Shown: positions 1-64,000 of the stretch, one piece after another | How positions within the stretch are numbered: the stretch's first letter is position 1 | Layout: each line of letters starts with the position of its first letter | From: a virus | Virus record (IMG/VR): IMGVR_UViG_3300025137_005002 | Span: 1-64,000 of that record | DNA length: 64,000 nucleotides | Direction: 5' to 3' (one strand) | The notes under the pieces: generated by a model | The model's database searches: none | Told to the model about the DNA's origin: nothing | The model's input: the letters and a program-made list of their open reading frames with translations, nothing else | Translations under genes and position numbers: made by a program

Positions 1-345
1 ATTTATAGAGATTGGGAAAAGTATTCAAACAACTTTATGAGAATTAATCCTAATGATGTTGCATACACAGACGAAGTATATGGAATGGCAATTAGACTGC
101 TAGGTTGGAAAGATAAAGTAAGACCACCCAAAAGTTTTAGTTTTGTACATATGAAAAGTAAATGCCAAGGCTTGTTAGACTATACTGTTAGCGACACAGA
201 CTGGACTGACTATTTAGATGGACAATATAATGAAGAAGGTATGTGGATTAATAACTATTATCAAACAAAGCCAGTACATTATTGCGTTAAGTCTTGGTGT
301 ACAGACGAATTAATTAACACATTAGAAAAGCAGGCAGGAGTATAA
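1..345 (+). CDS. Hypothetical protein, 5' end outside window
   Basis: The reading frame is open from the first base, so the gene most likely starts upstream. An internal ATG at 37 is possible but has no clear ribosome binding site. At least 114 residues are visible, rich in Trp and Tyr, with a W-T-D-Y-L-D stretch and a C-terminal Cys pair (HYCVKSWC). It resembles no family I can name with confidence. It overlaps the next gene by TAATG, so the two are probably translationally coupled. Its place ahead of glycosyltransferase-like genes makes a glycan-related role possible but unproven. Confidence 0.6.
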   Translation: MYRDWEKYSNNFMRINPNDVAYTDEVYGMAIRLLGWKDKVRPPKSFSFVHMKSKCQGLLDYTVSDTDWTDYLDGQYNEEGMWINNYYQTKPVHYCVKSWCTDELINTLEKQAGV

Positions 346-911
346 TGTCCGACGTAGATTTAGATCAATTGATGCGAGACGCCTTTGGCTCTGCTAAACA
401 AGACCAAGAAGAACAAAAGTTTTACTTATGGTATAATGCGTTTGGCAAAATCTTAGGATTTTCTTCTGCTATGCAAGAAGAATTCAAAGATGAGTTGTAT
501 GCTTTTATTAGTAAAGAAAAATTTATAGAATTGCAAGATGTTAATCTAAATAATTTTATAGTAGACAAAGATAAAGACCCAGTAGAGCTTGTAGATATTA
601 GTTCCGACGGTGCTAGACAAAACTCTAAACTACATAAAATAGATCCTACATTATGGAACGATGACAGACTTATAACTTTAGTATTCGATAAACAAACAAG
701 AAATCTTAGAATTAAAGTTAAAAATCAATTACCAACAAAAAGAAGAATGTGGATAGTACCAAAAGGAAACTATATGATACCACTAGCCGACATTGAATTA
801 TTTGCAGGTATAGACGAAGACTATCACATAAAAGAGTATAAAGATATAACAAGTTGTGAAGTAATAACAGAAGCAGACTTAAATATCTTTGTTGCTTACA
901 AGGAAATATAA
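345..911 (+). CDS. Hypothetical protein (188 aa)
   Basis: Starts with ATG sharing its A with the upstream stop (TAATG). The protein is acidic at the N-terminus and has no signal peptide or membrane segment. The C-terminal half is beta-rich in appearance, with alternating hydrophobic residues around MWIVPKGNYMIPL. No catalytic motif is visible and I do not recognise the family. It is part of the same plus-strand operon as the glycosyltransferase-like genes that follow. Confidence 0.7.
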   Translation: MSDVDLDQLMRDAFGSAKQDQEEQKFYLWYNAFGKILGFSSAMQEEFKDELYAFISKEKFIELQDVNLNNFIVDKDKDPVELVDISSDGARQNSKLHKIDPTLWNDDRLITLVFDKQTRNLRIKVKNQLPTKRRMWIVPKGNYMIPLADIELFAGIDEDYHIKEYKDITSCEVITEADLNIFVAYKEI

Positions 912-912
912 T

Positions 913-1851
913 ATGAAAAAAACTTATCCAATTACAGACTTTGATGTAGTTTATATTAGTTACGACGAACCAAACGCAGAAAAGAATTGGGCAGACTTAT
1001 TAAGTAAGTGCCCGTGGGCAAAACGTGTGCAAGGCGTTAAAGGATTTGATGCGGCTCATAACAAAGCAGGTGAAATTAGTGAAACACATAGACTAGTTAC
1101 AGTAGACGGAGACAATACAGTACGAGAAGACTTCTTTAAACAAACTATTGAAATAGATGAAGAAGAACAAAAAGATTATATTTTTAGTTGGTGTGGACAC
1201 AATGTAATTAATAGTTTAGCATATGGCAACGGTGGACTTAAACTATGGCCCAAACATATTATTGAAAACATGAACAGTCATGAGAATGACGTAAGTGAAA
1301 ATGGAGCCCACAGTGTTGACTTCTGTTGGATGCATACTTACTTTCAGATGGCTGACACATTTAGTGACGTTGTAGTTAACGCAACTCCTGAACAAGCCTA
1401 CAGAGCAGGCTTTCGTGAAGGTGTTAAGATGAGTTTAGATAGAGGTGTACTACCTCCACGCAATAAGTTCTTAACACAAAATCATGTTAAAAACTTACAA
1501 CGTTTAAGTGTATGGTGTAGCATTGGTGCTGATGTTGAAAACGGAGATTGGGCAATACTAGGAGCCAGAGAAGCAGTAACACTTGTAAATTTAGACGAGT
1601 GGGAACATAGCAGAATTGCAGACTACGAATTTATGCAACCTTTTGTAAAAGGTAAATTAAAAGAGTATGCAGACCCTGTTACTAGAAAGTTAGCAACAGT
1701 AAAGTTTGGCGAAAGATTAACAAACGATTTGCATTTTAGAGTTGCTGATTTAGATGCACAAGGTAGTGTATGGTTTAAAAGTGTTTACCAAAATCCAAAG
1801 AGATTTGGTGTAATGATAACAGAGCAAGAAGCAGATAAGAAGAAAAAATAA
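913..1851 (+). CDS. Glycosyltransferase-like protein, paralogue 1
   Basis: 312 residues from ATG 913, which is preceded by AAGGAAA; an upstream in-frame TTG at 889 has no such site. The N-terminal block (YISYDEPNAEKNW, CPWAKRVQGVKGF, AHNKA) followed by VDGDN at about residue 63 looks like a GT-A nucleotide-sugar fold with a DxD-like metal site. The same blocks recur in the protein at 19915, so the two are paralogues; this copy has an extra C-terminal portion of about 90 residues ending in a Lys run. Assignment to a glycosyltransferase-like family is inferred from motif order. Donor and acceptor are unknown. Confidence 0.6.
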   Translation: MKKTYPITDFDVVYISYDEPNAEKNWADLLSKCPWAKRVQGVKGFDAAHNKAGEISETHRLVTVDGDNTVREDFFKQTIEIDEEEQKDYIFSWCGHNVINSLAYGNGGLKLWPKHIIENMNSHENDVSENGAHSVDFCWMHTYFQMADTFSDVVVNATPEQAYRAGFREGVKMSLDRGVLPPRNKFLTQNHVKNLQRLSVWCSIGADVENGDWAILGAREAVTLVNLDEWEHSRIADYEFMQPFVKGKLKEYADPVTRKLATVKFGERLTNDLHFRVADLDAQGSVWFKSVYQNPKRFGVMITEQEADKKKK

Positions 1852-2027
1852 TGGATAAAGATTTAGAAAAAGAATTAGAGATTATAAATTTAAAACTTAA
1901 AAATATCGAAACAAATCAAAAATTGTTGTTAGAGAAACTCGGTAAGCATATTGATTTTATTGATGAAACTTATGAAGGTTTGAGGAATCCTATACAAACG
2001 GCTAAAAGGTTTTTAGGTAGAAAGTAA
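1851..2027 (+). CDS. Small coiled-coil protein (58 aa)
   Basis: Starts at an ATG immediately after the stop of the glycosyltransferase-like gene and ends with TAATG shared with the next gene, so it fills the interval exactly. Residues 4-32 are a Leu/Ile/Lys/Glu heptad-like stretch typical of a short coiled coil, and the C-terminus is basic (KRFLGRK). No family recognised. The tight packing on both sides is the main evidence that it is a real gene. Confidence 0.6.
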   Translation: MDKDLEKELEIINLKLKNIETNQKLLLEKLGKHIDFIDETYEGLRNPIQTAKRFLGRK

Positions 2028-2497
2028 TGAAACTAATTGCACATAGAGGAAATACAACAGGACCAAATACTGAAAGAGAAAACAATCCTGAGTACTTGAT
2101 TCATGCAGTTGATAAAGGATACGACTGCGAAGTTGATGTGTGGGTAGTAAATACAATTAACAATATTCAAGAAGTTTGGCTAGGGCATGATGAGCCAACA
2201 TATCAAGTAACAAAACAATTTATAAGCAATCCGGCTTTTTGGAATCATGCAAAAAATTTAGAAGCATTACATTTTATGGTAGATAACAATATACATTGTT
2301 TCTGGCACGAAGGCGATGAACGAACATTAACAAGTAAAGGATACATTTGGACATATCCTTATAAACAAGTGACGAACAAAAGTGTAATTTGTTTGCAAAA
2401 AGAGGATGACACTGTCCCTAAGAACTGTTATGGTGTATGCTCGGACTGGGTTAGCAATTATGAAAATTCGTTTTTATCAAAACCTAAATGGAGTTAG
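2027..2497 (+). CDS. Glycerophosphodiester phosphodiesterase-like protein
   Basis: 156 residues, shorter than typical GDPD enzymes (about 240-350), so it is a minimal domain. It opens with LIAHRGN, the GDPD signature His-Arg-Gly, followed by CEVDVWV at about residues 36-42 (the Glu-x-Asp metal ligands) and GHDEPT at about residue 54 (the second catalytic His). These three blocks in this order support a TIM-barrel phosphodiesterase fold acting on glycerophosphodiesters or a similar phosphodiester. The gene sits among surface-glycan-type genes. Loss of the C-terminal barrel strands makes activity uncertain. Confidence 0.75.
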   Translation: MKLIAHRGNTTGPNTERENNPEYLIHAVDKGYDCEVDVWVVNTINNIQEVWLGHDEPTYQVTKQFISNPAFWNHAKNLEALHFMVDNNIHCFWHEGDERTLTSKGYIWTYPYKQVTNKSVICLQKEDDTVPKNCYGVCSDWVSNYENSFLSKPKWS

Positions 2498-2708
2498 ATG
2501 GGTAGGCTTTGTTCTAGCCATGCTGAGTGCATTTTTATTATCAGGTGGTGACCCAAATGTACAATGGATGGGCTGGGGAATAGCCTGTATTAGTTGTAGT
2601 ATTTGGTTATATATGGGATATAGAGATCAAGATATTCCTAGAGCATTAATGGAACTTATGTATCTAGTATTAGCAATACGTGGAGTTTGGAACTGGGTAG
2701 GATTTTAA
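2460..2708 (+). CDS. Small membrane protein with two to three TM segments
   Basis: 82 residues from ATG 2460, overlapping the end of the GDPD-like gene; a later in-frame ATG at 2520 is an alternative start. Hydrophobic stretches cover roughly residues 12-28 (VGFVLAMLSAFLL), 37-52 and 63-80. The pattern of a hydrophobic segment, then YMGY, then another hydrophobic segment resembles the small membrane protein at 21761, so the two may be distant paralogues. Function unknown. Confidence 0.6.
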   Translation: MKIRFYQNLNGVRWVGFVLAMLSAFLLSGGDPNVQWMGWGIACISCSIWLYMGYRDQDIPRALMELMYLVLAIRGVWNWVGF

Positions 2709-2709
2709 T

Positions 2710-3447
2710 ATGAAAATAGCAATTTGTTTAAGCGGACAATTAAGACAAAGTTGGCGTAAGTGTTTACCAACTTGGAATAAAATATTTAGTGAACACGAAG
2801 TACATTACTTTGGACATACATGGACAACAAGAAGTGCTCCTAACTTTGTTAAAGTAACAAAAGGTATTGATGACATTGAAACTATTGATAGGAATGAGAT
2901 ACAAGAACTTCGTAGAGAACTTAATGGTATGGAATTAATTGTACAAGAACAAATACAATTTAAGGCTGGACTTAATCAAGCACTACATGATGTAAACTAT
3001 CAAAGTCAGTTCTATGGTGTAATGGTTGCTTCACACTTAAAGAAGAAATACGAAATAGAAAACAATAGTAACTTTGACCTAGTTGTTAGATTACGTTGGG
3101 ACACTATGTTTGACGAAGATTGGCAAGTGCCTGAACCTAAAAAAGATACGTTACAAGTTATACATTTAGGATTTGAAGAAGGCAATCATAGAAGTAGATG
3201 TGGAGATTTATATTGGCAAGGACCTACAGATGTATATGATATTGCTTGTGATTTTTACAGTCATTTTCATAGACATCCTATAGAGTTTTTTGAAATGCCA
3301 GAGAAGTTACACTACGGACCAGAACACGTTTTTATGTATTATTTAAAAGAATGTAATTTAAATTTAGAACAAATATTTCCACCAATTAAATTAGTAAGAC
3401 CAAAAGCAGAACATATGACAGGAGGAGGTGATTATGAAACTCTCTAA
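2710..3447 (+). CDS. Glycosyltransferase-like protein, IAICLSGQLR family, copy 1
   Basis: 245 residues opening with IAICLSGQLRQ, then HTWTTR near residue 38 and LVVRLRWDTMFD at about 118-129. The next gene shares these blocks (IAICFSGELRT, HTWTT, KVIKCRYDM), which makes the two tandem paralogues. The opening beta strand with SG[QE]LR and the later R-x-D resemble small nucleotide-sugar glycosyltransferases found in surface polysaccharide loci and in marine phages. Specificity cannot be read. No signal peptide, so it is expected in the cytoplasm. Confidence 0.6.
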   Translation: MKIAICLSGQLRQSWRKCLPTWNKIFSEHEVHYFGHTWTTRSAPNFVKVTKGIDDIETIDRNEIQELRRELNGMELIVQEQIQFKAGLNQALHDVNYQSQFYGVMVASHLKKKYEIENNSNFDLVVRLRWDTMFDEDWQVPEPKKDTLQVIHLGFEEGNHRSRCGDLYWQGPTDVYDIACDFYSHFHRHPIEFFEMPEKLHYGPEHVFMYYLKECNLNLEQIFPPIKLVRPKAEHMTGGGDYETL

Positions 3448-4186
3448 TAATATTGCAATATGTTTTAGTGGAGAACTTAGAACTTTCAAAGTTGCTATGC
3501 CACGTTTAATGGATTACTTTAGAGACACACCTGCAGACATTTATTGTCATACATGGACAACATCAGGTGATAAGTTACATAAACTAAATGACTATAAACT
3601 ATTAGAAGACATTATTGATAATAGTGTTCATCATTTAGTTAAATTAGATTATCAAACATCTATTAATCATTCAGGCCCATTTGGTAATATGCTTTACAGT
3701 ATACAAAAAGCAAACTTTATGAAACGTGAATTTGAAGTAAAGAACAATTTTAGATATGACAAAGTTATTAAATGTAGATATGATATGTTAACACCTGATG
3801 GAAAAACATTTGGTATTAGAGATATAGAAGACAGAACAATTTACTATAGTATTGGTAATAGAGGATTAGTGCCTAATGACTTTGGTAAGCACGGATTAAG
3901 TGATATTATATTTTGGGGAGATAGTCCTAGTATGGATATTGCTTGTGATACATATCGTTATTATAATTGGGAAACTTATCCATTAGCACTAAAACTGCAA
4001 GGCGGTTATACTACAGATCCAGGAGATAGTATGTTAAGTCCTGGAACATTAATATACCAACAAGCACAAAAAAGAAATATTAAAATGACGCAAATTGTTC
4101 CACAGTTAATGGAAACACTTTGGAGAACTAGTGTAGAAGATTTAGATCCAAGCACACAATTTAACGACATAAAGGCGGCGTATTAA
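3434..4186 (+). CDS. Glycosyltransferase-like protein, IAICFSGELR family, copy 2
   Basis: ATG 3434 is chosen over the in-frame GTG at 3428 because GGAGGAGG lies just upstream at normal spacing. The 250-residue protein repeats the block order of the preceding gene: ICFSGELRT, HTWTTSG, KVIKCRYDMLTPDG. It overlaps that gene by 14 bases. The pair looks like a tandem duplication followed by divergence, perhaps to add successive sugars; this is inference. Confidence 0.6.
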   Translation: MKLSNNIAICFSGELRTFKVAMPRLMDYFRDTPADIYCHTWTTSGDKLHKLNDYKLLEDIIDNSVHHLVKLDYQTSINHSGPFGNMLYSIQKANFMKREFEVKNNFRYDKVIKCRYDMLTPDGKTFGIRDIEDRTIYYSIGNRGLVPNDFGKHGLSDIIFWGDSPSMDIACDTYRYYNWETYPLALKLQGGYTTDPGDSMLSPGTLIYQQAQKRNIKMTQIVPQLMETLWRTSVEDLDPSTQFNDIKAAY

Positions 4187-5058
4187 TGCACTTAATGGTA
4201 ACAGGAGATAGTTGGACTTTCGGAAGTGAGATTAAAGATCCTGCTTTACCGGATACAGTAAGTGATTGGGATCCAGAGAATAACGAATATCGTATTCCTA
4301 AAATATGGCCCACGATGTTGAAAGATATGATTAAGGCAGATGACCTTACTAACATATCTTATCCAGCCGCAAGTAATGATAGAATTGTAAGAACAACATT
4401 AAGTTGGATTACTGAAAACTATATTAAGCCTGGTATAGACTGTGAGAACAATTTGTTTGTCATAGTTGGCTTAACAAGTCCTGAACGTAAGGACTTTTAC
4501 TATAAGGATCCTGTAGACGAACGCAACGGCGCTGGCTGGACTACTATATGGCCCAATCAAACTAACCATCCGTATATGCAAAGAGGTATGCAACCCTTCT
4601 TTGATAACTACAGAATGTACTTATGGAATAAAGAAGAGTATGTTAATCGATATGTACAACAAGTAATTACATTAGAAAATTTCTTTAAAGTGCATAAGAT
4701 TAACTACTTGTTCTTTCAAGCATTTTATAATGTAGATGAAACACAAATATCACAGTGGCAAGATAAAAACTATGTTAACAGTGAAACAGAAAAGATGACT
4801 GTAGGTAATGCTGACCCGCGTTGGAACTTTCATTACAATGGACAAAACGACGGATGGCTATGGGATCAAGTAGACAGTAAAAGATTTTATGGTAAAGAAC
4901 AAGCACCACATAGTTTCCATAGTTACATTACTAATCAAGACAAAACAGAACATAACACAGAAGTTATTACAGGTATGCACCCAAACAAATATGGACATAT
5001 GTTATGGGCAAGAGAACTAAACAAATTTATTAGAGAAAATAAACTATGCGAAATTTAA
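4186..5058 (+). CDS. SGNH/GDSL hydrolase-like protein 1
   Basis: 290 residues. TGDSWTFGSE at residues 6-15 is the block I GDSx(L/W) signature with the nucleophile Ser, followed by NDRIVRTT near residue 64 (the Asn block) and a terminal MHPNKYGHMLWA that supplies the His of the D-x-x-H block. Family members hydrolyse or transfer acyl groups on sugars and lipids. It is one of five related genes in this stretch. No signal peptide is present, so the enzyme probably acts in the host cytoplasm or as a virion component. Confidence 0.75.
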   Translation: MHLMVTGDSWTFGSEIKDPALPDTVSDWDPENNEYRIPKIWPTMLKDMIKADDLTNISYPAASNDRIVRTTLSWITENYIKPGIDCENNLFVIVGLTSPERKDFYYKDPVDERNGAGWTTIWPNQTNHPYMQRGMQPFFDNYRMYLWNKEEYVNRYVQQVITLENFFKVHKINYLFFQAFYNVDETQISQWQDKNYVNSETEKMTVGNADPRWNFHYNGQNDGWLWDQVDSKRFYGKEQAPHSFHSYITNQDKTEHNTEVITGMHPNKYGHMLWARELNKFIRENKLCEI

Positions 5059-5834
5059 TTATAACGTGTGGAGATAGTTTTAGTAACGGCAGTGGATTAC
5101 CTGACTATGATTGTTTTGAAAAAAGTTTCGGTGGACTAACTGCTGAATATAAAAACGTAGAACAAAAAGTATTAGGTAGATCAGGATGTTGTAACTTTAC
5201 TATTTGGTTACAAGTTAAACACGCAGTTGAAAGAATGACAGTAGGCAACTACAAACCTTTTGTTCTTATTAGTATGACAAATGCGGCAAGAGTAGTTTGG
5301 TTCAAACCTGGACAAGATAAACCAATGGGAACAGAACCTACAATACAACATTTAAATTATGAAGACTATCCACCTTATAACAAATATACACCAGCAGAGC
5401 ACAGAAGACCTATTCCTATTACAACTGATAATAGTATGCAAAGTGAAACACTACAAAACTTAGATAGTTACTTTGATAGAGATGTTAAGGCTCGTTGGGC
5501 ACAGTTTGACAGACACGAACCAGAAGCACGTTTAAGAGTATTACAGAATTGGGTAGCAGACTTTTTCTCATTTGATATTAAGAATGAGTATGACACTGGT
5601 ATATTAACGGCGGCACACTTGCTAATGAAAACAAATAATATACCACACGTTTTTATGGGACACCAGCCAGACTTCGAAAGACTGCTACCTAAAGTAAATT
5701 ACGCAAATATTGATTGGGGTTATTACAGTAGAGAGTATCCGGATACAAGAAACACAGGACATTGTAATTACGAAGGACATAAACAAGTGTTTGAAATTCT
5801 TAAACCAAAAGTAGACGAGCAATGGCATCTTTAG
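5046..5834 (+). CDS. SGNH/GDSL hydrolase-like protein 2
   Basis: 262 residues opening with LIITCGDSFSNGSG, placing the nucleophile Ser at residue 10. The C-terminus NTGHCNYEGHKQVFE carries the His block, although the classical Asp-x-x-His is altered to H-C-N-Y-E-G-H. It overlaps its upstream paralogue by 13 bases. It has diverged strongly from the GDSW-type copies outside the motifs, which suggests a separate specificity rather than recent duplication. Confidence 0.65.
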   Translation: MRNLIITCGDSFSNGSGLPDYDCFEKSFGGLTAEYKNVEQKVLGRSGCCNFTIWLQVKHAVERMTVGNYKPFVLISMTNAARVVWFKPGQDKPMGTEPTIQHLNYEDYPPYNKYTPAEHRRPIPITTDNSMQSETLQNLDSYFDRDVKARWAQFDRHEPEARLRVLQNWVADFFSFDIKNEYDTGILTAAHLLMKTNNIPHVFMGHQPDFERLLPKVNYANIDWGYYSREYPDTRNTGHCNYEGHKQVFEILKPKVDEQWHL

Positions 5835-6583
5835 TATATAAAGCAGATTATCCACAACTAGTAGAACCATCAGTTGCCGCGTCAACTTTAAAATGGCATG
5901 GCAGTGATAAAGAAGAATTTTACAAAAAGAATAGTAAGTTCTTTTCTAACTGGCGTTGGAAAGATATAAACATTGAATACAAGTTTAACTGGTTAGGATA
6001 TCGTACAAAGGAAATACCAGAACTGGACAAAGACTTTTTACTAACATTTGGTTGTAGTTTTACAGAAGGAATTGGAATACCTAATTTTATGACATGGCCC
6101 AATAAACTTGCAGGCTTATTAAACTTAGATGTTTATAATGCAGGTAAAGGTGGATCTGGTTTAGACATTTGTTATTACAATGCATTACTTTGGAAACAAA
6201 ATAAATTACCTTTACCAAAACAAGTTGTAATACAATTACCCGAGCCAGAAAGAAAAAGTTGGGGAACATATGTTAACAATGATATTAGTTTAGATGTTAG
6301 CAATGGCAAAGAAGATGATTGGTGGAAACATTATATAACTTCCGATGGCGAAATGCATATGAATAATATTGCGTGGTATCTAGGGTTTAATAATGTATGG
6401 CAATCGCTAGGCGTACCTGTTTTAAATATTACATGGTCACCTTATAAACATTTAGAAAATTTAGAATTTAAATTGCATTACGCAAACGTAAAAAACGATT
6501 CAACTTTACTAGCAAGAGATAATATGCATAGTGGTCCAGAGTGGCATATAAATATTGCTAATAGATGTAAGGAACTATTATGA
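5822..6583 (+). CDS. SGNH/GDSL hydrolase-like protein 3 with N-terminal extension
   Basis: 253 residues. The GDS block appears only near residue 75 as LTFGCSFTEGIG, with Asp replaced by Cys before the nucleophile Ser, after an N-terminal extension of about 70 residues absent from the neighbours. NAGKGGSG near residue 104 is the Gly block, and DNMHSGPEWH at the end is the catalytic Asp-x-x-His. The G-C-S variant occurs elsewhere in SGNH proteins. It is linked to both neighbours by short overlaps. Confidence 0.65.
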   Translation: MASLVYKADYPQLVEPSVAASTLKWHGSDKEEFYKKNSKFFSNWRWKDINIEYKFNWLGYRTKEIPELDKDFLLTFGCSFTEGIGIPNFMTWPNKLAGLLNLDVYNAGKGGSGLDICYYNALLWKQNKLPLPKQVVIQLPEPERKSWGTYVNNDISLDVSNGKEDDWWKHYITSDGEMHMNNIAWYLGFNNVWQSLGVPVLNITWSPYKHLENLEFKLHYANVKNDSTLLARDNMHSGPEWHINIANRCKELL

Positions 6584-7317
6584 TAAAAACTTTGTATGCT
6601 AATGGAGATAGTTGGACATTCGGACAAGAACTTCGAGATGGCACCACTGACGATTTAGATTATAAATTTTATAACTCATGGCCCTGGCACGTTGCTCAAG
6701 GTTTGAATATACCTCAAGTAGTTAATGAAGGATTAGGTGGCGGAAGTAACGATAGAATATTTCGTAAAACTATAGACTACATTAGAAATTACAAAGGTAA
6801 ACCAAGTGAACTACAAGTAATAGTTGCTTGGACAACATATGAAAGAATTGAGATGCCTGTTGGTGTTAAGAGAAAACACGACAATGGCTACACAGAATGG
6901 GAAGAAGTTAACAATGAGTATATTAGTATACTGTTAAACAACCCACATTTAAATTTAACAAATGATGAAGACTTAGATAGATTACTGCCAGAATATCATA
7001 AGATTCGTACTATGCTGAACAGTAGTAAGGTAAATAGTTATAAGTTCTTTAACTTACAATGGTTGTTAAAACAAGTATGTGATAACTTAAACGTTAACTT
7101 ATTACAGATATATGCGTTAGACAATCCCGAATTTGTAGTAGGTAGACCCGAAGCAAATCAAGAATGGCTGGATGCAATATCCCCATACCCAGTTAGTTTA
7201 ACTAGACAACTAATGGAATACGAACACCTTAAACCCGTAAGGGCTCCCGGAAGACACCCTAATGAATTAGGACACAAAGAATTAGCAAAAACTATTGTTG
7301 CTCACTTGCAACAGTAA
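6580..7317 (+). CDS. SGNH/GDSL hydrolase-like protein 4
   Basis: 245 residues beginning LYANGDSWTFGQEL (nucleophile Ser about residue 11), then LGGGSNDRIFRKT near residue 50 (Gly and Asn blocks) and GRHPNELGHKELA near the C-terminus (His block). It shares NGDSW and the NDRI/SRIA-RKTI-like block with copies 1 and 5, forming the closest sub-group. It starts with ATGA at the upstream stop. A sugar O-acylesterase or acyltransferase role fits the surrounding glycan genes but is an inference. Confidence 0.75.
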   Translation: MIKTLYANGDSWTFGQELRDGTTDDLDYKFYNSWPWHVAQGLNIPQVVNEGLGGGSNDRIFRKTIDYIRNYKGKPSELQVIVAWTTYERIEMPVGVKRKHDNGYTEWEEVNNEYISILLNNPHLNLTNDEDLDRLLPEYHKIRTMLNSSKVNSYKFFNLQWLLKQVCDNLNVNLLQIYALDNPEFVVGRPEANQEWLDAISPYPVSLTRQLMEYEHLKPVRAPGRHPNELGHKELAKTIVAHLQQ

Positions 7318-7336
7318 ACAATATGGAACTCATAAA

Positions 7337-7459
7337 ATGTATATACTAAAAAAAATTAAACGTTGGTTTGGTGACATAGTTTATCGAATTAAACTTGAAC
7401 GTGCTTATCGTAAAAAACTAAAAGAGATTAAGAAAAAAGATCCGTACATATACAAGTAG
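7337..7459 (+). CDS. Small basic protein (40 aa)
   Basis: Begins at ATG 7337 and fills most of the gap between SGNH copy 4 and the nucleotidyltransferase. The peptide is highly basic (IKRWFGDIVYRIK, RKKLKEIKKKD) and amphipathic, with no Cys. It may be a nucleic-acid- or membrane-binding peptide, but no family is recognised. Existence rests only on position, an intact frame and Lys-rich composition like other small proteins here. Confidence 0.4.
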   Translation: MYILKKIKRWFGDIVYRIKLERAYRKKLKEIKKKDPYIYK

Positions 7460-7466
7460 GCAAGTA

Positions 7467-8192
7467 ATGAATATTATAATCGGAATGGCAGGAGCCGGCA
7501 GTAGATTTACAGAAGCCGGATACAACACAGTACCTAAACCTTTAGTAAGGGTTGGAGGCACAACAATGATTCAATCAGCAGTAGAGAGTTTGGACATTGA
7601 TGGAAAATATACCTTTGTTGTACGACAAGATCATATGACCGATTATCCTTGGCTCGAGCATCATTTAAAAAGTTTCGCAGACACTGTTAACATTGTTACA
7701 CTTGACCATGTTACAGAAGGAGCCGCTTGTAGTTTATTACAAGCAAAAGAATTTATAAACAACGACGAACCATTGATTAGTATCAATAGTGACCAAGTGT
7801 TACATTGGGATAGTTCAATGTTCTTAGAAAAATGCAAACTCGAGCCCCACGTGAGTTGGGTAATGACCTACCCGCATAATCATAACAAACATAGTTTTGT
7901 TAAGGTTAACGACGAAGGGCAAATAACACAAGCGGCAGAGAAAGTTATGATTAGTAACAAGGCTACTGTTGGCTTATATCATTGGAGTAAAGGAAGTTTG
8001 TTTGTTGAAGGTGCAGAACAAATGATTGCAAATAACGATAGACATAATAACGAATTCTATCTAGCACCAATTTATAATTATACAATTAAAAATAATATTG
8101 TTAAACCATATGAAGTACACGCAAGAAATTTTAGCCCTGTTGGTACTCCAGAAGATTTATCTAACTATCACAACAAGTGGTGGCGTGGATGA
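7467..8192 (+). CDS. Sugar-phosphate nucleotidyltransferase-like protein
   Basis: 241 residues with the nucleotidyltransferase opening IIIGMAGAGSRFTEAG (residues 3-18), PKPLVRVGG at about 24-32 with the conserved Lys-Pro, and SINSDQVLHW near residue 108 carrying the metal-binding Asp. The family activates sugar 1-phosphates to NDP-sugars. The G-A-G-S-R variant of the GxGTR loop fits the hexose-1-phosphate group, including capsule-type members. With the phosphomannomutase-type and UDP-sugar dehydrogenase genes it suggests local NDP-sugar supply. Sugar identity unknown. Confidence 0.75.
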   Translation: MNIIIGMAGAGSRFTEAGYNTVPKPLVRVGGTTMIQSAVESLDIDGKYTFVVRQDHMTDYPWLEHHLKSFADTVNIVTLDHVTEGAACSLLQAKEFINNDEPLISINSDQVLHWDSSMFLEKCKLEPHVSWVMTYPHNHNKHSFVKVNDEGQITQAAEKVMISNKATVGLYHWSKGSLFVEGAEQMIANNDRHNNEFYLAPIYNYTIKNNIVKPYEVHARNFSPVGTPEDLSNYHNKWWRG

Positions 8193-8884
8193 TTAAATGC
8201 TTGTATGCAAACGGTGACAGTTGGACTGAAGGAGATGAATTAGGTTTACCTTACAGTGACAATACACCAACATACAGACTTAGAAACAGTTGGCCCAAAC
8301 TACTTGCAGATAAGTTGACTATACCTGCGGTTGTAAACGAAGCAATTAGAGGAAGTAGTGGAAGTAGAATAGCAAGGCGTACAATACGTTTCATGCGTGA
8401 GTGGTGCAATAAACGACATGGTGCAGAGTTACTTGTTGTTGTTTGTTGGACTACATTTGAACGTGATGAGTTGCCAGTGGATTGGAACGGAGCAAAGTAT
8501 ATTCCTTACCACAATGTATGTTATAATATTCCTGGACATATACCAGGAGACGATAAAAAGAATTTAGACCCTATGTTAGTTGAAACAATTAATAAGATGC
8601 ATAAACCTTATACAACAACACTAGGAACAGAAAGTAGAAAACAAATGCAGTTTGAACGTATGTGGAACCTACAACAGATTGCAAAAAGTTTAAACGTAAA
8701 ATTAATTCAAACGTTTGCACTTGATCAACCAGACAGTGAATGGCTTAAAGATGTTAATTATATTACACCAAGTTTTATTGACATGACAAAGAGTCAAGGC
8801 TGGGCTTGTGGAGAAGGCGGACACACATTAGAAGAAGGGCACAAAGGATGGGCAAACTATCTGTATCAAACGATAAGTGGCTAG
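8189..8884 (+). CDS. SGNH/GDSL hydrolase-like protein 5
   Basis: ATG 8189 overlaps the previous stop as ATGA and is preferred over the in-frame GTG at 8177. 231 residues: LYANGDSWTEGDE (Ser about residue 9), then RGSSGSRIARRTIRF near 52-66 matching the block of copy 4, and GGHTLEEGHKGW at the end. The catalytic Asp-x-x-His is degenerate here (E-G-G-H). It is separated from the other four copies by the nucleotidyltransferase, so the duplication is older than, or was interrupted by, that insertion. Confidence 0.7.
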   Translation: MIKCLYANGDSWTEGDELGLPYSDNTPTYRLRNSWPKLLADKLTIPAVVNEAIRGSSGSRIARRTIRFMREWCNKRHGAELLVVVCWTTFERDELPVDWNGAKYIPYHNVCYNIPGHIPGDDKKNLDPMLVETINKMHKPYTTTLGTESRKQMQFERMWNLQQIAKSLNVKLIQTFALDQPDSEWLKDVNYITPSFIDMTKSQGWACGEGGHTLEEGHKGWANYLYQTISG

Positions 8885-9132
8885 GCTGGGATCACCCTAT
8901 TGCCGTTGTTGCCGTTAATGGACGAAGTATTCTGCAGAGAACACTTGAAGTAGGAAACTACGAAACAGTAATCTTAGATAAAGAATTAATTCAGTTCTAT
9001 CCAGAGTTAATTGAAATGTGTAAAGTTTATGTTAACGATGTTAAGTTTATGGATGTACATGATCCGGATATGCTTGTTGTTAACACAGAAAAAGAATTAT
9101 ATGAATATAACATTGTAGAGGAACACAAATAA
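8848..9132 (+). CDS. Hypothetical protein (94 aa)
   Basis: ATG 8848 follows AAAGG and overlaps the end of SGNH copy 5 by 37 bases. The product is acidic with alternating strands and helices (PIAVVAVNGRSILQ, KVYVNDVKFMDVHDPD). No Cys cluster, signal peptide or membrane segment is seen and no family is recognised. It ends in TAATG with the nucleosidase gene, so translation of the two is coupled. Confidence 0.5.
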   Translation: MGKLSVSNDKWLGWDHPIAVVAVNGRSILQRTLEVGNYETVILDKELIQFYPELIEMCKVYVNDVKFMDVHDPDMLVVNTEKELYEYNIVEEHK

Positions 9133-9686
9133 TGATTGCATTAATTATTGCATTACCTGAAGAAGCAGAAGGTATAGACTTTAACAGAACTTACATAAGT
9201 GGAGTTGGAAAAGTTAATTCAATGATTGCTACATTTAAAGCAATTCGAGATGGAGCAACAGGAATACTTAATTATGGATCAGCAGGTTTAGTTAGTAAAA
9301 AAGATTTACACAATCAACTAATACAACCTGATATACTAATACAACGTGATATGTTTACAGAGCCACAAGCACCTAGAGGCGTTACTCCATTTGAAGAAGG
9401 AGATTATGCAGGTGCTATTGACTTAGGTACAGGTACAAACGTTACACTAGGATCCGGAGATAGTTTTGTACAAGAACCTGATCCGTGGTTTGAATATGCT
9501 AGTGTAGATATAGTAGACATGGAAGCCTACGGTATTGCCAAAACTTGTAGGAAGGTTGGCAATGTAACTTTCAAATGTTTTAAATGGGTAAGTGACTTTG
9601 CAGATGAAAATGCAATGGAACATTGGCGTAAGAATTTAGCAAACGGAAATAGTGCAATGAACGAAATAATGAAAGGCTATAAGTGA
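9132..9686 (+). CDS. MTA/SAH/5'-deoxyadenosine nucleosidase-like protein
   Basis: 184 residues, somewhat shorter than bacterial MTAN (about 230). ALPEEAEG at residues 7-14 matches the GAMEEE block with the catalytic Glu; GVGKVNSMIAT at about 24-34, NYGSAG near 50 and VDMEAYGIA with WVSDFAD in the C-terminal third match the purine-binding and catalytic-Asp blocks. The family cleaves methylthioadenosine, S-adenosylhomocysteine and the radical SAM by-product 5'-deoxyadenosine to adenine plus a sugar. With APRT and seventeen radical SAM genes nearby, by-product removal is a plausible role. Symbol withheld because substrate is not proven. Confidence 0.8.
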   Translation: MIALIIALPEEAEGIDFNRTYISGVGKVNSMIATFKAIRDGATGILNYGSAGLVSKKDLHNQLIQPDILIQRDMFTEPQAPRGVTPFEEGDYAGAIDLGTGTNVTLGSGDSFVQEPDPWFEYASVDIVDMEAYGIAKTCRKVGNVTFKCFKWVSDFADENAMEHWRKNLANGNSAMNEIMKGYK

Positions 9687-10012
9687 AAAAATATAAACTA
9701 GATGATATGAAAGGTGGTTGGTTTGTAGGAAACTTTGAGCCTACAGCCTTTAAGGCAAACTTTGAAGTTGGTATCCACCGACATAAGAAAGGTGAATTCC
9801 ATCAGGATCACTTTCATAAAAAAGGTACAGAGATTAACTGTATGAGAAAAGGCAAAGTAAAAATAAACGGAGAAGTGTTTAGTGAAGGAGATATTTTCAT
9901 ATTATATCCTTACGAAGTTAGTCAAGTTGAATACTTAACCGATGTAGAATTAACAGTGGTTAGAGATATTTGTGACACAGATGACAAATATATGTTTGAC
10001 ATTAAACAATAA
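9683..10012 (+). CDS. Cupin-domain protein next to RuBisCO-like gene
   Basis: 109 residues from a GTG overlapping the nucleosidase stop. HRHKKGEFHQDHFHKKG at about 31-47 is a His-rich cupin motif 1 and GEVFSEGDIFILYPYEV corresponds to the strand block before motif 2, so a single metal-binding beta barrel is expected. In Rhodospirillum rubrum a cupin acts directly after a RuBisCO-like isomerase in the MTA-isoprenoid shunt; acireductone dioxygenase in methionine salvage is also a cupin. Position directly before the RuBisCO-like gene supports a partner role, but sugar-isomerase cupins are also common in glycan loci. Confidence 0.65.
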   Translation: MKKYKLDDMKGGWFVGNFEPTAFKANFEVGIHRHKKGEFHQDHFHKKGTEINCMRKGKVKINGEVFSEGDIFILYPYEVSQVEYLTDVELTVVRDICDTDDKYMFDIKQ

Positions 10013-10030
10013 AGAAGGTACAATACAATT

Positions 10031-11167
10031 ATGCTTGATATATACGTGGATGGAGTAGACGCAAAAGAATACTTCACAGTAACATATAAACTAGAAGGTA
10101 ACGACTTACAACGTGCGGCATTTGGGTTAGCAGTTGGACAAAGTGTGGGTAACCCTAGTGTAAGAAATGAATATGAAACACCAGAACTAATTAGTCAGTA
10201 TGCGGCAAAGATAATTGGTAAGCCTGAAGACTTCGCCGGCAAGAGTACAGGCATTGTAAAGATTGCTTGGCCTTATAGAATTATTGATTGGGAAACAGAT
10301 GGTATTGCTCAATTGATGTGTGTACTAATGGGTGGACAAATGGACATCGATTATATTCATAGATGTGAGTTATTAGATTTAGATATTGACTTTGAATTAT
10401 GTGATGCAGTTAAACCACGTTACGGATTATCAGGGTTTAGAAAACTAGTAGGTAATTACAATAAGCCGTTACTAGGATCTATAGTTAAACCTAAAACAGG
10501 ACTAACAGAGAAAGCATTAATAGAAATTATTACTGCTTTTGTTGAAGGCGGAGTTGACTTTATTAAAGAAGATGAGATAATGGCAAACCCGGCTTGTTTA
10601 CCCCTTAAGACTCGCATAGACGTCGTACAAAGGGCCTTGAAAGGTACAGACGTTGTGTACTGCTATTGTATTAATAGTGATCCATTACATCTACTAGAAA
10701 GAGCTAAAATGGTTGTCGACGGAGGTGGTAATGGAGTTCACGTTAACTTCTGGAGTGGACATGGAGCATACAAGAGTATTAACAAATTAAACTTACCTTT
10801 ATTTGTACATTATCAAAAATCAGGCGATAAAGTATTAAGTAGTGAGAAACACGCATACCGTATTAGTTGGTATGTACTTTGCAAGTTAGCAAGTATCTGT
10901 GGAGTGGACACAATCCATACAGGTATGTGGGGTGGATATTTAAGTGATGATGAAAACGAACTAAGAAGAACAATGCATATGTTGAGTAACAACAATGTTG
11001 TTCCTGCTTTAAGTTGCGGTATGACAGCAGAACTTATACCAGAAATAACAAGACGCTTTGGGGTTGACTATATGGCAAACGTTGGTGGAGCAATACACGA
11101 ACACCCAGATGGTATGAAAGCCGGAGCATTAAAATTAAGAAAAGCAATAGATAGTGTAACACAATGA
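10031..11167 (+). CDS. RuBisCO-like protein (form IV type)
   Basis: 378 residues with AAGGAAG-like spacing upstream (AAGAAGG then ATG). GSIVKPKTGL near 154, GVDFIKEDE near 179-187 (the carbamylated Lys plus Asp-Glu metal ligands), PLFVHYQKSG near 256 and YMANVGGAIHEHPDG near 350 (phosphate-binding Gly pair) place it in the RuBisCO superfamily. True carboxylases need the loop 6 Gly-Lys-x-x-Gly lysine; here the segment reads HTGMWGGYLSDDE without it, and the Arg after the catalytic His is Tyr. It is therefore probably an enolase or isomerase of a ketopentose 1-phosphate. Nucleosidase, cupin and APRT neighbours fit salvage of MTA or 5'-deoxyadenosine. Confidence 0.85.
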   Translation: MLDIYVDGVDAKEYFTVTYKLEGNDLQRAAFGLAVGQSVGNPSVRNEYETPELISQYAAKIIGKPEDFAGKSTGIVKIAWPYRIIDWETDGIAQLMCVLMGGQMDIDYIHRCELLDLDIDFELCDAVKPRYGLSGFRKLVGNYNKPLLGSIVKPKTGLTEKALIEIITAFVEGGVDFIKEDEIMANPACLPLKTRIDVVQRALKGTDVVYCYCINSDPLHLLERAKMVVDGGGNGVHVNFWSGHGAYKSINKLNLPLFVHYQKSGDKVLSSEKHAYRISWYVLCKLASICGVDTIHTGMWGGYLSDDENELRRTMHMLSNNNVVPALSCGMTAELIPEITRRFGVDYMANVGGAIHEHPDGMKAGALKLRKAIDSVTQ

Positions 11168-11328
11168 TAGATAAAAATAAAACAAAAGATTATACAAAAC
11201 CTGAACCTGCTGAACTACAACGAAAACTTGATGAAAAGATGAAAAAGTTTTTAGAGAAAGGCGGCAAAATTGAGAAACTTGAACCAATGAAACCTACGAA
11301 AGAACAATTAAAAAGTTGGACAGTGTAG
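11164..11328 (+). CDS. Small Lys-rich protein (54 aa)
   Basis: ATG 11164 lies within the last codons of the RuBisCO-like gene and the stop overlaps the GTG of the APRT gene, so it bridges the two exactly. Charged and helical (ELQRKLDEKMKKFLEKGGK), no Cys or membrane segment. No family recognised. Retention of an intact frame with overlaps at both ends supports a real gene. Confidence 0.5.
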   Translation: MIDKNKTKDYTKPEPAELQRKLDEKMKKFLEKGGKIEKLEPMKPTKEQLKSWTV

Positions 11329-11855
11329 TGATAAACTATAAGCAACATATTATAAATGTACCAGACTATCCAGTTAAAGGAATACAATTCAAAGACCTTA
11401 CTCCGTTATGGAGTGATACAGAAATACTTTTTCAATTAATTAAAGATATGGCTAAACCTTGGGAACGACGAGGCATTAGAAAAGTTGTTGCTATAGAGTC
11501 TAGAGGATTTATTATAGGTAGTGCATTAGCAATACAATTAGGTTGTGGATTTGTTCCCATAAGAAAACCTGGTAAGTTACCTAGAGATACTTTCAGTGAA
11601 GCATATGATTTAGAGTATGGATCAACAGAGATACATATCCATAAAGATGCACTTACAGATGAGAATGTTTTAATAGTAGACGACTTACTAGCAACAGGTG
11701 GAACTGCTTTAGCGGCTTATGTTTTATTACAAAAGAATTTTCCAAATGTTAATGTTGCAGGATTTAGTTTTATGGCATCATTAGATTTTTTACAAGGGCA
11801 TAGTGATTTAAGTATGTTGGGATTACCAATAGAAAGTTTAGTTAGTTATTCATGA
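11328..11855 (+). CDS. apt: Adenine phosphoribosyltransferase
   Basis: 175 residues, the usual APRT size. GTG 11328 shares its G with the upstream TAG; a TTG at 11316 is the alternative. VPDYPVKGIQFKDLTPL near the N-terminus, AIESRGFIIGSALA near 54-67 and the PRPP loop VLIVDDLLATGGT near 118-130 are all typical, with RKPGKLPRDT as the flexible loop. The enzyme makes AMP from adenine and PRPP. Adenine released by the nucleosidase encoded about 2 kb upstream could be returned to the nucleotide pool, useful to a phage and to a system turning over much SAM. Confidence 0.85.
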   Translation: MINYKQHIINVPDYPVKGIQFKDLTPLWSDTEILFQLIKDMAKPWERRGIRKVVAIESRGFIIGSALAIQLGCGFVPIRKPGKLPRDTFSEAYDLEYGSTEIHIHKDALTDENVLIVDDLLATGGTALAAYVLLQKNFPNVNVAGFSFMASLDFLQGHSDLSMLGLPIESLVSYS

Positions 11856-12550
11856 ATTATGTTTTTGATGTAGACGGTACTCTATCCGAAAGTAGACAAA
11901 CTATAGACGTAGACTTTAGACTTTGGTTCATGAAATGGATGAAAGGTAAAGATGTTTTTATTGTTACTGGAAGTGATAGACCTAAAACTATAGAACAAAT
12001 AGGACATGAGATCGTAGATAACTGTACAATGGTATTTCAATGTGCAGGCAATAGTGTATGGCGTAACGGTATAGAAGTTTCAAGTAGTAATCTTAATGCA
12101 CCATCTGATATGGATACATGGTTAGAACAAATGGTAGACTTTAGTAGGTGTCCAGAAAAAACTGGAAATCATATTGAAAAACGTACAGGGTTAATAAATT
12201 TTAGTACTGTAGGAAGAAATGCAGTAGGACAACAACGTGATGATTATTATGAATGGGATAAAATTAATAACGAACGTGTAAGCATATGTCATCAATTTAA
12301 TGAAACCTTTCTAGGCTTTGAAGCAGAGCTAGGCGGAAACACTAGTATAGATATTCATTTAAAAGGAAAGAACAAAGCACAGGTGTATGATATTATAGGA
12401 TCACCTATGGTGTTCTTTGGAGATAGAATTCATGCAAACGGAAACGATAAACCGTTAGCAGACAAAATGGTACACCCAGAAGATGAGTGGCATCAAGTAG
12501 TTGGACCACACGAGACATGGGATATCTTATTACAAAAGTATACGGACTAA
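11852..12550 (+). CDS. Phosphomannomutase-type HAD protein
   Basis: 232 residues. YVFDVDGTLSESR (residues 3-15) is HAD motif I with the nucleophile Asp; FIVTGSDRP near 33 is motif II; INFSTVGRNAVG near 113 and NTSIDIHLKGKNKA near 166 match the cap substrate blocks of the eukaryotic-type (PMM2-like) phosphomannomutases; FFGDRIHANGNDKPLAD near 187 is motif IV. This family interconverts mannose 6- and 1-phosphate, feeding GDP-mannose type pathways, and some members are simple phosphatases. It starts by ATGA at the APRT stop. Confidence 0.75.
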   Translation: MNYVFDVDGTLSESRQTIDVDFRLWFMKWMKGKDVFIVTGSDRPKTIEQIGHEIVDNCTMVFQCAGNSVWRNGIEVSSSNLNAPSDMDTWLEQMVDFSRCPEKTGNHIEKRTGLINFSTVGRNAVGQQRDDYYEWDKINNERVSICHQFNETFLGFEAELGGNTSIDIHLKGKNKAQVYDIIGSPMVFFGDRIHANGNDKPLADKMVHPEDEWHQVVGPHETWDILLQKYTD

Positions 12551-12551
12551 T

Positions 12552-13904
12552 ATGGAACCTGCTGATCCACAAGTAATGAAAAGAAAACTGAATTCAGTTG
12601 GCCCTGGATTCTGTTTAGCCAAGTGGACTCAACTTACACTTAACTTACAAAATGGAACTGCTCACAGTTGTCATCACCCACCTGTACACCAAGTGTCTAA
12701 AGATGAAATTAAATTAGATCCTAGTTCATTACACAATTCAATATTTAAAAAACAACAACGTAAAGATATGCTCGAAGGTGGCAGACCTAAAGAGTGTGAC
12801 TACTGTTGGAGAGTTGAAGATGCAGATCCAAATGCATTAAGTGACAGACATTTAAAAAGTGCATTTAGTTGGAGCAACGAACACTTTGATAAAATTAAAA
12901 ACAATGATTGGAGTACAAACTTTCAACCTACTTATGTAGAAGTAAGTTTTGGTTATGCTTGTAACTTTAAATGTATGTATTGTAGTCCTGCTATTAGTAG
13001 TGCATGGATGCAAGAAGCAAAGCAACATGGAAGTTTTCCAACCTCTGATAATTACAATGATATCAAATGGTTAGAACGTTCAGGTCGTATGCCGATACCT
13101 GAAAGAGAAGAGAATCCATATGTAGATGCATTTTGGAAATGGTGGCCCGACTTATATCCTGCGTTACATACTTTTCGTGTTACAGGCGGTGAACCATTAA
13201 TGAACAAAAATACTTTCCGTATGATGGATTGGATTATTAATACTGATACACCTAATACAAATTTATTGTTAGGTATTAATAGTAACTTTTGTGTTGACGA
13301 CAAACTGTTTAATAAGTTTATTAGTCAAGCACACAAAGTAGTAGATAGTAACAAAGTTCGCAAGTTAGAAGTTTATACAAGTGCTGAAGCAGTTGGTAAT
13401 AAAGCAGAGTATATTAGAACTGGATTAGATTACAAGAAGTTTTTTGCTAACGTAGAACGTGTACTAGAAGAATTTAAAGATAATAATAAATTTATTATTA
13501 CGTTTATGTGTACTTACAATGCATTGAGTGTAACAACATTTGGTGGCTTCTTAAAAGACCTTATTAAGTTAAGAAAAAAGTATGGCAGAGATTGTATGTA
13601 TATTGATATACCATTCTTAAGATATCCCGAAATGATGGACGTTAAAATACTTCCTGGTAGTTTCGAAGAGTATATGATTAGTACTGTAGACTACATGGAA
13701 CAGATGGAAACTGAAGGATTAGTACATAGTAGCGAAACTGCTAAACTTAAACGTATTATAGAATACTGGCGCAGTCAACGTACTGTAGACCATAGCAATC
13801 ATAGAAAAAACTTTAAAGTTTATACTAAAGAACTTGATATTCGCAGAAGCACTAACTTTAAAGAAGTTTTCCCAGAATATGCGGGTTTCTACGATGCAAT
13901 TTAA
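12552..13904 (+). CDS. Radical SAM enzyme A1, N-terminal SPASM-like module
   Basis: 450 residues from ATG 12552 (an upstream TTG at 12501 would run inside the HAD gene). N-terminal module: Cys21 in GFCLAKW, a single SCHHPP where most paralogues have CC, and CDYC about 50 residues later. The radical SAM motif is CNFKCMYC at C137/C141/C144, followed by TGGEP at about 211. The usual S-x-D-G is replaced by TSAEAVGNKAEYIRTG, suggesting an altered substrate pocket. The C-terminal family signature ends LDIRRSTNFKEVFPEY. It stands alone, 10 kb from the main array, between HAD and glycosyltransferase-like genes. Confidence 0.85.
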   Translation: MEPADPQVMKRKLNSVGPGFCLAKWTQLTLNLQNGTAHSCHHPPVHQVSKDEIKLDPSSLHNSIFKKQQRKDMLEGGRPKECDYCWRVEDADPNALSDRHLKSAFSWSNEHFDKIKNNDWSTNFQPTYVEVSFGYACNFKCMYCSPAISSAWMQEAKQHGSFPTSDNYNDIKWLERSGRMPIPEREENPYVDAFWKWWPDLYPALHTFRVTGGEPLMNKNTFRMMDWIINTDTPNTNLLLGINSNFCVDDKLFNKFISQAHKVVDSNKVRKLEVYTSAEAVGNKAEYIRTGLDYKKFFANVERVLEEFKDNNKFIITFMCTYNALSVTTFGGFLKDLIKLRKKYGRDCMYIDIPFLRYPEMMDVKILPGSFEEYMISTVDYMEQMETEGLVHSSETAKLKRIIEYWRSQRTVDHSNHRKNFKVYTKELDIRRSTNFKEVFPEYAGFYDAI

Positions 13905-15099
13905 TACAATTTACATAAATAACATTAGTAAAGAAATTAACCAGCATACTGTTGATGCAATATCAACTAACTGTTATGACACTTTAAATGCTGGTACTAT
14001 GTCCTATGTAGACGAATCACTACATTCCTTGGGCATTAACAATCCGTATTTTATATTTAATGGACCATGTGAATGGTTCGGATCTTGGTCGGATTCGCGG
14101 ATAAACTTCGAAGCTCATACCGAAGTGTACTTCTTCCTCTATGAAGTGTTATCAGTATGGCACAATCACTCCAGATATAATTGTCCAGATGGTAGTATAA
14201 AAAAAGAATGTAAAATCAATGAATTCGAAATGATACAGAACTGGTGCAACAAGCACAACGTTAGTAAGTTCTCTATATTTACAAACGAGTATCGTATGTT
14301 AGAACAATTACAAAATACAAAATACACCAACTGGGCAATATATCCTTTAGATACATTTAGTCTAGGTTACTGCAAACTAAATCGTGAACCTAGCAATAAT
14401 ATTCCAGAACAACTTAATTATAAAATAAACTGCTTTACATATCGCTGGGATCAGCACAGACACGCGGCAGTTTCATTTATACATAATACACTTCCTAATG
14501 ATAGTACTATAACACACTGGCATAGAACAGATGATGTATTACTTAAATTTCCGTTAAACACTAGCAAACATTTTGAAGCATATAGTAAAGGTTGTAAAAG
14601 CCTTATGGATTTGTTGCCTATAACAAGAACTGATGCTGAAACTGAATTAGTTAGTATGCAGGATTTTGTTAACCCAAGTAAAGGAACAATAAATAATATA
14701 GCAGGATCAGATAACATAGAAGAAGCATACGAATCATCTTTTGTTACTCTTGCTTGTGAAACTAATTATGAATATCCTTGGGGACAAATAAGTGAGAAAA
14801 CTTTAGATCCTATAAAGCAAGGATCTCCAATATTATTATTAGCAGGACCACATAGTTTAGATTTATTAAAACATTGGGGTCTAAAAACATTTCACGAATT
14901 TTGGGACGAAGGCTATGACGAAGAACTAGACCCAATCAAACGAATGGACAAAGTATTTGATATCATTATTGATATTAGTAATCAATCATATAAAGAACTT
15001 ACTATAATAAGAAAACATATGAAGCCTATACTTGTCCACAATCGGAACTTAATTAGAACTGGTGCAATTAGAAAACACATAACAAAGGTATTAGCATGA
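13894..15099 (+). CDS. Glycosyltransferase-like protein with GT10-like C-terminus
   Basis: 401 residues from ATG 13894; a TTG-type start at 13834 would overlap the radical SAM gene by 71 bases. The C-terminal third, with ACETNYEYPWGQISEKTLD, then IKQGSPILLLAGP and LKTFHEFWDEGYDE, resembles the nucleotide-sugar-binding end of alpha-fucosyltransferase-type (GT10-like) enzymes, where an S/T-E-K segment contacts the donor. The N-terminal half is not recognised. The neighbouring nucleotide-sugar dehydrogenase supports a glycan role. Confidence 0.5.
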   Translation: MQFNTIYINNISKEINQHTVDAISTNCYDTLNAGTMSYVDESLHSLGINNPYFIFNGPCEWFGSWSDSRINFEAHTEVYFFLYEVLSVWHNHSRYNCPDGSIKKECKINEFEMIQNWCNKHNVSKFSIFTNEYRMLEQLQNTKYTNWAIYPLDTFSLGYCKLNREPSNNIPEQLNYKINCFTYRWDQHRHAAVSFIHNTLPNDSTITHWHRTDDVLLKFPLNTSKHFEAYSKGCKSLMDLLPITRTDAETELVSMQDFVNPSKGTINNIAGSDNIEEAYESSFVTLACETNYEYPWGQISEKTLDPIKQGSPILLLAGPHSLDLLKHWGLKTFHEFWDEGYDEELDPIKRMDKVFDIIIDISNQSYKELTIIRKHMKPILVHNRNLIRTGAIRKHITKVLA

Positions 15100-16241
15100 A
15101 CATAGGTTGGTTTGGTTTAGGCAAACTTGGAATGATTAGTTCTGAGATGTTAGTTAAGAAGGGGCATACAGTTACAGGGTATGACAAGGAAGAACGCTTT
15201 AGTGGGCTTGTACGAGTGTCTAAGACACCAAAAGAAGCAGTAGTAGGACAGGACTTTGTCTTTGTTGCAGTACAAACTCCACACCATAAAGACTATGGTG
15301 GAGAGAAGCCTATAACACATTTGCCAAACAAAGACTTTGGATTAGACCCTGTCAAAGAATGCTTAAAAGAAATTAACAAATATGCAACAGAAAATACTAT
15401 TGTTGTTTTAATCAGTACAATACTTCCTGGAACAACAAGAAGAGAATTCGCAGGCTTATTAGATAAAGCAAGATTAATTTATAACCCATACTTAATTGCT
15501 ATGGGCACAGTTGCTTGGGATATGGTAAATCCAGATATGGTTATCATTGGAGGCAACAAACCAAACGACACTGATGCAAAAGCATTAATAAAATTTTACA
15601 AAACAGTAATGGAGAATGATCCGCATTATAATATTGGTACATGGGAAGAAGCAGAAGCAACAAAAATATTTTATAACACATTTATTAGTGCAAGGTTAAG
15701 TCTTGTTAATATGATTCAAGACGTTGCCCAAAGTGTTGGGAATATGAATGTTGATGTTGTAACAAATAGTTTAAGTAATGCAGGATACCGAATTACCAGT
15801 GCCGCTTATATGAAAGCAGGCATGGGCGATGGTGGACCTTGTCACCCTAGAGATAATATTGCCTTAAGACATTTAGCGGAACGATTAGACCTAGGTTATG
15901 ACTTGTTCGACGCGATTGCCAAAAGTAGAGAAGTACAAGCCGAACGTATGGCAAAAGAAATATTAAAACATGGAAAGCAAATTTGCTTTACAAGTGATAC
16001 ATATAAGCCAGGAGTAACATACACTGATGGATCTTATGCACTACTAGTTCAACACTATATTGGAAAGTTGGGTGGAATGATTGTTAATGGTTTCGACCAT
16101 GCAGTTGAAGTTATGGTTATAACTCACCCAACTGACCATAACTTTAATGTTGATAAAGCAACAATAGTTTTTGATCCTTGGCGTACATACGAAGCCAAAG
16201 ACCCAAACGTGAAAGTAATACATTATGGAAACACTAGATAA
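15096..16241 (+). CDS. UDP-glucose/GDP-mannose dehydrogenase family protein
   Basis: 381 residues. IGWFGLGKLG at residues 3-12 is the Rossmann NAD-binding loop; VAVQTPHHKDYGG near 50 and VVLISTILPGTTR near 100 are typical N-terminal domain blocks; EEAEATKIFYNTFISARLS near 185 matches the central helix with catalytic Lys and Asn; GDGGPCHPRDN near 248 contains the catalytic Cys in the GxCxPRD form. Such enzymes oxidise NDP-hexoses to uronates in two steps. It is only distantly similar to the second dehydrogenase at 22083, so two different sugar acids may be made. Confidence 0.8.
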   Translation: MNIGWFGLGKLGMISSEMLVKKGHTVTGYDKEERFSGLVRVSKTPKEAVVGQDFVFVAVQTPHHKDYGGEKPITHLPNKDFGLDPVKECLKEINKYATENTIVVLISTILPGTTRREFAGLLDKARLIYNPYLIAMGTVAWDMVNPDMVIIGGNKPNDTDAKALIKFYKTVMENDPHYNIGTWEEAEATKIFYNTFISARLSLVNMIQDVAQSVGNMNVDVVTNSLSNAGYRITSAAYMKAGMGDGGPCHPRDNIALRHLAERLDLGYDLFDAIAKSREVQAERMAKEILKHGKQICFTSDTYKPGVTYTDGSYALLVQHYIGKLGGMIVNGFDHAVEVMVITHPTDHNFNVDKATIVFDPWRTYEAKDPNVKVIHYGNTR

Positions 16242-16752
16242 ACTTCAACCTCTAGAATATCATACAGTAGAAATTTCTCCAACTTGGGAAATAGGAGACT
16301 ACGAAGAGTTTGATTACAAAAGAGTAGAGTATGGAGACTTTAAGCAATTAGCAAAATGGAAGACTGCTGGCTTTACACATGATAACTTTACTGGTATGAT
16401 GTTTAATGACCAAAAAAGTATTCCACAATGGGCAAAGAATATAGCAACAGTATTAGAATGGAAAGACTGCGGTTTTACATTTTACAAAATGACTACTGGA
16501 GATATACTACCGCCACACTCAGACCACTTCAACAAGTATAAAGAACTTTTTGGAATAGAGTCAAGTGATGACGTATTACGTGGTTTGGTATTTTTAGAAG
16601 ATAAAAAGCCAGGACACATTTTTGAAGTAGACCAGTATAGTATGAACTGGCACAAAGGAGGTGCCGTTTTATGGAGAGGTAGAGTTCCCCATAGTGCAGG
16701 CAATATAGGATATGAACCAAGATACACGTTACAAATTACAGGACATTATTAA
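16225..16752 (+). CDS. Fe(II)/2-oxoglutarate-oxygenase-like protein
   Basis: 175 residues. PPHSDHFNKYKELF near 94 carries a H-x-D-like metal pair (His-Ser-Asp), and WRGRVPHSAGNIGYEPRYTL near the C-terminus provides the distal His and an Arg suited to 2-oxoglutarate, with LVFLEDKKPGHIFE between them. The order fits the double-stranded beta-helix fold of prolyl-4-hydroxylase-like enzymes. Substrate unknown. Overlaps both neighbours, including 41 bases with the aminotransferase gene. Confidence 0.55.
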   Translation: METLDKLQPLEYHTVEISPTWEIGDYEEFDYKRVEYGDFKQLAKWKTAGFTHDNFTGMMFNDQKSIPQWAKNIATVLEWKDCGFTFYKMTTGDILPPHSDHFNKYKELFGIESSDDVLRGLVFLEDKKPGHIFEVDQYSMNWHKGGAVLWRGRVPHSAGNIGYEPRYTLQITGHY

Positions 16753-17413
16753 TCTAGATATTCTAGAGTTATTAAAGGACTACGGCGTTGGGTGGAATAA
16801 TCCTTACGACATCATATACGAGTTTGAAAAAAGACTCGCTGAATACACAGGTGCACCTTATGTAGTTACAACAGATTGTTGTACACACGCACTTGAACTA
16901 GCCCTACGTTGGTATAAAAAGAGACACCCTAGTCATGTACCTTCAATAAAGATACCTGACCAAACATACCTTAGTATTCCAATGATGCTTGAAAAGGTTG
17001 GACTTTCTTTTAGTATTACTGAAGAAGAATGGATTGGTGAGTACCAGTTAGGACCTAATCTTCCTATATGGGATAGTGCTAGAAGATTACAAAAGAATAT
17101 GTACGAAGAAGAAACGTTCAAATGCTTGAGTTTTGGACACGGTAAACCATTGACAATTGGCAAAGGAGGTGCTATACTATTAGATAGTAGAGAAGCCTAT
17201 GATTGGCTAATTCGTGCCAGGTACGATGGTAGAGATCTAAAAGTTTCTCCTTGGGATAAAGAACACTACGAAACATTGGGTTTTCATTACTATATGTCAC
17301 CAGACCAAGCGGCGATAGGTATAGTTAAGTTAGACCAATACAAAGAAACTGCTCCTAAGAAAGTAGCATATCCAAGTATTAAGAAATGTTTCATGATAGG
17401 GAATAATAAATGA
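16712..17413 (+). CDS. DegT/DnrJ-type sugar aminotransferase, short form
   Basis: 233 residues against about 370-400 for the family. Present are the N-terminal cofactor region YVVTTDCCTHALELAL near 50, IPDQTYLSIPMMLEKVGL near 88, DSARRLQ near 120 and SFGHGKPLTIGKGGAILL near 139, where the Lys in GHGK aligns with the PLP-binding Lys. The C-terminal small domain is mostly missing: after a block like YMSPDQAAIGIVKLDQY the protein stops within about 30 residues. It could be a functional minimal form or a decayed gene. The family transaminates keto-sugars or keto-cyclitols; an amidinotransferase gene follows by ATGA. Confidence 0.7.
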   Translation: MNQDTRYKLQDIINLDILELLKDYGVGWNNPYDIIYEFEKRLAEYTGAPYVVTTDCCTHALELALRWYKKRHPSHVPSIKIPDQTYLSIPMMLEKVGLSFSITEEEWIGEYQLGPNLPIWDSARRLQKNMYEEETFKCLSFGHGKPLTIGKGGAILLDSREAYDWLIRARYDGRDLKVSPWDKEHYETLGFHYYMSPDQAAIGIVKLDQYKETAPKKVAYPSIKKCFMIGNNK

Positions 17414-18414
17414 TTATAGAATCACATAATGAATGGGATCCATTAAAGAAAGTTATACTAGGAGATGTGCATGGTGCAAGATTTCCAAAGTACGATGATG
17501 TTTTTAATGAAGTTGCTAAACATAGTAAGTGGACAGAAACTGCACAACCAGTTGGACCAATTAACCAAGACATTATTGACTTAACAGATCACGAGTTAAG
17601 ACAGTTTGAAAAAGTATTAGTTGAACTAGGAATTGAAGTTTTACGTCCAAGACAATTAGACTTTCAACAAACTGTACATGGATACAGATACTTTGCAGAT
17701 GGTTTTTATAATTACTGTCCTAGAGATGTTATCCTTGTAATAGGAAACGTTGTAATTGAAACACCAGTATTGTTTCATAGTAGGTTTCATGAAACAGAAG
17801 CATACCGTGACATTAGACACGAAGCAATGAAGTCAGGTGTTAAATGGATTAGTGCACCAAGACACGCACTACCAGTACATGAAGTATTTGAAGATGGTAA
17901 ACTTACAGAGAAGACTCCAATCTTTGATGCGGCTAACGTAATGCGTTTTGGTAATGACTTATTATACTTAAAAAGTCAAACAGGTAATGCCGCAGGTGCC
18001 CAATGGTTAAGTACAGTACTTGGACCAGAGTACACAGTTCATATATGGGAAGACGTTTATGCGTATGCTCATATTGATAGTACTATCGCGGCACTTAACG
18101 AATCAACTCTTTTAATTAACAAACAAAGAGTTAAGCCATCACAGTTACCAAAGTTTTTAAAGAAGCATAAACGAATTTGGGTTGACAGTGTAGAGGATAT
18201 GGAGTTTCACAAATATCCATATGCTAGTAATTGGATTGGAATGAATGTGTTAAGCATTGATCCTAAAACAGTTGTCGTCGATCCTAGACAACCAAAGTTA
18301 ATTAAGAAATTAGAAAAAGCAAAGTTTGAAGTTATACCTGTACAACTTACACACAGTCGTACATTAGGTGGCGGACATCATTGTGCAACATTAGATTTGG
18401 AGAGACGAGCATAA
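17410..18414 (+). CDS. Amidinotransferase (glycine/inosamine-phosphate type)
   Basis: 334 residues opening with NEWDPLKKVILGDVHGARFP, typical of glycine and scyllo-inosamine-phosphate amidinotransferases. FDAANVMRFG near 176 supplies an active-site Asp, YAHIDSTI near 219 the catalytic His, and GGGHHCATLD at the C-terminus the catalytic Cys at about residue 325. The enzyme moves the amidino group of arginine to a primary amine, giving a guanidino product. Placed between an aminotransferase and a carbamoyltransferase, the order recalls streptomycin-type aminocyclitol pathways; this analogy is inference. Confidence 0.85.
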   Translation: MIIESHNEWDPLKKVILGDVHGARFPKYDDVFNEVAKHSKWTETAQPVGPINQDIIDLTDHELRQFEKVLVELGIEVLRPRQLDFQQTVHGYRYFADGFYNYCPRDVILVIGNVVIETPVLFHSRFHETEAYRDIRHEAMKSGVKWISAPRHALPVHEVFEDGKLTEKTPIFDAANVMRFGNDLLYLKSQTGNAAGAQWLSTVLGPEYTVHIWEDVYAYAHIDSTIAALNESTLLINKQRVKPSQLPKFLKKHKRIWVDSVEDMEFHKYPYASNWIGMNVLSIDPKTVVVDPRQPKLIKKLEKAKFEVIPVQLTHSRTLGGGHHCATLDLERRA

Positions 18415-19922
18415 TGTTAACACTAGGAGTTAGTTCAGGATTTCATGATGCCGGATTGGCAGTTGTCGAAGACGGTGAAGTAGTATTTGCTGGACACAGT
18501 GAAAGATACAGTAAACAAAAACACGACAAAGACTTACACCCTGATATTATTAAACAAGCATTGTCATATGGCAAGCCTGATGTTATTGGGTTTTACGAAA
18601 CTCCTTGGCTTAAGAAGACTAGAGAGTTATATGCCGGACAAGGTATGTTTGGTGATCGTTCAAGTACATGGACAACTAAAGGTGCGTTACGTCAACAGTT
18701 TGGAGACTTACTTCCTAAAACAAAAATTAAAACATATAGACATCACCAAAGTCATGCGGCGGCAGGATTTCAAACAAGTCCTTATAATGATGCAACAGTT
18801 GTTGTTATCGATGCTATTGGAGAATGGGAAACTATTACTATATGGCACGCCGAATATGATGAGAAGATGAATGCAGTATATAAAAAATTGTACAGTCAAA
18901 AGTATCCACATAGTATTGGATTATACTATAGTGCTATGACACACAGACTAGGCTTACGTCCACTTGATGAAGAATACATTATGATGGGCATGGCTGGTTG
19001 GGGTTTACCTACACACTCAAGTAACATACGACAAGCACTAGTACGTGATGATGCTAACACAAAATTTACACAAAACTTGCACATTGGAGTTGACAATGAC
19101 TTCTTAAAAGACGTAAACGAATATGAGATAGCCGCAAGTGCTCAAGAAGTTGTTGAAAAACTTATTGATAATGTAATGGCTAGAGCAAGAGGGTTTAACA
19201 AAAGTCGTAATTTAGTTTACATGGGAGGCGTTGCTCTTAACTGTTTATACAATCGTAACTTAGGTAAGTTCTTTGATGACGTTTGGATTATGCCTAATCC
19301 AGGAGACTGTGGAAGTAGTTTAGGTAGTGCCGCATTAGCATATGGAAGTAGACTTAATTGGGAAACACCATTCTTAGGAACACCTATTGTTGGCAAGTAT
19401 CCATCTGAAGAACTAATAGACGAACTACAAAAGAATAAAATTGTAGGAGTAGCAAGTGGTAAAGCAGAGTTTGGTCCACGTGCATTAGGTAATAGAAGTT
19501 TATTAGCAGACCCTAGAGGTGCAGAAATAAAAGATAAAGTAAATGAGATTAAACGTAGACAAAAGTTTAGACCATTTGCTCCAATGATATTAGCAGAACA
19601 CGTTAATGAATATTTTGAAATGCCAGACAAGTTACCAACTAGTCCTTATATGCAAGTGGTAGCAAAGTGTAAAAAGCCAGAAGAGTTTCCGGCTATTATA
19701 CACGTCGACGGAACAAGTCGTGTACAAACAGTAGACGAACACTTTCCAAGTGGTGTCAGAGAACTATTAGAGAAATGGTATGTACTTACAGGCTGTCCTA
19801 TATTACTTAATACAAGTTTAAATATTAGAGGTGAGCCAATGGTTGATACTAGAGCAGATGCAGATAGATTTGAAAAAGAATATGGTGTAAAAGTTTGTAG
19901 TGATGGTGCAGTAAATGTTTGA
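18414..19922 (+). CDS. O-carbamoyltransferase, NodU/CmcH/TobZ family
   Basis: 502 residues from ATG 18414 (TAATG with the upstream gene). GVSSGFHDAGLAVVEDG, GHSERYSKQKHD, HHQSHAAAGFQTSP and VVVIDAIGEWET form the N-terminal Kae1-like domain that makes carbamoyl-adenylate; GGVALNCLYN near 274, FGPRALGNRSLLADP near 355 and LLNTSLNIRGEPMVDT near 463 are family signatures. The product transfers a carbamoyl group to a sugar or polyketide hydroxyl. Slightly shorter than most members, mainly at the C-terminus. Confidence 0.9.
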   Translation: MLTLGVSSGFHDAGLAVVEDGEVVFAGHSERYSKQKHDKDLHPDIIKQALSYGKPDVIGFYETPWLKKTRELYAGQGMFGDRSSTWTTKGALRQQFGDLLPKTKIKTYRHHQSHAAAGFQTSPYNDATVVVIDAIGEWETITIWHAEYDEKMNAVYKKLYSQKYPHSIGLYYSAMTHRLGLRPLDEEYIMMGMAGWGLPTHSSNIRQALVRDDANTKFTQNLHIGVDNDFLKDVNEYEIAASAQEVVEKLIDNVMARARGFNKSRNLVYMGGVALNCLYNRNLGKFFDDVWIMPNPGDCGSSLGSAALAYGSRLNWETPFLGTPIVGKYPSEELIDELQKNKIVGVASGKAEFGPRALGNRSLLADPRGAEIKDKVNEIKRRQKFRPFAPMILAEHVNEYFEMPDKLPTSPYMQVVAKCKKPEEFPAIIHVDGTSRVQTVDEHFPSGVRELLEKWYVLTGCPILLNTSLNIRGEPMVDTRADADRFEKEYGVKVCSDGAVNV

Positions 19923-20586
19923 TATTATCTTTATGAGTTACGAAGAACCAAATGCAGATAAGCATTGGGACATTGTAAAGAAAAAGTTTCCATGGAGTAG
20001 AAGAAGTCATGGAGTAAAAGGATTACCAAACGCACATCAAGCCTGTGCTAAAATGGCTCGTACAGAAATGTATTATGTTATAGAAGGCGACAATCTAATT
20101 AGTGAAGACTTTGATCCAAGTTTTAAACCAGACAAGTATGGCAAAGATGCAGTGTATGTTTGGCGAGCTCGTAATAGTGTTAACGATTTAGTTTATGGAT
20201 ACAGTGGTATTAAATTGTTTCCAACGCAAAAAGTATTAGACGTTGATGTGGATAAAGTTGTAGACTTTACTACTGCAATTAGTACAAAGTTTGTACCTTA
20301 TCAAGTTGTAGGTAGTACAGTACATTATGATACTGATCCTTTCAATACTTGGAAGGCGGCATTTAGAGAGTGTACTAAACTAACAAGTAAAGTAATACCT
20401 GGACAAAAGAACGATGAAGATGATGCTAGACTTCGTACATGGACTACAATAGGCAATGGAGACTTTGGAGACTTTAGTATTGCTGGAGCATTGTCTGGTG
20501 CAGAGTATGGAAAATACAACAACGACTATAAAAATATTAATGACTGGAAATGGTTAGAGGAAAGATTTGAACAAGAAACAAATTAA
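19915..20586 (+). CDS. Glycosyltransferase-like protein, paralogue 2
   Basis: 223 residues. IIFMSYEEPNADKHW, FPWSRRSHGVKGLPNAHQA and VIEGDN repeat the blocks of the protein at 913 in the same order and spacing, so these are paralogues 18 kb apart. This copy lacks the long C-terminal part of the first. The E-G-D-N segment would be the DxD-like site. It overlaps the carbamoyltransferase stop as ATGTTTGA and the next gene by 20 bases. Confidence 0.6.
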   Translation: MFDIIFMSYEEPNADKHWDIVKKKFPWSRRSHGVKGLPNAHQACAKMARTEMYYVIEGDNLISEDFDPSFKPDKYGKDAVYVWRARNSVNDLVYGYSGIKLFPTQKVLDVDVDKVVDFTTAISTKFVPYQVVGSTVHYDTDPFNTWKAAFRECTKLTSKVIPGQKNDEDDARLRTWTTIGNGDFGDFSIAGALSGAEYGKYNNDYKNINDWKWLEERFEQETN

Positions 20587-21274
20587 CTTTGTAGACGATA
20601 ATGATTTATTTGGTCGTATTGGTTTACTTACAGGCGACACATTATTCAACGACTTGCGTAAAGCGAGTGATAACTTAAACGCAGACTTTACTGATGCGTT
20701 AAGTTGGGGACAATTAAAAAGCAAACGTTGGTTAGTAGACGAGCTAGTTCGTACAGGTGAAGAATTAAGAACTGTATTTGTCCTAGGAGGATGGTACGGT
20801 ACGTTAAGTGCTATGTTGTTTAATACTAATATGGTTATTCATTACATAAGAAGTTTTGATATAGACGAAGGATGTCAACCTATTGCTGATGCAGTTAATA
20901 ATACCCATGTACAAAACAACTGGAGATTCAAAGCAGTTATAGAAGATATGCATAATATAAACTATGACGCACACACTTGGAGTTGTTGGAGTACTAAAAA
21001 TAGTCGTATGAGTTTTCCAGTTACAGATAGACCCAATACAATTATAAACACTAGTTGCGAACATATAGAAAAGTTTGGAGAATGGTATTACAATATACCT
21101 AAAGGAAAGTTATTAGTATTACAAAGTAACAACTATGATAAGTTACCTGAACACGTTAATTGTGCAACAGGGTTAGAACACTTTAGTGAACAGACTCCAA
21201 TGAGTAAAGTTTTATATCAAGGCGAATTGCCATTAAGCAAGTACACTAGATATATGAGAATAGGAATTAAGTAG
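20567..21274 (+). CDS. Class I SAM-methyltransferase-like protein
   Basis: The likely start is TTG 20567, six bases after GAGG; no ATG occurs until deep inside the fold. 235 residues: FVLGGWYGTLSAML near 70 matches the GxGxG SAM loop in variant form, RSFDIDEGCQPIAD near 97 ends a strand with an acidic residue for ribose, and TIINTSCEHIEKFG near 160 resembles motif IV. The combination suggests a methyltransferase of a small-molecule or glycan type. Without structural comparison this remains a moderate call. Confidence 0.5.
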   Translation: MNKKQINFVDDNDLFGRIGLLTGDTLFNDLRKASDNLNADFTDALSWGQLKSKRWLVDELVRTGEELRTVFVLGGWYGTLSAMLFNTNMVIHYIRSFDIDEGCQPIADAVNNTHVQNNWRFKAVIEDMHNINYDAHTWSCWSTKNSRMSFPVTDRPNTIINTSCEHIEKFGEWYYNIPKGKLLVLQSNNYDKLPEHVNCATGLEHFSEQTPMSKVLYQGELPLSKYTRYMRIGIK

Positions 21275-21324
21275 TGGGATTTAATTTTTGGCAATCGATC
21301 CCACAACAAGAAAGGACAATCAAA

Positions 21325-21558
21325 ATGAATGAAGTATTCATCCCCTATAGTTTTAGAACACGCAGAGGTGCTAGAATTACAAATGAAAGATATACAGAAG
21401 GCAAAAGCCTTTGGGAATCAACAAAAGAGTTTTGCAAGAACAATGTAAAGAACAAGTATGTTGTAGACAATACTGTTTACGGTAAAGGTGTTCGTGTTGA
21501 ACTTGAAGATGAAGCAGACGTAGAAGTGATACACGCATGGATCAACAAGAACTCATAG
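21325..21558 (+). CDS. Hypothetical protein (77 aa)
   Basis: ATG 21325 has AAGGA eight bases upstream and is preferred; GTG 21274, fused to the upstream TAG, would add 17 residues. The protein is basic in the first half (YSFRTRRGARITNERY) and acidic near the end. It contains no Cys or membrane segment. No family recognised. Confidence 0.55.
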   Translation: MNEVFIPYSFRTRRGARITNERYTEGKSLWESTKEFCKNNVKNKYVVDNTVYGKGVRVELEDEADVEVIHAWINKNS

Positions 21559-21770
21559 AAGGATTATCTACGAGAGAATTGCAAAAGGAAAGTGCAAAAG
21601 CACTAGCCACGATGAGTGCAACCAGTGTTAACATTCATCAGTTTAACAAACAAGCACACCATAATAGTTGGAACTGGTACAAAGCAGTAATAAAATGGTA
21701 TGTAGAACAACACGGCGACTTACCCAGCAAAGTCGGACCAGGTAAAGATGTAAGGCTTATATGGGAGTAA
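21537..21770 (+). CDS. Hypothetical protein (77 aa)
   Basis: ATG 21537 overlaps the previous gene by 22 bases. Helical, polar N-terminus (IEGLSTRELQKESAKALATM) and an aromatic C-terminal part (HHNSWNWYKAVIKWYVEQHG). No family recognised. The order and tight spacing with two small membrane-protein genes suggest an accessory operon cassette. Confidence 0.55.
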   Translation: MDQQELIEGLSTRELQKESAKALATMSATSVNIHQFNKQAHHNSWNWYKAVIKWYVEQHGDLPSKVGPGKDVRLIWE

Positions 21771-21988
21771 GAGTAATTAAGTATGCCAGTGCTTGTTTTA
21801 TTTTAGTAGCAATGGTATTTCATGTAGCAGGTATTACTCCTTGGAATAGTATACTGCAATTAATAGGAGCATCAGGTTGGGTCTACGTAGGATATAAATG
21901 GAATGAGAAAGCAATTATACTTAACTTTCTTCCACAGTTCTTTATAATCATACCTATGCTTGTTTATATATATTGGATAATAAAATGA
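21761..21988 (+). CDS. Small membrane protein, two or three TM segments
   Basis: 75 residues, hydrophobic at about 7-24, 33-48 and 53-73. The central ASGWVYVGYKWNEKA joins two membrane segments. Similar in size and pattern to the protein at 2460. Starts within the last codons of the upstream gene. Function unknown. Confidence 0.6.
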   Translation: MGVRVIKYASACFILVAMVFHVAGITPWNSILQLIGASGWVYVGYKWNEKAIILNFLPQFFIIIPMLVYIYWIIK

Positions 21989-22086
21989 TAGAAGATATGT
22001 TTTTTATAAGTGACTTTGAAATACTAGTTTATACACTAGTGTTTGGTATAGGATTTTTACTTTACATGATGTGGAATGAAAGATGA
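21985..22086 (+). CDS. Single-TM micro-protein (33 aa)
   Basis: Fills the gap between two genes with ATGA-type overlaps at both ends. The central stretch ILVYTLVFGIGFLLYMMW would span a membrane once. Only position and hydrophobicity support it. No family recognised. Confidence 0.4.
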   Translation: MIEDMFFISDFEILVYTLVFGIGFLLYMMWNER

Positions 22087-22838
22087 ATATAACAATAGCA
22101 GGATATGGATTTGTAGGCAGAGCAGTAGATACATTTGTTGGAACTAAACATTCAACGTTTATTGTAGACCCTGCTTATAATGAAAATACAATATCTTCAA
22201 TGAGTTGCGATGCAGTTATTATATGTGTAAGTACACCAGCAAATACAAACGGTAGTTGCGATATGACTAACGTTATTAATGTAATTAGCGATGCACCGGA
22301 TGTACCTATATTAATAAAGAGTACAATCAGTATAGAAGGCTGGCGTAAACTTAAAGAACTGTTTCCTAAAAAAGACATAGCATTCAGTCCAGAGTTTCTA
22401 AGAGCTAACACTGCCGAGTTAGATTTTGTTTCACAAGATAAAATGTATGTAAGTGAAAGCACTAATCATTTTTGGGTTGAATTCTTTAAAGGAATAAAAC
22501 CAACACTATCTATTTTTTATGGCAATGCAGAAGAATTAATTATAACAAAGTATATGCGTAATAGTTTTTTAGCAACTAAAGTAAGTTTCTTTAATCAAGT
22601 ATTTGACTTATGTGAGTCATTAGGTGTAGACTTTGAAACTGTTAGACGTTATACTACAGAAGACAGTCGTATAACAGACAGTCATAGTTATGTAACAGAC
22701 GAACGAGGATTTGCTGGACATTGTTTTCCAAAGGATACTCAGGCTATATTAAAAACTGCAAACGAAGCCGGCTATGATTTAAGTCTAGTTAGAGAAGCAG
22801 TACAGTATAATGAAAGAGTTAAGTGGACTAAGAAATGA
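22083..22838 (+). CDS. UDP-glucose 6-dehydrogenase-like protein
   Basis: 251 residues, shorter than the common 390-450 because the C-terminal nucleotide domain is missing. IAGYGFVGRAVDTF (residues 4-17) is the Rossmann loop; ICVSTPANTNGSCD near 46, IKSTISIEGW near 79 and FSPEFLRANTAELDF near 99 (the E-F-L-R signature) follow; ITKYMRNSFLATKVSFFNQ near 155 holds the catalytic Lys and Asn, and GFAGHCFPKDTQA near 216 the catalytic Cys. It makes a UDP-uronate or similar. Lacking the C-terminal domain it may need a partner or be a compact form. Confidence 0.8.
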   Translation: MNITIAGYGFVGRAVDTFVGTKHSTFIVDPAYNENTISSMSCDAVIICVSTPANTNGSCDMTNVINVISDAPDVPILIKSTISIEGWRKLKELFPKKDIAFSPEFLRANTAELDFVSQDKMYVSESTNHFWVEFFKGIKPTLSIFYGNAEELIITKYMRNSFLATKVSFFNQVFDLCESLGVDFETVRRYTTEDSRITDSHSYVTDERGFAGHCFPKDTQAILKTANEAGYDLSLVREAVQYNERVKWTKK

Positions 22839-23176
22839 AATTAGATGTATTAGATATAGGCGGAGAGGTAGTTAAAGACAATGACACCTACTTACTTAAA
22901 GACAATAAGACTTTAAAAAATCTTGTTGTTAGTAGTACAGATTTAAAACCCAATAGAAGTACTACGGGCCATGCACACGTTGGACAAGAAGAAGTCTATT
23001 ACTTTGTAAGTGGCTGGGGAACAATGGAACTTATTAGCACAAACGGAAAAGTAACAAGTCACGATGTTAAACCTGGTACTGTAATTTTAATTGAAGATGG
23101 ATTCTTTCATAGAGTTCATGCAGGTAGTGACGGTTGTTATTTTGTTTGTGTGTTTGATGGAAAGAGAAATCATTAG
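22835..23176 (+). CDS. Cupin-domain protein
   Basis: 113 residues starting ATGA at the dehydrogenase stop. GHAHVGQEEVYYFVSGWGTM at about 48-67 is cupin motif 1 (H-x-H-x4-E) and PGTVILIEDGFFHRVHAG near 88-105 is motif 2 with the distal His, so a single metal-binding barrel is predicted. Cupins in glycan loci are often sugar isomerases or epimerases. Not closely similar to the cupin beside the RuBisCO-like gene. Confidence 0.7.
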   Translation: MKLDVLDIGGEVVKDNDTYLLKDNKTLKNLVVSSTDLKPNRSTTGHAHVGQEEVYYFVSGWGTMELISTNGKVTSHDVKPGTVILIEDGFFHRVHAGSDGCYFVCVFDGKRNH

Positions 23177-23340
23177 TGAAATGGTTTGATTATTTAAGTA
23201 TTTACTGGCACACCAAAGCATTACATTTTGGAATTAAACTTTGGATGTTTGGAGTATGGTATGGATTACCTATCGTAGTAGCCAGTTGGTGGACTTGGAG
23301 AGTATATGAAGAATGTAGAAGAAAGAGTTTATTAAGATGA
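23176..23340 (+). CDS. Small Trp-rich membrane protein (54 aa)
   Basis: GTG start shares its first base with the upstream TAG; the stop overlaps the next ATG as ATGA. A Trp-rich hydrophobic segment (IKLWMFGVWYGLPIVVASWW) spans the middle, and the tail is basic (ECRRKSLLR). Predicted single-pass membrane peptide. No family recognised. Confidence 0.5.
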   Translation: MKWFDYLSIYWHTKALHFGIKLWMFGVWYGLPIVVASWWTWRVYEECRRKSLLR

Positions 23341-23753
23341 AAGTAGGAATAACATTTAGTACATTTGATTTGTTACACGCAGGACATATTGCTATGTTGC
23401 GTGATGCAAAGGAACAGTGTGATTACTTAATTGTTGGACTACAAAGTGATCCTACTATTGATAGACCAGATACAAAGAACAAACCAATACAAACAATGTT
23501 TGAAAGATACTTACAATTAAAAGCAGTTGAGTATGTTAACGAAGTTATACCTTATCAAACAGAACAAGATTTAGAAGACATTCTACGAACGTTAAATATC
23601 AATGTAAGGATACTTGGCGAAGAGTATAGAGATAAAGACTTTACAGGTAAAGACATTTGTAGATCCAGAGATATCGAACTATACTTTAACAAACGAGATC
23701 ATAGGTTTAGTACAACTGATCTTAGAAAGAGAGTTAGAAGTGAAGGAGTATAA
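23337..23753 (+). CDS. Cytidylyltransferase, glycerol-3-phosphate type
   Basis: 138 residues, standard for TagD-like enzymes. GITFSTFDLLHAGHIAML (residues 4-21) contains the H-x-G-H nucleotide motif, VGLQSDPTIDRPD near 40 the phosphate loop, PIQTMFERYLQLKAVEYV near 56 and the closing RFSTTDLRKRV the R-x-S-T-T motif. The enzyme couples a polyol or alkyl phosphate to CMP. It may supply CDP-glycerol or a related CDP-polyol for glycan decoration. Confidence 0.8.
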   Translation: MKVGITFSTFDLLHAGHIAMLRDAKEQCDYLIVGLQSDPTIDRPDTKNKPIQTMFERYLQLKAVEYVNEVIPYQTEQDLEDILRTLNINVRILGEEYRDKDFTGKDICRSRDIELYFNKRDHRFSTTDLRKRVRSEGV

Positions 23754-23946
23754 CGTAAAGATAAAAGTTGGAGACAGTATTAGTGTAGGTCGCTTTCGTA
23801 ACGTTAAAACTAAAATAAAAAGCATTGAACTCGATAAAGATAATCAACCTATTATAATTACTAGTAAGGGCAGTAGGAAGTTACTTAATTTTAAACTAGA
23901 ATCAAAACCAACAAGTAGCAAGCCAGCAAAAATGCTCATGGAGTAA
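23740..23946 (+). CDS. Hypothetical protein (68 aa)
   Basis: The frame is open well upstream, but a start at GTG 23740 near the end of the cytidylyltransferase gene is the most sensible. The protein is a short beta-rich basic domain (KIKVGDSISVGRF, KSIELDKDNQPIIITSKG) of the kind seen in small nucleic-acid- or surface-binding folds, with a disordered Ser/Pro/Lys tail. No family recognised; start uncertain. Confidence 0.5.
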   Translation: MKEYNVKIKVGDSISVGRFRNVKTKIKSIELDKDNQPIIITSKGSRKLLNFKLESKPTSSKPAKMLME

Positions 23947-23948
23947 TT

Positions 23949-25034
23949 GTGTATAGCATACAAGACATTGATACAGTTCATTTAGAGATTACGCAGAAGT
24001 GCCAAGCCGCCTGTCCAATGTGCGACAGGAATATGAACGGTAAAGGACTTAACCCACATATTAATCTAGACGAACTTACATTAGATGATTGTAAAAAGAT
24101 ATTCACAGTTGACTTTGTTAAACAACTAAAGTCAATGTATATGTGTGGTAACCTGGGAGACCCCATTGTTGCTACAGACACACTTGAAGTATTTGAATAC
24201 TTTAGACAACACAATCCAAACATATGGTTAAGCATGAACACTAACGCAGGTGCTAAGAAACCTGAGTGGTGGGCAAGGTTGGCAGAAGTGTTTGGTAAAC
24301 ACGGACACGTTATCTTCAGTGTAGATGGATTGAAAGACACTAACCATTTATACCGTCAAGGTGTAAGTTGGAAGATAGTTGAACAATCAATGAAGGCGTT
24401 TATTGATGCAGGTGGCAAAGCACGTTGGGACTTTCTTATTTTTGAACACAATCAACACCAAGTAGAAGAAGCCAAAGCAATGGCAGACTCTCTAGGGTTT
24501 GAAAGTTTTGTTAGTAAGAAGACTGGACGATTTGTAACTGCAACAACAGAGAAAAAAGAAAGCCACCAAGCCAAAGACCGTAAAGGTAAAGACAGCACAG
24601 AACTTAAAAAGCCTGATGCTAAATATTTAAACAAAGCATTAAAACAACAAGACGAACTAGTCAACAAACACGGTAGTATGGATGCCTATTACGATAGAGC
24701 ATCAATCGTATGTAAAGTTTCGAACTCTACTACTAAAAGTTTATATATCAGTGCCGAAGGGCTGGCACTTCCTTGTTGTTGGACTGCTGGACGTATGTAT
24801 AAATGGTGGCATAAAGATCCTAAGAAAGAAGAACCTGTTTGGGACTTTATTGAACGTGCTGGTGGCAAAGATAAAGTTGATGCTAGATACGGATTAGATA
24901 AAGTATTCAATACAGGTATTTTTGATGACATCGCTAACAGTTGGAGTAAGCCAAGTTGTGGCGATGGTAAACTTAAAGTATGTGCCATGAAGTGTGGATC
25001 TGAATTTGATCCATTCGCGGAGCAGTTTAAGTAA
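23949..25034 (+). CDS. Radical SAM enzyme B1, C-terminal SPASM-like module
   Basis: 361 residues from a GTG. Radical SAM cysteines C18/C22/C25 in CQAACPMC; GNLGDP near 67 stands where GGEP is normal. SVDGLKDTNHLYRQG near 120 and WDFLIFEHNQHQVEEA near 157 are class B signatures. A Lys-rich, low-complexity linker (ESHQAKDRKGKDS) precedes the C-terminal cluster module with C276-C277 (ALPCCW) and CAMKC near the end, predicted to hold an auxiliary Fe-S cluster. The next gene is the closely related B2, beginning TAATG. Confidence 0.85.
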   Translation: MYSIQDIDTVHLEITQKCQAACPMCDRNMNGKGLNPHINLDELTLDDCKKIFTVDFVKQLKSMYMCGNLGDPIVATDTLEVFEYFRQHNPNIWLSMNTNAGAKKPEWWARLAEVFGKHGHVIFSVDGLKDTNHLYRQGVSWKIVEQSMKAFIDAGGKARWDFLIFEHNQHQVEEAKAMADSLGFESFVSKKTGRFVTATTEKKESHQAKDRKGKDSTELKKPDAKYLNKALKQQDELVNKHGSMDAYYDRASIVCKVSNSTTKSLYISAEGLALPCCWTAGRMYKWWHKDPKKEEPVWDFIERAGGKDKVDARYGLDKVFNTGIFDDIANSWSKPSCGDGKLKVCAMKCGSEFDPFAEQFK

Positions 25035-26191
25035 TGAAAAAATTTGTTTATGTAGAAGATATCAAACGTATTGAGTTTGGTATTACTAGTCTGTGTAATG
25101 CAGGTTGTCCAATGTGTGCAAGACATATTGATGGAACTAGTATTGTTAAACCAGACTTACCTCTACGAAGTATATCAATTGATGACTTTATAAAGATTTC
25201 AGAAGACATAGGAGTACATACAAGAAAGGTTAACTGTAACCTTTGTGGTACAGTTGGTGATCCTATAGCACACCCACAGATAGAAAAGATACTTCACTAT
25301 GGTGCAGAGAAATATAAAGTTGTTACACTTGATACAAATGGTAGTTTAAGAGATACAAAATTTTGGACTCGTCTAGGAGAAAAGCATCAACAGGTTATTA
25401 AAGACGGAGAAGGTAGACGGGGTATAGAAGTTAACTTTAGTATAGATGGTTTAGAAGATACTAATCAACTATATCGTATTAATACAGACTACAATAAGAT
25501 TATAGAGAACGCACAGGCATTTATTAACGCAGGTGGCAAGGCTATATGGAAGTTTATTATATTTGAACACAATGAACATCAAGTTAGCGAAGCAAAGCAA
25601 AGAGCTGAAGACATGGGCTTTGCAGAATTCTCAACACTAGTAAGTAGCAGGTTTAGATTAAACACAGGCGAAGCAGTTAGTGTAGATAGTTATAAGAAGA
25701 AGGTGAATGCACCAAGTCGTGAGAAAGTAGAACAAACTCAAGACAAGCAATTCAACCTTAAAGCAAGTGATAAGTACAGTAACAAAGAAGTTACAGACTG
25801 GTATATCAAATTTGCTAAACCAGGCAATCAAGAGAAAGAACTAGCAGAAGCAACGTATGACATTAACTGTAAGAGTATCGATAAAGGTTACTTGTACATA
25901 GACGAAGTTGCTAGACTCTGGCCTTGTTGTCACTTTCATGGTGGACTAACAGGACACACGTTTAGAAGGTTCTGGGCAGACATTGAAAAGCAGTATGGTA
26001 AAGACTTTAACAGTTTAAGAACAAGTACGTTACACCAACTATTAGATCACGATTACTTTAAAGAGTATTTGCCTAACAGTTGGGTCAATCCACAAGAATA
26101 CAAACTTTGCAAAAAGTGTGTGCAAGTATGTGACAAGAGCAAAGGCATGAATAAAGATGCACAACAAAAGGCATATACGGAATTAAGATGA
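25034..26191 (+). CDS. Radical SAM enzyme B2
   Basis: 385 residues. C21/C25/C28 in CNAGCPMC, then GTVGDPIAHP in the GGEP position. SIDGLEDTNQLYR and WKFIIFEHNEHQVSEA match B1. The C-terminal module has LYIDEVARLWPCC (C298-C299) and CKKCVQVC near the end, enough ligands for one auxiliary [4Fe-4S] cluster. Compared with B1 it has extra residues around LRDTKFWTRLGEKHQ (a QQVIKDGEGRRG insertion). It is followed by ATGA into a class A gene, the first of four B-then-A pairs. Confidence 0.85.
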   Translation: MKKFVYVEDIKRIEFGITSLCNAGCPMCARHIDGTSIVKPDLPLRSISIDDFIKISEDIGVHTRKVNCNLCGTVGDPIAHPQIEKILHYGAEKYKVVTLDTNGSLRDTKFWTRLGEKHQQVIKDGEGRRGIEVNFSIDGLEDTNQLYRINTDYNKIIENAQAFINAGGKAIWKFIIFEHNEHQVSEAKQRAEDMGFAEFSTLVSSRFRLNTGEAVSVDSYKKKVNAPSREKVEQTQDKQFNLKASDKYSNKEVTDWYIKFAKPGNQEKELAEATYDINCKSIDKGYLYIDEVARLWPCCHFHGGLTGHTFRRFWADIEKQYGKDFNSLRTSTLHQLLDHDYFKEYLPNSWVNPQEYKLCKKCVQVCDKSKGMNKDAQQKAYTELR

Positions 26192-27600
26192 AACATAAAC
26201 TACCAAGTAAAACATTTTGTGCTCTACCATGGATGCATTTAAGCAGTAGACCTAACGGACATATGAGAGTATGTTGTACAGCCAATGCAAGTGCAGTACA
26301 GGACGCAGACTCAGGTAAGAAGGTTGGAGGCGGTGAAGTAGGTGTACTAAAGAATGATGATGGTAAGCCTGCTAACTTTAACACTACAGGTTTAACTGAT
26401 GCATGGAACAATAGTTATATGCGAAGTGTACGACTACAAATGCTTAAAGGTGAAAAGCCTGCAAGTTGTTTAAAGTGTTATAAAGAAGAAGAGGCTGGAC
26501 ACGCCAGTAAACGTATGTGGGAGACAGAGTACTGGGGAAACAGATTTAACTTAGAAGAGATAGTTGCAGAGACTACAGCCGATGGCAGTGTACCTCCTAA
26601 GATTCGTTATATAGATTTGCGTATGGGCAGTAAGTGTCAACTAGGTTGTGTTATGTGTAGTCCACATGATTCAAGTGGTTGGGTTAAAGATTGGAAGAAG
26701 ATGTATCCTACACTAGAGAATGCTAAACTTAAAAACAGTATGCAGTGGGATCAAAAAGGACAAGTAGATGGTGCCACATATAATTGGCATATGAAGAATC
26801 CAAAATTTTGGGAAGAGTTATATGAACAGATCCCACATATGTATCAGTTATACTTTGCAGGTGGAGAAAGTACTGTTATTGAAGAACACTACACACTGTT
26901 AGAAGAAGTTGTTCGCAGAGGATATGCACCTAAGATTGAATTGCGTTACAATAGTAATGGAGTTGAAATGCCACAAAGACTGTTTGACTTATGGGATAAG
27001 TTTAAACGTGTTCGCTTTCACTACAGTATAGATGCATACGGCAAACAAAATGATTATATTCGTTACCCAAGTGTATGGGAACATCAAGTGAAACAGTTTC
27101 ATTTATTAGATAACACAGGACCTAATGTAGAAGTTACTACGGCTACAACTATACTAGCACTTAATATCTACTACATACCCGAGTTTGTTAAATGGAAACT
27201 AACACAAAACTTTAAAAAAATTAATATGTGGCCCTTGGGAGCAGGTGGAATTAATATGCACTTTGCTTATTGGCCTCCTCAACTAAATGTTAAAGTGTTA
27301 CCTCCTGAATTTAAAAAGGAAGTTACACGCAAATACACTGAAGACTTTATTCCTTGGTTAAAAGAGAACTGGAAACTATGCACAGGAGTTGAACAAGCAG
27401 ACGTAGACTATGACACTTGGTTAGCAAGTACATACGGAGTTAAACGTTTTGAGAACATTGTTAACTTTATGAACGCAGAAGACTGGAGTGAACGTTTACC
27501 AGAGATGAAAGAGTGGGTTGAAAAATTAGAAATGCACAGAGGACAGAACTTTGCAGAAGCATTTCCAGACATGACACATATATTCGACAACGTAAAGTAG
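26188..27600 (+). CDS. Radical SAM enzyme A2
   Basis: 470 residues. N-terminal module: C11 in FCALPW, C29-C30 in RVCC, then CLKC and a conserved Arg (HASKR). Radical SAM motif CQLGCVMC at C150/C154/C157; the GGEP motif is GGEST here, a departure shared by no other class A member. SIDAYGKQNDYIRYP near 285 is the family substrate-side block and MHRGQNFAEAFPDM the C-terminal signature. It is most like A5 (common WE-x-R-(F/I)N segment and E-I-A-like spacer), so A2 and A5 are probably a duplicated pair. Confidence 0.85.
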   Translation: MKHKLPSKTFCALPWMHLSSRPNGHMRVCCTANASAVQDADSGKKVGGGEVGVLKNDDGKPANFNTTGLTDAWNNSYMRSVRLQMLKGEKPASCLKCYKEEEAGHASKRMWETEYWGNRFNLEEIVAETTADGSVPPKIRYIDLRMGSKCQLGCVMCSPHDSSGWVKDWKKMYPTLENAKLKNSMQWDQKGQVDGATYNWHMKNPKFWEELYEQIPHMYQLYFAGGESTVIEEHYTLLEEVVRRGYAPKIELRYNSNGVEMPQRLFDLWDKFKRVRFHYSIDAYGKQNDYIRYPSVWEHQVKQFHLLDNTGPNVEVTTATTILALNIYYIPEFVKWKLTQNFKKINMWPLGAGGINMHFAYWPPQLNVKVLPPEFKKEVTRKYTEDFIPWLKENWKLCTGVEQADVDYDTWLASTYGVKRFENIVNFMNAEDWSERLPEMKEWVEKLEMHRGQNFAEAFPDMTHIFDNVK

Positions 27601-27604
27601 TGCT

Positions 27605-28738
27605 ATGTCTTTATGTAACGCACCTTTTACCAATTTATACTACTCAAGCAATACAAAACAAGTTGCGTTCTGTTGTGATATGGAACGACAACCTATAAAG
27701 ACTAGTATTAACGACTGGTGGAACAGTGACTACAGTAAACAAATAAGACAAATGATGCTGGATAGAAAGTATCCTGTGGCTTGTAAAAGTTGTGCTCGAG
27801 CAGATAGCCTAGGACTTGAACCTCACAGTCGCAGTTTCGATAGTCAAACAATTCCCAAAGACATAACTAAACCAACTAGCATAGACTATAGACCAGATAA
27901 CCTTTGTAATCTACAGTGTACAATGTGTAGTCCTGTAAGCAGTAACCTAGTAGAACAGTTATGGAGCAAGTATCCAGACGTGTTTGGCGGAGTTACACCT
28001 GTGCCTAAAGACGAAGGTATGGATCAACAGTTAATGAACACACTGGATAAACAAACAGTGGCACTAAAAGTACTAGGTGGAGAACCTACTATTAACAAAA
28101 GAGTACACGAAGTATTCAAGTACTGTATTGATAATGGATACGCAGAGAACATCGACTTGCGTATGACTACTAACTTTACTAACATGAACAGAACATACGA
28201 ACTGTTAGAACAATTTAAGACAGTAAAGATAGGTGCTAGTTTAGATGCTACAGGCCCAACATACGAATATATAAGACAACCTGCTAAATGGAACAGTGTA
28301 AAGAATCATATACTAGACTTTAGCAAAAGATACACAGGCAATAAAAAATTTAAATTAAGTGTTAACATGGTATGGCAACCTACTAGTGCATTTACTGTAA
28401 AGACTTGGTTACCCGAACTGTTTGACTTATTCTACAATCAAGTAACAGTAAGAACTACACAGATAGATATACTACCTGTAAGTCCACATCATACTAACTG
28501 GGCAAGTGTACCCACACACTTGAGATCAAGTATAATCCAAGACTTGGATAGCGTCACTTGTACTAACAGTGAACAACTACAGATTGTAAGAGATATGAAA
28601 CAGATAGCCAGTAGTTATGAACCTTATAGTTTAAGTGAACAACAAAAGTTTAAACAATGGACACTGCAAATGGACAAGCACAAAAAAACAAACATACTAG
28701 AACTAGATCCTAGGTTTAAGGAACTGTTAGAATGCTAG
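27605..28738 (+). CDS. Radical SAM enzyme A3
   Basis: 377 residues, the shortest class A protein. C4 in LCNAPF, C23-C24 in FCC, CKSC and an Arg. The spacer to the radical SAM motif is short, giving CNLQCTMC at C101/C105/C108, then LGGEPT at about 157 and SLDATGPTYEYIRQP near 217. It groups with A7 and A8 by its short spacer and GPTY/GETY block. The C-terminal signature is MDKHKKTNILELDPRF. The start lies five bases after the preceding stop; no strong ribosome binding site is visible. The YgfZ-like gene overlaps its end. Confidence 0.85.
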   Translation: MSLCNAPFTNLYYSSNTKQVAFCCDMERQPIKTSINDWWNSDYSKQIRQMMLDRKYPVACKSCARADSLGLEPHSRSFDSQTIPKDITKPTSIDYRPDNLCNLQCTMCSPVSSNLVEQLWSKYPDVFGGVTPVPKDEGMDQQLMNTLDKQTVALKVLGGEPTINKRVHEVFKYCIDNGYAENIDLRMTTNFTNMNRTYELLEQFKTVKIGASLDATGPTYEYIRQPAKWNSVKNHILDFSKRYTGNKKFKLSVNMVWQPTSAFTVKTWLPELFDLFYNQVTVRTTQIDILPVSPHHTNWASVPTHLRSSIIQDLDSVTCTNSEQLQIVRDMKQIASSYEPYSLSEQQKFKQWTLQMDKHKKTNILELDPRFKELLEC

Positions 28739-29298
28739 TTAACTTTGGAGATGTATACACTGTTAAACTCAAACTTGAAGGTGAGAATCTAACACAATTC
28801 CTACAAGGTTTAATTACCAATGACATTAATAGTATTGACGGTGTATTAGAAACTTATATACTTACACCACAGGGTAAAATAAAACATCAAATAACAATTG
28901 AAGACAAGGGCGACAGTTATACTGTACTATGCACAAACGACCAAAGTGATTTAAGTAAGTTTTTAACAATGTATGCAAACCTAAGTGGTGTTACAGTAAC
29001 TCCGTTGAGTACAGATGATGTATACTATGACCAACGTTACTTTGTTGAACTACTAGCCAAGGGTAAAATTGATACTAACTTTCTAGTTCAACCTAGTTTA
29101 TATCCAAATGAAGTAGATGACAGTCTTGTTAACTATACCAAAGGATGTTTTGTAGGACAGGAAGTAGTTGCTAGAATGAAACATCTACAAAAGAACAAGC
29201 GAACTGTACAAGTACACCTTACAGTTTGTGAACTAGTTAAAGGTGCAAAGGTGTTAACCACAGTAGACAACTACTGTATAGTAAGACAGCCTTGTTAA
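28732..29298 (+). CDS. YgfZ-like folate-binding Fe-S maintenance protein
   Basis: 188 residues, a shortened version of the 320-residue bacterial protein. LTQFLQGLITNDIN near 17 and TPQGKIKHQ near 44 match the GcvT-type N-terminal fold, and TKGCFVGQEVVARMKH near 137 contains the diagnostic K-G-C-x-x-G-Q-E motif (Cys139). In E. coli YgfZ supports Fe-S enzymes including the radical SAM protein MiaB in a folate-dependent way. Immediately downstream of four radical SAM genes and overlapping A3 (ATGCTAG), it probably protects or repairs their clusters. The C-terminal beta-barrel domain is largely missing. Confidence 0.85.
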   Translation: MLVNFGDVYTVKLKLEGENLTQFLQGLITNDINSIDGVLETYILTPQGKIKHQITIEDKGDSYTVLCTNDQSDLSKFLTMYANLSGVTVTPLSTDDVYYDQRYFVELLAKGKIDTNFLVQPSLYPNEVDDSLVNYTKGCFVGQEVVARMKHLQKNKRTVQVHLTVCELVKGAKVLTTVDNYCIVRQPC

Positions 29299-29299
29299 T

Positions 29300-29545
29300 A
29301 TGTATTATAAATTGTATATGCCGAGCTTTGATGGAGCCACATGGTTCTATTACACAGATGTAGACAATCAAATAATGACATTTGCTACACCCGAACAAGC
29401 ATATGTATACAGTACTAACCTTACTCGTAAAGGTATGTGGGGAAGTAGAGCAGTGGTACACAACAACAAAGGTGAAGTTGTACCTTTTGGCCCAGGGGAT
29501 ACTGCTGGTCTGTCTGACGAAGACGTCGGTAAAGCCAATTTTTAG
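29300..29545 (+). CDS. Hypothetical protein (81 aa)
   Basis: ATG follows the YgfZ stop after one base. Aromatic and polar, with no Cys (YYKLYMPSFDGATWFYYTD), and an acidic end (GLSDEDVGK). Likely a small soluble domain. No family recognised. It belongs to the end of the first plus-strand gene block. Confidence 0.5.
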   Translation: MYYKLYMPSFDGATWFYYTDVDNQIMTFATPEQAYVYSTNLTRKGMWGSRAVVHNNKGEVVPFGPGDTAGLSDEDVGKANF

Positions 29546-29557
29546 GTAAGTATTAAT

Positions 29558-29725
29558 ATGCTTTCTAAATTATTTAATGGGTTGCTTACACTACTGGCCC
29601 TGCCTATCTGTTGTTTAATAGCATTAATGGACACTGGTAACGGTATGAGCTATAAGCAAAACTTGAATCTTGTAATGGGACTTGGACAAAAAGGAAAATA
29701 CAATGACGAGAACAACACAAATTGA
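29558..29725 (+). CDS. Small membrane or secreted protein (55 aa)
   Basis: ATG 29558 opens LSKLFNGLLTLLALPICCLIA, a hydrophobic segment preceded by a Lys, fitting a membrane anchor or uncleaved signal sequence with a Cys pair. The C-terminus is Asn-rich. It overlaps the next gene by 23 bases. No family recognised. Confidence 0.5.
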   Translation: MLSKLFNGLLTLLALPICCLIALMDTGNGMSYKQNLNLVMGLGQKGKYNDENNTN

Positions 29726-29885
29726 ATTGAAAGATGATGTATACACAGTTAATATGTATATCGACAACAAGTTAATTGAAGCAAGAAGTCTTCCTGGACA
29801 CAGTAAGTGGTATGCTTACAGTTGTGCAGATAACTTTATCCTAGGGATCATATACCCTGAACAGTTAGAACTTGACTTCGGATAA
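29703..29885 (+). CDS. Hypothetical protein (60 aa)
   Basis: ATG 29703 is chosen because AAAGGAAAA precedes it; a TTG at 29682 is less likely. The short protein has alternating strand-like segments (IELKDDVYTVNMYIDNK, FILGIIYPEQLELDFG). It is the last plus-strand gene before the strand switch. No family recognised. Confidence 0.55.
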   Translation: MTRTTQIELKDDVYTVNMYIDNKLIEARSLPGHSKWYAYSCADNFILGIIYPEQLELDFG

Positions 29886-29925
29886 ACTCTAGCAAAAACC
29901 CAAAAAAAATCTGTAGCAAAAATTT

Positions 29926-30087
29926 TTATTTGCCCTGGTATTTCTTACGACGAAGTTTTTGATTTTGTTTAGTACTAGTACAGTTAATTCCACATACCCG
30001 TTCAACATACTTTGTTAAAGGATTGTTCTTTTGATATGAAGTATATTCGCTAGACTGTTTCAAATTGCGTTTATTATGTAGCGCCAT
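29926..30087 (-). CDS. Small basic protein (53 aa)
   Basis: Intact frame from ATG at 30087, ending in a strongly basic tail (QKLRRKKYQGK). Two Cys lie in RVCGINC, a spacing that could bind metal but is too little for a named finger. It lies downstream of the 66-residue gene on the same strand and shares its promoter. No family recognised; the ends of the plus block and this gene converge in the AT-rich stretch 29886-29925. Confidence 0.45.
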   Translation of the reverse strand: MALHNKRNLKQSSEYTSYQKNNPLTKYVERVCGINCTSTKQNQKLRRKKYQGK

Positions 30088-30098
30088 TTGTTTAGTAC

Positions 30099-30299
30099 TT
30101 ATGCTCTAGCCTTTGATTTAGACATCATATCCCAAAAGTTAATTTGACTTTGTTTGGAATACAGTTTATCCAAGTATAGTTTGTCTTTGCTTGACAGTGT
30201 TGATTGTGATTCTAAACGTTTAATCTCATATGCAGTTTCAATGGGCCACATTACATTGTGTAGTAGCATGACTCTACGTTGTTTAGGTGTTATGTTCAT
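30099..30299 (-). CDS. Hypothetical protein (66 aa)
   Basis: ATG is preceded by AGGAGAC. Helical, charged protein (AYEIKRLESQSTLSSKDK) without Cys or membrane segment. A good promoter lies about 28-55 bases upstream. Small early-type phage protein by context. No family recognised. Confidence 0.6.
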   Translation of the reverse strand: MNITPKQRRVMLLHNVMWPIETAYEIKRLESQSTLSSKDKLYLDKLYSKQSQINFWDMMSKSKARA

Positions 30300-30326
30300 A
30301 GTGTCTCCTGTAGTTAACTATAACTT

Positions 30327-30354
30327 ACTATAGCACATATACACTGTCTGTCAA
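30327..30354 (-). promoter_or_regulatory. Promoter, TTGACA-N16-TATAGT
   Basis: On the minus strand TTGACA and TATAGT are separated by 16 bases, with TGTGC just before the -10 giving an extended TGn element. It points at the 66- and 53-residue genes. The same architecture recurs at several other minus-strand gene starts in the window. Confidence 0.75.
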
Positions 30355-30595
30355 GCATTGAATACACTAGTAACGGTTGTTACTATAGTACAGGATTTAA
30401 AGGTGTGAAAAGGTGTTGCTAAAACCTCAAAAAAATTGACAGCCGATTTGATTGCGCCAGGGTAAGGAATCAAGGTGGGGCCAAAACGTAGCCCCCTGGG
30501 GTCAGATTTCAGAAAGTTTTTTTAGATTCAGAGTATATATGGATATAGTGTATACAGTTCGTATAACCCCCCTATTAGCTCTTACTGTGGGTATA
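30355..30595. other. Intergenic region with GC-rich structured island
   Basis: No convincing gene on either strand. An outer stem CCAGGG (30457-30462) can pair with CCCTGG (30494-30499), enclosing a GGC/GCC inner stem around the loop AAAACGTA; an overlapping alternative is GGGGC/GCCCC (30477-30495). GC runs such as TAACCCCCC-like tracts near 30568 are unusual in this AT-rich sequence. It could be a small RNA, a transcription end for the gene at 30596, or a protein- or origin-binding site. Confidence 0.4.
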
Positions 30596-30847
30596 CTATG
30601 CTTGTACTATATCAACTGCCCATTGATCCCAGGGCTCAGTCTCTGTTGCTTTAAGACAGTTCATGCTAGTAGTATAGTCTGAACTTAATACATTGTTCTC
30701 TAGTGTATCTGCTACTAGGTTCATGTCCTCCTCACTATTGGTATCTACCCATAGTGTACCATGTTCCCAATGCATACTAGGTGCAGTAAGGTCCTGTTCA
30801 ATGAATGCAGTGTTAATTGCTTGTATGCTCTTAGTCTCTAGTCCCAT
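30596..30847 (-). CDS. Hypothetical protein (83 aa)
   Basis: ATG with AGGAGG six bases or so upstream and its own promoter. Acidic protein with TLWVDTNSEEDMNLVADTLENN, suggesting a small alpha/beta domain. No Cys motif beyond one isolated Cys. No family recognised. Strong translation signals make it a confident gene. Confidence 0.7.
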   Translation of the reverse strand: MGLETKSIQAINTAFIEQDLTAPSMHWEHGTLWVDTNSEEDMNLVADTLENNVLSSDYTTSMNCLKATETEPWDQWAVDIVQA

Positions 30848-30878
30848 GTAAGCCTCCTATTAATTAACTTATACATAT

Positions 30879-30906
30879 ATAATAGCACACATACACACTT
30901 TGTCAA
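30879..30906 (-). promoter_or_regulatory. Promoter, TTGACA-N16-TATTAT
   Basis: Minus-strand TTGACA and TATTAT with 16-base spacing and a TGTGC extended -10, closely matching the promoter at 30327-30354. Drives the 83-residue gene, whose ATG lies about 32 bases downstream of the -10. Confidence 0.8.
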
Positions 30907-30922
30907 CCGAAATAAATACTAT

Positions 30923-31141
30923 ATGTACTGGAAAAACATTAAACAAGGGTTAATTAAAGCGGCGATTATACTAGTACCTACCTATATTACTGCTTATCTA
31001 ACTGATAAAATGATATATGTTGTGCCCATGTTGGCGGCTAGTGGCTTTATTGCCGCGGCTTTGTTCAATGATACAGTGGAAAAACGTGTAGATGATGACT
31101 CTGGTTACAAAGAACTAGAGGGAGATGTGGATGCTGAATAG
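30923..31141 (+). CDS. Small membrane protein (72 aa)
   Basis: Two membrane segments, about residues 9-27 (LIKAAIILVPTYITAYLTD) and 32-48 (VVPMLAASGFIAAALF), then an acidic soluble tail (DDDSGYKELEGDVDAE). AATAAATA, resembling the T4-type late promoter element, lies 30911-30918, only a few bases before the ATG, so any transcript from it would be almost leaderless. Role unknown; small phage membrane proteins can affect host envelope or lysis timing. Confidence 0.55.
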   Translation: MYWKNIKQGLIKAAIILVPTYITAYLTDKMIYVVPMLAASGFIAAALFNDTVEKRVDDDSGYKELEGDVDAE

Positions 31142-31172
31142 TATCCTAGACTTCTCATTATATAATATACAT

Positions 31173-31201
31173 ATTATAACAGGTTTTTATCACTTTGTCA
31201 A
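31173..31201 (-). promoter_or_regulatory. Promoter-like element, TTGACA-N17-TATAAT, minus strand
   Basis: TTGACA and a perfect TATAAT at 17-base spacing, reading leftward through the small membrane-protein gene as antisense. It is back to back with the plus-strand promoter at 31236-31263. Confidence 0.6.
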
Positions 31202-31235
31202 CCGGTTTTTTGCCAATAATATCAACAGTAATAGG

Positions 31236-31263
31236 TTGACAAATCACCTAATCAGTGTATAAT
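31236..31263 (+). promoter_or_regulatory. Promoter, TTGACA-N16-TATAAT, for radical SAM gene A4
   Basis: Perfect consensus hexamers at 16-base spacing. Because the -10 covers 31258-31263, the in-frame GTG at 31255 cannot be on the transcript, which fixes the next gene's start at ATG 31288. It is the first plus-strand promoter visible in the window and probably starts the main radical SAM block. Confidence 0.75.
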
Positions 31264-31287
31264 AACAATAAGCACCCGAGTGACTAT

Positions 31288-32610
31288 ATGAAACCGAATA
31301 CAAAAAGCTCTACATTCTGCGTATTACCGTGGATTCATTCGCATACATCTGCTAATGGAACCTTCAAACCCTGTTGTAATGCCATGGGTAATGATCAACC
31401 TGTGCATACCAGCAACCCTTTAGACAAGAGTACATGGTATAAGTTCGACGCTAGTGACACAAACAAAGCCAGAGCCGCGGATAGTGTAAGCATAAGACGT
31501 AATGGTTATACATTAAGTGAATGGTTTGTAAGTCCTTATATGAATACACTGCGTGATGACTTGAATAACGGTGTGAAGAATCCCATGTGTGGACGTTGTT
31601 GGAGAGATGAAGCAAGGAGTGGCAGTAGCATACGTTCAAGAATGAACAGTAAGTACCAAGACTTGTTACCAGAAGAACCCGGCATAGTATACTTGGACCT
31701 TAAGTTAACCAATCAATGTAACCTCAAGTGTCGTATGTGTGGCCCTAGTGACAGTAACCTTATAGGCAGTGACATAGTACAACTAGAACAACTGGGTCTA
31801 CCTGTACCTATTAACTACAGTAATGCCTTCGGCCCTAGGAGAAGAGCTCAAGTTACGGACAAGTATATAAGTGGATTACCACACAGTACCAATGAAGACA
31901 TTAAGCAACTAGTAAAACAAATTAAAGTAATGAAAATAACCGGCGGTGAACCTACACTACAGCCGGAAGTATTGAGACTATTAGACTATGCTATAGACAA
32001 TGGCTATGCTGATAACATTGAATTACAAATAACAACTAATGCTACCAAGTTCACTCCCACATTTTTAGATCATATTGAACAGTTTAAACACGTGAGCTTT
32101 AATATAAGTGTAGATGGTTACGGTAAGACATACGATTATATACGGTATCCCTTTACATGGGACAAGTTTGAGGAACGTATAGAGATGTTAGAGCACCGTT
32201 ATGGAGCGAAGAATGAGCGAGTAGTATGGAAGTATACTTGTGTACCGCAGATGTTTAACATAGAGAACCTTTATAAACTACAAACAAGGGTAGGCAAGTA
32301 TGATCTATATATGAATAACGTGCTACACCCTGATGGTATATACAATAGTTTAGACATAGTCCCACTTAACATACTGGAGAGAAGTGTTAAATCAATTAAA
32401 TTGGTAGAAGGTTCAAGTGAGATACTAGTAAACTATTTAAAAAGATTAATTACAGATAAAAAGAAATATGGTGAAGTATCACTAGAGCGATTAAAAGACA
32501 TGGTGTTAAGTGTACAAGGAGTAGATACCTTACGCAAACAACACTATAAAGACTATTTAGAGCCCCGTACGGTGGACTTTATAAGTGAATCGGCCCGTAA
32601 GACTATTTAA
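31288..32610 (+). CDS. Radical SAM enzyme A4
   Basis: 440 residues. N-terminal module with C11 (FCVLPW), C29-C30 (KPCC) and CGRC followed by SSIRSR. Radical SAM motif CNLKCRMC at C144/C148/C151, TGGEPT near 220, SVDGYGKTYDYIRYP near 275. An extended loop between the motif and GGEP (around PRRRAQVTDKYISGLPHS) sets it apart. The C-terminal signature is reduced (DTLRKQHYKDYLEPRT). Base usage differs slightly from the other copies, with more GC-rich codons. It has its own promoter and is followed by a long non-coding stretch. Confidence 0.85.
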   Translation: MKPNTKSSTFCVLPWIHSHTSANGTFKPCCNAMGNDQPVHTSNPLDKSTWYKFDASDTNKARAADSVSIRRNGYTLSEWFVSPYMNTLRDDLNNGVKNPMCGRCWRDEARSGSSIRSRMNSKYQDLLPEEPGIVYLDLKLTNQCNLKCRMCGPSDSNLIGSDIVQLEQLGLPVPINYSNAFGPRRRAQVTDKYISGLPHSTNEDIKQLVKQIKVMKITGGEPTLQPEVLRLLDYAIDNGYADNIELQITTNATKFTPTFLDHIEQFKHVSFNISVDGYGKTYDYIRYPFTWDKFEERIEMLEHRYGAKNERVVWKYTCVPQMFNIENLYKLQTRVGKYDLYMNNVLHPDGIYNSLDIVPLNILERSVKSIKLVEGSSEILVNYLKRLITDKKKYGEVSLERLKDMVLSVQGVDTLRKQHYKDYLEPRTVDFISESARKTI

Positions 32611-32732
32611 AGGTAGGAACGCACTGTATACGAGCGACAAAAAAGAGAGGCGTGAGCGACGGCAACCGACCATTAAGAAAAATTCTGCACCCTTGCACAC
32701 ATTCACTTTTAAATCAATTTAAATGAATACAC

Positions 32733-32761
32733 TTGCATTCACTGTAGATTCAGTGTATAAT
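32733..32761 (+). promoter_or_regulatory. Promoter-like element, TTGCAT-N17-TATAAT
   Basis: A perfect TATAAT with a partial -35 (TTGCAT) at 17-base spacing. The bases before the -10 (CAGTG) match those of the promoter at 31236-31263. It probably drives B3 and the downstream array. Confidence 0.6.
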
Positions 32762-32773
32762 ATAACGATAAAT

Positions 32774-32811
32774 ACTAGTATGCAGTAGTTCACTGCTCAT
32801 CAGCATACAGT
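32774..32811 (+). promoter_or_regulatory. Leader hairpin upstream of radical SAM gene B3
   Basis: ACTAGTATGC (32774-32783) pairs with GCATACAGT (32803-32811) apart from one bulged A; an inner GCAGT/ACTGC stem (32782-32796) competes with it. It begins a few bases after the expected transcription start. No T-run follows, so it is not a simple terminator; a regulatory or mRNA-stabilising role is possible. Confidence 0.4.
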
Positions 32812-32923
32812 GTATTAAATGAATTAAATTAAATCAATCCTCTACTAGCATAGATAACGTGCTATAGAGTAAATAACTGTTATAAAGAGTACGCAACTTA
32901 TTACCGTCAATAAAAGAGAACAC

Positions 32924-34519
32924 ATGAGCATAGACTTAAATAATCCCTACGATAAACAAGTATTTGATACTAACCCTTTAGAACCTTTAAATCCGCAACT
33001 ACTGACTGAACGTAAAGAGTCAAAGTGGAAAGACAATGAAGGCTACACCATGTTTCAATATGAACGTGTTAAACGTTTAGAATTGGAATTCAATAACACT
33101 TGTTTTTTATACTGTGGAGGTTGTGGACGTACATTTAATCCAGAACTAGAAAAAGCAGGCAAGAAACTTGTTATGCTTAAAGACATCAAAAAGTTTTTCC
33201 CACCCGAATTTTGTAGTCAACTGCACTACTTTTTAAGTTGCGGTAACTATGGTGATCCAACTGCACACCCTGAAACACTAGACATACTACGTTACTTTAG
33301 AGAGAACGGTACAAAGAACGTATCAATATCAAGTAACGGAGCATCAAGAAGTCCAGAATGGTGGGCAGAACTAGCCACAATAATCAATGGCGAAGGTGGA
33401 AGCCGTGACAATATAGTTAATTACTACGGCGGTAGAGTTACCTTTAGCATTGACGGACTGGCTGATACTAACCATTTATATCGTGTGGGAGCAAAGTGGG
33501 ATCGTATTGTAGAAAACGTTACTGCGTTTATTAATGCAGGAGGTAGAGCACGTTGGCAATGGATAATGATGAACCATAATGAACACCAATTAGAAGAGGC
33601 CAAAGCATTTGCCAAAGACATAGGCTTTAGTGAGTTTATTGAAAAGGTATCCTTTAGATATAACCCCATACGCATGAGCAAACGTGAAGCAGAGAAACTG
33701 GCTGAAGATGCCGAGTTTGAAATGCTTAAAGACCGTAGTTTAAAGCAGGAAGAAATGCGAAAAGACGTTAGTATGAAATTTGAGCTTACCGACACTTCAG
33801 GCGTCTCTTCGAGCCGAGCCGCTAAACAAGGTGGCACCGAACTTTCGCCCGTTAATGTAAGTGTTAATCCAGCGAACCAACATCCTTATAGAGAAAAGAT
33901 TAAAGGCATACACGAACGTACAAGCAAGACTGCTAAAAAGTTTTGGAACACTAAACAAAACATTATATGTCAGAATATAGGTGATCCACGTATATATGTT
34001 GATGCTACAGGTAAAGTATGGCCCTGCAATTGGTTAGGTGGAATAGAATTTTATGAAAACAAGGACACGCATTGGCCCTTGCCTAGTTATAAGAAGTATG
34101 GTATAGATGATCAATGGAACAGTTTATATAACTTTGCAGATGATGATAACCCTGTTAGAAGCATACTAGAACATCCTTTTTATGAGTATTTGCTGGAAGA
34201 AGACTGGAAACATAGTAGTGAAATGCAACCTGCTAAATGTAAACAAATGTGTCATACAGAGCTAGGTGATGGTATATTTGAAAGTATGAGACGTAATGAA
34301 CAGAATTTAAAAACTGGTGAGTATAAAGACATCAGCGAAATACATGATACAGGTATTACTAAAGATGGACAACTAGTAGAAGCACCTAAAGATCAAAAAA
34401 CAGGACGTTATAAACATCAAGGCGGAACAGGCATTGGTCCTGGCAGTAACAAGGCTGTAGAAGGATTAGATCAATCAATATTAGATATTGAAACTATAGA
34501 TGAAGACGACGAATCATAA
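32924..34519 (+). CDS. Radical SAM enzyme B3, long form
   Basis: 531 residues, the longest in the array. C60/C64/C67 in CFLYCGGC, GNYGDPTAHP in place of GGEP, SIDGLADTNHLYRVG and WQWIMMNHNEHQLEEA. A charged insertion rich in Glu/Lys/Arg (about 255-300) precedes the cluster module with C368 (VWPCNW) and CKQMC near 445. After the last Cys an extra tail of about 85 residues, with repeated K-T-G-x-Y-K and a Gly-rich stretch, is absent from other class B proteins and may be a flexible docking segment. It overlaps A5 by 20 bases. Confidence 0.85.
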   Translation: MSIDLNNPYDKQVFDTNPLEPLNPQLLTERKESKWKDNEGYTMFQYERVKRLELEFNNTCFLYCGGCGRTFNPELEKAGKKLVMLKDIKKFFPPEFCSQLHYFLSCGNYGDPTAHPETLDILRYFRENGTKNVSISSNGASRSPEWWAELATIINGEGGSRDNIVNYYGGRVTFSIDGLADTNHLYRVGAKWDRIVENVTAFINAGGRARWQWIMMNHNEHQLEEAKAFAKDIGFSEFIEKVSFRYNPIRMSKREAEKLAEDAEFEMLKDRSLKQEEMRKDVSMKFELTDTSGVSSSRAAKQGGTELSPVNVSVNPANQHPYREKIKGIHERTSKTAKKFWNTKQNIICQNIGDPRIYVDATGKVWPCNWLGGIEFYENKDTHWPLPSYKKYGIDDQWNSLYNFADDDNPVRSILEHPFYEYLLEEDWKHSSEMQPAKCKQMCHTELGDGIFESMRRNEQNLKTGEYKDISEIHDTGITKDGQLVEAPKDQKTGRYKHQGGTGIGPGSNKAVEGLDQSILDIETIDEDDES

Positions 34520-35807
34520 GCAATTAAAAGGCTTTTGTGTACTGCCTTTTATTCATTTAAGCACAAGAACTGATGGAAGTATGCAGATATGCTGTCATGC
34601 TAACAGTAGCAGTGACCCCAAGAATAGACGTCCAGGTACTAATCGCAAAGACACAGGCGAATTTGTTAATTTAAAAGTAGATAAAGCAGAAGACTATTGG
34701 AACACTGACTTTATGCGTACAATAAGAACAGATATGTTGGCTAATAAAAAGCCACGTGCTTGTTTAACCTGTTATAAAGAAGAGTCACTAGGATATAGAA
34801 GTAAACGTGTATGGGAAAATGAAGAGTGGGAAAATAGAATTAATGTAGGCGATTTATTGAATAAAGTCAGCAGTGATGGTAGTATTAAATATGGTATTAA
34901 CTATGTTGATATGAAATTAGGTAATAAATGTGACCTAGCCTGTGTAATGTGTAACCCTGCAGACAGTACACAATGGATACCAGACTATAATAAATTAATT
35001 AGTGCAGGCAGTGACGAATTAAAAAATGAAATACATTGGAATAAATCAGAAGCAGGTGGATATAATTGGTGGAAAAATAATAAAACATATTGGAATGATA
35101 TCTATGAGCAACTGCATAATTTAAAACATATCTATATTATTGGCGGTGAGCCTACTATTAATAAAGAATTTAAAGTATTTTTACAGTACTGCGTGGATAA
35201 TAATTATGCTAAAGACATTGAATTAAGATTTAATACCAATGGACAAACATTGGATAATGAATTAAAAGAATTATATAAATCATTTAAACACTGTTTAGTT
35301 CATTTAAGCATGGACGGTATAGAGCAACGTTATACATATATTCGTTATCCTGGCACATGGGAAAAAGAATTAAATGTATTAAAGTATTGGGATGATATGC
35401 CTGATAATGTAACAGTGGATATTGACTGTACAGTTAGTGCTTTAAATGTTAGCCATATTCCTGAATTTGTTCGTTGGAAAATGGATCAAGGCTTTAAAAA
35501 ATTAAATAAAAGAAGATTTGGTGGAACTATAGGTATGCATTTCCTATGGACACCTAACTTTTTGGGTATTAATAATTTAAATAAAGAAATAAAACAAAAA
35601 GCACAACAAGATATAATGCAATTAAGAATGGAACTTGGTAAACAAGTTACAGATAGATATAAAAAGTTTGATGCTCTTATAAGTGCATTAGATAAACCAG
35701 CAAAGAATATTCCATTACTAGTAGAGTATTTAGATAAAATGGATAGGATAAGAGGTACTTCATGGACGGATACGTTTCCAGAACTAATAAGTTTGCGTCA
35801 GAATTAA
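34500..35807 (+). CDS. Radical SAM enzyme A5
   Basis: 435 residues. C13 in FCVLPF, C31-C32 in QICC, CLTC and SKR. Radical SAM motif CDLACVMC at C144/C148/C151, IGGEPT near 219, SMDGIEQRYTYIRYP near 270, terminal MDRIRGTSWTDTFPEL. Shared features with A2 (W-E-x-x-x-W-x-N-R segment, S/A-x-D-S-x-x-W after the cluster motif, GFKK(L/I)N late in the protein) indicate a common duplication. Second member of the B3-A5 pair; the PLP-enzyme gene starts 46 bases before its stop. Confidence 0.85.
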   Translation: MKTTNHKQLKGFCVLPFIHLSTRTDGSMQICCHANSSSDPKNRRPGTNRKDTGEFVNLKVDKAEDYWNTDFMRTIRTDMLANKKPRACLTCYKEESLGYRSKRVWENEEWENRINVGDLLNKVSSDGSIKYGINYVDMKLGNKCDLACVMCNPADSTQWIPDYNKLISAGSDELKNEIHWNKSEAGGYNWWKNNKTYWNDIYEQLHNLKHIYIIGGEPTINKEFKVFLQYCVDNNYAKDIELRFNTNGQTLDNELKELYKSFKHCLVHLSMDGIEQRYTYIRYPGTWEKELNVLKYWDDMPDNVTVDIDCTVSALNVSHIPEFVRWKMDQGFKKLNKRRFGGTIGMHFLWTPNFLGINNLNKEIKQKAQQDIMQLRMELGKQVTDRYKKFDALISALDKPAKNIPLLVEYLDKMDRIRGTSWTDTFPELISLRQN

Positions 35808-36736
35808 TAGAAAAAGATTTAATTAGTTCTAAAAAACACAATGCAATTTACGATTACTTTTTTCAAACAACATTAAGAGATGCTCCGTGGTATGATTGGT
35901 TAGATAAACCTGGATACTTTGAAGTTGCTGACGAATATAAAGAACGTATTACAGAATGGATACATGATAATGATTTTAATACAGTAACAGGATTAAATCA
36001 ATATAAACACTGTGATTTAATTAATGGAACTACTCAAGCATTTGATGAAGCATATTATAGATATAAAGATAGAAATCTAAGAGTTTTGCGTGGCGAGTAT
36101 GCGTACCATAAAAGAATTGTTACTGATTATCAATATTTAGATAGTGTAGACAAGGATAATATTGAATTAAGTCAATTAGATAACAAAAATCCAATAAAAG
36201 AAAATGATTGGGTAATAATGAGTTTACCTTTTTGTGGGAATGGTGCTATGCCTACTGGGTATCATGCTATATTAGATGACTGTTGGAGATTAAAAGTTCC
36301 TGTGTTAGTTGATTGTGCATGGTATGGTACTTGTATGGATCTACATATTGAATTAGGACACCCTGCTATAACAGAAGTTTGTTTTAGTTTAACTAAAAGT
36401 ACAGGTACAGGTAATATTAGAAGTGGTGTACGTTACAGTAATTACGAAGATAATTTACCAATTAGACAACAAAATAATTATAATCATTTAGTATTAGGTG
36501 CGGCTCAAGTAGGTATTCATGTTATGAAACATATACCTAGTGACTGGCAAGTAAAGAATTACAGAGACTTTCAAGTACAACTATGTCGTAAATTGAATAT
36601 TATGCCAACAAACTGTATGCATATTGCACTAGCAGAAGGAGATGAGGATTGGCACAAAGACTTTTTAATTGACCAACGTTATTATAAAGTTGGAATTAGA
36701 CAAGCACTTAAAGAAATTAAAAAAGGCAACTTGTGA
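35762..36736 (+). CDS. PLP-dependent fold type I enzyme-like protein
   Basis: 324 residues. HCDLINGTTQAFDEAYYRY near 82 resembles the cofactor-phosphate loop of aminotransferases, VIMSLPFCGNGAMPTGYHAIL near 155 and VPVLVDCAWYGTC near 180 match the P-x-x-x-x-G and D-x-A-Y/W-x-G blocks that contact PLP, and CFSLTKSTGTGNIRSG near 210 supplies the probable Schiff-base Lys followed by R-S-G. An aminotransferase or lyase is likely. It lies between radical SAM genes A5 and B4, so it may act on the same intermediate. Confidence 0.65.
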   Translation: MDGYVSRTNKFASELIEKDLISSKKHNAIYDYFFQTTLRDAPWYDWLDKPGYFEVADEYKERITEWIHDNDFNTVTGLNQYKHCDLINGTTQAFDEAYYRYKDRNLRVLRGEYAYHKRIVTDYQYLDSVDKDNIELSQLDNKNPIKENDWVIMSLPFCGNGAMPTGYHAILDDCWRLKVPVLVDCAWYGTCMDLHIELGHPAITEVCFSLTKSTGTGNIRSGVRYSNYEDNLPIRQQNNYNHLVLGAAQVGIHVMKHIPSDWQVKNYRDFQVQLCRKLNIMPTNCMHIALAEGDEDWHKDFLIDQRYYKVGIRQALKEIKKGNL

Positions 36737-36743
36737 TACAAGA

Positions 36744-37814
36744 ATGTTAGATATAGACAAAATTAATTATATGATGATAGAGTTTACATCGGCTTGTAAT
36801 GCCAGATGTCCTGCCTGTGCTAGAACACAACATTTTGTCAACAGTGGTATAACTCCACACGGCAGTAGACAGATAACAATGGATCATATGAAGAATTTGT
36901 TTGGTATTAAATGGCCCAACCTAAGAAAAATAAACATTGATGGTAACTATGGTGACAGTATGTATCATCCTAAAAGTTTAGAACTATTAGAGTATATTGC
37001 GGACACGCAAGATGCGTCTAATATTAAGTTATATATTGATAGTAATGGAGGGTATAAGACCCCAGAGTTTTGGAAAGACTTAGGACAACTGATGAAACGT
37101 TTTCATGATACAAGTTGTATTACATTTGGCATTGATGGAATAGATCCGGAGATGCACGCCAGGTATAGAGTAAGAGTTAATTTAGATAAAGTCTTTGCTA
37201 ATGCTAAAACATTTATTGAAAATGGTGGCAATGCAGAATGGAAGTGGATTGGCTTTGATTATAATGATCATCAACTTGAAGATGCTAAACGCATGAGTAA
37301 AGAAATGGGCTTCAGTGCGTTTATCTATAAAAACACTAGAGTAAGACATAGCATCATAAGACAGGCAATGGGTTTGCAAGACTTAGACAAAGGAGTTACT
37401 GCTACAAGTAAAAATGTTAACAGTACAATTAGTAAAGACATTGTAAAACAAGCACAGAAAGAAATTGCTAGTGTAAAAGATTTTGCTAATGAATCAGTTA
37501 TTAAATGTAGATTCCGTAGAGAGAAGAACTACGGATTTCAAGTAGAGCATAGTGGCAGAATATACCAGTGTTGTCATTTACCAGGATACTACAATTATCA
37601 GCAACCGGGCAGTAAAATATACAAAGAATATGAGTACTATACAAATAAATACAGTAGTAACTGGAACAGTTTAGACGAACATAACATAATGGACATACTA
37701 AATCATCAATATTTCCAACATGATTTGACTGACAGTTTTAATAACAAAACAGATGCTTCTGAGAACCCAAGAATAAGTAGATGCATTTCAAAATGTGGAT
37801 CAATTGATGGCTAA
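36744..37814 (+). CDS. Radical SAM enzyme B4
   Basis: 356 residues from ATG 36744, eight bases after the PLP-gene stop; the frame is open further upstream only inside that gene. C18/C22/C25 in CNARCPAC, GNYGDSMYHP in the GGEP position, GIDGIDPEMHARYR and WKWIGFDYNDHQLEDA. The C-terminal module has IYQCC (C276-C277) and CISKC. Closest to B5, with which it shares the D-S variant of G-D-P, YQCCH and the SxxWNxL segment. Confidence 0.85.
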   Translation: MLDIDKINYMMIEFTSACNARCPACARTQHFVNSGITPHGSRQITMDHMKNLFGIKWPNLRKINIDGNYGDSMYHPKSLELLEYIADTQDASNIKLYIDSNGGYKTPEFWKDLGQLMKRFHDTSCITFGIDGIDPEMHARYRVRVNLDKVFANAKTFIENGGNAEWKWIGFDYNDHQLEDAKRMSKEMGFSAFIYKNTRVRHSIIRQAMGLQDLDKGVTATSKNVNSTISKDIVKQAQKEIASVKDFANESVIKCRFRREKNYGFQVEHSGRIYQCCHLPGYYNYQQPGSKIYKEYEYYTNKYSSNWNSLDEHNIMDILNHQYFQHDLTDSFNNKTDASENPRISRCISKCGSIDG

Positions 37815-39069
37815 ATTAAAAGACAAGTTCTGTCCAGCACCTTTCGTACATGGATATATCAATGCAAATAACAGAGCTCATAAACTTTGTTGTATGAGTG
37901 ATATTGTGGGCAGGTTTGATAATTCAAAACCTTTGCAAGAAACATTTCAAAATTTTTGGAATGGAGAGTTTATGCAAGACACAAGAAAGTCTTTTATGCA
38001 AGGAGAGTTTCCTGATGCTTGTTGGTATTGCAAAGAACACGAAGAAAAAGGCAACATCGCTGAAAGTCAACGTGTGCAATTACTTAAACGTTATGAAAAT
38101 AAACTAGACTACGAAGAACTTGAGTTAGATATTATAAACGGTAACAGACATAATAAGCCATTAGATATTGATTTACGTCCTGGTAAACTATGCAATTTAA
38201 AATGCAGAAGTTGTAATACTGTTTGGAGTGATAAGATTGAAAAAGAAGTTTTAGCAAATCCAGAGATACAAGGCAAAGAATGGTATTGGGATACCATTAC
38301 ACAAAACAAAAAGTCAATGGACATTGTTAATAGTATTGACTGGGAAAGTGATGACTTTGATATTGTAAGTGGATTTGATTTAACAAATGTTAGATGGTTA
38401 AAAATGTCTGGCGGAGAGACACTAGTAGATAAACGTGTTATTAAAATGTTACAACGTGTGGCAGATACAGGTTATGCAAAAGATATAAACTTACATTTAC
38501 TTACTAATGGAACAGTTAGTCCACATAAACTACAGTTATTACTAGAATCATTTAAACTATTAACAATTAATACAAGTTTTGATGCAAGTGGATCGTTAAA
38601 TGAATACTTAAGAACAAATTCAAAGTACGACAAGTGTATCACAAACTTTAAAGACATATTTAAAATAAAGAATTTACAATGGCAAGGCATTAATGCAGTT
38701 ATGCAAGTTACTAATGCTTTCAATGTTGACGAATGGTATAGTGAATTATATGAAATAGGCAAAGAAGCAGGCGGGGATAAGTTTAAAGGAATTAACTTAC
38801 TGCCGTTAGTTGATCCTATGTATTTGTGTGTTGGTTGGTTAGATGAAGATCATAAACAACTTATTCAAAGCAAGTTAGACATATTACTTAAACGTTATGC
38901 TAACAATACCGATATTGAAAAGAAATTAAAAGTTTTAAAAACAGAATTAAATCAAAAACTAGATGTAGAGTACGAAAAGGCAAGGTATGTAAGACATACA
39001 AAAGCATTAGATAAAATTAGGAATACAAATGTGTTAGATTTTGTGCCACAACTACAGAGGTATTGGTAA
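37807..39069 (+). CDS. Radical SAM enzyme A6
   Basis: 420 residues; ATG 37807 (ATGGCTAA overlap with B4) is preferred over GTG 37795. C9 in FCPAPF, C28-C29 in LCC, CWYC and a SQR. Radical SAM motif CNLKCRSC at C129/C133/C136, then SGGETLV, where Pro is replaced by Thr. SFDASGSLNEYLRTN and LDKIRNTNVLDFVPQL complete the family pattern. An inserted stretch (WYWDTITQNKKSMD) lies between the motif and GGET. Forms the third B-A pair with B4. Confidence 0.85.
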   Translation: MAKLKDKFCPAPFVHGYINANNRAHKLCCMSDIVGRFDNSKPLQETFQNFWNGEFMQDTRKSFMQGEFPDACWYCKEHEEKGNIAESQRVQLLKRYENKLDYEELELDIINGNRHNKPLDIDLRPGKLCNLKCRSCNTVWSDKIEKEVLANPEIQGKEWYWDTITQNKKSMDIVNSIDWESDDFDIVSGFDLTNVRWLKMSGGETLVDKRVIKMLQRVADTGYAKDINLHLLTNGTVSPHKLQLLLESFKLLTINTSFDASGSLNEYLRTNSKYDKCITNFKDIFKIKNLQWQGINAVMQVTNAFNVDEWYSELYEIGKEAGGDKFKGINLLPLVDPMYLCVGWLDEDHKQLIQSKLDILLKRYANNTDIEKKLKVLKTELNQKLDVEYEKARYVRHTKALDKIRNTNVLDFVPQLQRYW

Positions 39070-39812
39070 TGGAATGGCTTGATATAATAAACAACAGACA
39101 CACAACGTTTGCTTGGGAAGAAGATAGTGTACCAACACAAGAAGAACTTGTAGATGTTCTGCAAGAAGTATTTGCACATATACCATCTAAAAATTTACAG
39201 TTTCCTTATCAAGTAAGACTGTTAAGGAATAATGATCCTGAGATAAGAAAAGAAATAATGACTATTTGTAAACGTAATGACCATGTAACAGACGAAGAAG
39301 ATAGAGGTAATCCTCAAGTACTTGCTCCGTGGCTTATTGGTTTTTGTTCTAGATGGGTAGCAGACTTAGAGTCGAGATACGAAACAGAGTCAACAAGAGG
39401 ACAAGACTATTTAGATAACCCAGAAACAGGTAAAAGATTAAGACAAGAAAAGCAAGGTAAACATTTTATTAATGAAAAAGGACAAGTGCAAACAGAAAAT
39501 ATTGAAATAGGTATTATGTCTACTTACATAATGTTAGCAATGGCTAACAGAGGAATACAAACTGGTATGTGTCAAAACATACAAAGAAATTATGAAAGAG
39601 CAGAAGAGATATTTGATATTGATAGTGATGTTAGAAACTTAGACTTTAGATTTATAATGGGAGTTGGGTATGGAAAAGATGCTAATGTAAAACATGAGTA
39701 CCTTGATCCTAGAATAGATAAAACAAAATCAATTCCGTTTAAACCTACAAACGTTGAAAAAGTTTATAATCGTCCAAACTTTGATGATGTTATTAAGGTA
39801 ATAAAATCATGA
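39069..39812 (+). CDS. Nitroreductase-family flavoprotein-like protein
   Basis: 247 residues. NNRHTTFAWEEDSVPTQEEL near the start resembles the R-x-S-x-R-x-F/Y FMN phosphate block, HIPSKNLQFPYQVRLL near 41 the A-P-S-x-x-N-x-Q-P block, IMSTYIMLAMANRGIQTGMC near 150 the central helix with A-x-x-x-G, and FIMGVGYG near 198 the G-Y-x strand. These four elements in order point to an FMN-dependent oxidoreductase. Between A6 and A7, it could oxidise or reduce an intermediate or supply electrons; that is inference. Confidence 0.65.
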   Translation: MEWLDIINNRHTTFAWEEDSVPTQEELVDVLQEVFAHIPSKNLQFPYQVRLLRNNDPEIRKEIMTICKRNDHVTDEEDRGNPQVLAPWLIGFCSRWVADLESRYETESTRGQDYLDNPETGKRLRQEKQGKHFINEKGQVQTENIEIGIMSTYIMLAMANRGIQTGMCQNIQRNYERAEEIFDIDSDVRNLDFRFIMGVGYGKDANVKHEYLDPRIDKTKSIPFKPTNVEKVYNRPNFDDVIKVIKS

Positions 39813-40990
39813 CACTTCCTACAAATACATTTTGTGCGGCTCCTTGGTACGCAACGTATTACAAAGATAGTTTAAAGAAATACAAAATGTGTTGCGTATT
39901 TGATCCATGGATGGAGGCTGAAAGCCCTCAGGATTATTATAATAGTCCACTAGTACAAGATGTTAGAGATAAGATGCTTAAAGGCGAGTGGCATAGCGGA
40001 TGTGCAGACTGTCAAAGTCGTGAAGAAAATAAAATGATTAGTGACAGAACTACATTTAATCATTACTTTGAAAAAGATATTGCTAAAGGTTTTGATACTG
40101 GACAGTTTAAGTTAAAGTGGCTGGATTATAGACCTGGTAACTTATGTAACTTAAAATGTAGAATGTGTCACCCTAGTAATAGTAGTTTAATTGATAAAGA
40201 AACGCAAGAGAATGAAGAACTTAAAGAGTTCATGGGTAAAAAACATTATCCAGTTAATGATGATCTATTGCCTAATATATGTAACAAAGAAACATTTGAA
40301 AATTTAGAAGTATTAAAGATACTTGGCGGCGAACCTACTATTGATCCACAGGTTACGAAACTATTAGAATGGACTGTAGGAAACGGTTACGCAAAGGATA
40401 TTAATTTGCGTTTCACAACTAATGCAACTAACATGAATAAACGTTGGGTAGAAGCAGTTAATCAATTTAAAACTTGTAAGATACAAATTAGTTTAGATGG
40501 CACTGGACCAACATACGATTATATTAGAACAGGTGCTAATTGGAGTAAGATTAAAGAGAATACTTTGCGTTGTCCAGAGATGTATAATAATATTAGAGCA
40601 ATGGGATCTAACATAGTGTATAGTGTTTATAATTGTTTTACAGTTGATCAGTGGCTACCTGAGTTAAAGCAAATTAGAAGAGAAATAAAAGATCAAGGTA
40701 TTAACTATGAATTTAATGTAATTAATTGCACAACACCTGCTCATCAAAAAGTATCTAACTTACCAGATGAATTAAAACAAGTAATCTTAGATAAAATTGA
40801 TGCACTTGGGTTTGAAGACGAAGTAACTCATTCTATAAGAACTTACACAGAACTTCCAGCAGTTGGATCTCCAAGTGGACACGCAATTAGATTTTTTAAA
40901 CATAACGATATACTAGATAGATTAAGAAGAACTAATATAGAGACATTAAGTCCAGAGTATAAACAATTAAGAGAAGTTTCTAATGCATAA
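39809..40990 (+). CDS. Radical SAM enzyme A7
   Basis: 393 residues. C9 in FCAAPW, C28-C29 in MCC, CADC with a DR. Radical SAM motif CNLKCRMC at C113/C117/C120, LGGEPTIDP near 171, SLDGTGPTYDYIRTG near 228, terminal LDRLRRTNIETLSPEY. It shares most of its blocks with A8 directly downstream (YRPGNLCNLKCRMC, GGEPTIDPQ, LRFTTNATN-type segment, NCFTVD-x-WLPEL), so the two are a recent tandem duplication relative to the rest. Confidence 0.85.
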   Translation: MTLPTNTFCAAPWYATYYKDSLKKYKMCCVFDPWMEAESPQDYYNSPLVQDVRDKMLKGEWHSGCADCQSREENKMISDRTTFNHYFEKDIAKGFDTGQFKLKWLDYRPGNLCNLKCRMCHPSNSSLIDKETQENEELKEFMGKKHYPVNDDLLPNICNKETFENLEVLKILGGEPTIDPQVTKLLEWTVGNGYAKDINLRFTTNATNMNKRWVEAVNQFKTCKIQISLDGTGPTYDYIRTGANWSKIKENTLRCPEMYNNIRAMGSNIVYSVYNCFTVDQWLPELKQIRREIKDQGINYEFNVINCTTPAHQKVSNLPDELKQVILDKIDALGFEDEVTHSIRTYTELPAVGSPSGHAIRFFKHNDILDRLRRTNIETLSPEYKQLREVSNA

Positions 40991-42161
40991 AACAAAAACT
41001 AGTTGTAGTGCATTGTGGCGAAGTCTGTATTATAATGACATGACAAATGAGTATAGAGTTTGTTGTGACTTCAAACCCGTAGACATGACGAAAAGAGTAG
41101 GACTAGGCAGTGTTGAAGAATATCTTGCTAGTGATGTTTATCAAGAACTAAAGTCTGATATGTTTCAAGGTAAGTGGCACGAAGGTTGTAAAACCTGTGA
41201 GATAGATGAAGAAAGAGGAATGGAAAGTCAACGTCAATCCTTTAATAGACAGTTTAAACTAGAAGATATTAAAGACGATCAAGACTTTCAAATAAAGTAT
41301 TTAGATTATAGACCAGGTAATTTGTGTAATCTTAAATGTAGAATGTGTACACCAATGTTTAGCAGTGTACTAGAGAAAGAATTAAATGATAACCCAGAAC
41401 TAAAAGAATATGCAAGTACTAAAGTATTTGATATGATGGATGTTGCAGTTGGGCAGTTAATTAAAGACGAAAAACGTTTTGAGCATTTAGAATTACTAAA
41501 AGTATTAGGTGGCGAACCTACTATTGATCCACAAATATATGACTTATTAGAATTTGTAATAGACAAAGGGTATGCAAAGAATATAACATTAAGGTATACG
41601 ACAAACGCTACCAACCAGAACAAACGCTGGCTCAACTTAATTAAAAAGTTTAAAAGAGTTGGAGTAACATTTAGTTGTGATGGAACTGGAGAAACATACG
41701 AGTATATTAGAACTCCTGCTAAATGGGAATCAGTTAAAAAGAATATACTAAATGTTGGAGAAATTACAAACTTATATAGAACAGGATTTAATGTAGTGTT
41801 TAGTGTTTGGAATTGTTTTACAGTCGATAAATGGTTACCAGAGTTAATACAAATGTCTAACAAGATATCAGGACAAACAGAACAAGACCGTATACAAATA
41901 ATAAATTGCACACACCCTAAAGGATCACAAGTATTTAATATGCCTGATCAATTTAAACAAATTGTTTTAGATAAGTTAAAAACATTACCACAACACCATA
42001 CAGTAGTTCAACAGTTAATACATTATACACAACTACCACAACGTAATAATACTGCAACAAAGAGTTTCTTTGACTACAACGACAAATTAGATAGAATTAG
42101 AAAAACAAATATTAATGATATAAGCGAACATTATGAAACACTTCGACAGAACACATTATAA
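40983..42161 (+). CDS. Radical SAM enzyme A8
   Basis: 392 residues, tandem sister of A7. The first motif is altered to SCSALW (C8; Phe to Ser and Pro to Leu), followed by C27-C28 in VCC and CKTC with a SQR. Radical SAM motif at C115/C119/C122, LGGEPTIDPQ, SCDGTGETYEYIRTP with an additional Cys next to the catalytic Asp, and LDRIRKTNINDISEHY. The extra Cys might donate a thiol or hydrogen atom, as active-site Cys residues do in some SPASM/twitch enzymes; this is a guess. Confidence 0.85.
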   Translation: MHKTKTSCSALWRSLYYNDMTNEYRVCCDFKPVDMTKRVGLGSVEEYLASDVYQELKSDMFQGKWHEGCKTCEIDEERGMESQRQSFNRQFKLEDIKDDQDFQIKYLDYRPGNLCNLKCRMCTPMFSSVLEKELNDNPELKEYASTKVFDMMDVAVGQLIKDEKRFEHLELLKVLGGEPTIDPQIYDLLEFVIDKGYAKNITLRYTTNATNQNKRWLNLIKKFKRVGVTFSCDGTGETYEYIRTPAKWESVKKNILNVGEITNLYRTGFNVVFSVWNCFTVDKWLPELIQMSNKISGQTEQDRIQIINCTHPKGSQVFNMPDQFKQIVLDKLKTLPQHHTVVQQLIHYTQLPQRNNTATKSFFDYNDKLDRIRKTNINDISEHYETLRQNTL

Positions 42162-43644
42162 AGATCCAGAAGAGTATCAGCAGAGTATAAAAGATAAAGG
42201 CTGTTCAGGCTTTTGTCCTATACCCTGGGTTAGTCTAGGAGTTAATAACAACGGTGACTATCGTATGTGTGTTCAAGCCGCGGCTAATAGAAAAGATAAT
42301 ATCAGAGGACAATGCAAAGGTACTGATGGTGTTACTATGCGTATTGAAGATACAAGTATTGCCGACAGTCGCAACAGTGAAGTAATGAAAGAAACACGTC
42401 GCGATATGATTGCCGGTAAAAGAAGTGAACATTGTGTCAGATGTAACAAGGAAGATGATGCTGGTTCTAGTAGTAGACGTTGGCTGGACTTAAAAAAGTA
42501 TTGGCAAGAGTTTGATATTGATGATGCAATAGAAAACACTAACGAAGATGGAAGTATAGACACAGAAGAATATCCGCTATTAGATTTAGATTTAAGACTA
42601 GACAATACTTGTAACTTAAAATGTAGAATGTGTGGGCCTACTGAAAGTCATCAATGGTACACTGAATGGGTTAAGACAAGTGGGTATAATAAATTTAAAG
42701 CATATGATCATACAGTTAATTTAGAGATGAAAGGCAATCGTGCTCAGATAGTTGGAAAAAGTCCTTATGGTTGGTCTGATAGAGTAGATGTTGCAAACAT
42801 ACTACAGAAAGATGCTCCTCATTTAAAACAAATATACATGAGTGGAGGAGAACCGTTAATCATTAAACAACAATATGAACTATTGCAAAAGTATATTGAT
42901 AATGGAACTGCAAAAGACCTAGAAGTAGATTACAATACAAACTTTACTAGTATTCCACAACGTGCATTGGATCAATGGAAAGAGTTTAAACAAGTTAATA
43001 TTGGCGGAAGTGTAGACGGTATTGACAAAGTTAATGACTATGTTAGGTATCCAAGCAAGTGGAGTCAAGTAAAAGATAACATAAAGAAATTAGATACACA
43101 AACAGAAGACAATGTAACTTGTTGGTTAACATATACTTGGCAGATATTAAATGTGTTAAGTGTAACAGACTTAATTGAATACTGTTTAGAACAAGACTTC
43201 GTTAAGTTTAATAGGTACAGTCAAAGTGCTTTCTTTACATATCACCCTGTACATAATCCTGCGTATTATTGTGTAACTAGTTTACCTGATAGTGCTAAAG
43301 AATATGTTACAAATCATATTAACAACTGGAAAAACGGTTGGTTTACTGATTGGTGTAATAGTAAACCTAAAGACTATAAAATGTCTAATACTAATTATAA
43401 AATGAGACATCATGGACAAATTATAAGAGATTGGGATCATGGCATTGATGGACTATATGATGTAACAGAGAAACAATTAGATTCAATGTTAAATTTTATG
43501 CATGGTAGCAGTACAACAGAACATATGCCAGAGATGTGGAGACGTACACAAATACTTGATAAGAGTAGAGGAGAAAACTTTGAAGAAGTTTATCCTGAAC
43601 TTGCAGTTCATATTAAAAAACACTTAGGTATTAGTAATGATTAA
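42133..43644 (+). CDS. Radical SAM enzyme A9
   Basis: 503 residues. An N-terminal extension gives C24 and C28 (GCSGFCPIPW); the usual CC is C46-Val (RMCVQ), so one ligand of the N-terminal module is missing or replaced, perhaps by C24. CVRC and SSRR follow. Radical SAM motif CNLKCRMC at C160/C164/C167, SGGEPLI near 237, SVDGIDKVNDYVRYP near 295 and LDKSRGENFEEVYPEL at the end. Closest to A10 (shared DGSIDTE/DGTIDTE spacer and GPTxSHxWY after the motif). It overlaps A8 by 29 bases. Confidence 0.85.
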   Translation: MKHFDRTHYKDPEEYQQSIKDKGCSGFCPIPWVSLGVNNNGDYRMCVQAAANRKDNIRGQCKGTDGVTMRIEDTSIADSRNSEVMKETRRDMIAGKRSEHCVRCNKEDDAGSSSRRWLDLKKYWQEFDIDDAIENTNEDGSIDTEEYPLLDLDLRLDNTCNLKCRMCGPTESHQWYTEWVKTSGYNKFKAYDHTVNLEMKGNRAQIVGKSPYGWSDRVDVANILQKDAPHLKQIYMSGGEPLIIKQQYELLQKYIDNGTAKDLEVDYNTNFTSIPQRALDQWKEFKQVNIGGSVDGIDKVNDYVRYPSKWSQVKDNIKKLDTQTEDNVTCWLTYTWQILNVLSVTDLIEYCLEQDFVKFNRYSQSAFFTYHPVHNPAYYCVTSLPDSAKEYVTNHINNWKNGWFTDWCNSKPKDYKMSNTNYKMRHHGQIIRDWDHGIDGLYDVTEKQLDSMLNFMHGSSTTEHMPEMWRRTQILDKSRGENFEEVYPELAVHIKKHLGISND

Positions 43645-44731
43645 ATTAGAAGATTTAGAATCAATACAATTAGAAATTACAAGTAATTGTAATGCTATGT
43701 GTTTAGATTGTGCTAGAAACATTGACGGAGTAAAACTTAATCCATATGTAGAGTTTGGTAAAGCAGGAAACATGAGCTTCGAGTTATTTAAAAGTATACT
43801 TAACAAAAAGACATTACCTAACTTTAAGAAGTTAGAACTAGATGGTAACTTTGGTGATAGTTTAATACATCCGCAGAGTTACGAGTTTATGGAATACTAT
43901 TGTAATGAGTTTCCAGGAACTGGTATTGAGATTAACTCTAACGGATCTTATAATGATACAGACTGGTGGTATAAGTTAGGAAAGTTATTATCCACACATC
44001 TTAAAAAGAGACCCGAGCATATTAAGTTTGGTATAGACGGAGTAGACTTTGAAACACACGGAATATACAGACGTAACTTAGATTACAATAAAATTATAGA
44101 TAATGCAAAAGCATTTATAGATGGCGGAGGTGTTGCTACATGGAAGTTTTTAGAATTTGACCACAACACACATCAAGTTGAACAAGCAAGACAGATAGCA
44201 AAAGAATTAGGCTTTAAGAGATTTTATTTAAAAGCAACAAGAAATAAAACAAGAGTAATTGAAGAAACTTTAGATAATAAATCTTACAAAGTAACCGGAC
44301 AAGCAACAAAGAAAAAAGAACATATTGAAATAGACTCAATGGATAAGGCTACAAGAAATGTTTTAGAAAATCATATAAAAAGTATTGTAAGTGATACTGA
44401 AAACTTTTATGATACAAGTACAGTCCGTTGTCCGTGGCAAAAACGTAAGATGATACAAATAGATTACGATGGTAGAATATATCAGTGTTGTCATATTGGT
44501 GGAAAATATGGTAGAGCAAAGAACTTTAGACATAAAGAGTATCAATATTACATTGACAAATATGGTATTGATTGGAATAACTTAAATATACATACACTAC
44601 AAGAAGTTTTTGATCATCCATATTGGAAAGATCTCGACGAAAGTTTTGATAATAGTATAAATGACAAATCAAATCCAAGAATTAAAAGATGTGTTGAAAA
44701 ATGTTCAGCAGAATTATGGGGTAAAGCATGA
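43637..44731 (+). CDS. Radical SAM enzyme B5
   Basis: 364 residues. C18/C22/C25 in CNAMCLDC, GNFGDSLIHP in the GGEP position, GIDGVDFETHGIYRRN and WKFLEFDHNTHQVEQA. The C-terminal module has VRCPWQKRK then DYDGRIYQCC (C284-C285) and CVEKC. The VRCP Cys before the CC is useful for aligning the split gene B6. It pairs with A10 (ATGA) as the fourth B-A unit. Confidence 0.85.
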   Translation: MIKLEDLESIQLEITSNCNAMCLDCARNIDGVKLNPYVEFGKAGNMSFELFKSILNKKTLPNFKKLELDGNFGDSLIHPQSYEFMEYYCNEFPGTGIEINSNGSYNDTDWWYKLGKLLSTHLKKRPEHIKFGIDGVDFETHGIYRRNLDYNKIIDNAKAFIDGGGVATWKFLEFDHNTHQVEQARQIAKELGFKRFYLKATRNKTRVIEETLDNKSYKVTGQATKKKEHIEIDSMDKATRNVLENHIKSIVSDTENFYDTSTVRCPWQKRKMIQIDYDGRIYQCCHIGGKYGRAKNFRHKEYQYYIDKYGIDWNNLNIHTLQEVFDHPYWKDLDESFDNSINDKSNPRIKRCVEKCSAELWGKA

Positions 44732-46050
44732 GTAAAACATACTGTCCTATTCCTTGGAACTTCCAAGCAGTAAGAAACAATGGTGATGTTCGTATTTGCT
44801 GTCAAGCAAATGTAACAAAGAACCAGGGTGTGGTTAGACATAAAGATGGCACACCTTATAATGCAGGAAGAGATAGTTTAGTTAGAGCCCGTAATGCCGA
44901 CCTTATGAAAATTGTTCGTAAGAATATGTTAGCAGGTATATGGAGTGACGAGTGTAAGAGGTGTAAGCAAGAGGAAGAAGTTGGACTTAATAGTAGACGT
45001 CAATATGAATTACAAACTTGGAGTAAACTTGATATAAAAGAAGCACGAGCACTTACTAAAGTCGATGGAACTATTGATACAGAACGTGCTCCAATAAATT
45101 ACTACGATTTAAGATTTGGTAACTTATGCAATTTGCAGTGTCGTATGTGTGGACCTACTGATAGTCATAGTTGGTATGAACAATGGACTGACTATCATAA
45201 AGAAGAAGGCTTTCAAGATACACATGGATACGTTAAGTTAAATCGTAATAAAAAAGGTAGATTAGAAACTAAAGATTATAGTTGGCACGGATCTACAAGT
45301 TTTTGGAATAATATTGAAAAGAATTTAGATAAAATTCAGCACGTTTATATGGCAGGCGGTGAACCTATGATGATTGAACGTCATTACGAGTTCCTAGAGA
45401 AGTGTGTTAAGAAAGATGTTGCTAAAAACATATTAATTGAATACAATACTAACATGACAAACTTACCTGACAAAGTATTAGAGTACTGGAAGCATTTTAA
45501 AGAAGTTAGAGTTGGTGCAAGTATAGATGGTATGGGAGAAGTATTAGAGTATCAACGTTATCCAATTAAGTGGGAACAGGCAAAGAAGAATTTAGATAAA
45601 CTAGATAAGTTTGCACAAGAAAACAGTAACATAATGGCATGGATAGCCTACACTGTTACAGTGAATAATGTTTGGCACTTGCCTGAGTTTATGTTATGGA
45701 AAGTTAAATCAAGTGGCTGGAAGAAGATTAACAGTACAATGAAAAGACCAGTAATAACTCATCATGTTGCACATGGTCCAAAGAGAATGAACTTAAAGAT
45801 ATTGCCTCCGCATTTAAAAGAAACTTTAGAAGCAGTTTATAATAATTGGAAAGCCATATTTGCTAGTGAGTTTACTGAATTACAAACAGAAAAGGCTTGC
45901 AAAATCCTTGATAGTGTGTTACAATTTACTAAATCAGAAGATTATGATCAATTAGACGAATACATCAAATTCACAAAATATTTGGATAGAACTAGGAAAC
46001 AAGATATCACAAAAGTTGTTCCTAGATACAAGGATTTGTTTAATGATTAA
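44728..46050 (+). CDS. Radical SAM enzyme A10
   Basis: 440 residues. C6 in YCPIPW, C24-C25 in RICC, CKRC and NSRR. Radical SAM motif CNLQCRMC at C134/C138/C141, AGGEPMM near 210, SIDGMGEVLEYQRYP near 268, terminal LDRTRKQDITKVVPRY. The N-terminal DGDV-like VRNNGDVRICCQAN matches a canonical SPASM segment almost exactly. The stop overlaps the next class B gene by eight bases. Confidence 0.85.
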   Translation: MSKTYCPIPWNFQAVRNNGDVRICCQANVTKNQGVVRHKDGTPYNAGRDSLVRARNADLMKIVRKNMLAGIWSDECKRCKQEEEVGLNSRRQYELQTWSKLDIKEARALTKVDGTIDTERAPINYYDLRFGNLCNLQCRMCGPTDSHSWYEQWTDYHKEEGFQDTHGYVKLNRNKKGRLETKDYSWHGSTSFWNNIEKNLDKIQHVYMAGGEPMMIERHYEFLEKCVKKDVAKNILIEYNTNMTNLPDKVLEYWKHFKEVRVGASIDGMGEVLEYQRYPIKWEQAKKNLDKLDKFAQENSNIMAWIAYTVTVNNVWHLPEFMLWKVKSSGWKKINSTMKRPVITHHVAHGPKRMNLKILPPHLKETLEAVYNNWKAIFASEFTELQTEKACKILDSVLQFTKSEDYDQLDEYIKFTKYLDRTRKQDITKVVPRYKDLFND

Positions 46051-46762
46051 AGAAGGATATAAAGGTCTAAACAATTCAGTATACATTGATAATGGATTTA
46101 GAATACAAATAGAATCTAGTACTAGATGTAACTGCTTATGTCCTGGTTGTGCTAGAACAAAAATTAAACAAAAGTTTGACGCAGGAAAAAGTAACTTAAT
46201 GTATCCAATTATGGATATGTCATTAGAAGACTTTAAACTATTAGTCCGACCAGAGAACAATATATTTAGAATAACTTATAGTCTTACACTAGGAGATCCT
46301 ATATATAGTGGATCGTTCTTAGAACAGTTAGAATATTTAAATACTTTAGAGAAACGTCCTTGGATTAATTTACATACAAACGGAAGTGGTCGTTCTAAAG
46401 ACTGGTGGTATAAACTAGGTAAACTATTAAAAGGCAGAGACAGAGTTGAGTTTGCTATAGATGGTTTAGAAGATACAAACAAAATTTATAGAATAAATTC
46501 TAAATGGAAAACAATTATAGAAGGCATTAAAACATTAAAACATAGTATAGATGAAATTGATAGTGATGCCGAAGTAGATGTTAGACACATTATATTTGAA
46601 CACAACTATCATCAAACTATCGAAGTTTGCAAACTAGCACAAGAACTAAAGGCTAATACTTTGCGTATTTTTGTTGGTGATGGTAGAACGCCAAAGCATA
46701 TGATTTTAAAAAGTAAAGGGTGGGATATAATTAAGAAAGAAGTAAATGATTATCTATCCTAA
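46043..46762 (+). CDS. Radical SAM enzyme B6, core half of a split gene
   Basis: 239 residues from ATG 46043 (TTG at 46016 would lie inside A10). C29/C33/C36 in CNCLCPGC with an additional C31, LTLGDPIYSG in the GGEP position, AIDGLEDTNKIYRIN and VRHIIFEHNYHQTIEV. It stops with KKEVNDYLS just where other class B proteins run into the C-terminal cluster module. The missing module is encoded in another frame by the next ORF, which starts 17 bases before this stop. It is either a two-subunit enzyme, a frameshifted product or a sequencing error. Confidence 0.8.
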   Translation: MIKEGYKGLNNSVYIDNGFRIQIESSTRCNCLCPGCARTKIKQKFDAGKSNLMYPIMDMSLEDFKLLVRPENNIFRITYSLTLGDPIYSGSFLEQLEYLNTLEKRPWINLHTNGSGRSKDWWYKLGKLLKGRDRVEFAIDGLEDTNKIYRINSKWKTIIEGIKTLKHSIDEIDSDAEVDVRHIIFEHNYHQTIEVCKLAQELKANTLRIFVGDGRTPKHMILKSKGWDIIKKEVNDYLS

Positions 46763-47096
46763 ATGCAAATATAGAGATGACCAAGTTCCTATCCTAAGAG
46801 TAGATGGATACGTTGGACCTTGTTGTCACTTTGGAGGAGAACAACCCTGGTATGATTTAAAACAATTACTAGGAGAGAAGATAGAACAATTACATATAAC
46901 AAAAGGAACTATGGATGAAATTAATCGTAGTGAAGCAAGTTATATGATTGAACAAAGTTTTACAGAAGCACCTATGGATACTTGTAAACAAATGTGTGAT
47001 AAACCTTTTTTAGAAACAAGTAAAAAGAGTGGCTTTAGTACTGCTAACAACAAAGTAATGATTAAGAATTTAAACAAGAGTAGATTAGATGATTGA
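46746..47096 (+). CDS. Radical SAM enzyme B6, SPASM-like half of a split gene
   Basis: 116 residues. YPKCKYRDDQVPILRVDGYV then GPCC (C26-C27) aligns with VRCPWQKRK...DYDGRIYQCC of B5, and TCKQMCDKPF matches the closing Cys pair of class B proteins. Its own ATG at 46746 makes an independently started subunit possible; nearby purines (GAAAGAAG about seven bases upstream) could serve as a weak ribosome binding site. The frame differs from the upstream half by one base. Confidence 0.75.
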   Translation: MIIYPKCKYRDDQVPILRVDGYVGPCCHFGGEQPWYDLKQLLGEKIEQLHITKGTMDEINRSEASYMIEQSFTEAPMDTCKQMCDKPFLETSKKSGFSTANNKVMIKNLNKSRLDD

Positions 47097-47418
47097 TATT
47101 TTAATTAAATCTATAATAGGTGGACTAATAATTGGAATAGTTAGTACGTTGGCACAGAAGAACCCAACTGCTGGTGCATTTATAATGGGCATACCTTTAG
47201 TAAGTATTATTACATTAAGTATTATGCATTATAGTGGCGTTGACTATCAAACGTTTAGAACATTCTCATATCAAACTGTTTACTTTGTAGCAATAAGTTT
47301 AGTATTCTTTCCTATCTTTGTTGCACTTTATAACTACAACTTTTGGTTTGCTTTACTAGGTAGTGCAACTATAACAGGTGCTTTAATGTTAGCCAGTGTT
47401 AAACTTTTGGACTTTTAA
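47089..47418 (+). CDS. DUF3147-like integral membrane protein
   Basis: 109 residues with four hydrophobic segments: about 5-22, 30-46, 60-79 and 85-106. AQKNPTAGAFIMGIPLVS between the first two is like the small bacterial DUF3147 family, function unknown. It sits between radical SAM genes and may anchor or transport something connected with them, but nothing shows this. Confidence 0.55.
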   Translation: MIDILIKSIIGGLIIGIVSTLAQKNPTAGAFIMGIPLVSIITLSIMHYSGVDYQTFRTFSYQTVYFVAISLVFFPIFVALYNYNFWFALLGSATITGALMLASVKLLDF

Positions 47419-48528
47419 ATGACTGATTTAAAAACTAGTGAATATGATTTTAGTGCTATACCCTACAATGATTTAGTTAGTGTAGGACAACGTACTTTAA
47501 TACATAGGGATATATTTACAGTAAGTTGGCTACTAGGAAGATTCTGTAATTATAAATGTAGTTATTGTTGGCCCTATGCTCGTAGTGACAGAAAAGATCA
47601 TAGACCTTTAGAACTTTGTTTAAAAACAATAGATGAGATTAAAAGACAGGCTAGAGAAAATAACTTTAACAGTTTTCACTTTAGTTTAAGTGGAGGAGAA
47701 CCAACTTTCCACCCAGGCTATTTAGATATAATGAAACATTTATCTGATGATGCACAAAATACGAATTATACAAGTGTACATATGACTAGCAACTGTAGTC
47801 GAAACATGAAATGGTTTCAAACATATGTTGATTACGCAAGTAAGTTTCACAGGGCTAGTATCACTTGTAGTTTACACGTTGAACACGTTAACAATAAAGA
47901 AAAAATGCAACAATTGGCAGACAAGTTAATACTATGTCAAGAACATGATGTACAAGTTACAATTAATATGGTTATGGTACCACAGTTATTTGATCAGTAT
48001 TATGAAAATGCATTGTTCTTTCATAACCAAAACATTAACGTAACACTAAAGCCTATGAGTGATCCTACGGCGAGTAGAGTTGTAGATGGATATACAGAAG
48101 AAATGAAGCAAAAACTGTATAATGATATGCCACAACGTGCTTATACAGAACAAAAAAATAAATATGTAATAAGACCGAAGCCGAATTGGAAACCCTTACC
48201 GGAAATGAAATTAGACAACGGCACTGTACCACAACATTTTCAAGTTGAGTTTGAAGATAGCAAAGGCAAGAAATGGTACATGGATCAAGCAGAACGTTTT
48301 AATGCGTTTAACTTTAACAAATTCAAAGGCTGGAATTGTAACGCAGGATACCAAGGAGTTATCATAAGAGAACCAGACGGTTCGATTAAGCGAAGTTATA
48401 GTTGCAGTGATGTTCCATTAGGGAATATTGAAACAGGATTTAAATTATTTGATAAGCCGATGCCTTGTATATCACAAAGTTGTGTATCAAGTGCAGACAG
48501 TAAAATACCGAAAAGAAAGATTATATGA
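47419..48528 (+). CDS. Radical SAM enzyme C1
   Basis: 369 residues, distinct from classes A and B. WLLGRFCNYKCSYCWPYAR places the cysteines at C43/C47/C50, and SGGEPTFHPGYL near 96 is a canonical second motif. HMTSNCSRNMKWF and CSLHVEHVNNKE follow, as in radical SAM-SPASM enzymes. The C-terminal part has CNAGYQG, SYSCSDVPLGNI and MPCISQSC, a typical SPASM cysteine series for auxiliary clusters. No N-terminal cluster module is present. It may act at a different step from the A and B enzymes; genes for Nfu and SufE homologues follow. Confidence 0.85.
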   Translation: MTDLKTSEYDFSAIPYNDLVSVGQRTLIHRDIFTVSWLLGRFCNYKCSYCWPYARSDRKDHRPLELCLKTIDEIKRQARENNFNSFHFSLSGGEPTFHPGYLDIMKHLSDDAQNTNYTSVHMTSNCSRNMKWFQTYVDYASKFHRASITCSLHVEHVNNKEKMQQLADKLILCQEHDVQVTINMVMVPQLFDQYYENALFFHNQNINVTLKPMSDPTASRVVDGYTEEMKQKLYNDMPQRAYTEQKNKYVIRPKPNWKPLPEMKLDNGTVPQHFQVEFEDSKGKKWYMDQAERFNAFNFNKFKGWNCNAGYQGVIIREPDGSIKRSYSCSDVPLGNIETGFKLFDKPMPCISQSCVSSADSKIPKRKII

Positions 48529-48707
48529 AAACTACAAGAGGAATCTTTGCAGGACTAGACGAGGAATCGTTCAACAAAATTAAAAAAACTTTTAATGTTG
48601 AAGAAGCAAAGGTTGAACCAAAAAAGAAAACCAACCAAGAGAAGAAACACTATGGAAAGAACAAAAGAAGAAATAGTAAAAGAAATAAAGACGATAATAG
48701 AAAATAA
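48525..48707 (+). CDS. Small Lys-rich protein (60 aa)
   Basis: Starts ATGA at the C1 stop. An N-terminal helix-like segment (GLDEESFNKIKKTFNVEEAK) is followed by an almost purely Lys/Arg/Asn tail (KKKTNQEKKHYGKNKRRNSK). The tail overlaps the Nfu-like gene in another frame, so part of its composition may be set by that gene. Could be an RNA-binding peptide; no family recognised. Confidence 0.45.
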   Translation: MKTTRGIFAGLDEESFNKIKKTFNVEEAKVEPKKKTNQEKKHYGKNKRRNSKRNKDDNRK

Positions 48708-48993
48708 CATTCAGCCAAACGTTGCTATGCACGGTGGCGAAATTGTCTTTAAAGACTTTGATGTTGATTCTGGCAACGTACTAGTAATGTTAAGTGGATC
48801 TTGTTCAGGATGTTCTAGCAGTATGGTAACACTTAAACTAGGTGTTGAGAATATGCTAAAACATTATGTAAAAGAAGTCACAGGGATCACAGGCGTAGAC
48901 GATCCTAACTTTAACGATCCATATTACACAAACTACGATACATTTCAAGAAGAAGAATACTATAGTACAGATGAGTATAAAAAAGAAGATTAA
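48652..48993 (+). CDS. Nfu-type Fe-S cluster carrier domain protein
   Basis: 113 residues from ATG 48652; the frame is open upstream to 48595. EEIVKEIKTIIENNIQP and VAMHGGEIVFKDFD are the Nfu domain start, and SGSCSGCSSSMVTLKLGVE holds the cluster-bridging C51-x-x-C54. Nfu dimers carry [4Fe-4S] clusters to apo-enzymes. The acidic, Tyr-rich tail (NYDTFQEEEYYSTDEYKKED) is an unusual extension. Placed directly after the radical SAM block, with sufE overlapping its end, it is probably a dedicated carrier. Confidence 0.85.
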   Translation: MERTKEEIVKEIKTIIENNIQPNVAMHGGEIVFKDFDVDSGNVLVMLSGSCSGCSSSMVTLKLGVENMLKHYVKEVTGITGVDDPNFNDPYYTNYDTFQEEEYYSTDEYKKED

Positions 48994-49375
48994 TAATTGG
49001 GGCGAAGACTTACAACTACTAGAAGGGCAAGACAGGTTACAATACCTAGTTGACCTAGCTCGTAATGCCACATCATTACCTCCAGAAATGAGAACTGACG
49101 AACGACTTGTTCCAGGTTGTATCAGTAAAATTTGGGTAGATGTGGGTTTAGTAGAAAACAAAGTTAAAGTATATTACGATAGTGATGCTTTAATACCAAA
49201 AGGTATAGCAACAATAGTTTGTGATATATTTACTGACAGTACTAAAGACGAAGCATTGAATCTTGCTACGGAAGATTTAGAACCACTAGGATTTATGCAA
49301 TTAGTAACACCACAGAGACGTAACGGACTCTTTAACCTAATAGGTGTAATAAAAGGGAAAGTAGAAAGGTTGTAA
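48971..49375 (+). CDS. sufE: SufE-like sulfur acceptor protein
   Basis: 134 residues, normal SufE length. LQYLVDLARNATSLPPEMRT (23-42) and RLVPGCISKIWVDVG place the persulfide Cys at residue 50 in the V-P-G-C motif; FTDSTKDEALNLA and TPQRRNGLFNLIGVIK follow as in SufE. SufE accepts sulfur from the cysteine desulfurase SufS and raises its activity. No desulfurase is encoded in the window, so host SufS or IscS would be the source. It overlaps the Nfu-like gene by 23 bases. Confidence 0.85.
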   Translation: MSIKKKINNWGEDLQLLEGQDRLQYLVDLARNATSLPPEMRTDERLVPGCISKIWVDVGLVENKVKVYYDSDALIPKGIATIVCDIFTDSTKDEALNLATEDLEPLGFMQLVTPQRRNGLFNLIGVIKGKVERL

Positions 49376-50028
49376 TGGAATATAAGGGCATCAGTGAATC
49401 CGAATTTCATTTTGTTATCCCGGAAGTAAAAACTCCGTTAAAAGAATTAACAGAATTATATAACAAAGTAAAAGACTATTCCTATACATGGAACGATTAC
49501 AAGAAGAAATATGATCCAAATAAACATCATCAGCCTAGAGGAGATGGTGGATTAGGAGCAGTATATTCTCCAGACTTAGAAGGTATAGAAATAAAAGACT
49601 ACCCTGTAGTAAAGGAGTTCTTAAGAAACTTTATTTTTTATCAACCAGATGAAAAAGATATTAATAACGAAAGTGGATTAGAAGGAAATGATGTTACTTT
49701 TATGACATACGAGCCTGGCTTTGTATTTAAGAAACATACTGATAGAGAAATGCAATACAATCTTATGATGCCTATACTCCCATTAACTAATAATGAACCT
49801 ATACATTATTGGGTAGGAGAAGATAAAGACAGGGATATTACGGATAAGAAAGTAGCAACTGTTTACTATAATTTTGATCACCCAACAGTTTGTAATGGTA
49901 AGGCTTTACATAGTGTAGACGAAATTAAAGAACATAGAGTTATATTTAGAATTAAACTTGCTAAAGAATCATTTGAATCAATTAGAGAAAGGTATAAACG
50001 AGGTACATTTTTAAATGTTAATGACTAA
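49375..50028 (+). CDS. Fe(II)/2-oxoglutarate-oxygenase-like protein
   Basis: 217 residues, TAATG start. FMTYEPGFVFKKHTDREMQY near 117 contains the H-x-D metal pair, and NGKALHSVDEIKEHRVIFRI near 183 the distal His followed by an Arg suited to 2-oxoglutarate. The order matches aspartyl/prolyl hydroxylase-like enzymes. It may be another tailoring enzyme; it shares this general fold with the protein at 16225 without obvious sequence similarity. Confidence 0.55.
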   Translation: MEYKGISESEFHFVIPEVKTPLKELTELYNKVKDYSYTWNDYKKKYDPNKHHQPRGDGGLGAVYSPDLEGIEIKDYPVVKEFLRNFIFYQPDEKDINNESGLEGNDVTFMTYEPGFVFKKHTDREMQYNLMMPILPLTNNEPIHYWVGEDKDRDITDKKVATVYYNFDHPTVCNGKALHSVDEIKEHRVIFRIKLAKESFESIRERYKRGTFLNVND

Positions 50029-50569
50029 AGAACTAACGCCAGAGATGGATACTTGTTTACAAAAATTTTGTAAGAAGTGTGAAGAACTAGGTTATATGAA
50101 TAATACATTTTCAGCAATGAAGTATGATTGGTTACGACAACAAGGAGGTATATGGCATTGTGTATCACACGGAGGACTTGAAGCAGGTTACGGAGATATA
50201 TTAAGTTTAGCAGGATGTCATCCATTACCAGAAGTAAACGACAATGCGTGGAGAGTAATGTTTAGAGGTGTACAATTACCAGGACATTATGGATTTGGGT
50301 TAAGTAAGTATCATATGAATGCCTTAACATGGAGGTATATACTTCCTAAACAGTTAGAGTTTATCGGACCAGACAAAGAAATTTATATCACTACAAACAT
50401 GAATAATGATGCTAGTGGTAAAATGAACAAGACACATCGCTTGTTTCAAAGACTAAAAGTACTAGGAATGGTAGAACATCATAATGATATGGAGTTATAC
50501 TTTACTAGACAATCGGTGTGGAAACTTAATAGAGAAATGTACATGGAGGTACGAGCTAATGTGGTTTAA
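50015..50569 (+). CDS. Hypothetical protein (184 aa)
   Basis: ATG 50015 or 50021, both inside the end of the oxygenase-like gene. The protein is soluble with several Cys and His (CLQKFCKKCEELGY, WHCVSHGG, GCHPLPEV), though spacing fits no standard zinc motif. The middle, QLPGHYGFGLSKYHMNALTW, looks structural. No family recognised. The following gene begins before its stop. Confidence 0.55.
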   Translation: MLMTKELTPEMDTCLQKFCKKCEELGYMNNTFSAMKYDWLRQQGGIWHCVSHGGLEAGYGDILSLAGCHPLPEVNDNAWRVMFRGVQLPGHYGFGLSKYHMNALTWRYILPKQLEFIGPDKEIYITTNMNNDASGKMNKTHRLFQRLKVLGMVEHHNDMELYFTRQSVWKLNREMYMEVRANVV

Positions 50570-50846
50570 TTGGAATCATCTTAGAGAAGCCGAAAAGCAT
50601 GGTGGCAATAAAGGAACAAACGCAGTAGTTCTTTATTTCAAACATGGCTGGGTAAGTATAAAAGAAGCATGGAGTTTATTGTTATTATGTATAGCAAGTA
50701 TCCTACACGCAATTTGCCCACCGTTGTTTGACTTTAAATTATTAGAACTAAGATTAAAATATGATGAAAAGTTATATGACTTTGTTCCAACACACCCTGC
50801 TTGGGATAGCCTAAGAAAAAAAATAGCAAAAAAGAAAAAGAAGTAA
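50559..50846 (+). CDS. Small membrane protein, DUF6356-like
   Basis: 95 residues. ATG 50559 is preceded by GGAGG and chosen over far-upstream in-frame starts. HLREAEKHGGN near the start, a hydrophobic stretch at about 37-52 (AWSLLLLCIASILHAICPP) with H-A-x-x-P, and a Lys-rich tail resemble short DUF6356-type membrane proteins seen in glycan or capsule loci. That family link is tentative. Confidence 0.5.
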   Translation: MWFNWNHLREAEKHGGNKGTNAVVLYFKHGWVSIKEAWSLLLLCIASILHAICPPLFDFKLLELRLKYDEKLYDFVPTHPAWDSLRKKIAKKKKK

Positions 50847-50849
50847 TTA

Positions 50850-51575
50850 ATGCAATACGAAGAACTGCAAAAGATTATTAGTAATGGTATCACTATTCAA
50901 TCAAGTGGTACAACAGGAACACCTAAACGAATAGAACAAACTCCTGCTAAACTAAAAGCGGCTGATGAAGTTGCAATAGATAGTCAACAACTTACTAGTA
51001 ACTCTAAAATTTATACAATATGTAAAACAACTCATGCTGGAGGTTTGTTAGCACAAACTTTACCTGGCATTCGTATTGGAGCAGAAGTTATTGTAGAAGA
51101 CTTTAATGCATACAGGTTTGTTAGAGAAGTTACAAAGTATACGCATACGCATATTACACCTGACCATGGCAAAGCAATAATAAAAACTAAAGGCTGGAGA
51201 GATTTAGATTTAACAGGATTATGGGTAACTTGTGGTAGTGACAGAGTTCCGTGGTATTTAATAAGTGCCTTTGTTAGTAAAGGTGCAACGTTTATGACTA
51301 ATTGGGGAATGACAGAGATAGGACCTTGTGCTATCAATACAGTTTTTGATAGTATGGACAAGGTAGAAGAATATAGAAGTAAAATTATACACGGTATGAA
51401 TGGCGACGAATCTTTACCAATATTAGGAGATAGATTCTACTGTGATTACCAAATATCTGAATGGAATGAACTAATTGTTAAAGGAGATATATGCGTATAT
51501 AATGATTGGTTTAAAACTGGAGATAAAGTAGTAACTAAACAAGACATATTATATTATGATGGGAGAATAAAATGA
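50850..51575 (+). CDS. Truncated AMP-dependent ligase (adenylate-forming enzyme)
   Basis: 241 residues compared with 450-550 for acyl-CoA ligases such as MenE. Motifs of the large domain are present in order: SSGTTGTPKRIEQ near 14 (phosphate loop), NWGMTEIGPC near 151 and NDWFKTGDKV near 220. The N-terminal part before the phosphate loop and the C-terminal lid with the catalytic Lys are both absent; the protein ends at YYDGRIK. It may bind or activate an acid with help from another protein, or be a degraded gene. The frame is clean. Confidence 0.65.
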   Translation: MQYEELQKIISNGITIQSSGTTGTPKRIEQTPAKLKAADEVAIDSQQLTSNSKIYTICKTTHAGGLLAQTLPGIRIGAEVIVEDFNAYRFVREVTKYTHTHITPDHGKAIIKTKGWRDLDLTGLWVTCGSDRVPWYLISAFVSKGATFMTNWGMTEIGPCAINTVFDSMDKVEEYRSKIIHGMNGDESLPILGDRFYCDYQISEWNELIVKGDICVYNDWFKTGDKVVTKQDILYYDGRIK

Positions 51576-51709
51576 TACTAGACTTTTTCGTATTAGTTTT
51601 AATTATTATTGGGTCAGGCATACTTTATAGTTTTTTATGGAGTTGGCACAAAGACAAAGAATGGCGACGTAACAATCCAGATGAACATAACATAAAAGAA
51701 AAAGAATGA
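51572..51709 (+). CDS. Single-TM micro-protein (45 aa)
   Basis: ATGA-type overlaps with both neighbouring genes. Residues 2-24 form one hydrophobic helix (ILDFFVLVLIIIGSGILYSF), followed by a charged tail (WHKDKEWRRNNPDEHN). Likely inner-membrane peptide. No family recognised. Confidence 0.5.
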   Translation: MILDFFVLVLIIIGSGILYSFLWSWHKDKEWRRNNPDEHNIKEKE

Positions 51710-52389
51710 TAATAATTAATGCACCAATGGGAGCAAAAGGTCATCAAATAGGTAGACTTCTTGCTAGTTGTGATAATGTTGCTTGGTACAATACTGAAGC
51801 AAATGGCGAACACCCGTGGATGCCTTATAAAGAGAATGCATTATACGGAACTGATAAGAATTTTACTATATATCACTGGAATAGACGCTTTAAAGACGGT
51901 TTAACTGTTCCCCCTGTACTTGATATGGCAGAACGTCAAGGGCTTTGTACGGGCAAATATGACGCTCTAAAAGGCCCAATTGAGCAGGTTCAACCCAAGC
52001 ATTTACTGTATACACTCCATGGTGCCTTAGATAAATCTAAAGCATTCTTTGAAGGTGCAAAACATATAGTAGTCATACCAAAAGACATGGCTAGATTACT
52101 TGCTAGGTACTGTCAAACAAGTGCCAAGTATTATGTGAATCCTGAGAATCCAGATAAAACATTCTTTGATTTATATGAGGGAAAGTATATGAATATACTA
52201 GAACATCTGGAGAGATGTGTAGATAACTATAGCCGATTTGCTAGTGAGGAAGATGTTATTGTATCTGATCCTGATAAGTTATTCATAGAAGATAACTTTA
52301 AAATGGTTTGTGATAAATTTGAATTAACATTTAATAAAGAAAATTACGATAAAGTTATTAGTTTTATTCAAAACCCAATGTCGCAATAA
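51706..52389 (+). CDS. P-loop sulfotransferase-like protein 1
   Basis: 227 residues. The opening IIINAPMGAKGHQIGRLL occupies the place of the sulfotransferase 5'-PAPS loop, and the closing DVIVSDPDKLFIEDNFKMVC with a final helix resembles the C-terminal end of small phage sulfotransferase-like proteins. The middle includes KHIVVIPKDMARLLARY. Similarity to the two minus-strand genes that follow is weak, so this is a tentative member. Its 3' end overlaps the convergent gene by 26 bases. Confidence 0.45.
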   Translation: MIIINAPMGAKGHQIGRLLASCDNVAWYNTEANGEHPWMPYKENALYGTDKNFTIYHWNRRFKDGLTVPPVLDMAERQGLCTGKYDALKGPIEQVQPKHLLYTLHGALDKSKAFFEGAKHIVVIPKDMARLLARYCQTSAKYYVNPENPDKTFFDLYEGKYMNILEHLERCVDNYSRFASEEDVIVSDPDKLFIEDNFKMVCDKFELTFNKENYDKVISFIQNPMSQ

Positions 52390-53101
52390 ATGTATCTAGT
52401 TTTTGATTTTTTACTGTATAAGAATATGAGTCTTCATTCTTACCTTCGAGTATATCTCTATTAGCATTAATAGGAACCCCTTCGATCATACGAATATACT
52501 TTAGTATCATTTGGTCTTCGGTGTCAACACCCCAAACGTTTTTCCAATATCCTTCATTACATATATTCATAGTTAATTTGTTTTCATGAATGAACATTAG
52601 ATTATGTCTATTCTCATGAGCCATTTCTTTTATCATTGTTTCGCGATTAGTATATGCTTCTTTGTATCTTGGGTAAGGTATATCAAATCCACCTGCACCA
52701 AACCAACCTTCTTCACAGTTTTCATTTGATCTATAAACAATTACATACTTACTGTTTGGAAACATCTTATAAATTTTAGGTAAGTCAATACTAAATTGAT
52801 GACACTTAATAATTTTATATCCGTTATTCTGTGTTATCCATGCACTATCTATTTCTTTAAATATTTCTTCTTTAGAAAGTTTATCAAGTTTATTAAAGTT
52901 ATCTCCCCAAGGAAACCCTGGACCAAAATATGATCCTCTATGTGGTATTATATCTGGATCATTAAAGTGTGCATACTGTCTATCATCAGCATAGTCTCCA
53001 GTATCAAATAGATACTTTTTAGATTGTGCCATTACATGAGCAACTGCACTCCATTTACTTCCAGGGGCACCTGTGAAAAATACTAACTTACTTTCGTCCA
53101 T
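52364..53101 (-). CDS. P-loop sulfotransferase-like protein 2
   Basis: 245 residues. LVFFTGAPGSKWSAVAHVMA (6-25) is a G-A-P-G-(S/T)-(K/R)-W-S-A loop, equivalent to the PAPS phosphate-binding loop; FGPGFPWGDNF near 59, WITQNNGYKIIKCHQF near 88 and KYVIVYRSNENCEEGWFGAG near 118 follow. The same blocks occur in the gene on the other side of iscU, so the two are paralogues. They may sulfate a glycan or small molecule, but the group could also be a general P-loop NTPase. Confidence 0.6.
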   Translation of the reverse strand: MDESKLVFFTGAPGSKWSAVAHVMAQSKKYLFDTGDYADDRQYAHFNDPDIIPHRGSYFGPGFPWGDNFNKLDKLSKEEIFKEIDSAWITQNNGYKIIKCHQFSIDLPKIYKMFPNSKYVIVYRSNENCEEGWFGAGGFDIPYPRYKEAYTNRETMIKEMAHENRHNLMFIHENKLTMNICNEGYWKNVWGVDTEDQMILKYIRMIEGVPINANRDILEGKNEDSYSYTVKNQKLDTFIATLGFE

Positions 53102-53487
53102 TACCTGTGCATTCCGTTTTTATTTTGATAATTTAATATTGCTGACTTAATGGCATCTTCTGCCAATACACTACAGTGAATCTTTACTGGAGGTAGTGCA
53201 AGTTCTTCTACAATGTCCATATTTTTAACTGCCTTTGCTTCTCCTAGTGTCATACCTTTAACCATTTCAGTTACAAGACTGCTACTAGCAATCGCACTTC
53301 CACAACCGTATGTTTTAAAACAAGCATCTTCAATGACATCATCTATTACTTTTATTTGCAATCGCATAACATCTCCACAAGCAGGAGCACCTACCATTCC
53401 AGTTCCTACACTAGAATCGTCCGTATCCATCTTGCCTACATTACGAGGATTTTCGTAATGGTCTAAAACCTTTTTACTATAAGCCAT
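53101..53487 (-). CDS. iscU: IscU Fe-S cluster scaffold protein
   Basis: 128 residues, full length, from an ATG that gives the standard N-terminus MAYSKKVLDHYENPRN. The three ligand cysteines are present: C37 in APACGD, C62 in YGCGSA, and C105 in KIHCSV, with Asp39. The LPPVK peptide recognised by the chaperone HscA (98-102) is intact, suggesting use of host HscA/HscB and IscS. Overall similarity to proteobacterial IscU is very high and stands out from the divergent neighbours, which argues for fairly recent acquisition from a host. It lies between two sulfotransferase-like genes. Confidence 0.95.
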   Translation of the reverse strand: MAYSKKVLDHYENPRNVGKMDTDDSSVGTGMVGAPACGDVMRLQIKVIDDVIEDACFKTYGCGSAIASSSLVTEMVKGMTLGEAKAVKNMDIVEELALPPVKIHCSVLAEDAIKSAILNYQNKNGMHR

Positions 53488-53488
53488 T

Positions 53489-54358
53489 TTATTTTCGTCC
53501 GTATTTGTTAATAACTTTAACTGTAGAATCAATTAAACTCTGTGGGATAATCTGATTGGTATAAGTTGTCTCTGGGTTATATATCATTGCCATGTTGGCT
53601 TTACTTCTGTCATCGAGCATATGTTTTGTATATGCATCTCTACCTTCTTGAGTATCTAAATCCCATGAACCATCACCTAGTTGTTCTGCTAGTGTTTGAA
53701 TCTTAGGATCTCTGTCCCATACATCTTTGTAACTTACTTCTGTAGGATCTAATCCTAATGCTTCGTGTACTTGAGCAAGAGTATTGTATCTTAAAAATGG
53801 AACACCTAACTCTGCCGCAAACTTAATTGAATTAGCATTTTCTATTTTAATTTGTTTAAGCATTTTTTCATTTGTTTCATACCAATCGTAATGCGGATAC
53901 TCAATATCAAATCCACCTACAACTTGCCACCATTCTAAACATAGTTGGTCTGGTAAGTAGTATGCAATAATTCTAGCCTTAGGAAAACATTTATGTAAAT
54001 GTTCTAGCCCGTATGCAAACCAATGACTTTTAATAATTTTAATACCATTATCCCAATCACTGAATGCTTGTTTAAATTCTGTTAGTAGTGCTTCTTTAGA
54101 CCAGTTTTCCAAATAGTCAAATGTTCTTCCAAATTCGTGGCAAGGTCCAAAGTATACTCCACGATGCCAGCCTATGCCTGCTTTCTTACCATCTTCATAT
54201 GAAGCAGTACGTTCGTATGAACGTGTTTCTGTTTGGTCTGAAAGGTTTATACTTGGGTGACTTGTTATCGATTGGATACTTGCACTCCATCTTGTTCCAG
54301 GAGCACCTGTAATTAATATTAGATCTTCGCCTTGATAGTTATCTATTCCACTCTGCAT
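53489..54358 (-). CDS. P-loop sulfotransferase-like protein 3
   Basis: 289 residues from ATG at 54358, with AAGG upstream; longer in-frame starts would lie within the methyltransferase gene. LILITGAPGTRWSASIQSIT (13-32), FGPCHEFGRTF, WDNGIKIIKSHWFAYGL and ARIIAYYLPDQLCLEWWQVVG repeat the block order of its paralogue across iscU. A C-terminal extension of about 70 residues is unique to this copy. Substrate unknown. Confidence 0.6.
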   Translation of the reverse strand: MQSGIDNYQGEDLILITGAPGTRWSASIQSITSHPSINLSDQTETRSYERTASYEDGKKAGIGWHRGVYFGPCHEFGRTFDYLENWSKEALLTEFKQAFSDWDNGIKIIKSHWFAYGLEHLHKCFPKARIIAYYLPDQLCLEWWQVVGGFDIEYPHYDWYETNEKMLKQIKIENANSIKFAAELGVPFLRYNTLAQVHEALGLDPTEVSYKDVWDRDPKIQTLAEQLGDGSWDLDTQEGRDAYTKHMLDDRSKANMAMIYNPETTYTNQIIPQSLIDSTVKVINKYGRK

Positions 54359-54866
54359 AAATTCTAACCTTATCTTTGTCTGGTATCTCAGTACCAAGTT
54401 CTACTAGTTTAAATCCATAGTCTTTACAAAACGTTTCATGATACTGTTCACTCCAATTAAAGAAGTTAACTTTGTGTGTGTTTGGGTTCCCATGGTCAAA
54501 ACGCCCTGGGTTACAACGCCAAAATATTTTACATGAAGGTTTCATATGTGTAATAACTTTTTCAATTTGTGTACGAATTTTTGCTTCGTCACCAAAGTTA
54601 ATACTACCTAAACAAAATGCTACATCAAATAGTCTATCTGTTTCAAAGTCTTCAATAGTTGTAACAATGTCTGCTTTATCATTTGCAGGATCAACTCCTA
54701 CTAAATTTTTTATGTGTCCTTTAAAAGGATTATGTCCACAGCCAACATCTAATACCCAATCTCTTTTACGAAGTTTGTGTACAAGATCCATACCTGACAA
54801 AGCATACTTGTCCATTTCAGGTTGCCATTCTGTAGAAAAATATTTGTTAAGTTCTTGCTGGTTCAT
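54339..54866 (-). CDS. Class I SAM-dependent methyltransferase
   Basis: 175 residues. WVLDVGCGHNPFKGHI at about 32-47 is motif I, LVGVDPANDKADIV near 49 supplies the ribose-binding Asp, FDVAFCLGSINFGDE near 79 is motif IV, and KPSCKIFWRCNPG near 109 is motif V-like. No DNA-methyltransferase motif (DPPY/NPPF) is present, so a small-molecule or protein substrate is more likely. Overlaps the downstream gene by 20 bases. Confidence 0.75.
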   Translation of the reverse strand: MNQQELNKYFSTEWQPEMDKYALSGMDLVHKLRKRDWVLDVGCGHNPFKGHIKNLVGVDPANDKADIVTTIEDFETDRLFDVAFCLGSINFGDEAKIRTQIEKVITHMKPSCKIFWRCNPGRFDHGNPNTHKVNFFNWSEQYHETFCKDYGFKLVELGTEIPDKDKVRIYAEWNR

Positions 54867-54867
54867 A

Positions 54868-55557
54868 TTATATATTTATTTCTTTAATGAGTGGAAAGAT
54901 ATTTGCAATAACTTTGGCACAAGCATGAGCAATATCCATATGTTCTTTTTGTGTACCATTGGCGCCACGTAACTCGATATAATGAACCCACGAACGTAAT
55001 GATCCATTCATATACAATGTAGTCTTTGTAATACCTTCGGGTAAAACTTTACGAGCTTGTTCTTTTGCAATACCTTTTTTAATTGCCCAGTCATATTCTT
55101 TTTTAGCCAAGACAGCAATACGTCTTTGAGCCCAGTCCCACTCTTGTTGTAGTTTTGGGTCTTCAACTTCAATACTATTTTGTCTATTCTTAGGGTCTTG
55201 TAAACGTGCTTCACTGTATTCAAACATTTCTGTTTGGTCATTTGGATCAGCATATCTCTGACTGAACTCTTGAAAAGCAAAACTGCGATGTCTTACTATC
55301 TGATGAGCAATATCTCTAGTAGTATGTATTTCTAAACAAGCACTCACCATCTCTAATGGAGACCAATGTTTGTGCTTAATTAAGTATTTGATAAGTTTTT
55401 CGTTAGTTTCCTTATTCATTTGATTGCTAGGATTACTAACCCTGGCACAAAAGGCTATAAGGTCCTGTACAGATTCTAAATGAGTACCTTTGCCTTCATC
55501 GGACAAGTGTACCATTGTATCAGCCTGACTATAACTTATGAGTTTAACGTTATCCAT
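54868..55557 (-). CDS. thyX: Flavin-dependent thymidylate synthase ThyX
   Basis: 229 residues from ATG 55557; the frame is open upstream into the next gene. The ThyX signature RHRSFAFQEFSQRY lies at about 89-102 and contains the RHRx7S pattern with the catalytic Ser at 99. HWSPLEMVSACLEIHTTRD before it and LYMNGSLRSWVHYIELRG near the C-terminus complete the fold. The homotetramer makes dTMP from dUMP with FAD, NADPH and methylenetetrahydrofolate, common in marine phages. Confidence 0.9.
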   Translation of the reverse strand: MDNVKLISYSQADTMVHLSDEGKGTHLESVQDLIAFCARVSNPSNQMNKETNEKLIKYLIKHKHWSPLEMVSACLEIHTTRDIAHQIVRHRSFAFQEFSQRYADPNDQTEMFEYSEARLQDPKNRQNSIEVEDPKLQQEWDWAQRRIAVLAKKEYDWAIKKGIAKEQARKVLPEGITKTTLYMNGSLRSWVHYIELRGANGTQKEHMDIAHACAKVIANIFPLIKEINI

Positions 55558-55876
55558 TATTAATCTTTCCCAATGTTTGCTCAGTTGCTTCTGAAACAAC
55601 ATCCGCGGTTTTCCCTACGTCGATATGCCAATCGACAAATCGAATCTTTCCTTCAATTTTGTCTAGTTTTTCGTCTAGGGATCTTTCTAATCGGCTATAG
55701 TTAAGATTGTTTTGTTCAACAAGTTCTTTAACATTAACGTCAATAGATTTACCATCTTTAAGATGGATTACGAGCCGGTCAACATACTCCATAGGAATGT
55801 CTTTGTATTCGACTTCCTGAAATAAATCTTCCCAATGAGATAAAATTTGTGATAACCAAATTTGTGAATTGGTCAA
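55550..55876 (-). CDS. Hypothetical protein (108 aa)
   Basis: Starts with TTG, four bases after GGAGGG; no ATG fits before position 29 of the protein. The sequence has a short strand region (VDRLVIHLKDGKSIDVNVKE) and then a coiled-coil-like segment (LNYSRLERSLDEKLDKIEGK). It overlaps the ThyX start by eight bases. No family recognised, though the pattern is typical of small conserved phage proteins. Confidence 0.6.
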   Translation of the reverse strand: MTNSQIWLSQILSHWEDLFQEVEYKDIPMEYVDRLVIHLKDGKSIDVNVKELVEQNNLNYSRLERSLDEKLDKIEGKIRFVDWHIDVGKTADVVSEATEQTLGKINNG

Positions 55877-55887
55877 CTATCCCTCCA

Positions 55888-56439
55888 CTACACTGTAGAA
55901 TCAGTTGTCTCTACTTTCGCAGGACGACCTCTTCCTCTTTTCTGTAATGGATGCAATTCGTCTGCTTCTTTAATTAGACGATCTGCTTCTTTCTTCATTG
56001 TTGATGCTTGATTTCTCAAACTAGTTGCAATCTGTTCATCAGATAATGCCGCCGTCGAACTTGGTGCTGTCGGACTTGCTCCAACTGTTACTGCCGGTTG
56101 TGGGATTTCTCCAATAGCAAGGTTAACTTGATTTAAAGGAACCTTAGTTCTAGCATTAGGTGTTAAATGAATTTCTGTTGTTGGAACTTTTACTAAAAGA
56201 TTACCAACATGGATTGTATTAAGTAAACCTTCACCTGTTTCAGTTTTAAATCTACTTGCCGCGTCAGCCAAAGTGTCAACACTTTCAGCATCTGCCGTTC
56301 CTAGACATTCATTGATTGCTTTTCTAGGTACTGCTGGTAACGAATCGATATATGCTACCAAACAATTTTGAGGTTCGCCTGGAACCTGTCTAAACATTAC
56401 GGCAACTTTACGGTCACCATGTAAACCAATATGTTTCAT
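55888..56439 (-). CDS. Hypothetical protein with basic C-terminal tail (183 aa)
   Basis: ATG with AAAGGAGT upstream. The N-terminal half is a mixed alpha/beta domain (RKVAVMFRQVPGEPQNCLVAYI-like start). A Pro/Ala/Thr linker around 120-135 leads to a helix rich in Lys/Glu (KKEADRLIKEADEL) and an AT-hook-like tail (KRGRGRPAKVE) that could contact AT-rich DNA in the minor groove. Function unknown. Confidence 0.65.
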   Translation of the reverse strand: MKHIGLHGDRKVAVMFRQVPGEPQNCLVAYIDSLPAVPRKAINECLGTADAESVDTLADAASRFKTETGEGLLNTIHVGNLLVKVPTTEIHLTPNARTKVPLNQVNLAIGEIPQPAVTVGASPTAPSSTAALSDEQIATSLRNQASTMKKEADRLIKEADELHPLQKRGRGRPAKVETTDSTV

Positions 56440-56454
56440 TGATTACTCCTTTGA

Positions 56455-56850
56455 TTAATTTGATTCTGTACTAGCACTATCTTCAGTTGCTGGTGCAGTT
56501 TCGTTAGTTTCTACTGCTGGTGCTTCATCGCCCTCGGCAGGTTTATCAACTGCATCACCTTTTGGTATTGCTCCTGTTGATACTAGAAAATTAACTAGAT
56601 TTGTATATGTTTCGCCTACAGTTTTTAATTCTTCTGCTTTAAAGGCTCCACGTTGAGTACAGATTTGAACAATTTGTACCATCTTTTTTAGGTCACCAAC
56701 TGATAGTCCTGGTTGAGGTGGTAAACCTTCTGCAGGTGGTACCATAGGTGTTCCTTCAGGTGTCTTTGGTGCTGGCATCTTAATACCAGTACTTCCAGTA
56801 CCTGTTGTCGCATCAACTGGATGTGACGTATGTTTCGCTTTTCTTACCAT
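56455..56850 (-). CDS. Hypothetical Pro/Ala/Glu-rich protein (131 aa)
   Basis: ATG 56850 has GGAG seven bases upstream, inside a first ATG at 56862, and is preferred. The N-terminal half is Pro/Thr/Gly-rich (TTGTGSTGIKMPAPKTPEG), followed by one helical domain (VGDLKKMVQIVQICTQRGAF) and an acidic tail rich in Glu, Thr and Ser. Likely partly disordered. Similar low-complexity small proteins occur next to replication genes in phages; no function assigned. Confidence 0.6.
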   Translation of the reverse strand: MVRKAKHTSHPVDATTGTGSTGIKMPAPKTPEGTPMVPPAEGLPPQPGLSVGDLKKMVQIVQICTQRGAFKAEELKTVGETYTNLVNFLVSTGAIPKGDAVDKPAEGDEAPAVETNETAPATEDSASTESN

Positions 56851-56865
56851 TGTTTTCTCCATTTG

Positions 56866-56873
56866 TATAAATA
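56866..56873 (+). promoter_or_regulatory. T4-late-type promoter element TATAAATA
   Basis: Exact match to the T4 late -10 element, about 43 bases before the only plus-strand gene in this minus-strand region. The position gives a short leader. Late timing would fit a gene for an envelope-targeted protein. Confidence 0.5.
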
Positions 56874-56915
56874 GTTATATACTACTATTATTATTTATCA
56901 TCACAGGAAAACCCC

Positions 56916-57461
56916 ATGAAGAAGTTGATTATTATTTGTACACTTTTGTTATCTAGTTTGTCTGCATATGCAGAAGAACCTTATAACTTACTCAATCCGC
57001 CTAAAGTCGTTGAATTCAATGAACCCCAGGCAAAATACTTTTTTAATGTAGCAGGCGGTTGTGTATATCTTTACACAATGCAATACAAACACGCCGCAGT
57101 GGCTAATTTAATAGACGGAAGTCAACCAAGTGCTGACTGGATGTCTAATGCTAGTGCTGAATCCAATGCTTGGATCAATCTAGCAAAACTTACAGAAGTT
57201 ATCCTAATTAAGAATTACGATGCTACTGCACAAGAAATTCTAGATTATAAACTAGGACAGTTTGCACAAATGAACGAATATTTTGCTAGTACATTTATGT
57301 CTACACACCCGCAGGAGTTTTTTACTAAACTTCTAAGCTCTACAAGTTATTGTGTATTAAACCGAGAACCTATTATGAAGTTTTTACAACTTGCAAGTGA
57401 GCATGAAAGTAATAAGCCTAAGGATGTGCCAGAGGTTGATAAGCCAGTGAAAAGAATGTAG
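56916..57461 (+). CDS. Secreted or periplasmic protein with signal peptide
   Basis: 181 residues. MKKLIIICTLLLSSLSAYAE is a clear signal peptide with an A-x-A cleavage site at about residue 19. The mature part is helical with Cys in GGCVYLY and SYCVLN that could form a disulfide. No family recognised. It is the only plus-strand gene between 52389 and the window end; an isolated late gene with a signal peptide could act on the host envelope during lysis or exclusion. Its 3' end overlaps the convergent gene by 44 bases. Confidence 0.7.
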   Translation: MKKLIIICTLLLSSLSAYAEEPYNLLNPPKVVEFNEPQAKYFFNVAGGCVYLYTMQYKHAAVANLIDGSQPSADWMSNASAESNAWINLAKLTEVILIKNYDATAQEILDYKLGQFAQMNEYFASTFMSTHPQEFFTKLLSSTSYCVLNREPIMKFLQLASEHESNKPKDVPEVDKPVKRM

Positions 57462-57759
57462 ATTCTTCAGGAACTTCAAACCCAATAGTTACTTCAACAT
57501 CGAAGCCGTGATAGTCGTTCCAGTCTTCCATATCATCTAATTCACCAAGTTTTGATGCTCGTTCCTTTTTTGAATACTCTGTAACTGTAAATCTGCCATC
57601 TAGGTTACTAAATATCCAATTCTTAATATGGTCAACTACTTCGTTATGTGTTTGACCCATATTCATATGATTAACTTCATGTTTAATTTGTGTAAAGTGA
57701 GGAGGCATAATACTTACCTCTCTTTGATTAAGAACATTTAATGGATTAATATCTCTCAT
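57418..57759 (-). CDS. Hypothetical protein (113 aa)
   Basis: ATG at 57759 is coupled to the upstream stop (ATGA); a second start at 57708 has AGAGG upstream and would give 96 residues. HEVNHMNMGQTHNEVVDHIK is a His-rich helix, followed by a strand region (DGRFTVTEYSKKERA, FDVEVTIGFEVPEE). The protein also occupies the 3' end of the opposite-strand gene. No family recognised. Confidence 0.6.
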   Translation of the reverse strand: MRDINPLNVLNQREVSIMPPHFTQIKHEVNHMNMGQTHNEVVDHIKNWIFSNLDGRFTVTEYSKKERASKLGELDDMEDWNDYHGFDVEVTIGFEVPEESTFFSLAYQPLAHP

Positions 57760-57926
57760 TTAATACTACCAATCATTACTAATACACAAATATAAAAAAA
57801 TGCAAAAGCAAAAACAGGTGCCGCATTTGAAATCTTCTTTGTAGTTTCTGGCTCAGGCGTTACATAATTCGAACCCATATAATCTCTATCCCAAGCATCT
57901 CTTCTTGTGTCTTTTTTATTACTCAT
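57756..57926 (-). CDS. Small C-tail-anchored membrane protein (56 aa)
   Basis: ATG at 57926 shares bases with the upstream TAA (TAATG). The N-terminal half is charged (SNKKDTRRDAWDRDYMGSN) and the C-terminal half is one membrane helix (APVFAFAFFYICVLVMIGS). Probably a tail-anchored peptide. No family recognised. Confidence 0.55.
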   Translation of the reverse strand: MSNKKDTRRDAWDRDYMGSNYVTPEPETTKKISNAAPVFAFAFFYICVLVMIGSIK

Positions 57927-58054
57927 TAGTAACTCGCAAATACTACAAATACAATACAAGCAATAAAACCTGCAACCAAAACATGATTGCCAAGATTTAA
58001 CCAACTAGTACCTACAGTACTTTTGTTCTTTGGATCTATAAATTTATTTTCCAT
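57926..58054 (-). CDS. Single-TM micro-protein (42 aa)
   Basis: Begins TAATG at the stop of the VWA gene and ends TAATG at the next ATG, filling the gap exactly. Residues 24-41 form a hydrophobic helix (HVLVAGFIACIVFVVFAS). Like its downstream neighbour, it is probably an inner-membrane peptide. No family recognised. Confidence 0.5.
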   Translation of the reverse strand: MENKFIDPKNKSTVGTSWLNLGNHVLVAGFIACIVFVVFASY

Positions 58055-59358
58055 TATGCCGCTCTTTTTCTACTTTGTTCTTTTTGTTCATAGTAAGCAT
58101 AAGTTCCAAATGGTGGAACAATATCATCACTACCATGAATAATAAACACTGTATCACAGTATAAATCATCACCCCAACTACCAAACGGATATCCGTCTGT
58201 AAACATAATAAATTTCTTAGGCTCAATACCTTTTTCTTTCATATACTCCCAATTACATTCGAAGTCTGTACCTCCGCCTCCAACTGGAATATAGTCAATT
58301 AACTCTTCTCCGTTACTTGGATCAAAGTCTTGTTCAGCATAAACACTAGTATCAAAGCACCATACTTTAATATTGTAATCTTCATATGCATCCATAATAC
58401 CTTTTATTTCACTTAAAAAGTCTCTTGCCATTTTGTTACTAATACTACCTGACATATCAAGAGCAATACAAACATCAATCTTTTCATCATTGTTCATACC
58501 AGGTAATACTGCGTCCATGTGCCACGAACGTCTGTTAATCTTTTGAAAAGTAAAGTCACTCTTAATAGTGCTTTCAATTTGTTGTTGAAGTAATGTTCTC
58601 CAATCCATTTTAGGTTGTGTCCATTGCTCAATAAGTCTTTTAACACCTGCAGGCAAATTACCAGAACCAGCACTTTGAGCCGCACCCATTACAGCCGCTT
58701 TCATTTCTTCTTTAATTTGTCTCTTCTCTTCTTCTGAAAGTCTAGGGCGTCCACTGTTTTTACCTTTAGAACTATCGTCGCCCTCGCCTTCATTGGCTTT
58801 TCCACTTCCAGAATCATCTTCTAAATGGTCATCAAGTACTTTATCTAATAGAGAATCAATATCAATTTTATCTGCATTCTCATATAAGTCGTCGTACACT
58901 TCTTCAAATGCCCAACCATAATATTTTCTGTCGTGTATCATATCTACAGTTGTAATAGGTTCACCTACAGTATTTTGTATTAGGTCACCATTTACACAAT
59001 AGTCAGCGGCAATATTTGCCAAATTTTTATCTCTGCCAGGGAACCTTCCCATATGGTCATAAACTACATGAAGTACTTCATGCCCAAACAAGAACATAGT
59101 TTCACCTACACTCAATGCATTTACGAATTTTGTATTGTAATAGAAACGTCTACCATCAGTTGCCGCGGTTGGCAACCATTCATCAGCATTAATAAGTTCA
59201 AGCCTTGTTGCTAATGTACCAAAAAATGGATGTTTAATAAGTAGGCTAACTCTAGCCTGGATTAGTTTTTCCTTAACTATTTTATCTAGTTCAGGATCAG
59301 TTTCAAATCCAACTTCACACTTGAATTTGTTACCTGTTTTATTTGTTTGAAACGACAT
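58054..59358 (-). CDS. VWA-like protein with HExxH metallopeptidase-type domain
   Basis: 434 residues. FGHEVLHVVYDHMGR places a H-E-x-x-H zinc motif at 93-97 with a following AADYCVNGDL segment, as in the DUF2201-type putative metallopeptidase domain. An acidic and Lys-rich linker (about 176-220) leads to a VWA domain with the MIDAS motif DMSGS at 301-305 and FTDGYPFG near 391. Such proteins usually work with a MoxR AAA ATPase, here encoded about 400 bases upstream on the same strand. The pair is probably a chaperone-like machine for cofactor or complex assembly. Confidence 0.8.
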   Translation of the reverse strand: MSFQTNKTGNKFKCEVGFETDPELDKIVKEKLIQARVSLLIKHPFFGTLATRLELINADEWLPTAATDGRRFYYNTKFVNALSVGETMFLFGHEVLHVVYDHMGRFPGRDKNLANIAADYCVNGDLIQNTVGEPITTVDMIHDRKYYGWAFEEVYDDLYENADKIDIDSLLDKVLDDHLEDDSGSGKANEGEGDDSSKGKNSGRPRLSEEEKRQIKEEMKAAVMGAAQSAGSGNLPAGVKRLIEQWTQPKMDWRTLLQQQIESTIKSDFTFQKINRRSWHMDAVLPGMNNDEKIDVCIALDMSGSISNKMARDFLSEIKGIMDAYEDYNIKVWCFDTSVYAEQDFDPSNGEELIDYIPVGGGGTDFECNWEYMKEKGIEPKKFIMFTDGYPFGSWGDDLYCDTVFIIHGSDDIVPPFGTYAYYEQKEQSRKRAA

Positions 59359-59388
59359 TTAATACCTCTTTTTTTAACTTACTATTAT

Positions 59389-59416
59389 ATAATAGCATCT
59401 TTACAGTATTTGTCAA
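59389..59416 (-). promoter_or_regulatory. Promoter, TTGACA-N16-TATTAT, for VWA gene
   Basis: Consensus -35 and TATTAT at 16-base spacing with TGC before the -10. The ATG of the VWA gene lies about 31 bases downstream. Confidence 0.75.
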
Positions 59417-59419
59417 CTA

Positions 59420-59674
59420 TTAATTCAGTGTTCTTTTACCGAATCTATTAGCCAAATGGGGAAAATCTTCTTCGAATTCTTGCGAAATTGCTTCTTCCAT
59501 ACCTGATTCTGCCATTGCTAAAACCTGTTTAATTGTATGGTTAACTCTACTATTATCCCTTGGCATTAGAACGGTTTTTAAATCACCATTTGGAGTTATT
59601 ACTAATACCCAATCGTCGTCTTTGACTGACTTCATTAAGACTTCTAAATCTTTTTTAATGTCTGGTTTCTTCAT
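59420..59674 (-). CDS. Hypothetical protein (84 aa)
   Basis: ATG at 59674 is used here; TTG at 59689 lies in the T-run of the terminator and is less likely. No strong ribosome binding site is seen. The protein has a short beta hairpin (DWVLVITPNGDLKTVLMP) and a helix (TIKQVLAMAESGMEEAISQE). It lies between a terminator upstream and the VWA promoter downstream, so its own expression is unclear. Confidence 0.55.
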   Translation of the reverse strand: MKKPDIKKDLEVLMKSVKDDDWVLVITPNGDLKTVLMPRDNSRVNHTIKQVLAMAESGMEEAISQEFEEDFPHLANRFGKRTLN

Positions 59675-59686
59675 AATAGTATTTAC

Positions 59687-59718
59687 CAAAAAAGTGGGAG
59701 GGCTTTTACACCCTCCCT
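59687..59718 (-). terminator. Intrinsic terminator after MoxR-type ATPase gene
   Basis: On the minus strand GGGAGGG and CCCTCCC form a perfect seven-pair, GC-rich stem around the loop TGTAAAAG, followed by A-C and six T. It starts about 20 bases after the ATPase stop codon. It is the clearest intrinsic terminator in the window. Confidence 0.8.
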
Positions 59719-59737
59719 AATATACCTAGCAGGAGAA

Positions 59738-60853
59738 CTAGGCATTATGACTGGCTTTGATATATTTTCCGAACCTGTCATAAAACTCTTTGTAGTTTTT
59801 AAGATATTTTGGTCTCAAAGGAATCTTGTATGTTACAAGTGCCGCCCTTGCACCAAGTACAACCATTTCAGTTTCGAAGTTATCCATCATAAACCTAAAG
59901 AAGTTATCTGCAAGTTTATGGAATTTTTCGATACCTTTTGTACCTTCTTTATTATATGCTTCTCTCAATTCGTAACACATTGAAACTGTCAATGAATACC
60001 TACCTGAGATTTCAACACTTGAATCTAACTTCTTAACTTTACCGTTAAGTACGTCAGTTGGATTAGGAAGTTTACCACTGTTCTTCATAGTAGCCATAAA
60101 CTTAACACCAACACCTTCACCTACTGCACCTGACACTAGGTTAGCCAATGTTGCTTCATCCATATCGTCGTCATCAATAAGATCACTTACGAAAGTCCAA
60201 CTTCTTGGAGTTGCAAAACTTCTACTAGAAGACCTAGGATCAAAATCAAATAAGTCTTGTTTGTGAACTGTAATGTGACCAATTACATCAGAATGGATAC
60301 CATTATTAATAGCCCACTCTAACCAACTATCATAATCAACTCTCATCTCCATATGAACAAATCTATTTGCCAACGGAGCAGGCATTCTATAAGTAACACC
60401 TTTATCAGTTTCTCTATTACCCGCCGCTACAATAACAACGTTATCAGGAAGTTGATACTTACCAACTCTGTTATTAAGAACAAGTTGATATGCCGCCGCC
60501 TGTGTAGATTGTGGAGCAGAGTTAAGTTCGTCTAAGAACAATACAACTGTATCGTATTTCTTAGCCAACTCGGCACTTGGAAGGTCAACTGGTGGAGCCC
60601 AATCCATAACGCCTAATTCTTTATTGTAAAAAGGAATACCTTTGATATCTGTAGGCTCCATAAGAGCCATTCTCAAATCTATCAATAATGCATTACCAAC
60701 GTCACCAGAATCAACGATGCCTTGCATCAGTTCTGATTTACCAATTCCCATAGGTCCCCAAAGGAACACGGGTCTCTTTTTTGTAAAGGCTTTTAATATT
60801 GCCTTCTTTGCTTCAGTACTTGTTACAGTTCTGTTTTCAGTGATTGTAGACAT
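59738..60853 (-). CDS. MoxR-type AAA ATPase
   Basis: 371 residues; ATG 60853 with AGGAG six bases upstream is preferred over ATG 60877. Walker A GPMGIGKS at 33-40, Walker B VVLFLDELN near 96, sensor-1 region VVIVAAGNRETDKG near 131, and RMPAPLANRFVHMEM with an arginine-finger candidate. This is the MoxR/AAA_5 group whose members remodel target proteins together with VWA partners, matching the VWA gene downstream. It has its own promoter and terminator. Confidence 0.85.
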   Translation of the reverse strand: MSTITENRTVTSTEAKKAILKAFTKKRPVFLWGPMGIGKSELMQGIVDSGDVGNALLIDLRMALMEPTDIKGIPFYNKELGVMDWAPPVDLPSAELAKKYDTVVLFLDELNSAPQSTQAAAYQLVLNNRVGKYQLPDNVVIVAAGNRETDKGVTYRMPAPLANRFVHMEMRVDYDSWLEWAINNGIHSDVIGHITVHKQDLFDFDPRSSSRSFATPRSWTFVSDLIDDDDMDEATLANLVSGAVGEGVGVKFMATMKNSGKLPNPTDVLNGKVKKLDSSVEISGRYSLTVSMCYELREAYNKEGTKGIEKFHKLADNFFRFMMDNFETEMVVLGARAALVTYKIPLRPKYLKNYKEFYDRFGKYIKASHNA

Positions 60854-60889
60854 AGTTTCTCCTGCTTTCTGTGTCATGTTTATAATTTT

Positions 60890-60917
60890 ATATTAGCACC
60901 ATTCTGTATATTGTCAA
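60890..60917 (-). promoter_or_regulatory. Promoter, TTGACA-N16-TAATAT, for MoxR gene
   Basis: TTGACA and TAATAT at 16-base spacing. The spacer ends in ACAGAATGGTGC, almost identical to the promoter at 61301-61328, so the two probably share a recent origin or a shared binding site. Confidence 0.7.
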
Positions 60918-60922
60918 CCTTT

Positions 60923-61270
60923 TTATGCAACATTTTGAAATCCTAAACTTGCAACAACGGATTTATTACCGCTTTCATCTATGACAATATCTCCAACACT
61001 AACTGAATGCATTGGTTTAAATCTTTCTATTTGTTCTTCAGGACCTATATTACCAACTTCAAATACATCTTCTAAATCGTTAGCATTAATATTTGCAACG
61101 TGTTCAAAGTAACCATCTTTAAATGCTTGACTGGCTGGAACATTAATATCTTCATTACACATTATCATATCCATTTTAGCCTTCTGCTTTGGAACTGAAT
61201 TATGTCCTGTTTCATTAACTTGGTCAACTTCTGCACTAGTAAGTTTAATTTGATAAAGTTTGTATTTCAT
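60923..61270 (-). CDS. Hypothetical protein (115 aa)
   Basis: ATG 61270 has AAAGGA seven bases upstream; ATG 61294 would add eight residues but overlaps the likely leader. Mostly acidic, with strand-like segments (KLYQIKLTSAEVDQ, HSVSVGDIVIDESGNKSVV). The C-terminal part resembles a small beta-barrel found in conserved marine phage proteins, but I cannot name the family. Confidence 0.65.
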   Translation of the reverse strand: MKYKLYQIKLTSAEVDQVNETGHNSVPKQKAKMDMIMCNEDINVPASQAFKDGYFEHVANINANDLEDVFEVGNIGPEEQIERFKPMHSVSVGDIVIDESGNKSVVASLGFQNVA

Positions 61271-61300
61271 TATTTGTCCTTTTTCTCTTAACATACTATT

Positions 61301-61328
61301 ATAATAACACCATTCTGTTATCTGTCAA
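61301..61328 (-). promoter_or_regulatory. Promoter, TTGACA-N16-TATTAT
   Basis: Consensus hexamers at 16-base spacing with TGT before the -10. Spacer contains ACAGAATGGTG, shared with the MoxR promoter. Drives the 115-residue gene. Confidence 0.8.
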
Positions 61329-61333
61329 CCTTT

Positions 61334-61540
61334 TTATATTGCGTATTTTGACCAGTATTCTTGCCATACATCATATAATCCATCTTCATAATTATCAGCA
61401 TCAGATGATCCAGCAAGTAAATTTACATGGTCTTTCATTTTGTTTTGAAACTCGTTGTAGTCTTCACAACTTTTTATTTCTTCACAAGCGATATCGTAAA
61501 ATTTATCTACGTTATCAAATATCATTGAACTCATTCCCAT
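61334..61540 (-). CDS. Hypothetical protein (68 aa)
   Basis: ATG with AGGAG seven bases upstream. Acidic, Tyr- and Asp-rich (FYDIACEEIKSCEDYNEFQ, SSDADNYEDGLYDVWQEYW). Two Cys are present. Possibly a DNA mimic by charge, but this is speculation; no family recognised. Confidence 0.6.
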   Translation of the reverse strand: MGMSSMIFDNVDKFYDIACEEIKSCEDYNEFQNKMKDHVNLLAGSSDADNYEDGLYDVWQEYWSKYAI

Positions 61541-61541
61541 A

Positions 61542-61742
61542 TTATACTCCTATTGTTGTTAATTGAAATATTGCTTCGTTAATGTGTAATGCGATACTAA
61601 TACCAAATATCCATGCTAGTGTACCAAACATAAACCAAATCATAAGCAATACTATAAATGCTTTAATACTAAATTTAATAATTTCTGGAAAGTATTTTAC
61701 TGCTACAAAAATTATTGCTATTAATCCTATAAAACTTAACAT
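61542..61742 (-). CDS. Small membrane protein (66 aa)
   Basis: ATG with AAGGAG upstream and its own promoter. Hydrophobic throughout, with segments at about 1-20 (LSFIGLIAIIFVAVKYFPEI) and 27-52 (IKAFIVLLMIWFMFGTLAWIFG). Predicted two-pass inner-membrane protein. No family recognised. Confidence 0.6.
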   Translation of the reverse strand: MLSFIGLIAIIFVAVKYFPEIIKFSIKAFIVLLMIWFMFGTLAWIFGISIALHINEAIFQLTTIGV

Positions 61743-61764
61743 CTTATCTCCTTATTATAGTATT

Positions 61765-61792
61765 ACTATAACATGGATTGCTAATACGTCAA
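61765..61792 (-). promoter_or_regulatory. Promoter, TTGACG-N16-TATAGT
   Basis: TTGACG and TATAGT at 16-base spacing with an extended TGT -10, the same architecture as the other minus-strand promoters. Drives the small membrane protein and the gene after it. Confidence 0.7.
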
Positions 61793-61908
61793 CCTTTTAT
61801 TTTATCGCAGTTTATATGAAGAATTTGATACCTTAAATGCCCATTATATGGTAGTTTAATCGCTTATATAAGGGCCGTATACGGGCAAACGGGTGTTTTG
61901 GGTGTACT
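61793..61908. other. Short non-coding stretch with 10-bp palindrome
   Basis: No gene seen. It contains CCGTATACGG (61875-61884), a perfect palindrome inside a GC-rich patch (GGGCC, ACGGGCAAACGGG) that contrasts with the AT-rich flanks. It could be an operator or part of a transcription end for the gene at 61909. Confidence 0.35.
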
Positions 61909-62295
61909 TTACAAGGGTTTATTGGCTTCTAGATATAAATCTAAGTCGCCATCATATAAAGATAGCATTGTAGCCACTTGATCACCAAATAATTCAATTT
62001 TATGGTGGTCATTTGATAGTCGTCCTACTAGGAAATACGGACACTCTATTATTTTGTCCATATATAGGACTTTTTTCATTGATTGTACAGGAGTTTTGAG
62101 AGTTAGTGTGGTATAATCAATATCACAGTTCTTTATAAAAAACTGCCTACCCACATGAGTTAATCTAAGTCCACCATCATCTCTGAAGTTGGCCCAAATT
62201 TGAGGATAAATTGTTTTGAAAGGTTCGCTAACACCTACTGCTTCTTTAAGCAGTAATTCGGTTAACTCTCGTTTGTTGATTCCGGATATATGCAT
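61909..62295 (-). CDS. Hypothetical protein (128 aa)
   Basis: ATG at 62295 overlaps the preceding gene by 34 bases. Contains FKTIYPQIWANFRDDGGLRLTHVG-like aromatic segments, then FIKNCDIDYTTL and a helical C-terminus (ATMLSLYDGDLDLYLE). Soluble and of phage-conserved appearance. No family recognised. Confidence 0.6.
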   Translation of the reverse strand: MHISGINKRELTELLLKEAVGVSEPFKTIYPQIWANFRDDGGLRLTHVGRQFFIKNCDIDYTTLTLKTPVQSMKKVLYMDKIIECPYFLVGRLSNDHHKIELFGDQVATMLSLYDGDLDLYLEANKPL

Positions 62296-62564
62296 TTGCC
62301 AGCATTCAGTAAAACTACTGTGAATTTATCACATTTAAATAGTACGTTTAATTTCTTTGCCAAGTTAATTGCATGGCCCGGATTAGAAAAAGAAACTTTT
62401 TTGTACTTTGGACTAGCATACCCAACCATTGCATTAAAACTTTTTAAGTTAATTGGTTTGGCATCATAAAAGACAGCCCACACACCTTCTGATTGAAGTA
62501 TTTGATCTGTCTTGTAGTCTTTATCGACTTTTTCTATTAGTATTACTGGTTTTGGTCTACTCAC
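62262..62564 (-). CDS. Hypothetical protein (100 aa)
   Basis: GTG at 62564 is preceded by AGGAGA seven bases away, which decides it over a TTG at 62597. The product begins SRPKPVILIEKVDKDYK and includes a strand-helix pattern (GVWAVFYDAKPINLKSF, GHAINLAKKLNVLFKC). A GATAAATA late-like element lies at 62588-62595 on this strand. No family recognised. Confidence 0.6.
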   Translation of the reverse strand: MSRPKPVILIEKVDKDYKTDQILQSEGVWAVFYDAKPINLKSFNAMVGYASPKYKKVSFSNPGHAINLAKKLNVLFKCDKFTVVLLNAGKCIYPESTNES

Positions 62565-62619
62565 TACATATTCTCCTATTATAATATTATTTATCAAATA
62601 GAAGGATAAAGTGCTACTA

Positions 62620-62841
62620 TTATGAGCCGAATGAACCGCCGTCCATTTGCCCTGTAACAGGTGCGTTGTCTTGCTCCATAACCTTAATTAACTTATCTTG
62701 TAATAAGATTACTTTACTTTGTAGTTCTACAATATCATTTAATAATAATTTTGCATCACTAGTTTGTAACGAGACCTGTTCCTTTTGCATATCACTACTG
62801 CTTGAAACTAGGTGACTGAAGTTACTAATTTGTATACTCAT
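62620..62841 (-). CDS. Small coiled-coil protein (73 aa)
   Basis: The central part (LLNDIVELQSKVILLQDKLIKV) has regular Leu/Ile/Val heptads and would form a coiled coil. The tail is Gly-rich (TGQMDGGSFGS). No Cys. Possibly a small oligomerising structural or regulatory protein. Its ATG overlaps the stop of an upstream micro-gene. Confidence 0.6.
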   Translation of the reverse strand: MSIQISNFSHLVSSSSDMQKEQVSLQTSDAKLLLNDIVELQSKVILLQDKLIKVMEQDNAPVTGQMDGGSFGS

Positions 62842-62924
62842 TTTGGATCCTCTTTATTCATACGCCATAACATAAACACTGGCAAAGAATAAATTAGTAT
62901 CATAACTAATATCATATTAATCAT
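62838..62924 (-). CDS. Single-TM micro-protein (28 aa)
   Basis: Overlaps the upstream stop (ATGATTAA) and the downstream start (ATGA). The peptide is almost one membrane helix (MILVMILIYSLPVFMLW) with a short charged tail. Support is positional only. Confidence 0.35.
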   Translation of the reverse strand: MINMILVMILIYSLPVFMLWRMNKEDPK

Positions 62925-63432
62925 CTTCTTTACTCTTTTTTCTTAACATTGTTAGCATATCATCTTTCATTTTAAATGGTCCAATGAATTCATATTTGTC
63001 TAAGGTTACAAGTTTAGGACAGAAACTTCTTGTCCAGCCATTCTCATACTTAACAACATAATACCCGGCACAATGCATACTTTGGCTTTTTTCATTTTTA
63101 GAATATAAAGGTAATTTTTTCCTAACGTCATATACAACATTAAAAGATTTACTTGCACTAGGATAGCCATGAACATCATCAACGTGTCGTTCATCTGTAT
63201 TCCTAGTAACTTCTGTTTCTACAACTCTATTACTAACTTTGTATACATTAGTTTCAACGTCAATACCAAACTCTTCTTGTAGTTTATTTTTATCAGTTAC
63301 TTGAAACTTACCGTTCTTATAACTGACTTCGTATTGCTCATTTGCAATCTGTCGAAGTGTTCCACACTTTTGACCATCGGATTCTATAATCCAAAACTTT
63401 TTATCAACTATTGTTTTTAAACTGTAACTCAT
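62917..63432 (-). CDS. Hypothetical protein (171 aa)
   Basis: Begins ATGA at the exonuclease stop. The N-terminal part has a repeated strand pattern (KFWIIESDGQKCGTLRQI, YEVSYKNGKFQVTDKNKLQ), and the middle (MHCAGYYVVKYENGWTRSFC) has Cys in positions that could bind metal. I take it to be a conserved phage protein linked to replication by its coupling to the exonuclease; no family named. Confidence 0.65.
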   Translation of the reverse strand: MSYSLKTIVDKKFWIIESDGQKCGTLRQIANEQYEVSYKNGKFQVTDKNKLQEEFGIDVETNVYKVSNRVVETEVTRNTDERHVDDVHGYPSASKSFNVVYDVRKKLPLYSKNEKSQSMHCAGYYVVKYENGWTRSFCPKLVTLDKYEFIGPFKMKDDMLTMLRKKSKEDD

Positions 63433-64000
63433 TCTCTATAACCTGCTTGTAAAAATTCTGCGTACTTTTGAGCATTCTCCGCCACCTTGTTTAATTCATA
63501 CTTTCCACAAAACTTTAAAAACTTTGCACCTACCATTGTATGATCCTTTATTGCTACAGTTTCATCAATATGGTCATCTACATAGTCTTTTATTTCTTGT
63601 GGTTGTTTTGTCAAGTCAATCAACTGTACGTTTCGTTGATAATCATCTATTACACGATGCTCAATACCATTATGGTCTACCCAACGTTGTAGCATCATAT
63701 TATTCCAATTGAAGCCTTTGTTGTTTCTATCTTCAAATGCTTCTACTAATCCTACTTTATTCTTTGTACCTTTTTTACGAACACCTGGAAATGCACTAAA
63801 CACATTGTCACTAGTATCACCTCTCATACATTTTTCAAATAATAACCATTCAGGGTTAGGTGTTTCTTTAGGTTGTTTTGTTTTCTTATCAATTACATGA
63901 TTACCTTTGTCATCAAAGATACCTTGTAGTGTATGTAATTCTTGTGTAATGCCGTTGTATTGTGTAACCTTATCAGTTATTAACTGTATAAAGTCTGTGT
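63429..64000 (-). CDS. 5'-3' exonuclease / flap endonuclease (T4 RNase H type), 5' end outside window
   Basis: The frame is open to the window edge; about 189 C-terminal residues are visible. MRGDTSDNVFSAFPGVRKKG contains the G-D-x-x-D-N metal-binding segment and the following helix-hairpin region typical of the T4 RNase H/T5 exonuclease family, with TKNKVGLVEAF after it. The N-terminal catalytic aspartates lie beyond the window. The enzyme removes RNA primers and flaps during phage replication. The annotation as T4-type rests on this motif order and length. Confidence 0.8.
   Translation of the reverse strand, partial: TDFIQLITDKVTQYNGITQELHTLQGIFDDKGNHVIDKKTKQPKETPNPEWLLFEKCMRGDTSDNVFSAFPGVRKKGTKNKVGLVEAFEDRNNKGFNWNNMMLQRWVDHNGIEHRVIDDYQRNVQLIDLTKQPQEIKDYVDDHIDETVAIKDHTMVGAKFLKFCGKYELNKVAENAQKYAEFLQAGYRE

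Follow-up and report, generated by a model that had tools for sequence, protein, structure and literature searches.

A RuBisCO-like protein of a marine phage is coupled to a nucleotidyltransferase and a cupin, beside a candidate adenine-salvage pair

RuBisCO-like proteins (RLPs) that act on phosphorylated keto-sugars include MtnW (2,3-diketo-5-methylthiopentyl-1-phosphate enolase) and OiaX (3-oxo-isoapionate-4-phosphate decarboxylase). In the MTA-isoprenoid shunt of R. palustris and Rhodospirillum rubrum, the RLP has a RuBisCO fold without the carboxylase residues and is found with an adjacent cupin; in R. palustris rlp1 is located next to a cupin gene, and the shunt needs both MtnP and MtnA (PMC5893883). 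Radical SAM by-products can be salvaged via 5-deoxyribose, starting from a nucleosidase step on 5'-deoxyadenosine (PMC6079011). In phages, sugar, capsule and metabolite-decoration clusters of jumbo cyanophages contain epimerases, cupin sugar isomerases, nucleotidyltransferases, carbamoyltransferases and HAD phosphatases, with no mention of a RuBisCO-fold enzyme (PMC7824862). Viral RuBisCO-like genes are now counted as carbon-fixation genes (PMC12615777, PMC8506154). Among open-licence papers we found no description of a module composed of an RLP, a nucleotidyltransferase and a cupin.

The window analysed here is a stretch of 64,000 nucleotides from the 76 kb record of a marine phage, which carries radical SAM (rSAM) genes at 14 PF04055 places. 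The ORFs for a nucleosidase, a cupin, an RLP and an adenine phosphoribosyltransferase follow one another in this order, tightly packed on the same strand. A preliminary description had reported these four genes within 2.7 kb, which is borne out, as the ORFs were confirmed and their similarities are not due to chance. The listed start of the last gene is a TTG at 11316, and the GTG used in Table 1 is more likely. The most important neighbour, a nucleotidyltransferase, falls outside the interval considered earlier (9132-11855). The small 54-aa ORF is also present in a relative (L006), immediately 5' of the HAD gene.

Table 1. Genes of the locus, with positions in the window.
Feature	Position	Strand	Evidence or remark
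Sugar-1-phosphate nucleotidyltransferase-like (NTP)	7467-8192	+	TIGR03992 E 1e-11, under model cut-off
MTAN-type nucleosidase (NUC)	9132-9686	+	PF01048 E 3.9e-9; NF004168 E 1.4e-19
Single-domain cupin (CUP)	9683-10012	+	weak in Pfam; profile matches to solved cupins
RuBisCO-like protein (RLP)	10031-11167	+	PF00016 E 1.4e-35
Small ORF, 54 aa	11164 to about 11328	+	read from sequence; between RLP and APRT
Adenine phosphoribosyltransferase (APRT)	11328-11855	+	NF002636 191.3 bits (cut-off 125)
PMM-like HAD phosphatase/phosphomutase	11852-12550	+	PF03332 E 5.9e-21; directly after APRT
Twitch-domain radical SAM protein	12501-13904	+	NF033640 E 3.4e-96

All four genes had been proposed to form a single module for the recycling of rSAM by-products. 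The part of this proposal that concerns NUC and APRT remains plausible. NUC shares with MTA/SAH nucleosidases (MTAN, Pfs) the PNP/UDP fold, a G-x-G-K-x-N motif and the catalytic Glu/Glu/Asp, and its PF01048 domain scores above cut-off. E11 is kept in 77 of 78 viral homologues, and E131 and D155 in 81/81 each. NUC differs from MTAN/Pfs in having VDMEA for VEMEA; a conserved RDM motif is common to NUC and 4pr3. Since NUC scores under all NCBIfam equivalog cut-offs (70.6 vs 129 for NF004168, 62 vs 161 for NF005522), its nucleoside specificity is only predicted. APRT passes the equivalog model NF002634 (176, cut-off 170) in addition to the one given in Table 1, and reaches 177 against TIGR01090 (cut-off 186). 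An APRT gene was detected in 14 of the 80 viral NUC loci, in 13 of them directly adjacent to NUC, with both gene orders represented. Judged from these similarities, NUC and APRT plausibly constitute an adenine-salvage pair.

Comparison with close relatives revealed that the order of these genes is disrupted in every one of them. APRT occupies the identical place, precisely inserted just before the HAD gene, in three (L009, L010, L025) and is missing from L003-L007, L040 and L078. NUC was found in none of the relatives' whole records, either by protein search (14 relatives) or with PF01048 (9 relatives), so we rejected the idea that sister phages encode it elsewhere. The two genes appear to be a separate insertion beside RLP, which for NUC is lineage-specific. 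In a ranking of 49 ORFs by GC3, APRT comes last and NUC sixth from the bottom; because several other genes are equally low, GC3 was set aside as a sign of co-acquisition.

The nearest potential source of 5'-deoxyadenosine is the Twitch-domain rSAM gene of Table 1. The nearest NUC homologue (L191) is located directly 3' of five rSAM genes, at the end of the array, and another (L235) belongs to an rSAM-rich record (18 places) in which APRT is also present. The existence of NUC-APRT pairs and of NUC genes within rSAM arrays suggests that product inhibition of radical SAM enzymes may be kept in check by some phages. Alternatively, the pair could function in ordinary purine salvage, or clear SAH for methyltransferases, during phage DNA synthesis, with no special tie to rSAM enzymes. 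We regard this as a serious though somewhat doubtful possibility. In line with it, a BLAST search placed an rSAM gene within 6 kb of NUC at just 8 of 80 viral loci, and NUC-APRT pairs are also known from records where rSAM genes are few or absent. Moreover, both NUC and APRT are missing from sister phages that have 11-14 rSAM genes, so rSAM arrays do not require the pair. The position of L191 and L235 in rSAM arrays and the 14 rSAM places of the window's own record argue against this alternative.

The RLP belongs to a family that is common in IMG/VR, with homologues in at least 357 viral contigs, and extends to SAR11, Legionella and Nanoarchaea. The family had no match in INPHARED annotated phages or in PHROGs, and a BFVD search with RLP returned only unrelated TIM-barrel-like matches. 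Neighbours were counted at 75 non-redundant viral loci, the closest of the 357, and the frequencies hold for this near part of the family. NTP was found within 3 kb of RLP at all 75 viral loci and at 15 of 17 cellular loci. Its best profile match is 4evw, an NDP-sugar pyrophosphorylase (E 2e-35), and this gene association across lineages would tie RLP to a nucleotide-sugar pathway. The cupin is likewise a recurrent partner (59/75 viral, 6/17 cellular loci). It has profile matches to quercetinase, KdgF and a mannose-6-phosphate isomerase-type cupin, and its AF2 model (pLDDT 93.5) finds cupin folds (Z 12.2 to 7zvy/7zvm). A GDPD-like phosphodiesterase is near RLP at 50/75 viral and 11/17 cellular loci and is absent at the window's own RLP locus. 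Epimerases and putative glycosyltransferases are common neighbours as well, and the PMM-like HAD is a lineage-level partner (6/75 viral loci). Fusions joining RLP to a partner were not found; HAD-NTP fusions were the only ones.

In contrast to NTP, NUC and APRT are near RLP at only one and three of the 75 viral loci, respectively, and no RLP lies within 6 kb of NUC at any of the 80 viral NUC loci. These counts, together with the broken gene order in relatives, are difficult to reconcile with a module in which RLP isomerises 5-deoxyribulose-1-P or 5-methylthioribulose-1-P from rSAM by-products, aided by the cupin as in the Rhodospirillum MTA-isoprenoid shunt. The close packing of the four genes in an rSAM-rich record and the RLP-cupin adjacency, reminiscent of R. 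palustris, are what recommend this reading, and we consider it unlikely. The comparative evidence suggests instead that RLP and the cupin act in an unrelated sugar pathway, an outcome that the preliminary description had itself named as contradicting its module.

The resemblance to the shunt did not hold at the level of the RLP either. In our tree, four MTA-shunt-type RLPs (L342, L345-L347), a typing that we inferred from a KDDH motif and, for L345, an adjacent cupin and not from annotation, cluster with MtnW/4nas, apart from the viral clade. They score 55-63 bits with our profile (about 49-63 for RLPs of this type), compared to 349-384 for true relatives. The shunt RLPs belong to the DeepYkr clade, and their equivalents of E204, H294, R295 and S379 differ from those of the window RLP, with H in place of E204. 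The window cupin showed no significant similarity by BLASTP to the cupin beside L345 (E 1.4), a comparison limited by the fast divergence of cupins and by the inferred shunt type of L345. While MtnP and MtnA are the partners in the shunt, the window RLP has a nucleotidyltransferase. No PF01008 match for an MtnA-type isomerase was found in the 76 kb record, which is possibly a fragment and whose host could supply the enzyme. On clade, residues and the missing MtnA, we rejected RLP as a shunt member. The record also differs from 5-deoxyribose salvage, as it has APRT instead of a PF01008-type isomerase.

The AF2 model of RLP (pLDDT 92.7) matched 2cwx with Z 41.9 over 364 residues, and 2cwx, a form III RuBisCO, is also the nearest solved sequence. 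RLP has the RuBisCO large-subunit fold and the Mg2+/carbamate site K201-D203-E204 with K175. These four residues, common to MtnW and OiaX, are unchanged in 36/36 clade members, as are S379, G381 and K177, the last of which MtnW and OiaX have lost. All 36 members also share the replacements E60G, T65N, N123G, H294Q, K334Y and G380C, and at the carboxylase positions T65/N123/H294/H327/K334 the window RLP reads N/G/Q/H/Y. The clade is split from all known RuBisCO/RLP forms tested with a support of 0.999. In the A1 profile, Legionella and Azospirillum members reach 335-384 bits and any solved RuBisCO/RLP at most 167. RLP is below the MtnW/OiaX NCBIfam equivalog cut-offs (131.8 vs 409, 103.7 vs 513.6, 117.4 vs 700), and the neighbours of MtnW and OiaX differ. 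Thus, by sequence, RLP represents a distinct, previously uncharacterised viral/cellular branch within the RuBisCO family, one marked by an active-site signature of its own. From their description, the marine metagenomic RuBisCO homologues of the Global Ocean Sampling, which fall outside known clades, are possibly the same group; the passages concerned give neither gene context nor function (PMC1821046).

The form III affinity and the adjacent APRT would fit an AMP/nucleoside phosphate pathway, in which AMP made by APRT is converted to ribulose phosphates. We consider this very unlikely, as the carboxylase residues are gone, APRT linkage is rare, and the record lacks PF01008, whose fold family includes ribose-1,5-bisphosphate isomerase. 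That RLP is a working viral RuBisCO fixing CO2 during infection, as its fold, its retained K175/K201/D203/E204 and reported viral rbcL AMGs (PMC12615777, PMC8506154, PMC12607003) could suggest, was rejected as extremely improbable on the replacement of K334, H294, T65, N123 and E60 throughout the clade, and its best scores with RuBisCO models are far under the cut-offs (146.5 vs 438, 143.9 vs 497). Because these carboxylase residues are replaced, CO2 fixation is unlikely for the whole clade.

RLP is best read as a RuBisCO-fold enolase, isomerase or decarboxylase making a phosphorylated precursor for a nucleotide-activated sugar. Taking the locus as a whole, we find it reasonably probable that two independent modules are interleaved, NTP-cupin-RLP for a nucleotide-activated sugar or polyol and NUC-APRT for accessory adenine salvage. 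Beyond the gene identities, partnerships, clade, residues and insertion pattern, we infer the substrates and products, the glycan end use and the radical SAM link. The first module would be the conserved unit, joined in most other carriers by the GDPD-like phosphodiesterase. For RLP, with its carbamylated-lysine/Mg2+ site, the predicted substrate is a phosphorylated keto-sugar, or else a sugar acid, which it would enolise before isomerising or decarboxylating it, the cupin probably helping via isomerisation. NTP would activate the product, and glycosyltransferases would transfer it to a glycan on the surface of the infected host or of the virion. In the second module, inserted so that it flanks cupin-RLP on both sides, NUC would hydrolyse 5'-deoxyadenosine, MTA and/or SAH and thereby free the phage's rSAM enzymes or methyltransferases from inhibition by their own products, and APRT would convert adenine to AMP. 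The shared operon and interleaved genes could reflect a functional tie between the modules in the window phage.

We see an even balance for and against a broader proposal, namely that in the viral RLP clade the RuBisCO superfamily has its first enzyme of glycan biosynthesis, making a sugar or polyol phosphate that NTP activates; that the NTP-cupin-RLP-GDPD cassette has spread among phages, SAR11, Legionella and nanoarchaea; and that the clade includes some of the viral genes published as 'rbcL carbon-fixation' genes. If true, the glycan reading would give one of the best-known enzyme folds a new biological role, and RLP with the nucleotidyltransferase would offer a tractable two-enzyme assay for the sugar. 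LicD, rejected as a general partner of RLP, was seen in Legionella only, where the retained RLP-NTP pair adjoins a LicD gene (PF04991 E 1e-42).

The genes for an MTAN-type nucleosidase, a cupin, a RuBisCO-like protein (RLP) and APRT, which the preliminary description had placed together, were all confirmed on one strand by profiles and, for the RLP and the cupin, by fold models. The RLP model has a confident RuBisCO fold (pLDDT 92.7; Z of 41.9 against the Pyrococcus horikoshii form III enzyme, 364 residues). The Pfam match of the cupin is weak, and its assignment is supported by profile matches to solved cupins and by the predicted model. A Twitch radical SAM gene lies 3′ of the block. The IMG/VR record comprises 76,478 bases, of which the window covers 64 kb, and looks like a genuine phage from its phage-type thymidylate synthase and its phrog_1314 and phrog_1297 proteins; in other carriers, DnaB-like helicase and primase genes lie near the RLP gene (cluster representatives, judged by eye). 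Directly 3′ of the RLP gene, a 54-aa ORF conserved in the related locus L006 overlaps the likely APRT start. Several SGNH/GDSL-like hydrolase paralogues lie upstream of the nucleosidase-APRT block.

Features in the window and in the related locus L078
Feature	Position	Strand	Match
SGNH/GDSL-like hydrolase paralogues	4186-8884		
Nucleosidase, cupin, RLP and APRT genes	9132-11855	+	
Cupin gene	9683-10012	+	
54-aa ORF	11164-11328		
UDP-glucose dehydrogenase-like gene	15096-16241		
Asp/Arg hydroxylase-like gene	16225-16752		
DDAH/arginine deiminase-like gene	17410-18414		
Carbamoyltransferase	18381-19922		PF16861, E 4e-53
Radical SAM gene array	23949-48528		
109-aa membrane protein ORF	L078:9134-9463		

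Searches of IMG/VR with the RLP protein as query retrieved 182 contigs, and those with a 20-row alignment at least 357. The 23 cellular relatives are bacterial and archaeal, including SAR11, Legionella, Azospirillum, Patescibacteria, Elusimicrobia and Nanoarchaea; of the 22 Legionella genomes searched, 4 carry the RLP. After removal of RLPs at least 90% identical, a sugar nucleotidyltransferase was found within 3 kb of the RLP gene at 75/75 viral and 15/17 cellular loci, a cupin at 59 and 6, a GDPD-like protein at 50 and 11, APRT at 3 and 0, and the nucleosidase at 1 (the window itself) and 0, counts that describe the closest RLP matches and may differ for more distant members. The order nucleotidyltransferase-cupin-RLP-GDPD was most frequent (27 viral loci), and the several rearranged orders make simple hitch-hiking unlikely. 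The nucleotidyltransferase profile matches the NDP-sugar pyrophosphorylase 4evw (E 2e-35) and next many sugar-1-phosphate nucleotidyltransferases, while the GDPD-like profile matches glycerophosphodiester phosphodiesterases. In Legionella nautarum, drozanskii and maceachernii (L101, L103 and L104) the RLP-nucleotidyltransferase pair adjoins, divergently, a LicD-family gene. Some RLP-bearing phages (L056, L066, L067 and L139) carry the nucleotidyltransferase fused to a beta-phosphoglucomutase-like HAD domain. No description of the four-gene partnership was found in the literature searched.

The RLP had also been likened to the MTA-isoprenoid shunt, a likeness that its sequence does not support. 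In a FastTree tree the known RuBisCO/RLP forms group together (support 0.999), apart from the viral/cellular clade, whose profile gives 335-384 bits for Legionella and Azospirillum members and at most 167 for every solved RuBisCO/RLP. In all 36 clade members tested (spinach numbering), K175, K177, K201, D203, E204, S379 and G381 are kept, whereas E60 is replaced by G, T65 by N, N123 by G, H294 by Q, K334 by Y and G380 by C. Judged by these residues, the protein lacks the CO2/carboxylation apparatus but has the site for proton abstraction and metal binding; it is predicted to retain the enolase half of RuBisCO chemistry, as other RLPs do. Alphaproteobacterial RLPs with a KDDH motif, which we infer to be of shunt type alongside the R. 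palustris rlp1-cupin description (PMC5893883), are among the least similar RLPs and differ from the clade at E204, H294/R295 and S379; one has an adjacent cupin. Tree, profile scores and residues place the RLP outside the MtnW, OiaX, DeepYkr and CO2-fixing families. A 2007 account of ocean metagenomes notes novel RuBisCO homologue groups (PMC1821046). Viral rbcL genes have been reported, in one study grouped with 'RbcL-like' proteins (PMC12607003), and carboxylase activity is reported for one from a soil virus (PMC12615777).

The close relatives L003-L007, L040 and L078 (RLP 82-92% identical) have the same neighbours but lack the nucleosidase and APRT at the RLP locus. Whole-record searches found no nucleosidase in 14 relatives, and APRT in G005-G007 only. 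APRT is inserted exactly between the 54-aa ORF and a PMM-like HAD gene; in L078 an unrelated membrane protein ORF occupies a similar place, which suggests that the RLP-HAD junction is an insertion hot spot. Nucleosidase homologues occur in 87 viral contigs. At the 80 viral loci examined, RLP was never within 6 kb; APRT was nearby at 14 (adjacent in 13, in either order). The closest homologue (L191, 57% identity) is preceded by five radical SAM genes, and that of L235 lies among such genes in a record with 18 radical SAM places and APRT. Yet the radical SAM-rich phages G002 (14 places) and G003 (306 kb, 11 places) have neither gene. The nucleosidase and APRT thus plausibly form a pair for adenine salvage that is optional, not obligate; such a role agrees with the established requirement for clearing 5'-deoxyadenosine (PMC6079011). 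Of the single radical SAM by-product recycling module proposed for all four genes, this pair stands as plausible salvage, but the RLP and cupin probably belong with the nucleotidyltransferase.

Given its metal-site residues, the RLP may enolise a phosphorylated keto-sugar or sugar acid. A rearrangement, possibly with help from the cupin, would follow, and the nucleotidyltransferase, as its family suggests, would activate the predicted sugar product. This could then enter surface glycans, a use suggested by neighbouring epimerases, putative glycosyltransferases, HAD and carbamoyltransferase genes, and by LicD in Legionella. Separately, from family and catalytic residues, the nucleosidase would hydrolyse 5'-deoxyadenosine, MTA or SAH, with adenine recaptured by APRT.

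Over its full 76 kb, the record has PF04055 (radical SAM) matches at 14 places and contains an array of such genes. Related phage records also carry arrays (G002 14, G003 11, G005-G008 9-13, G015 11, G021 18). The genes from the UDP-glucose dehydrogenase-like gene to the carbamoyltransferase form a putative sugar or metabolite decoration cluster.
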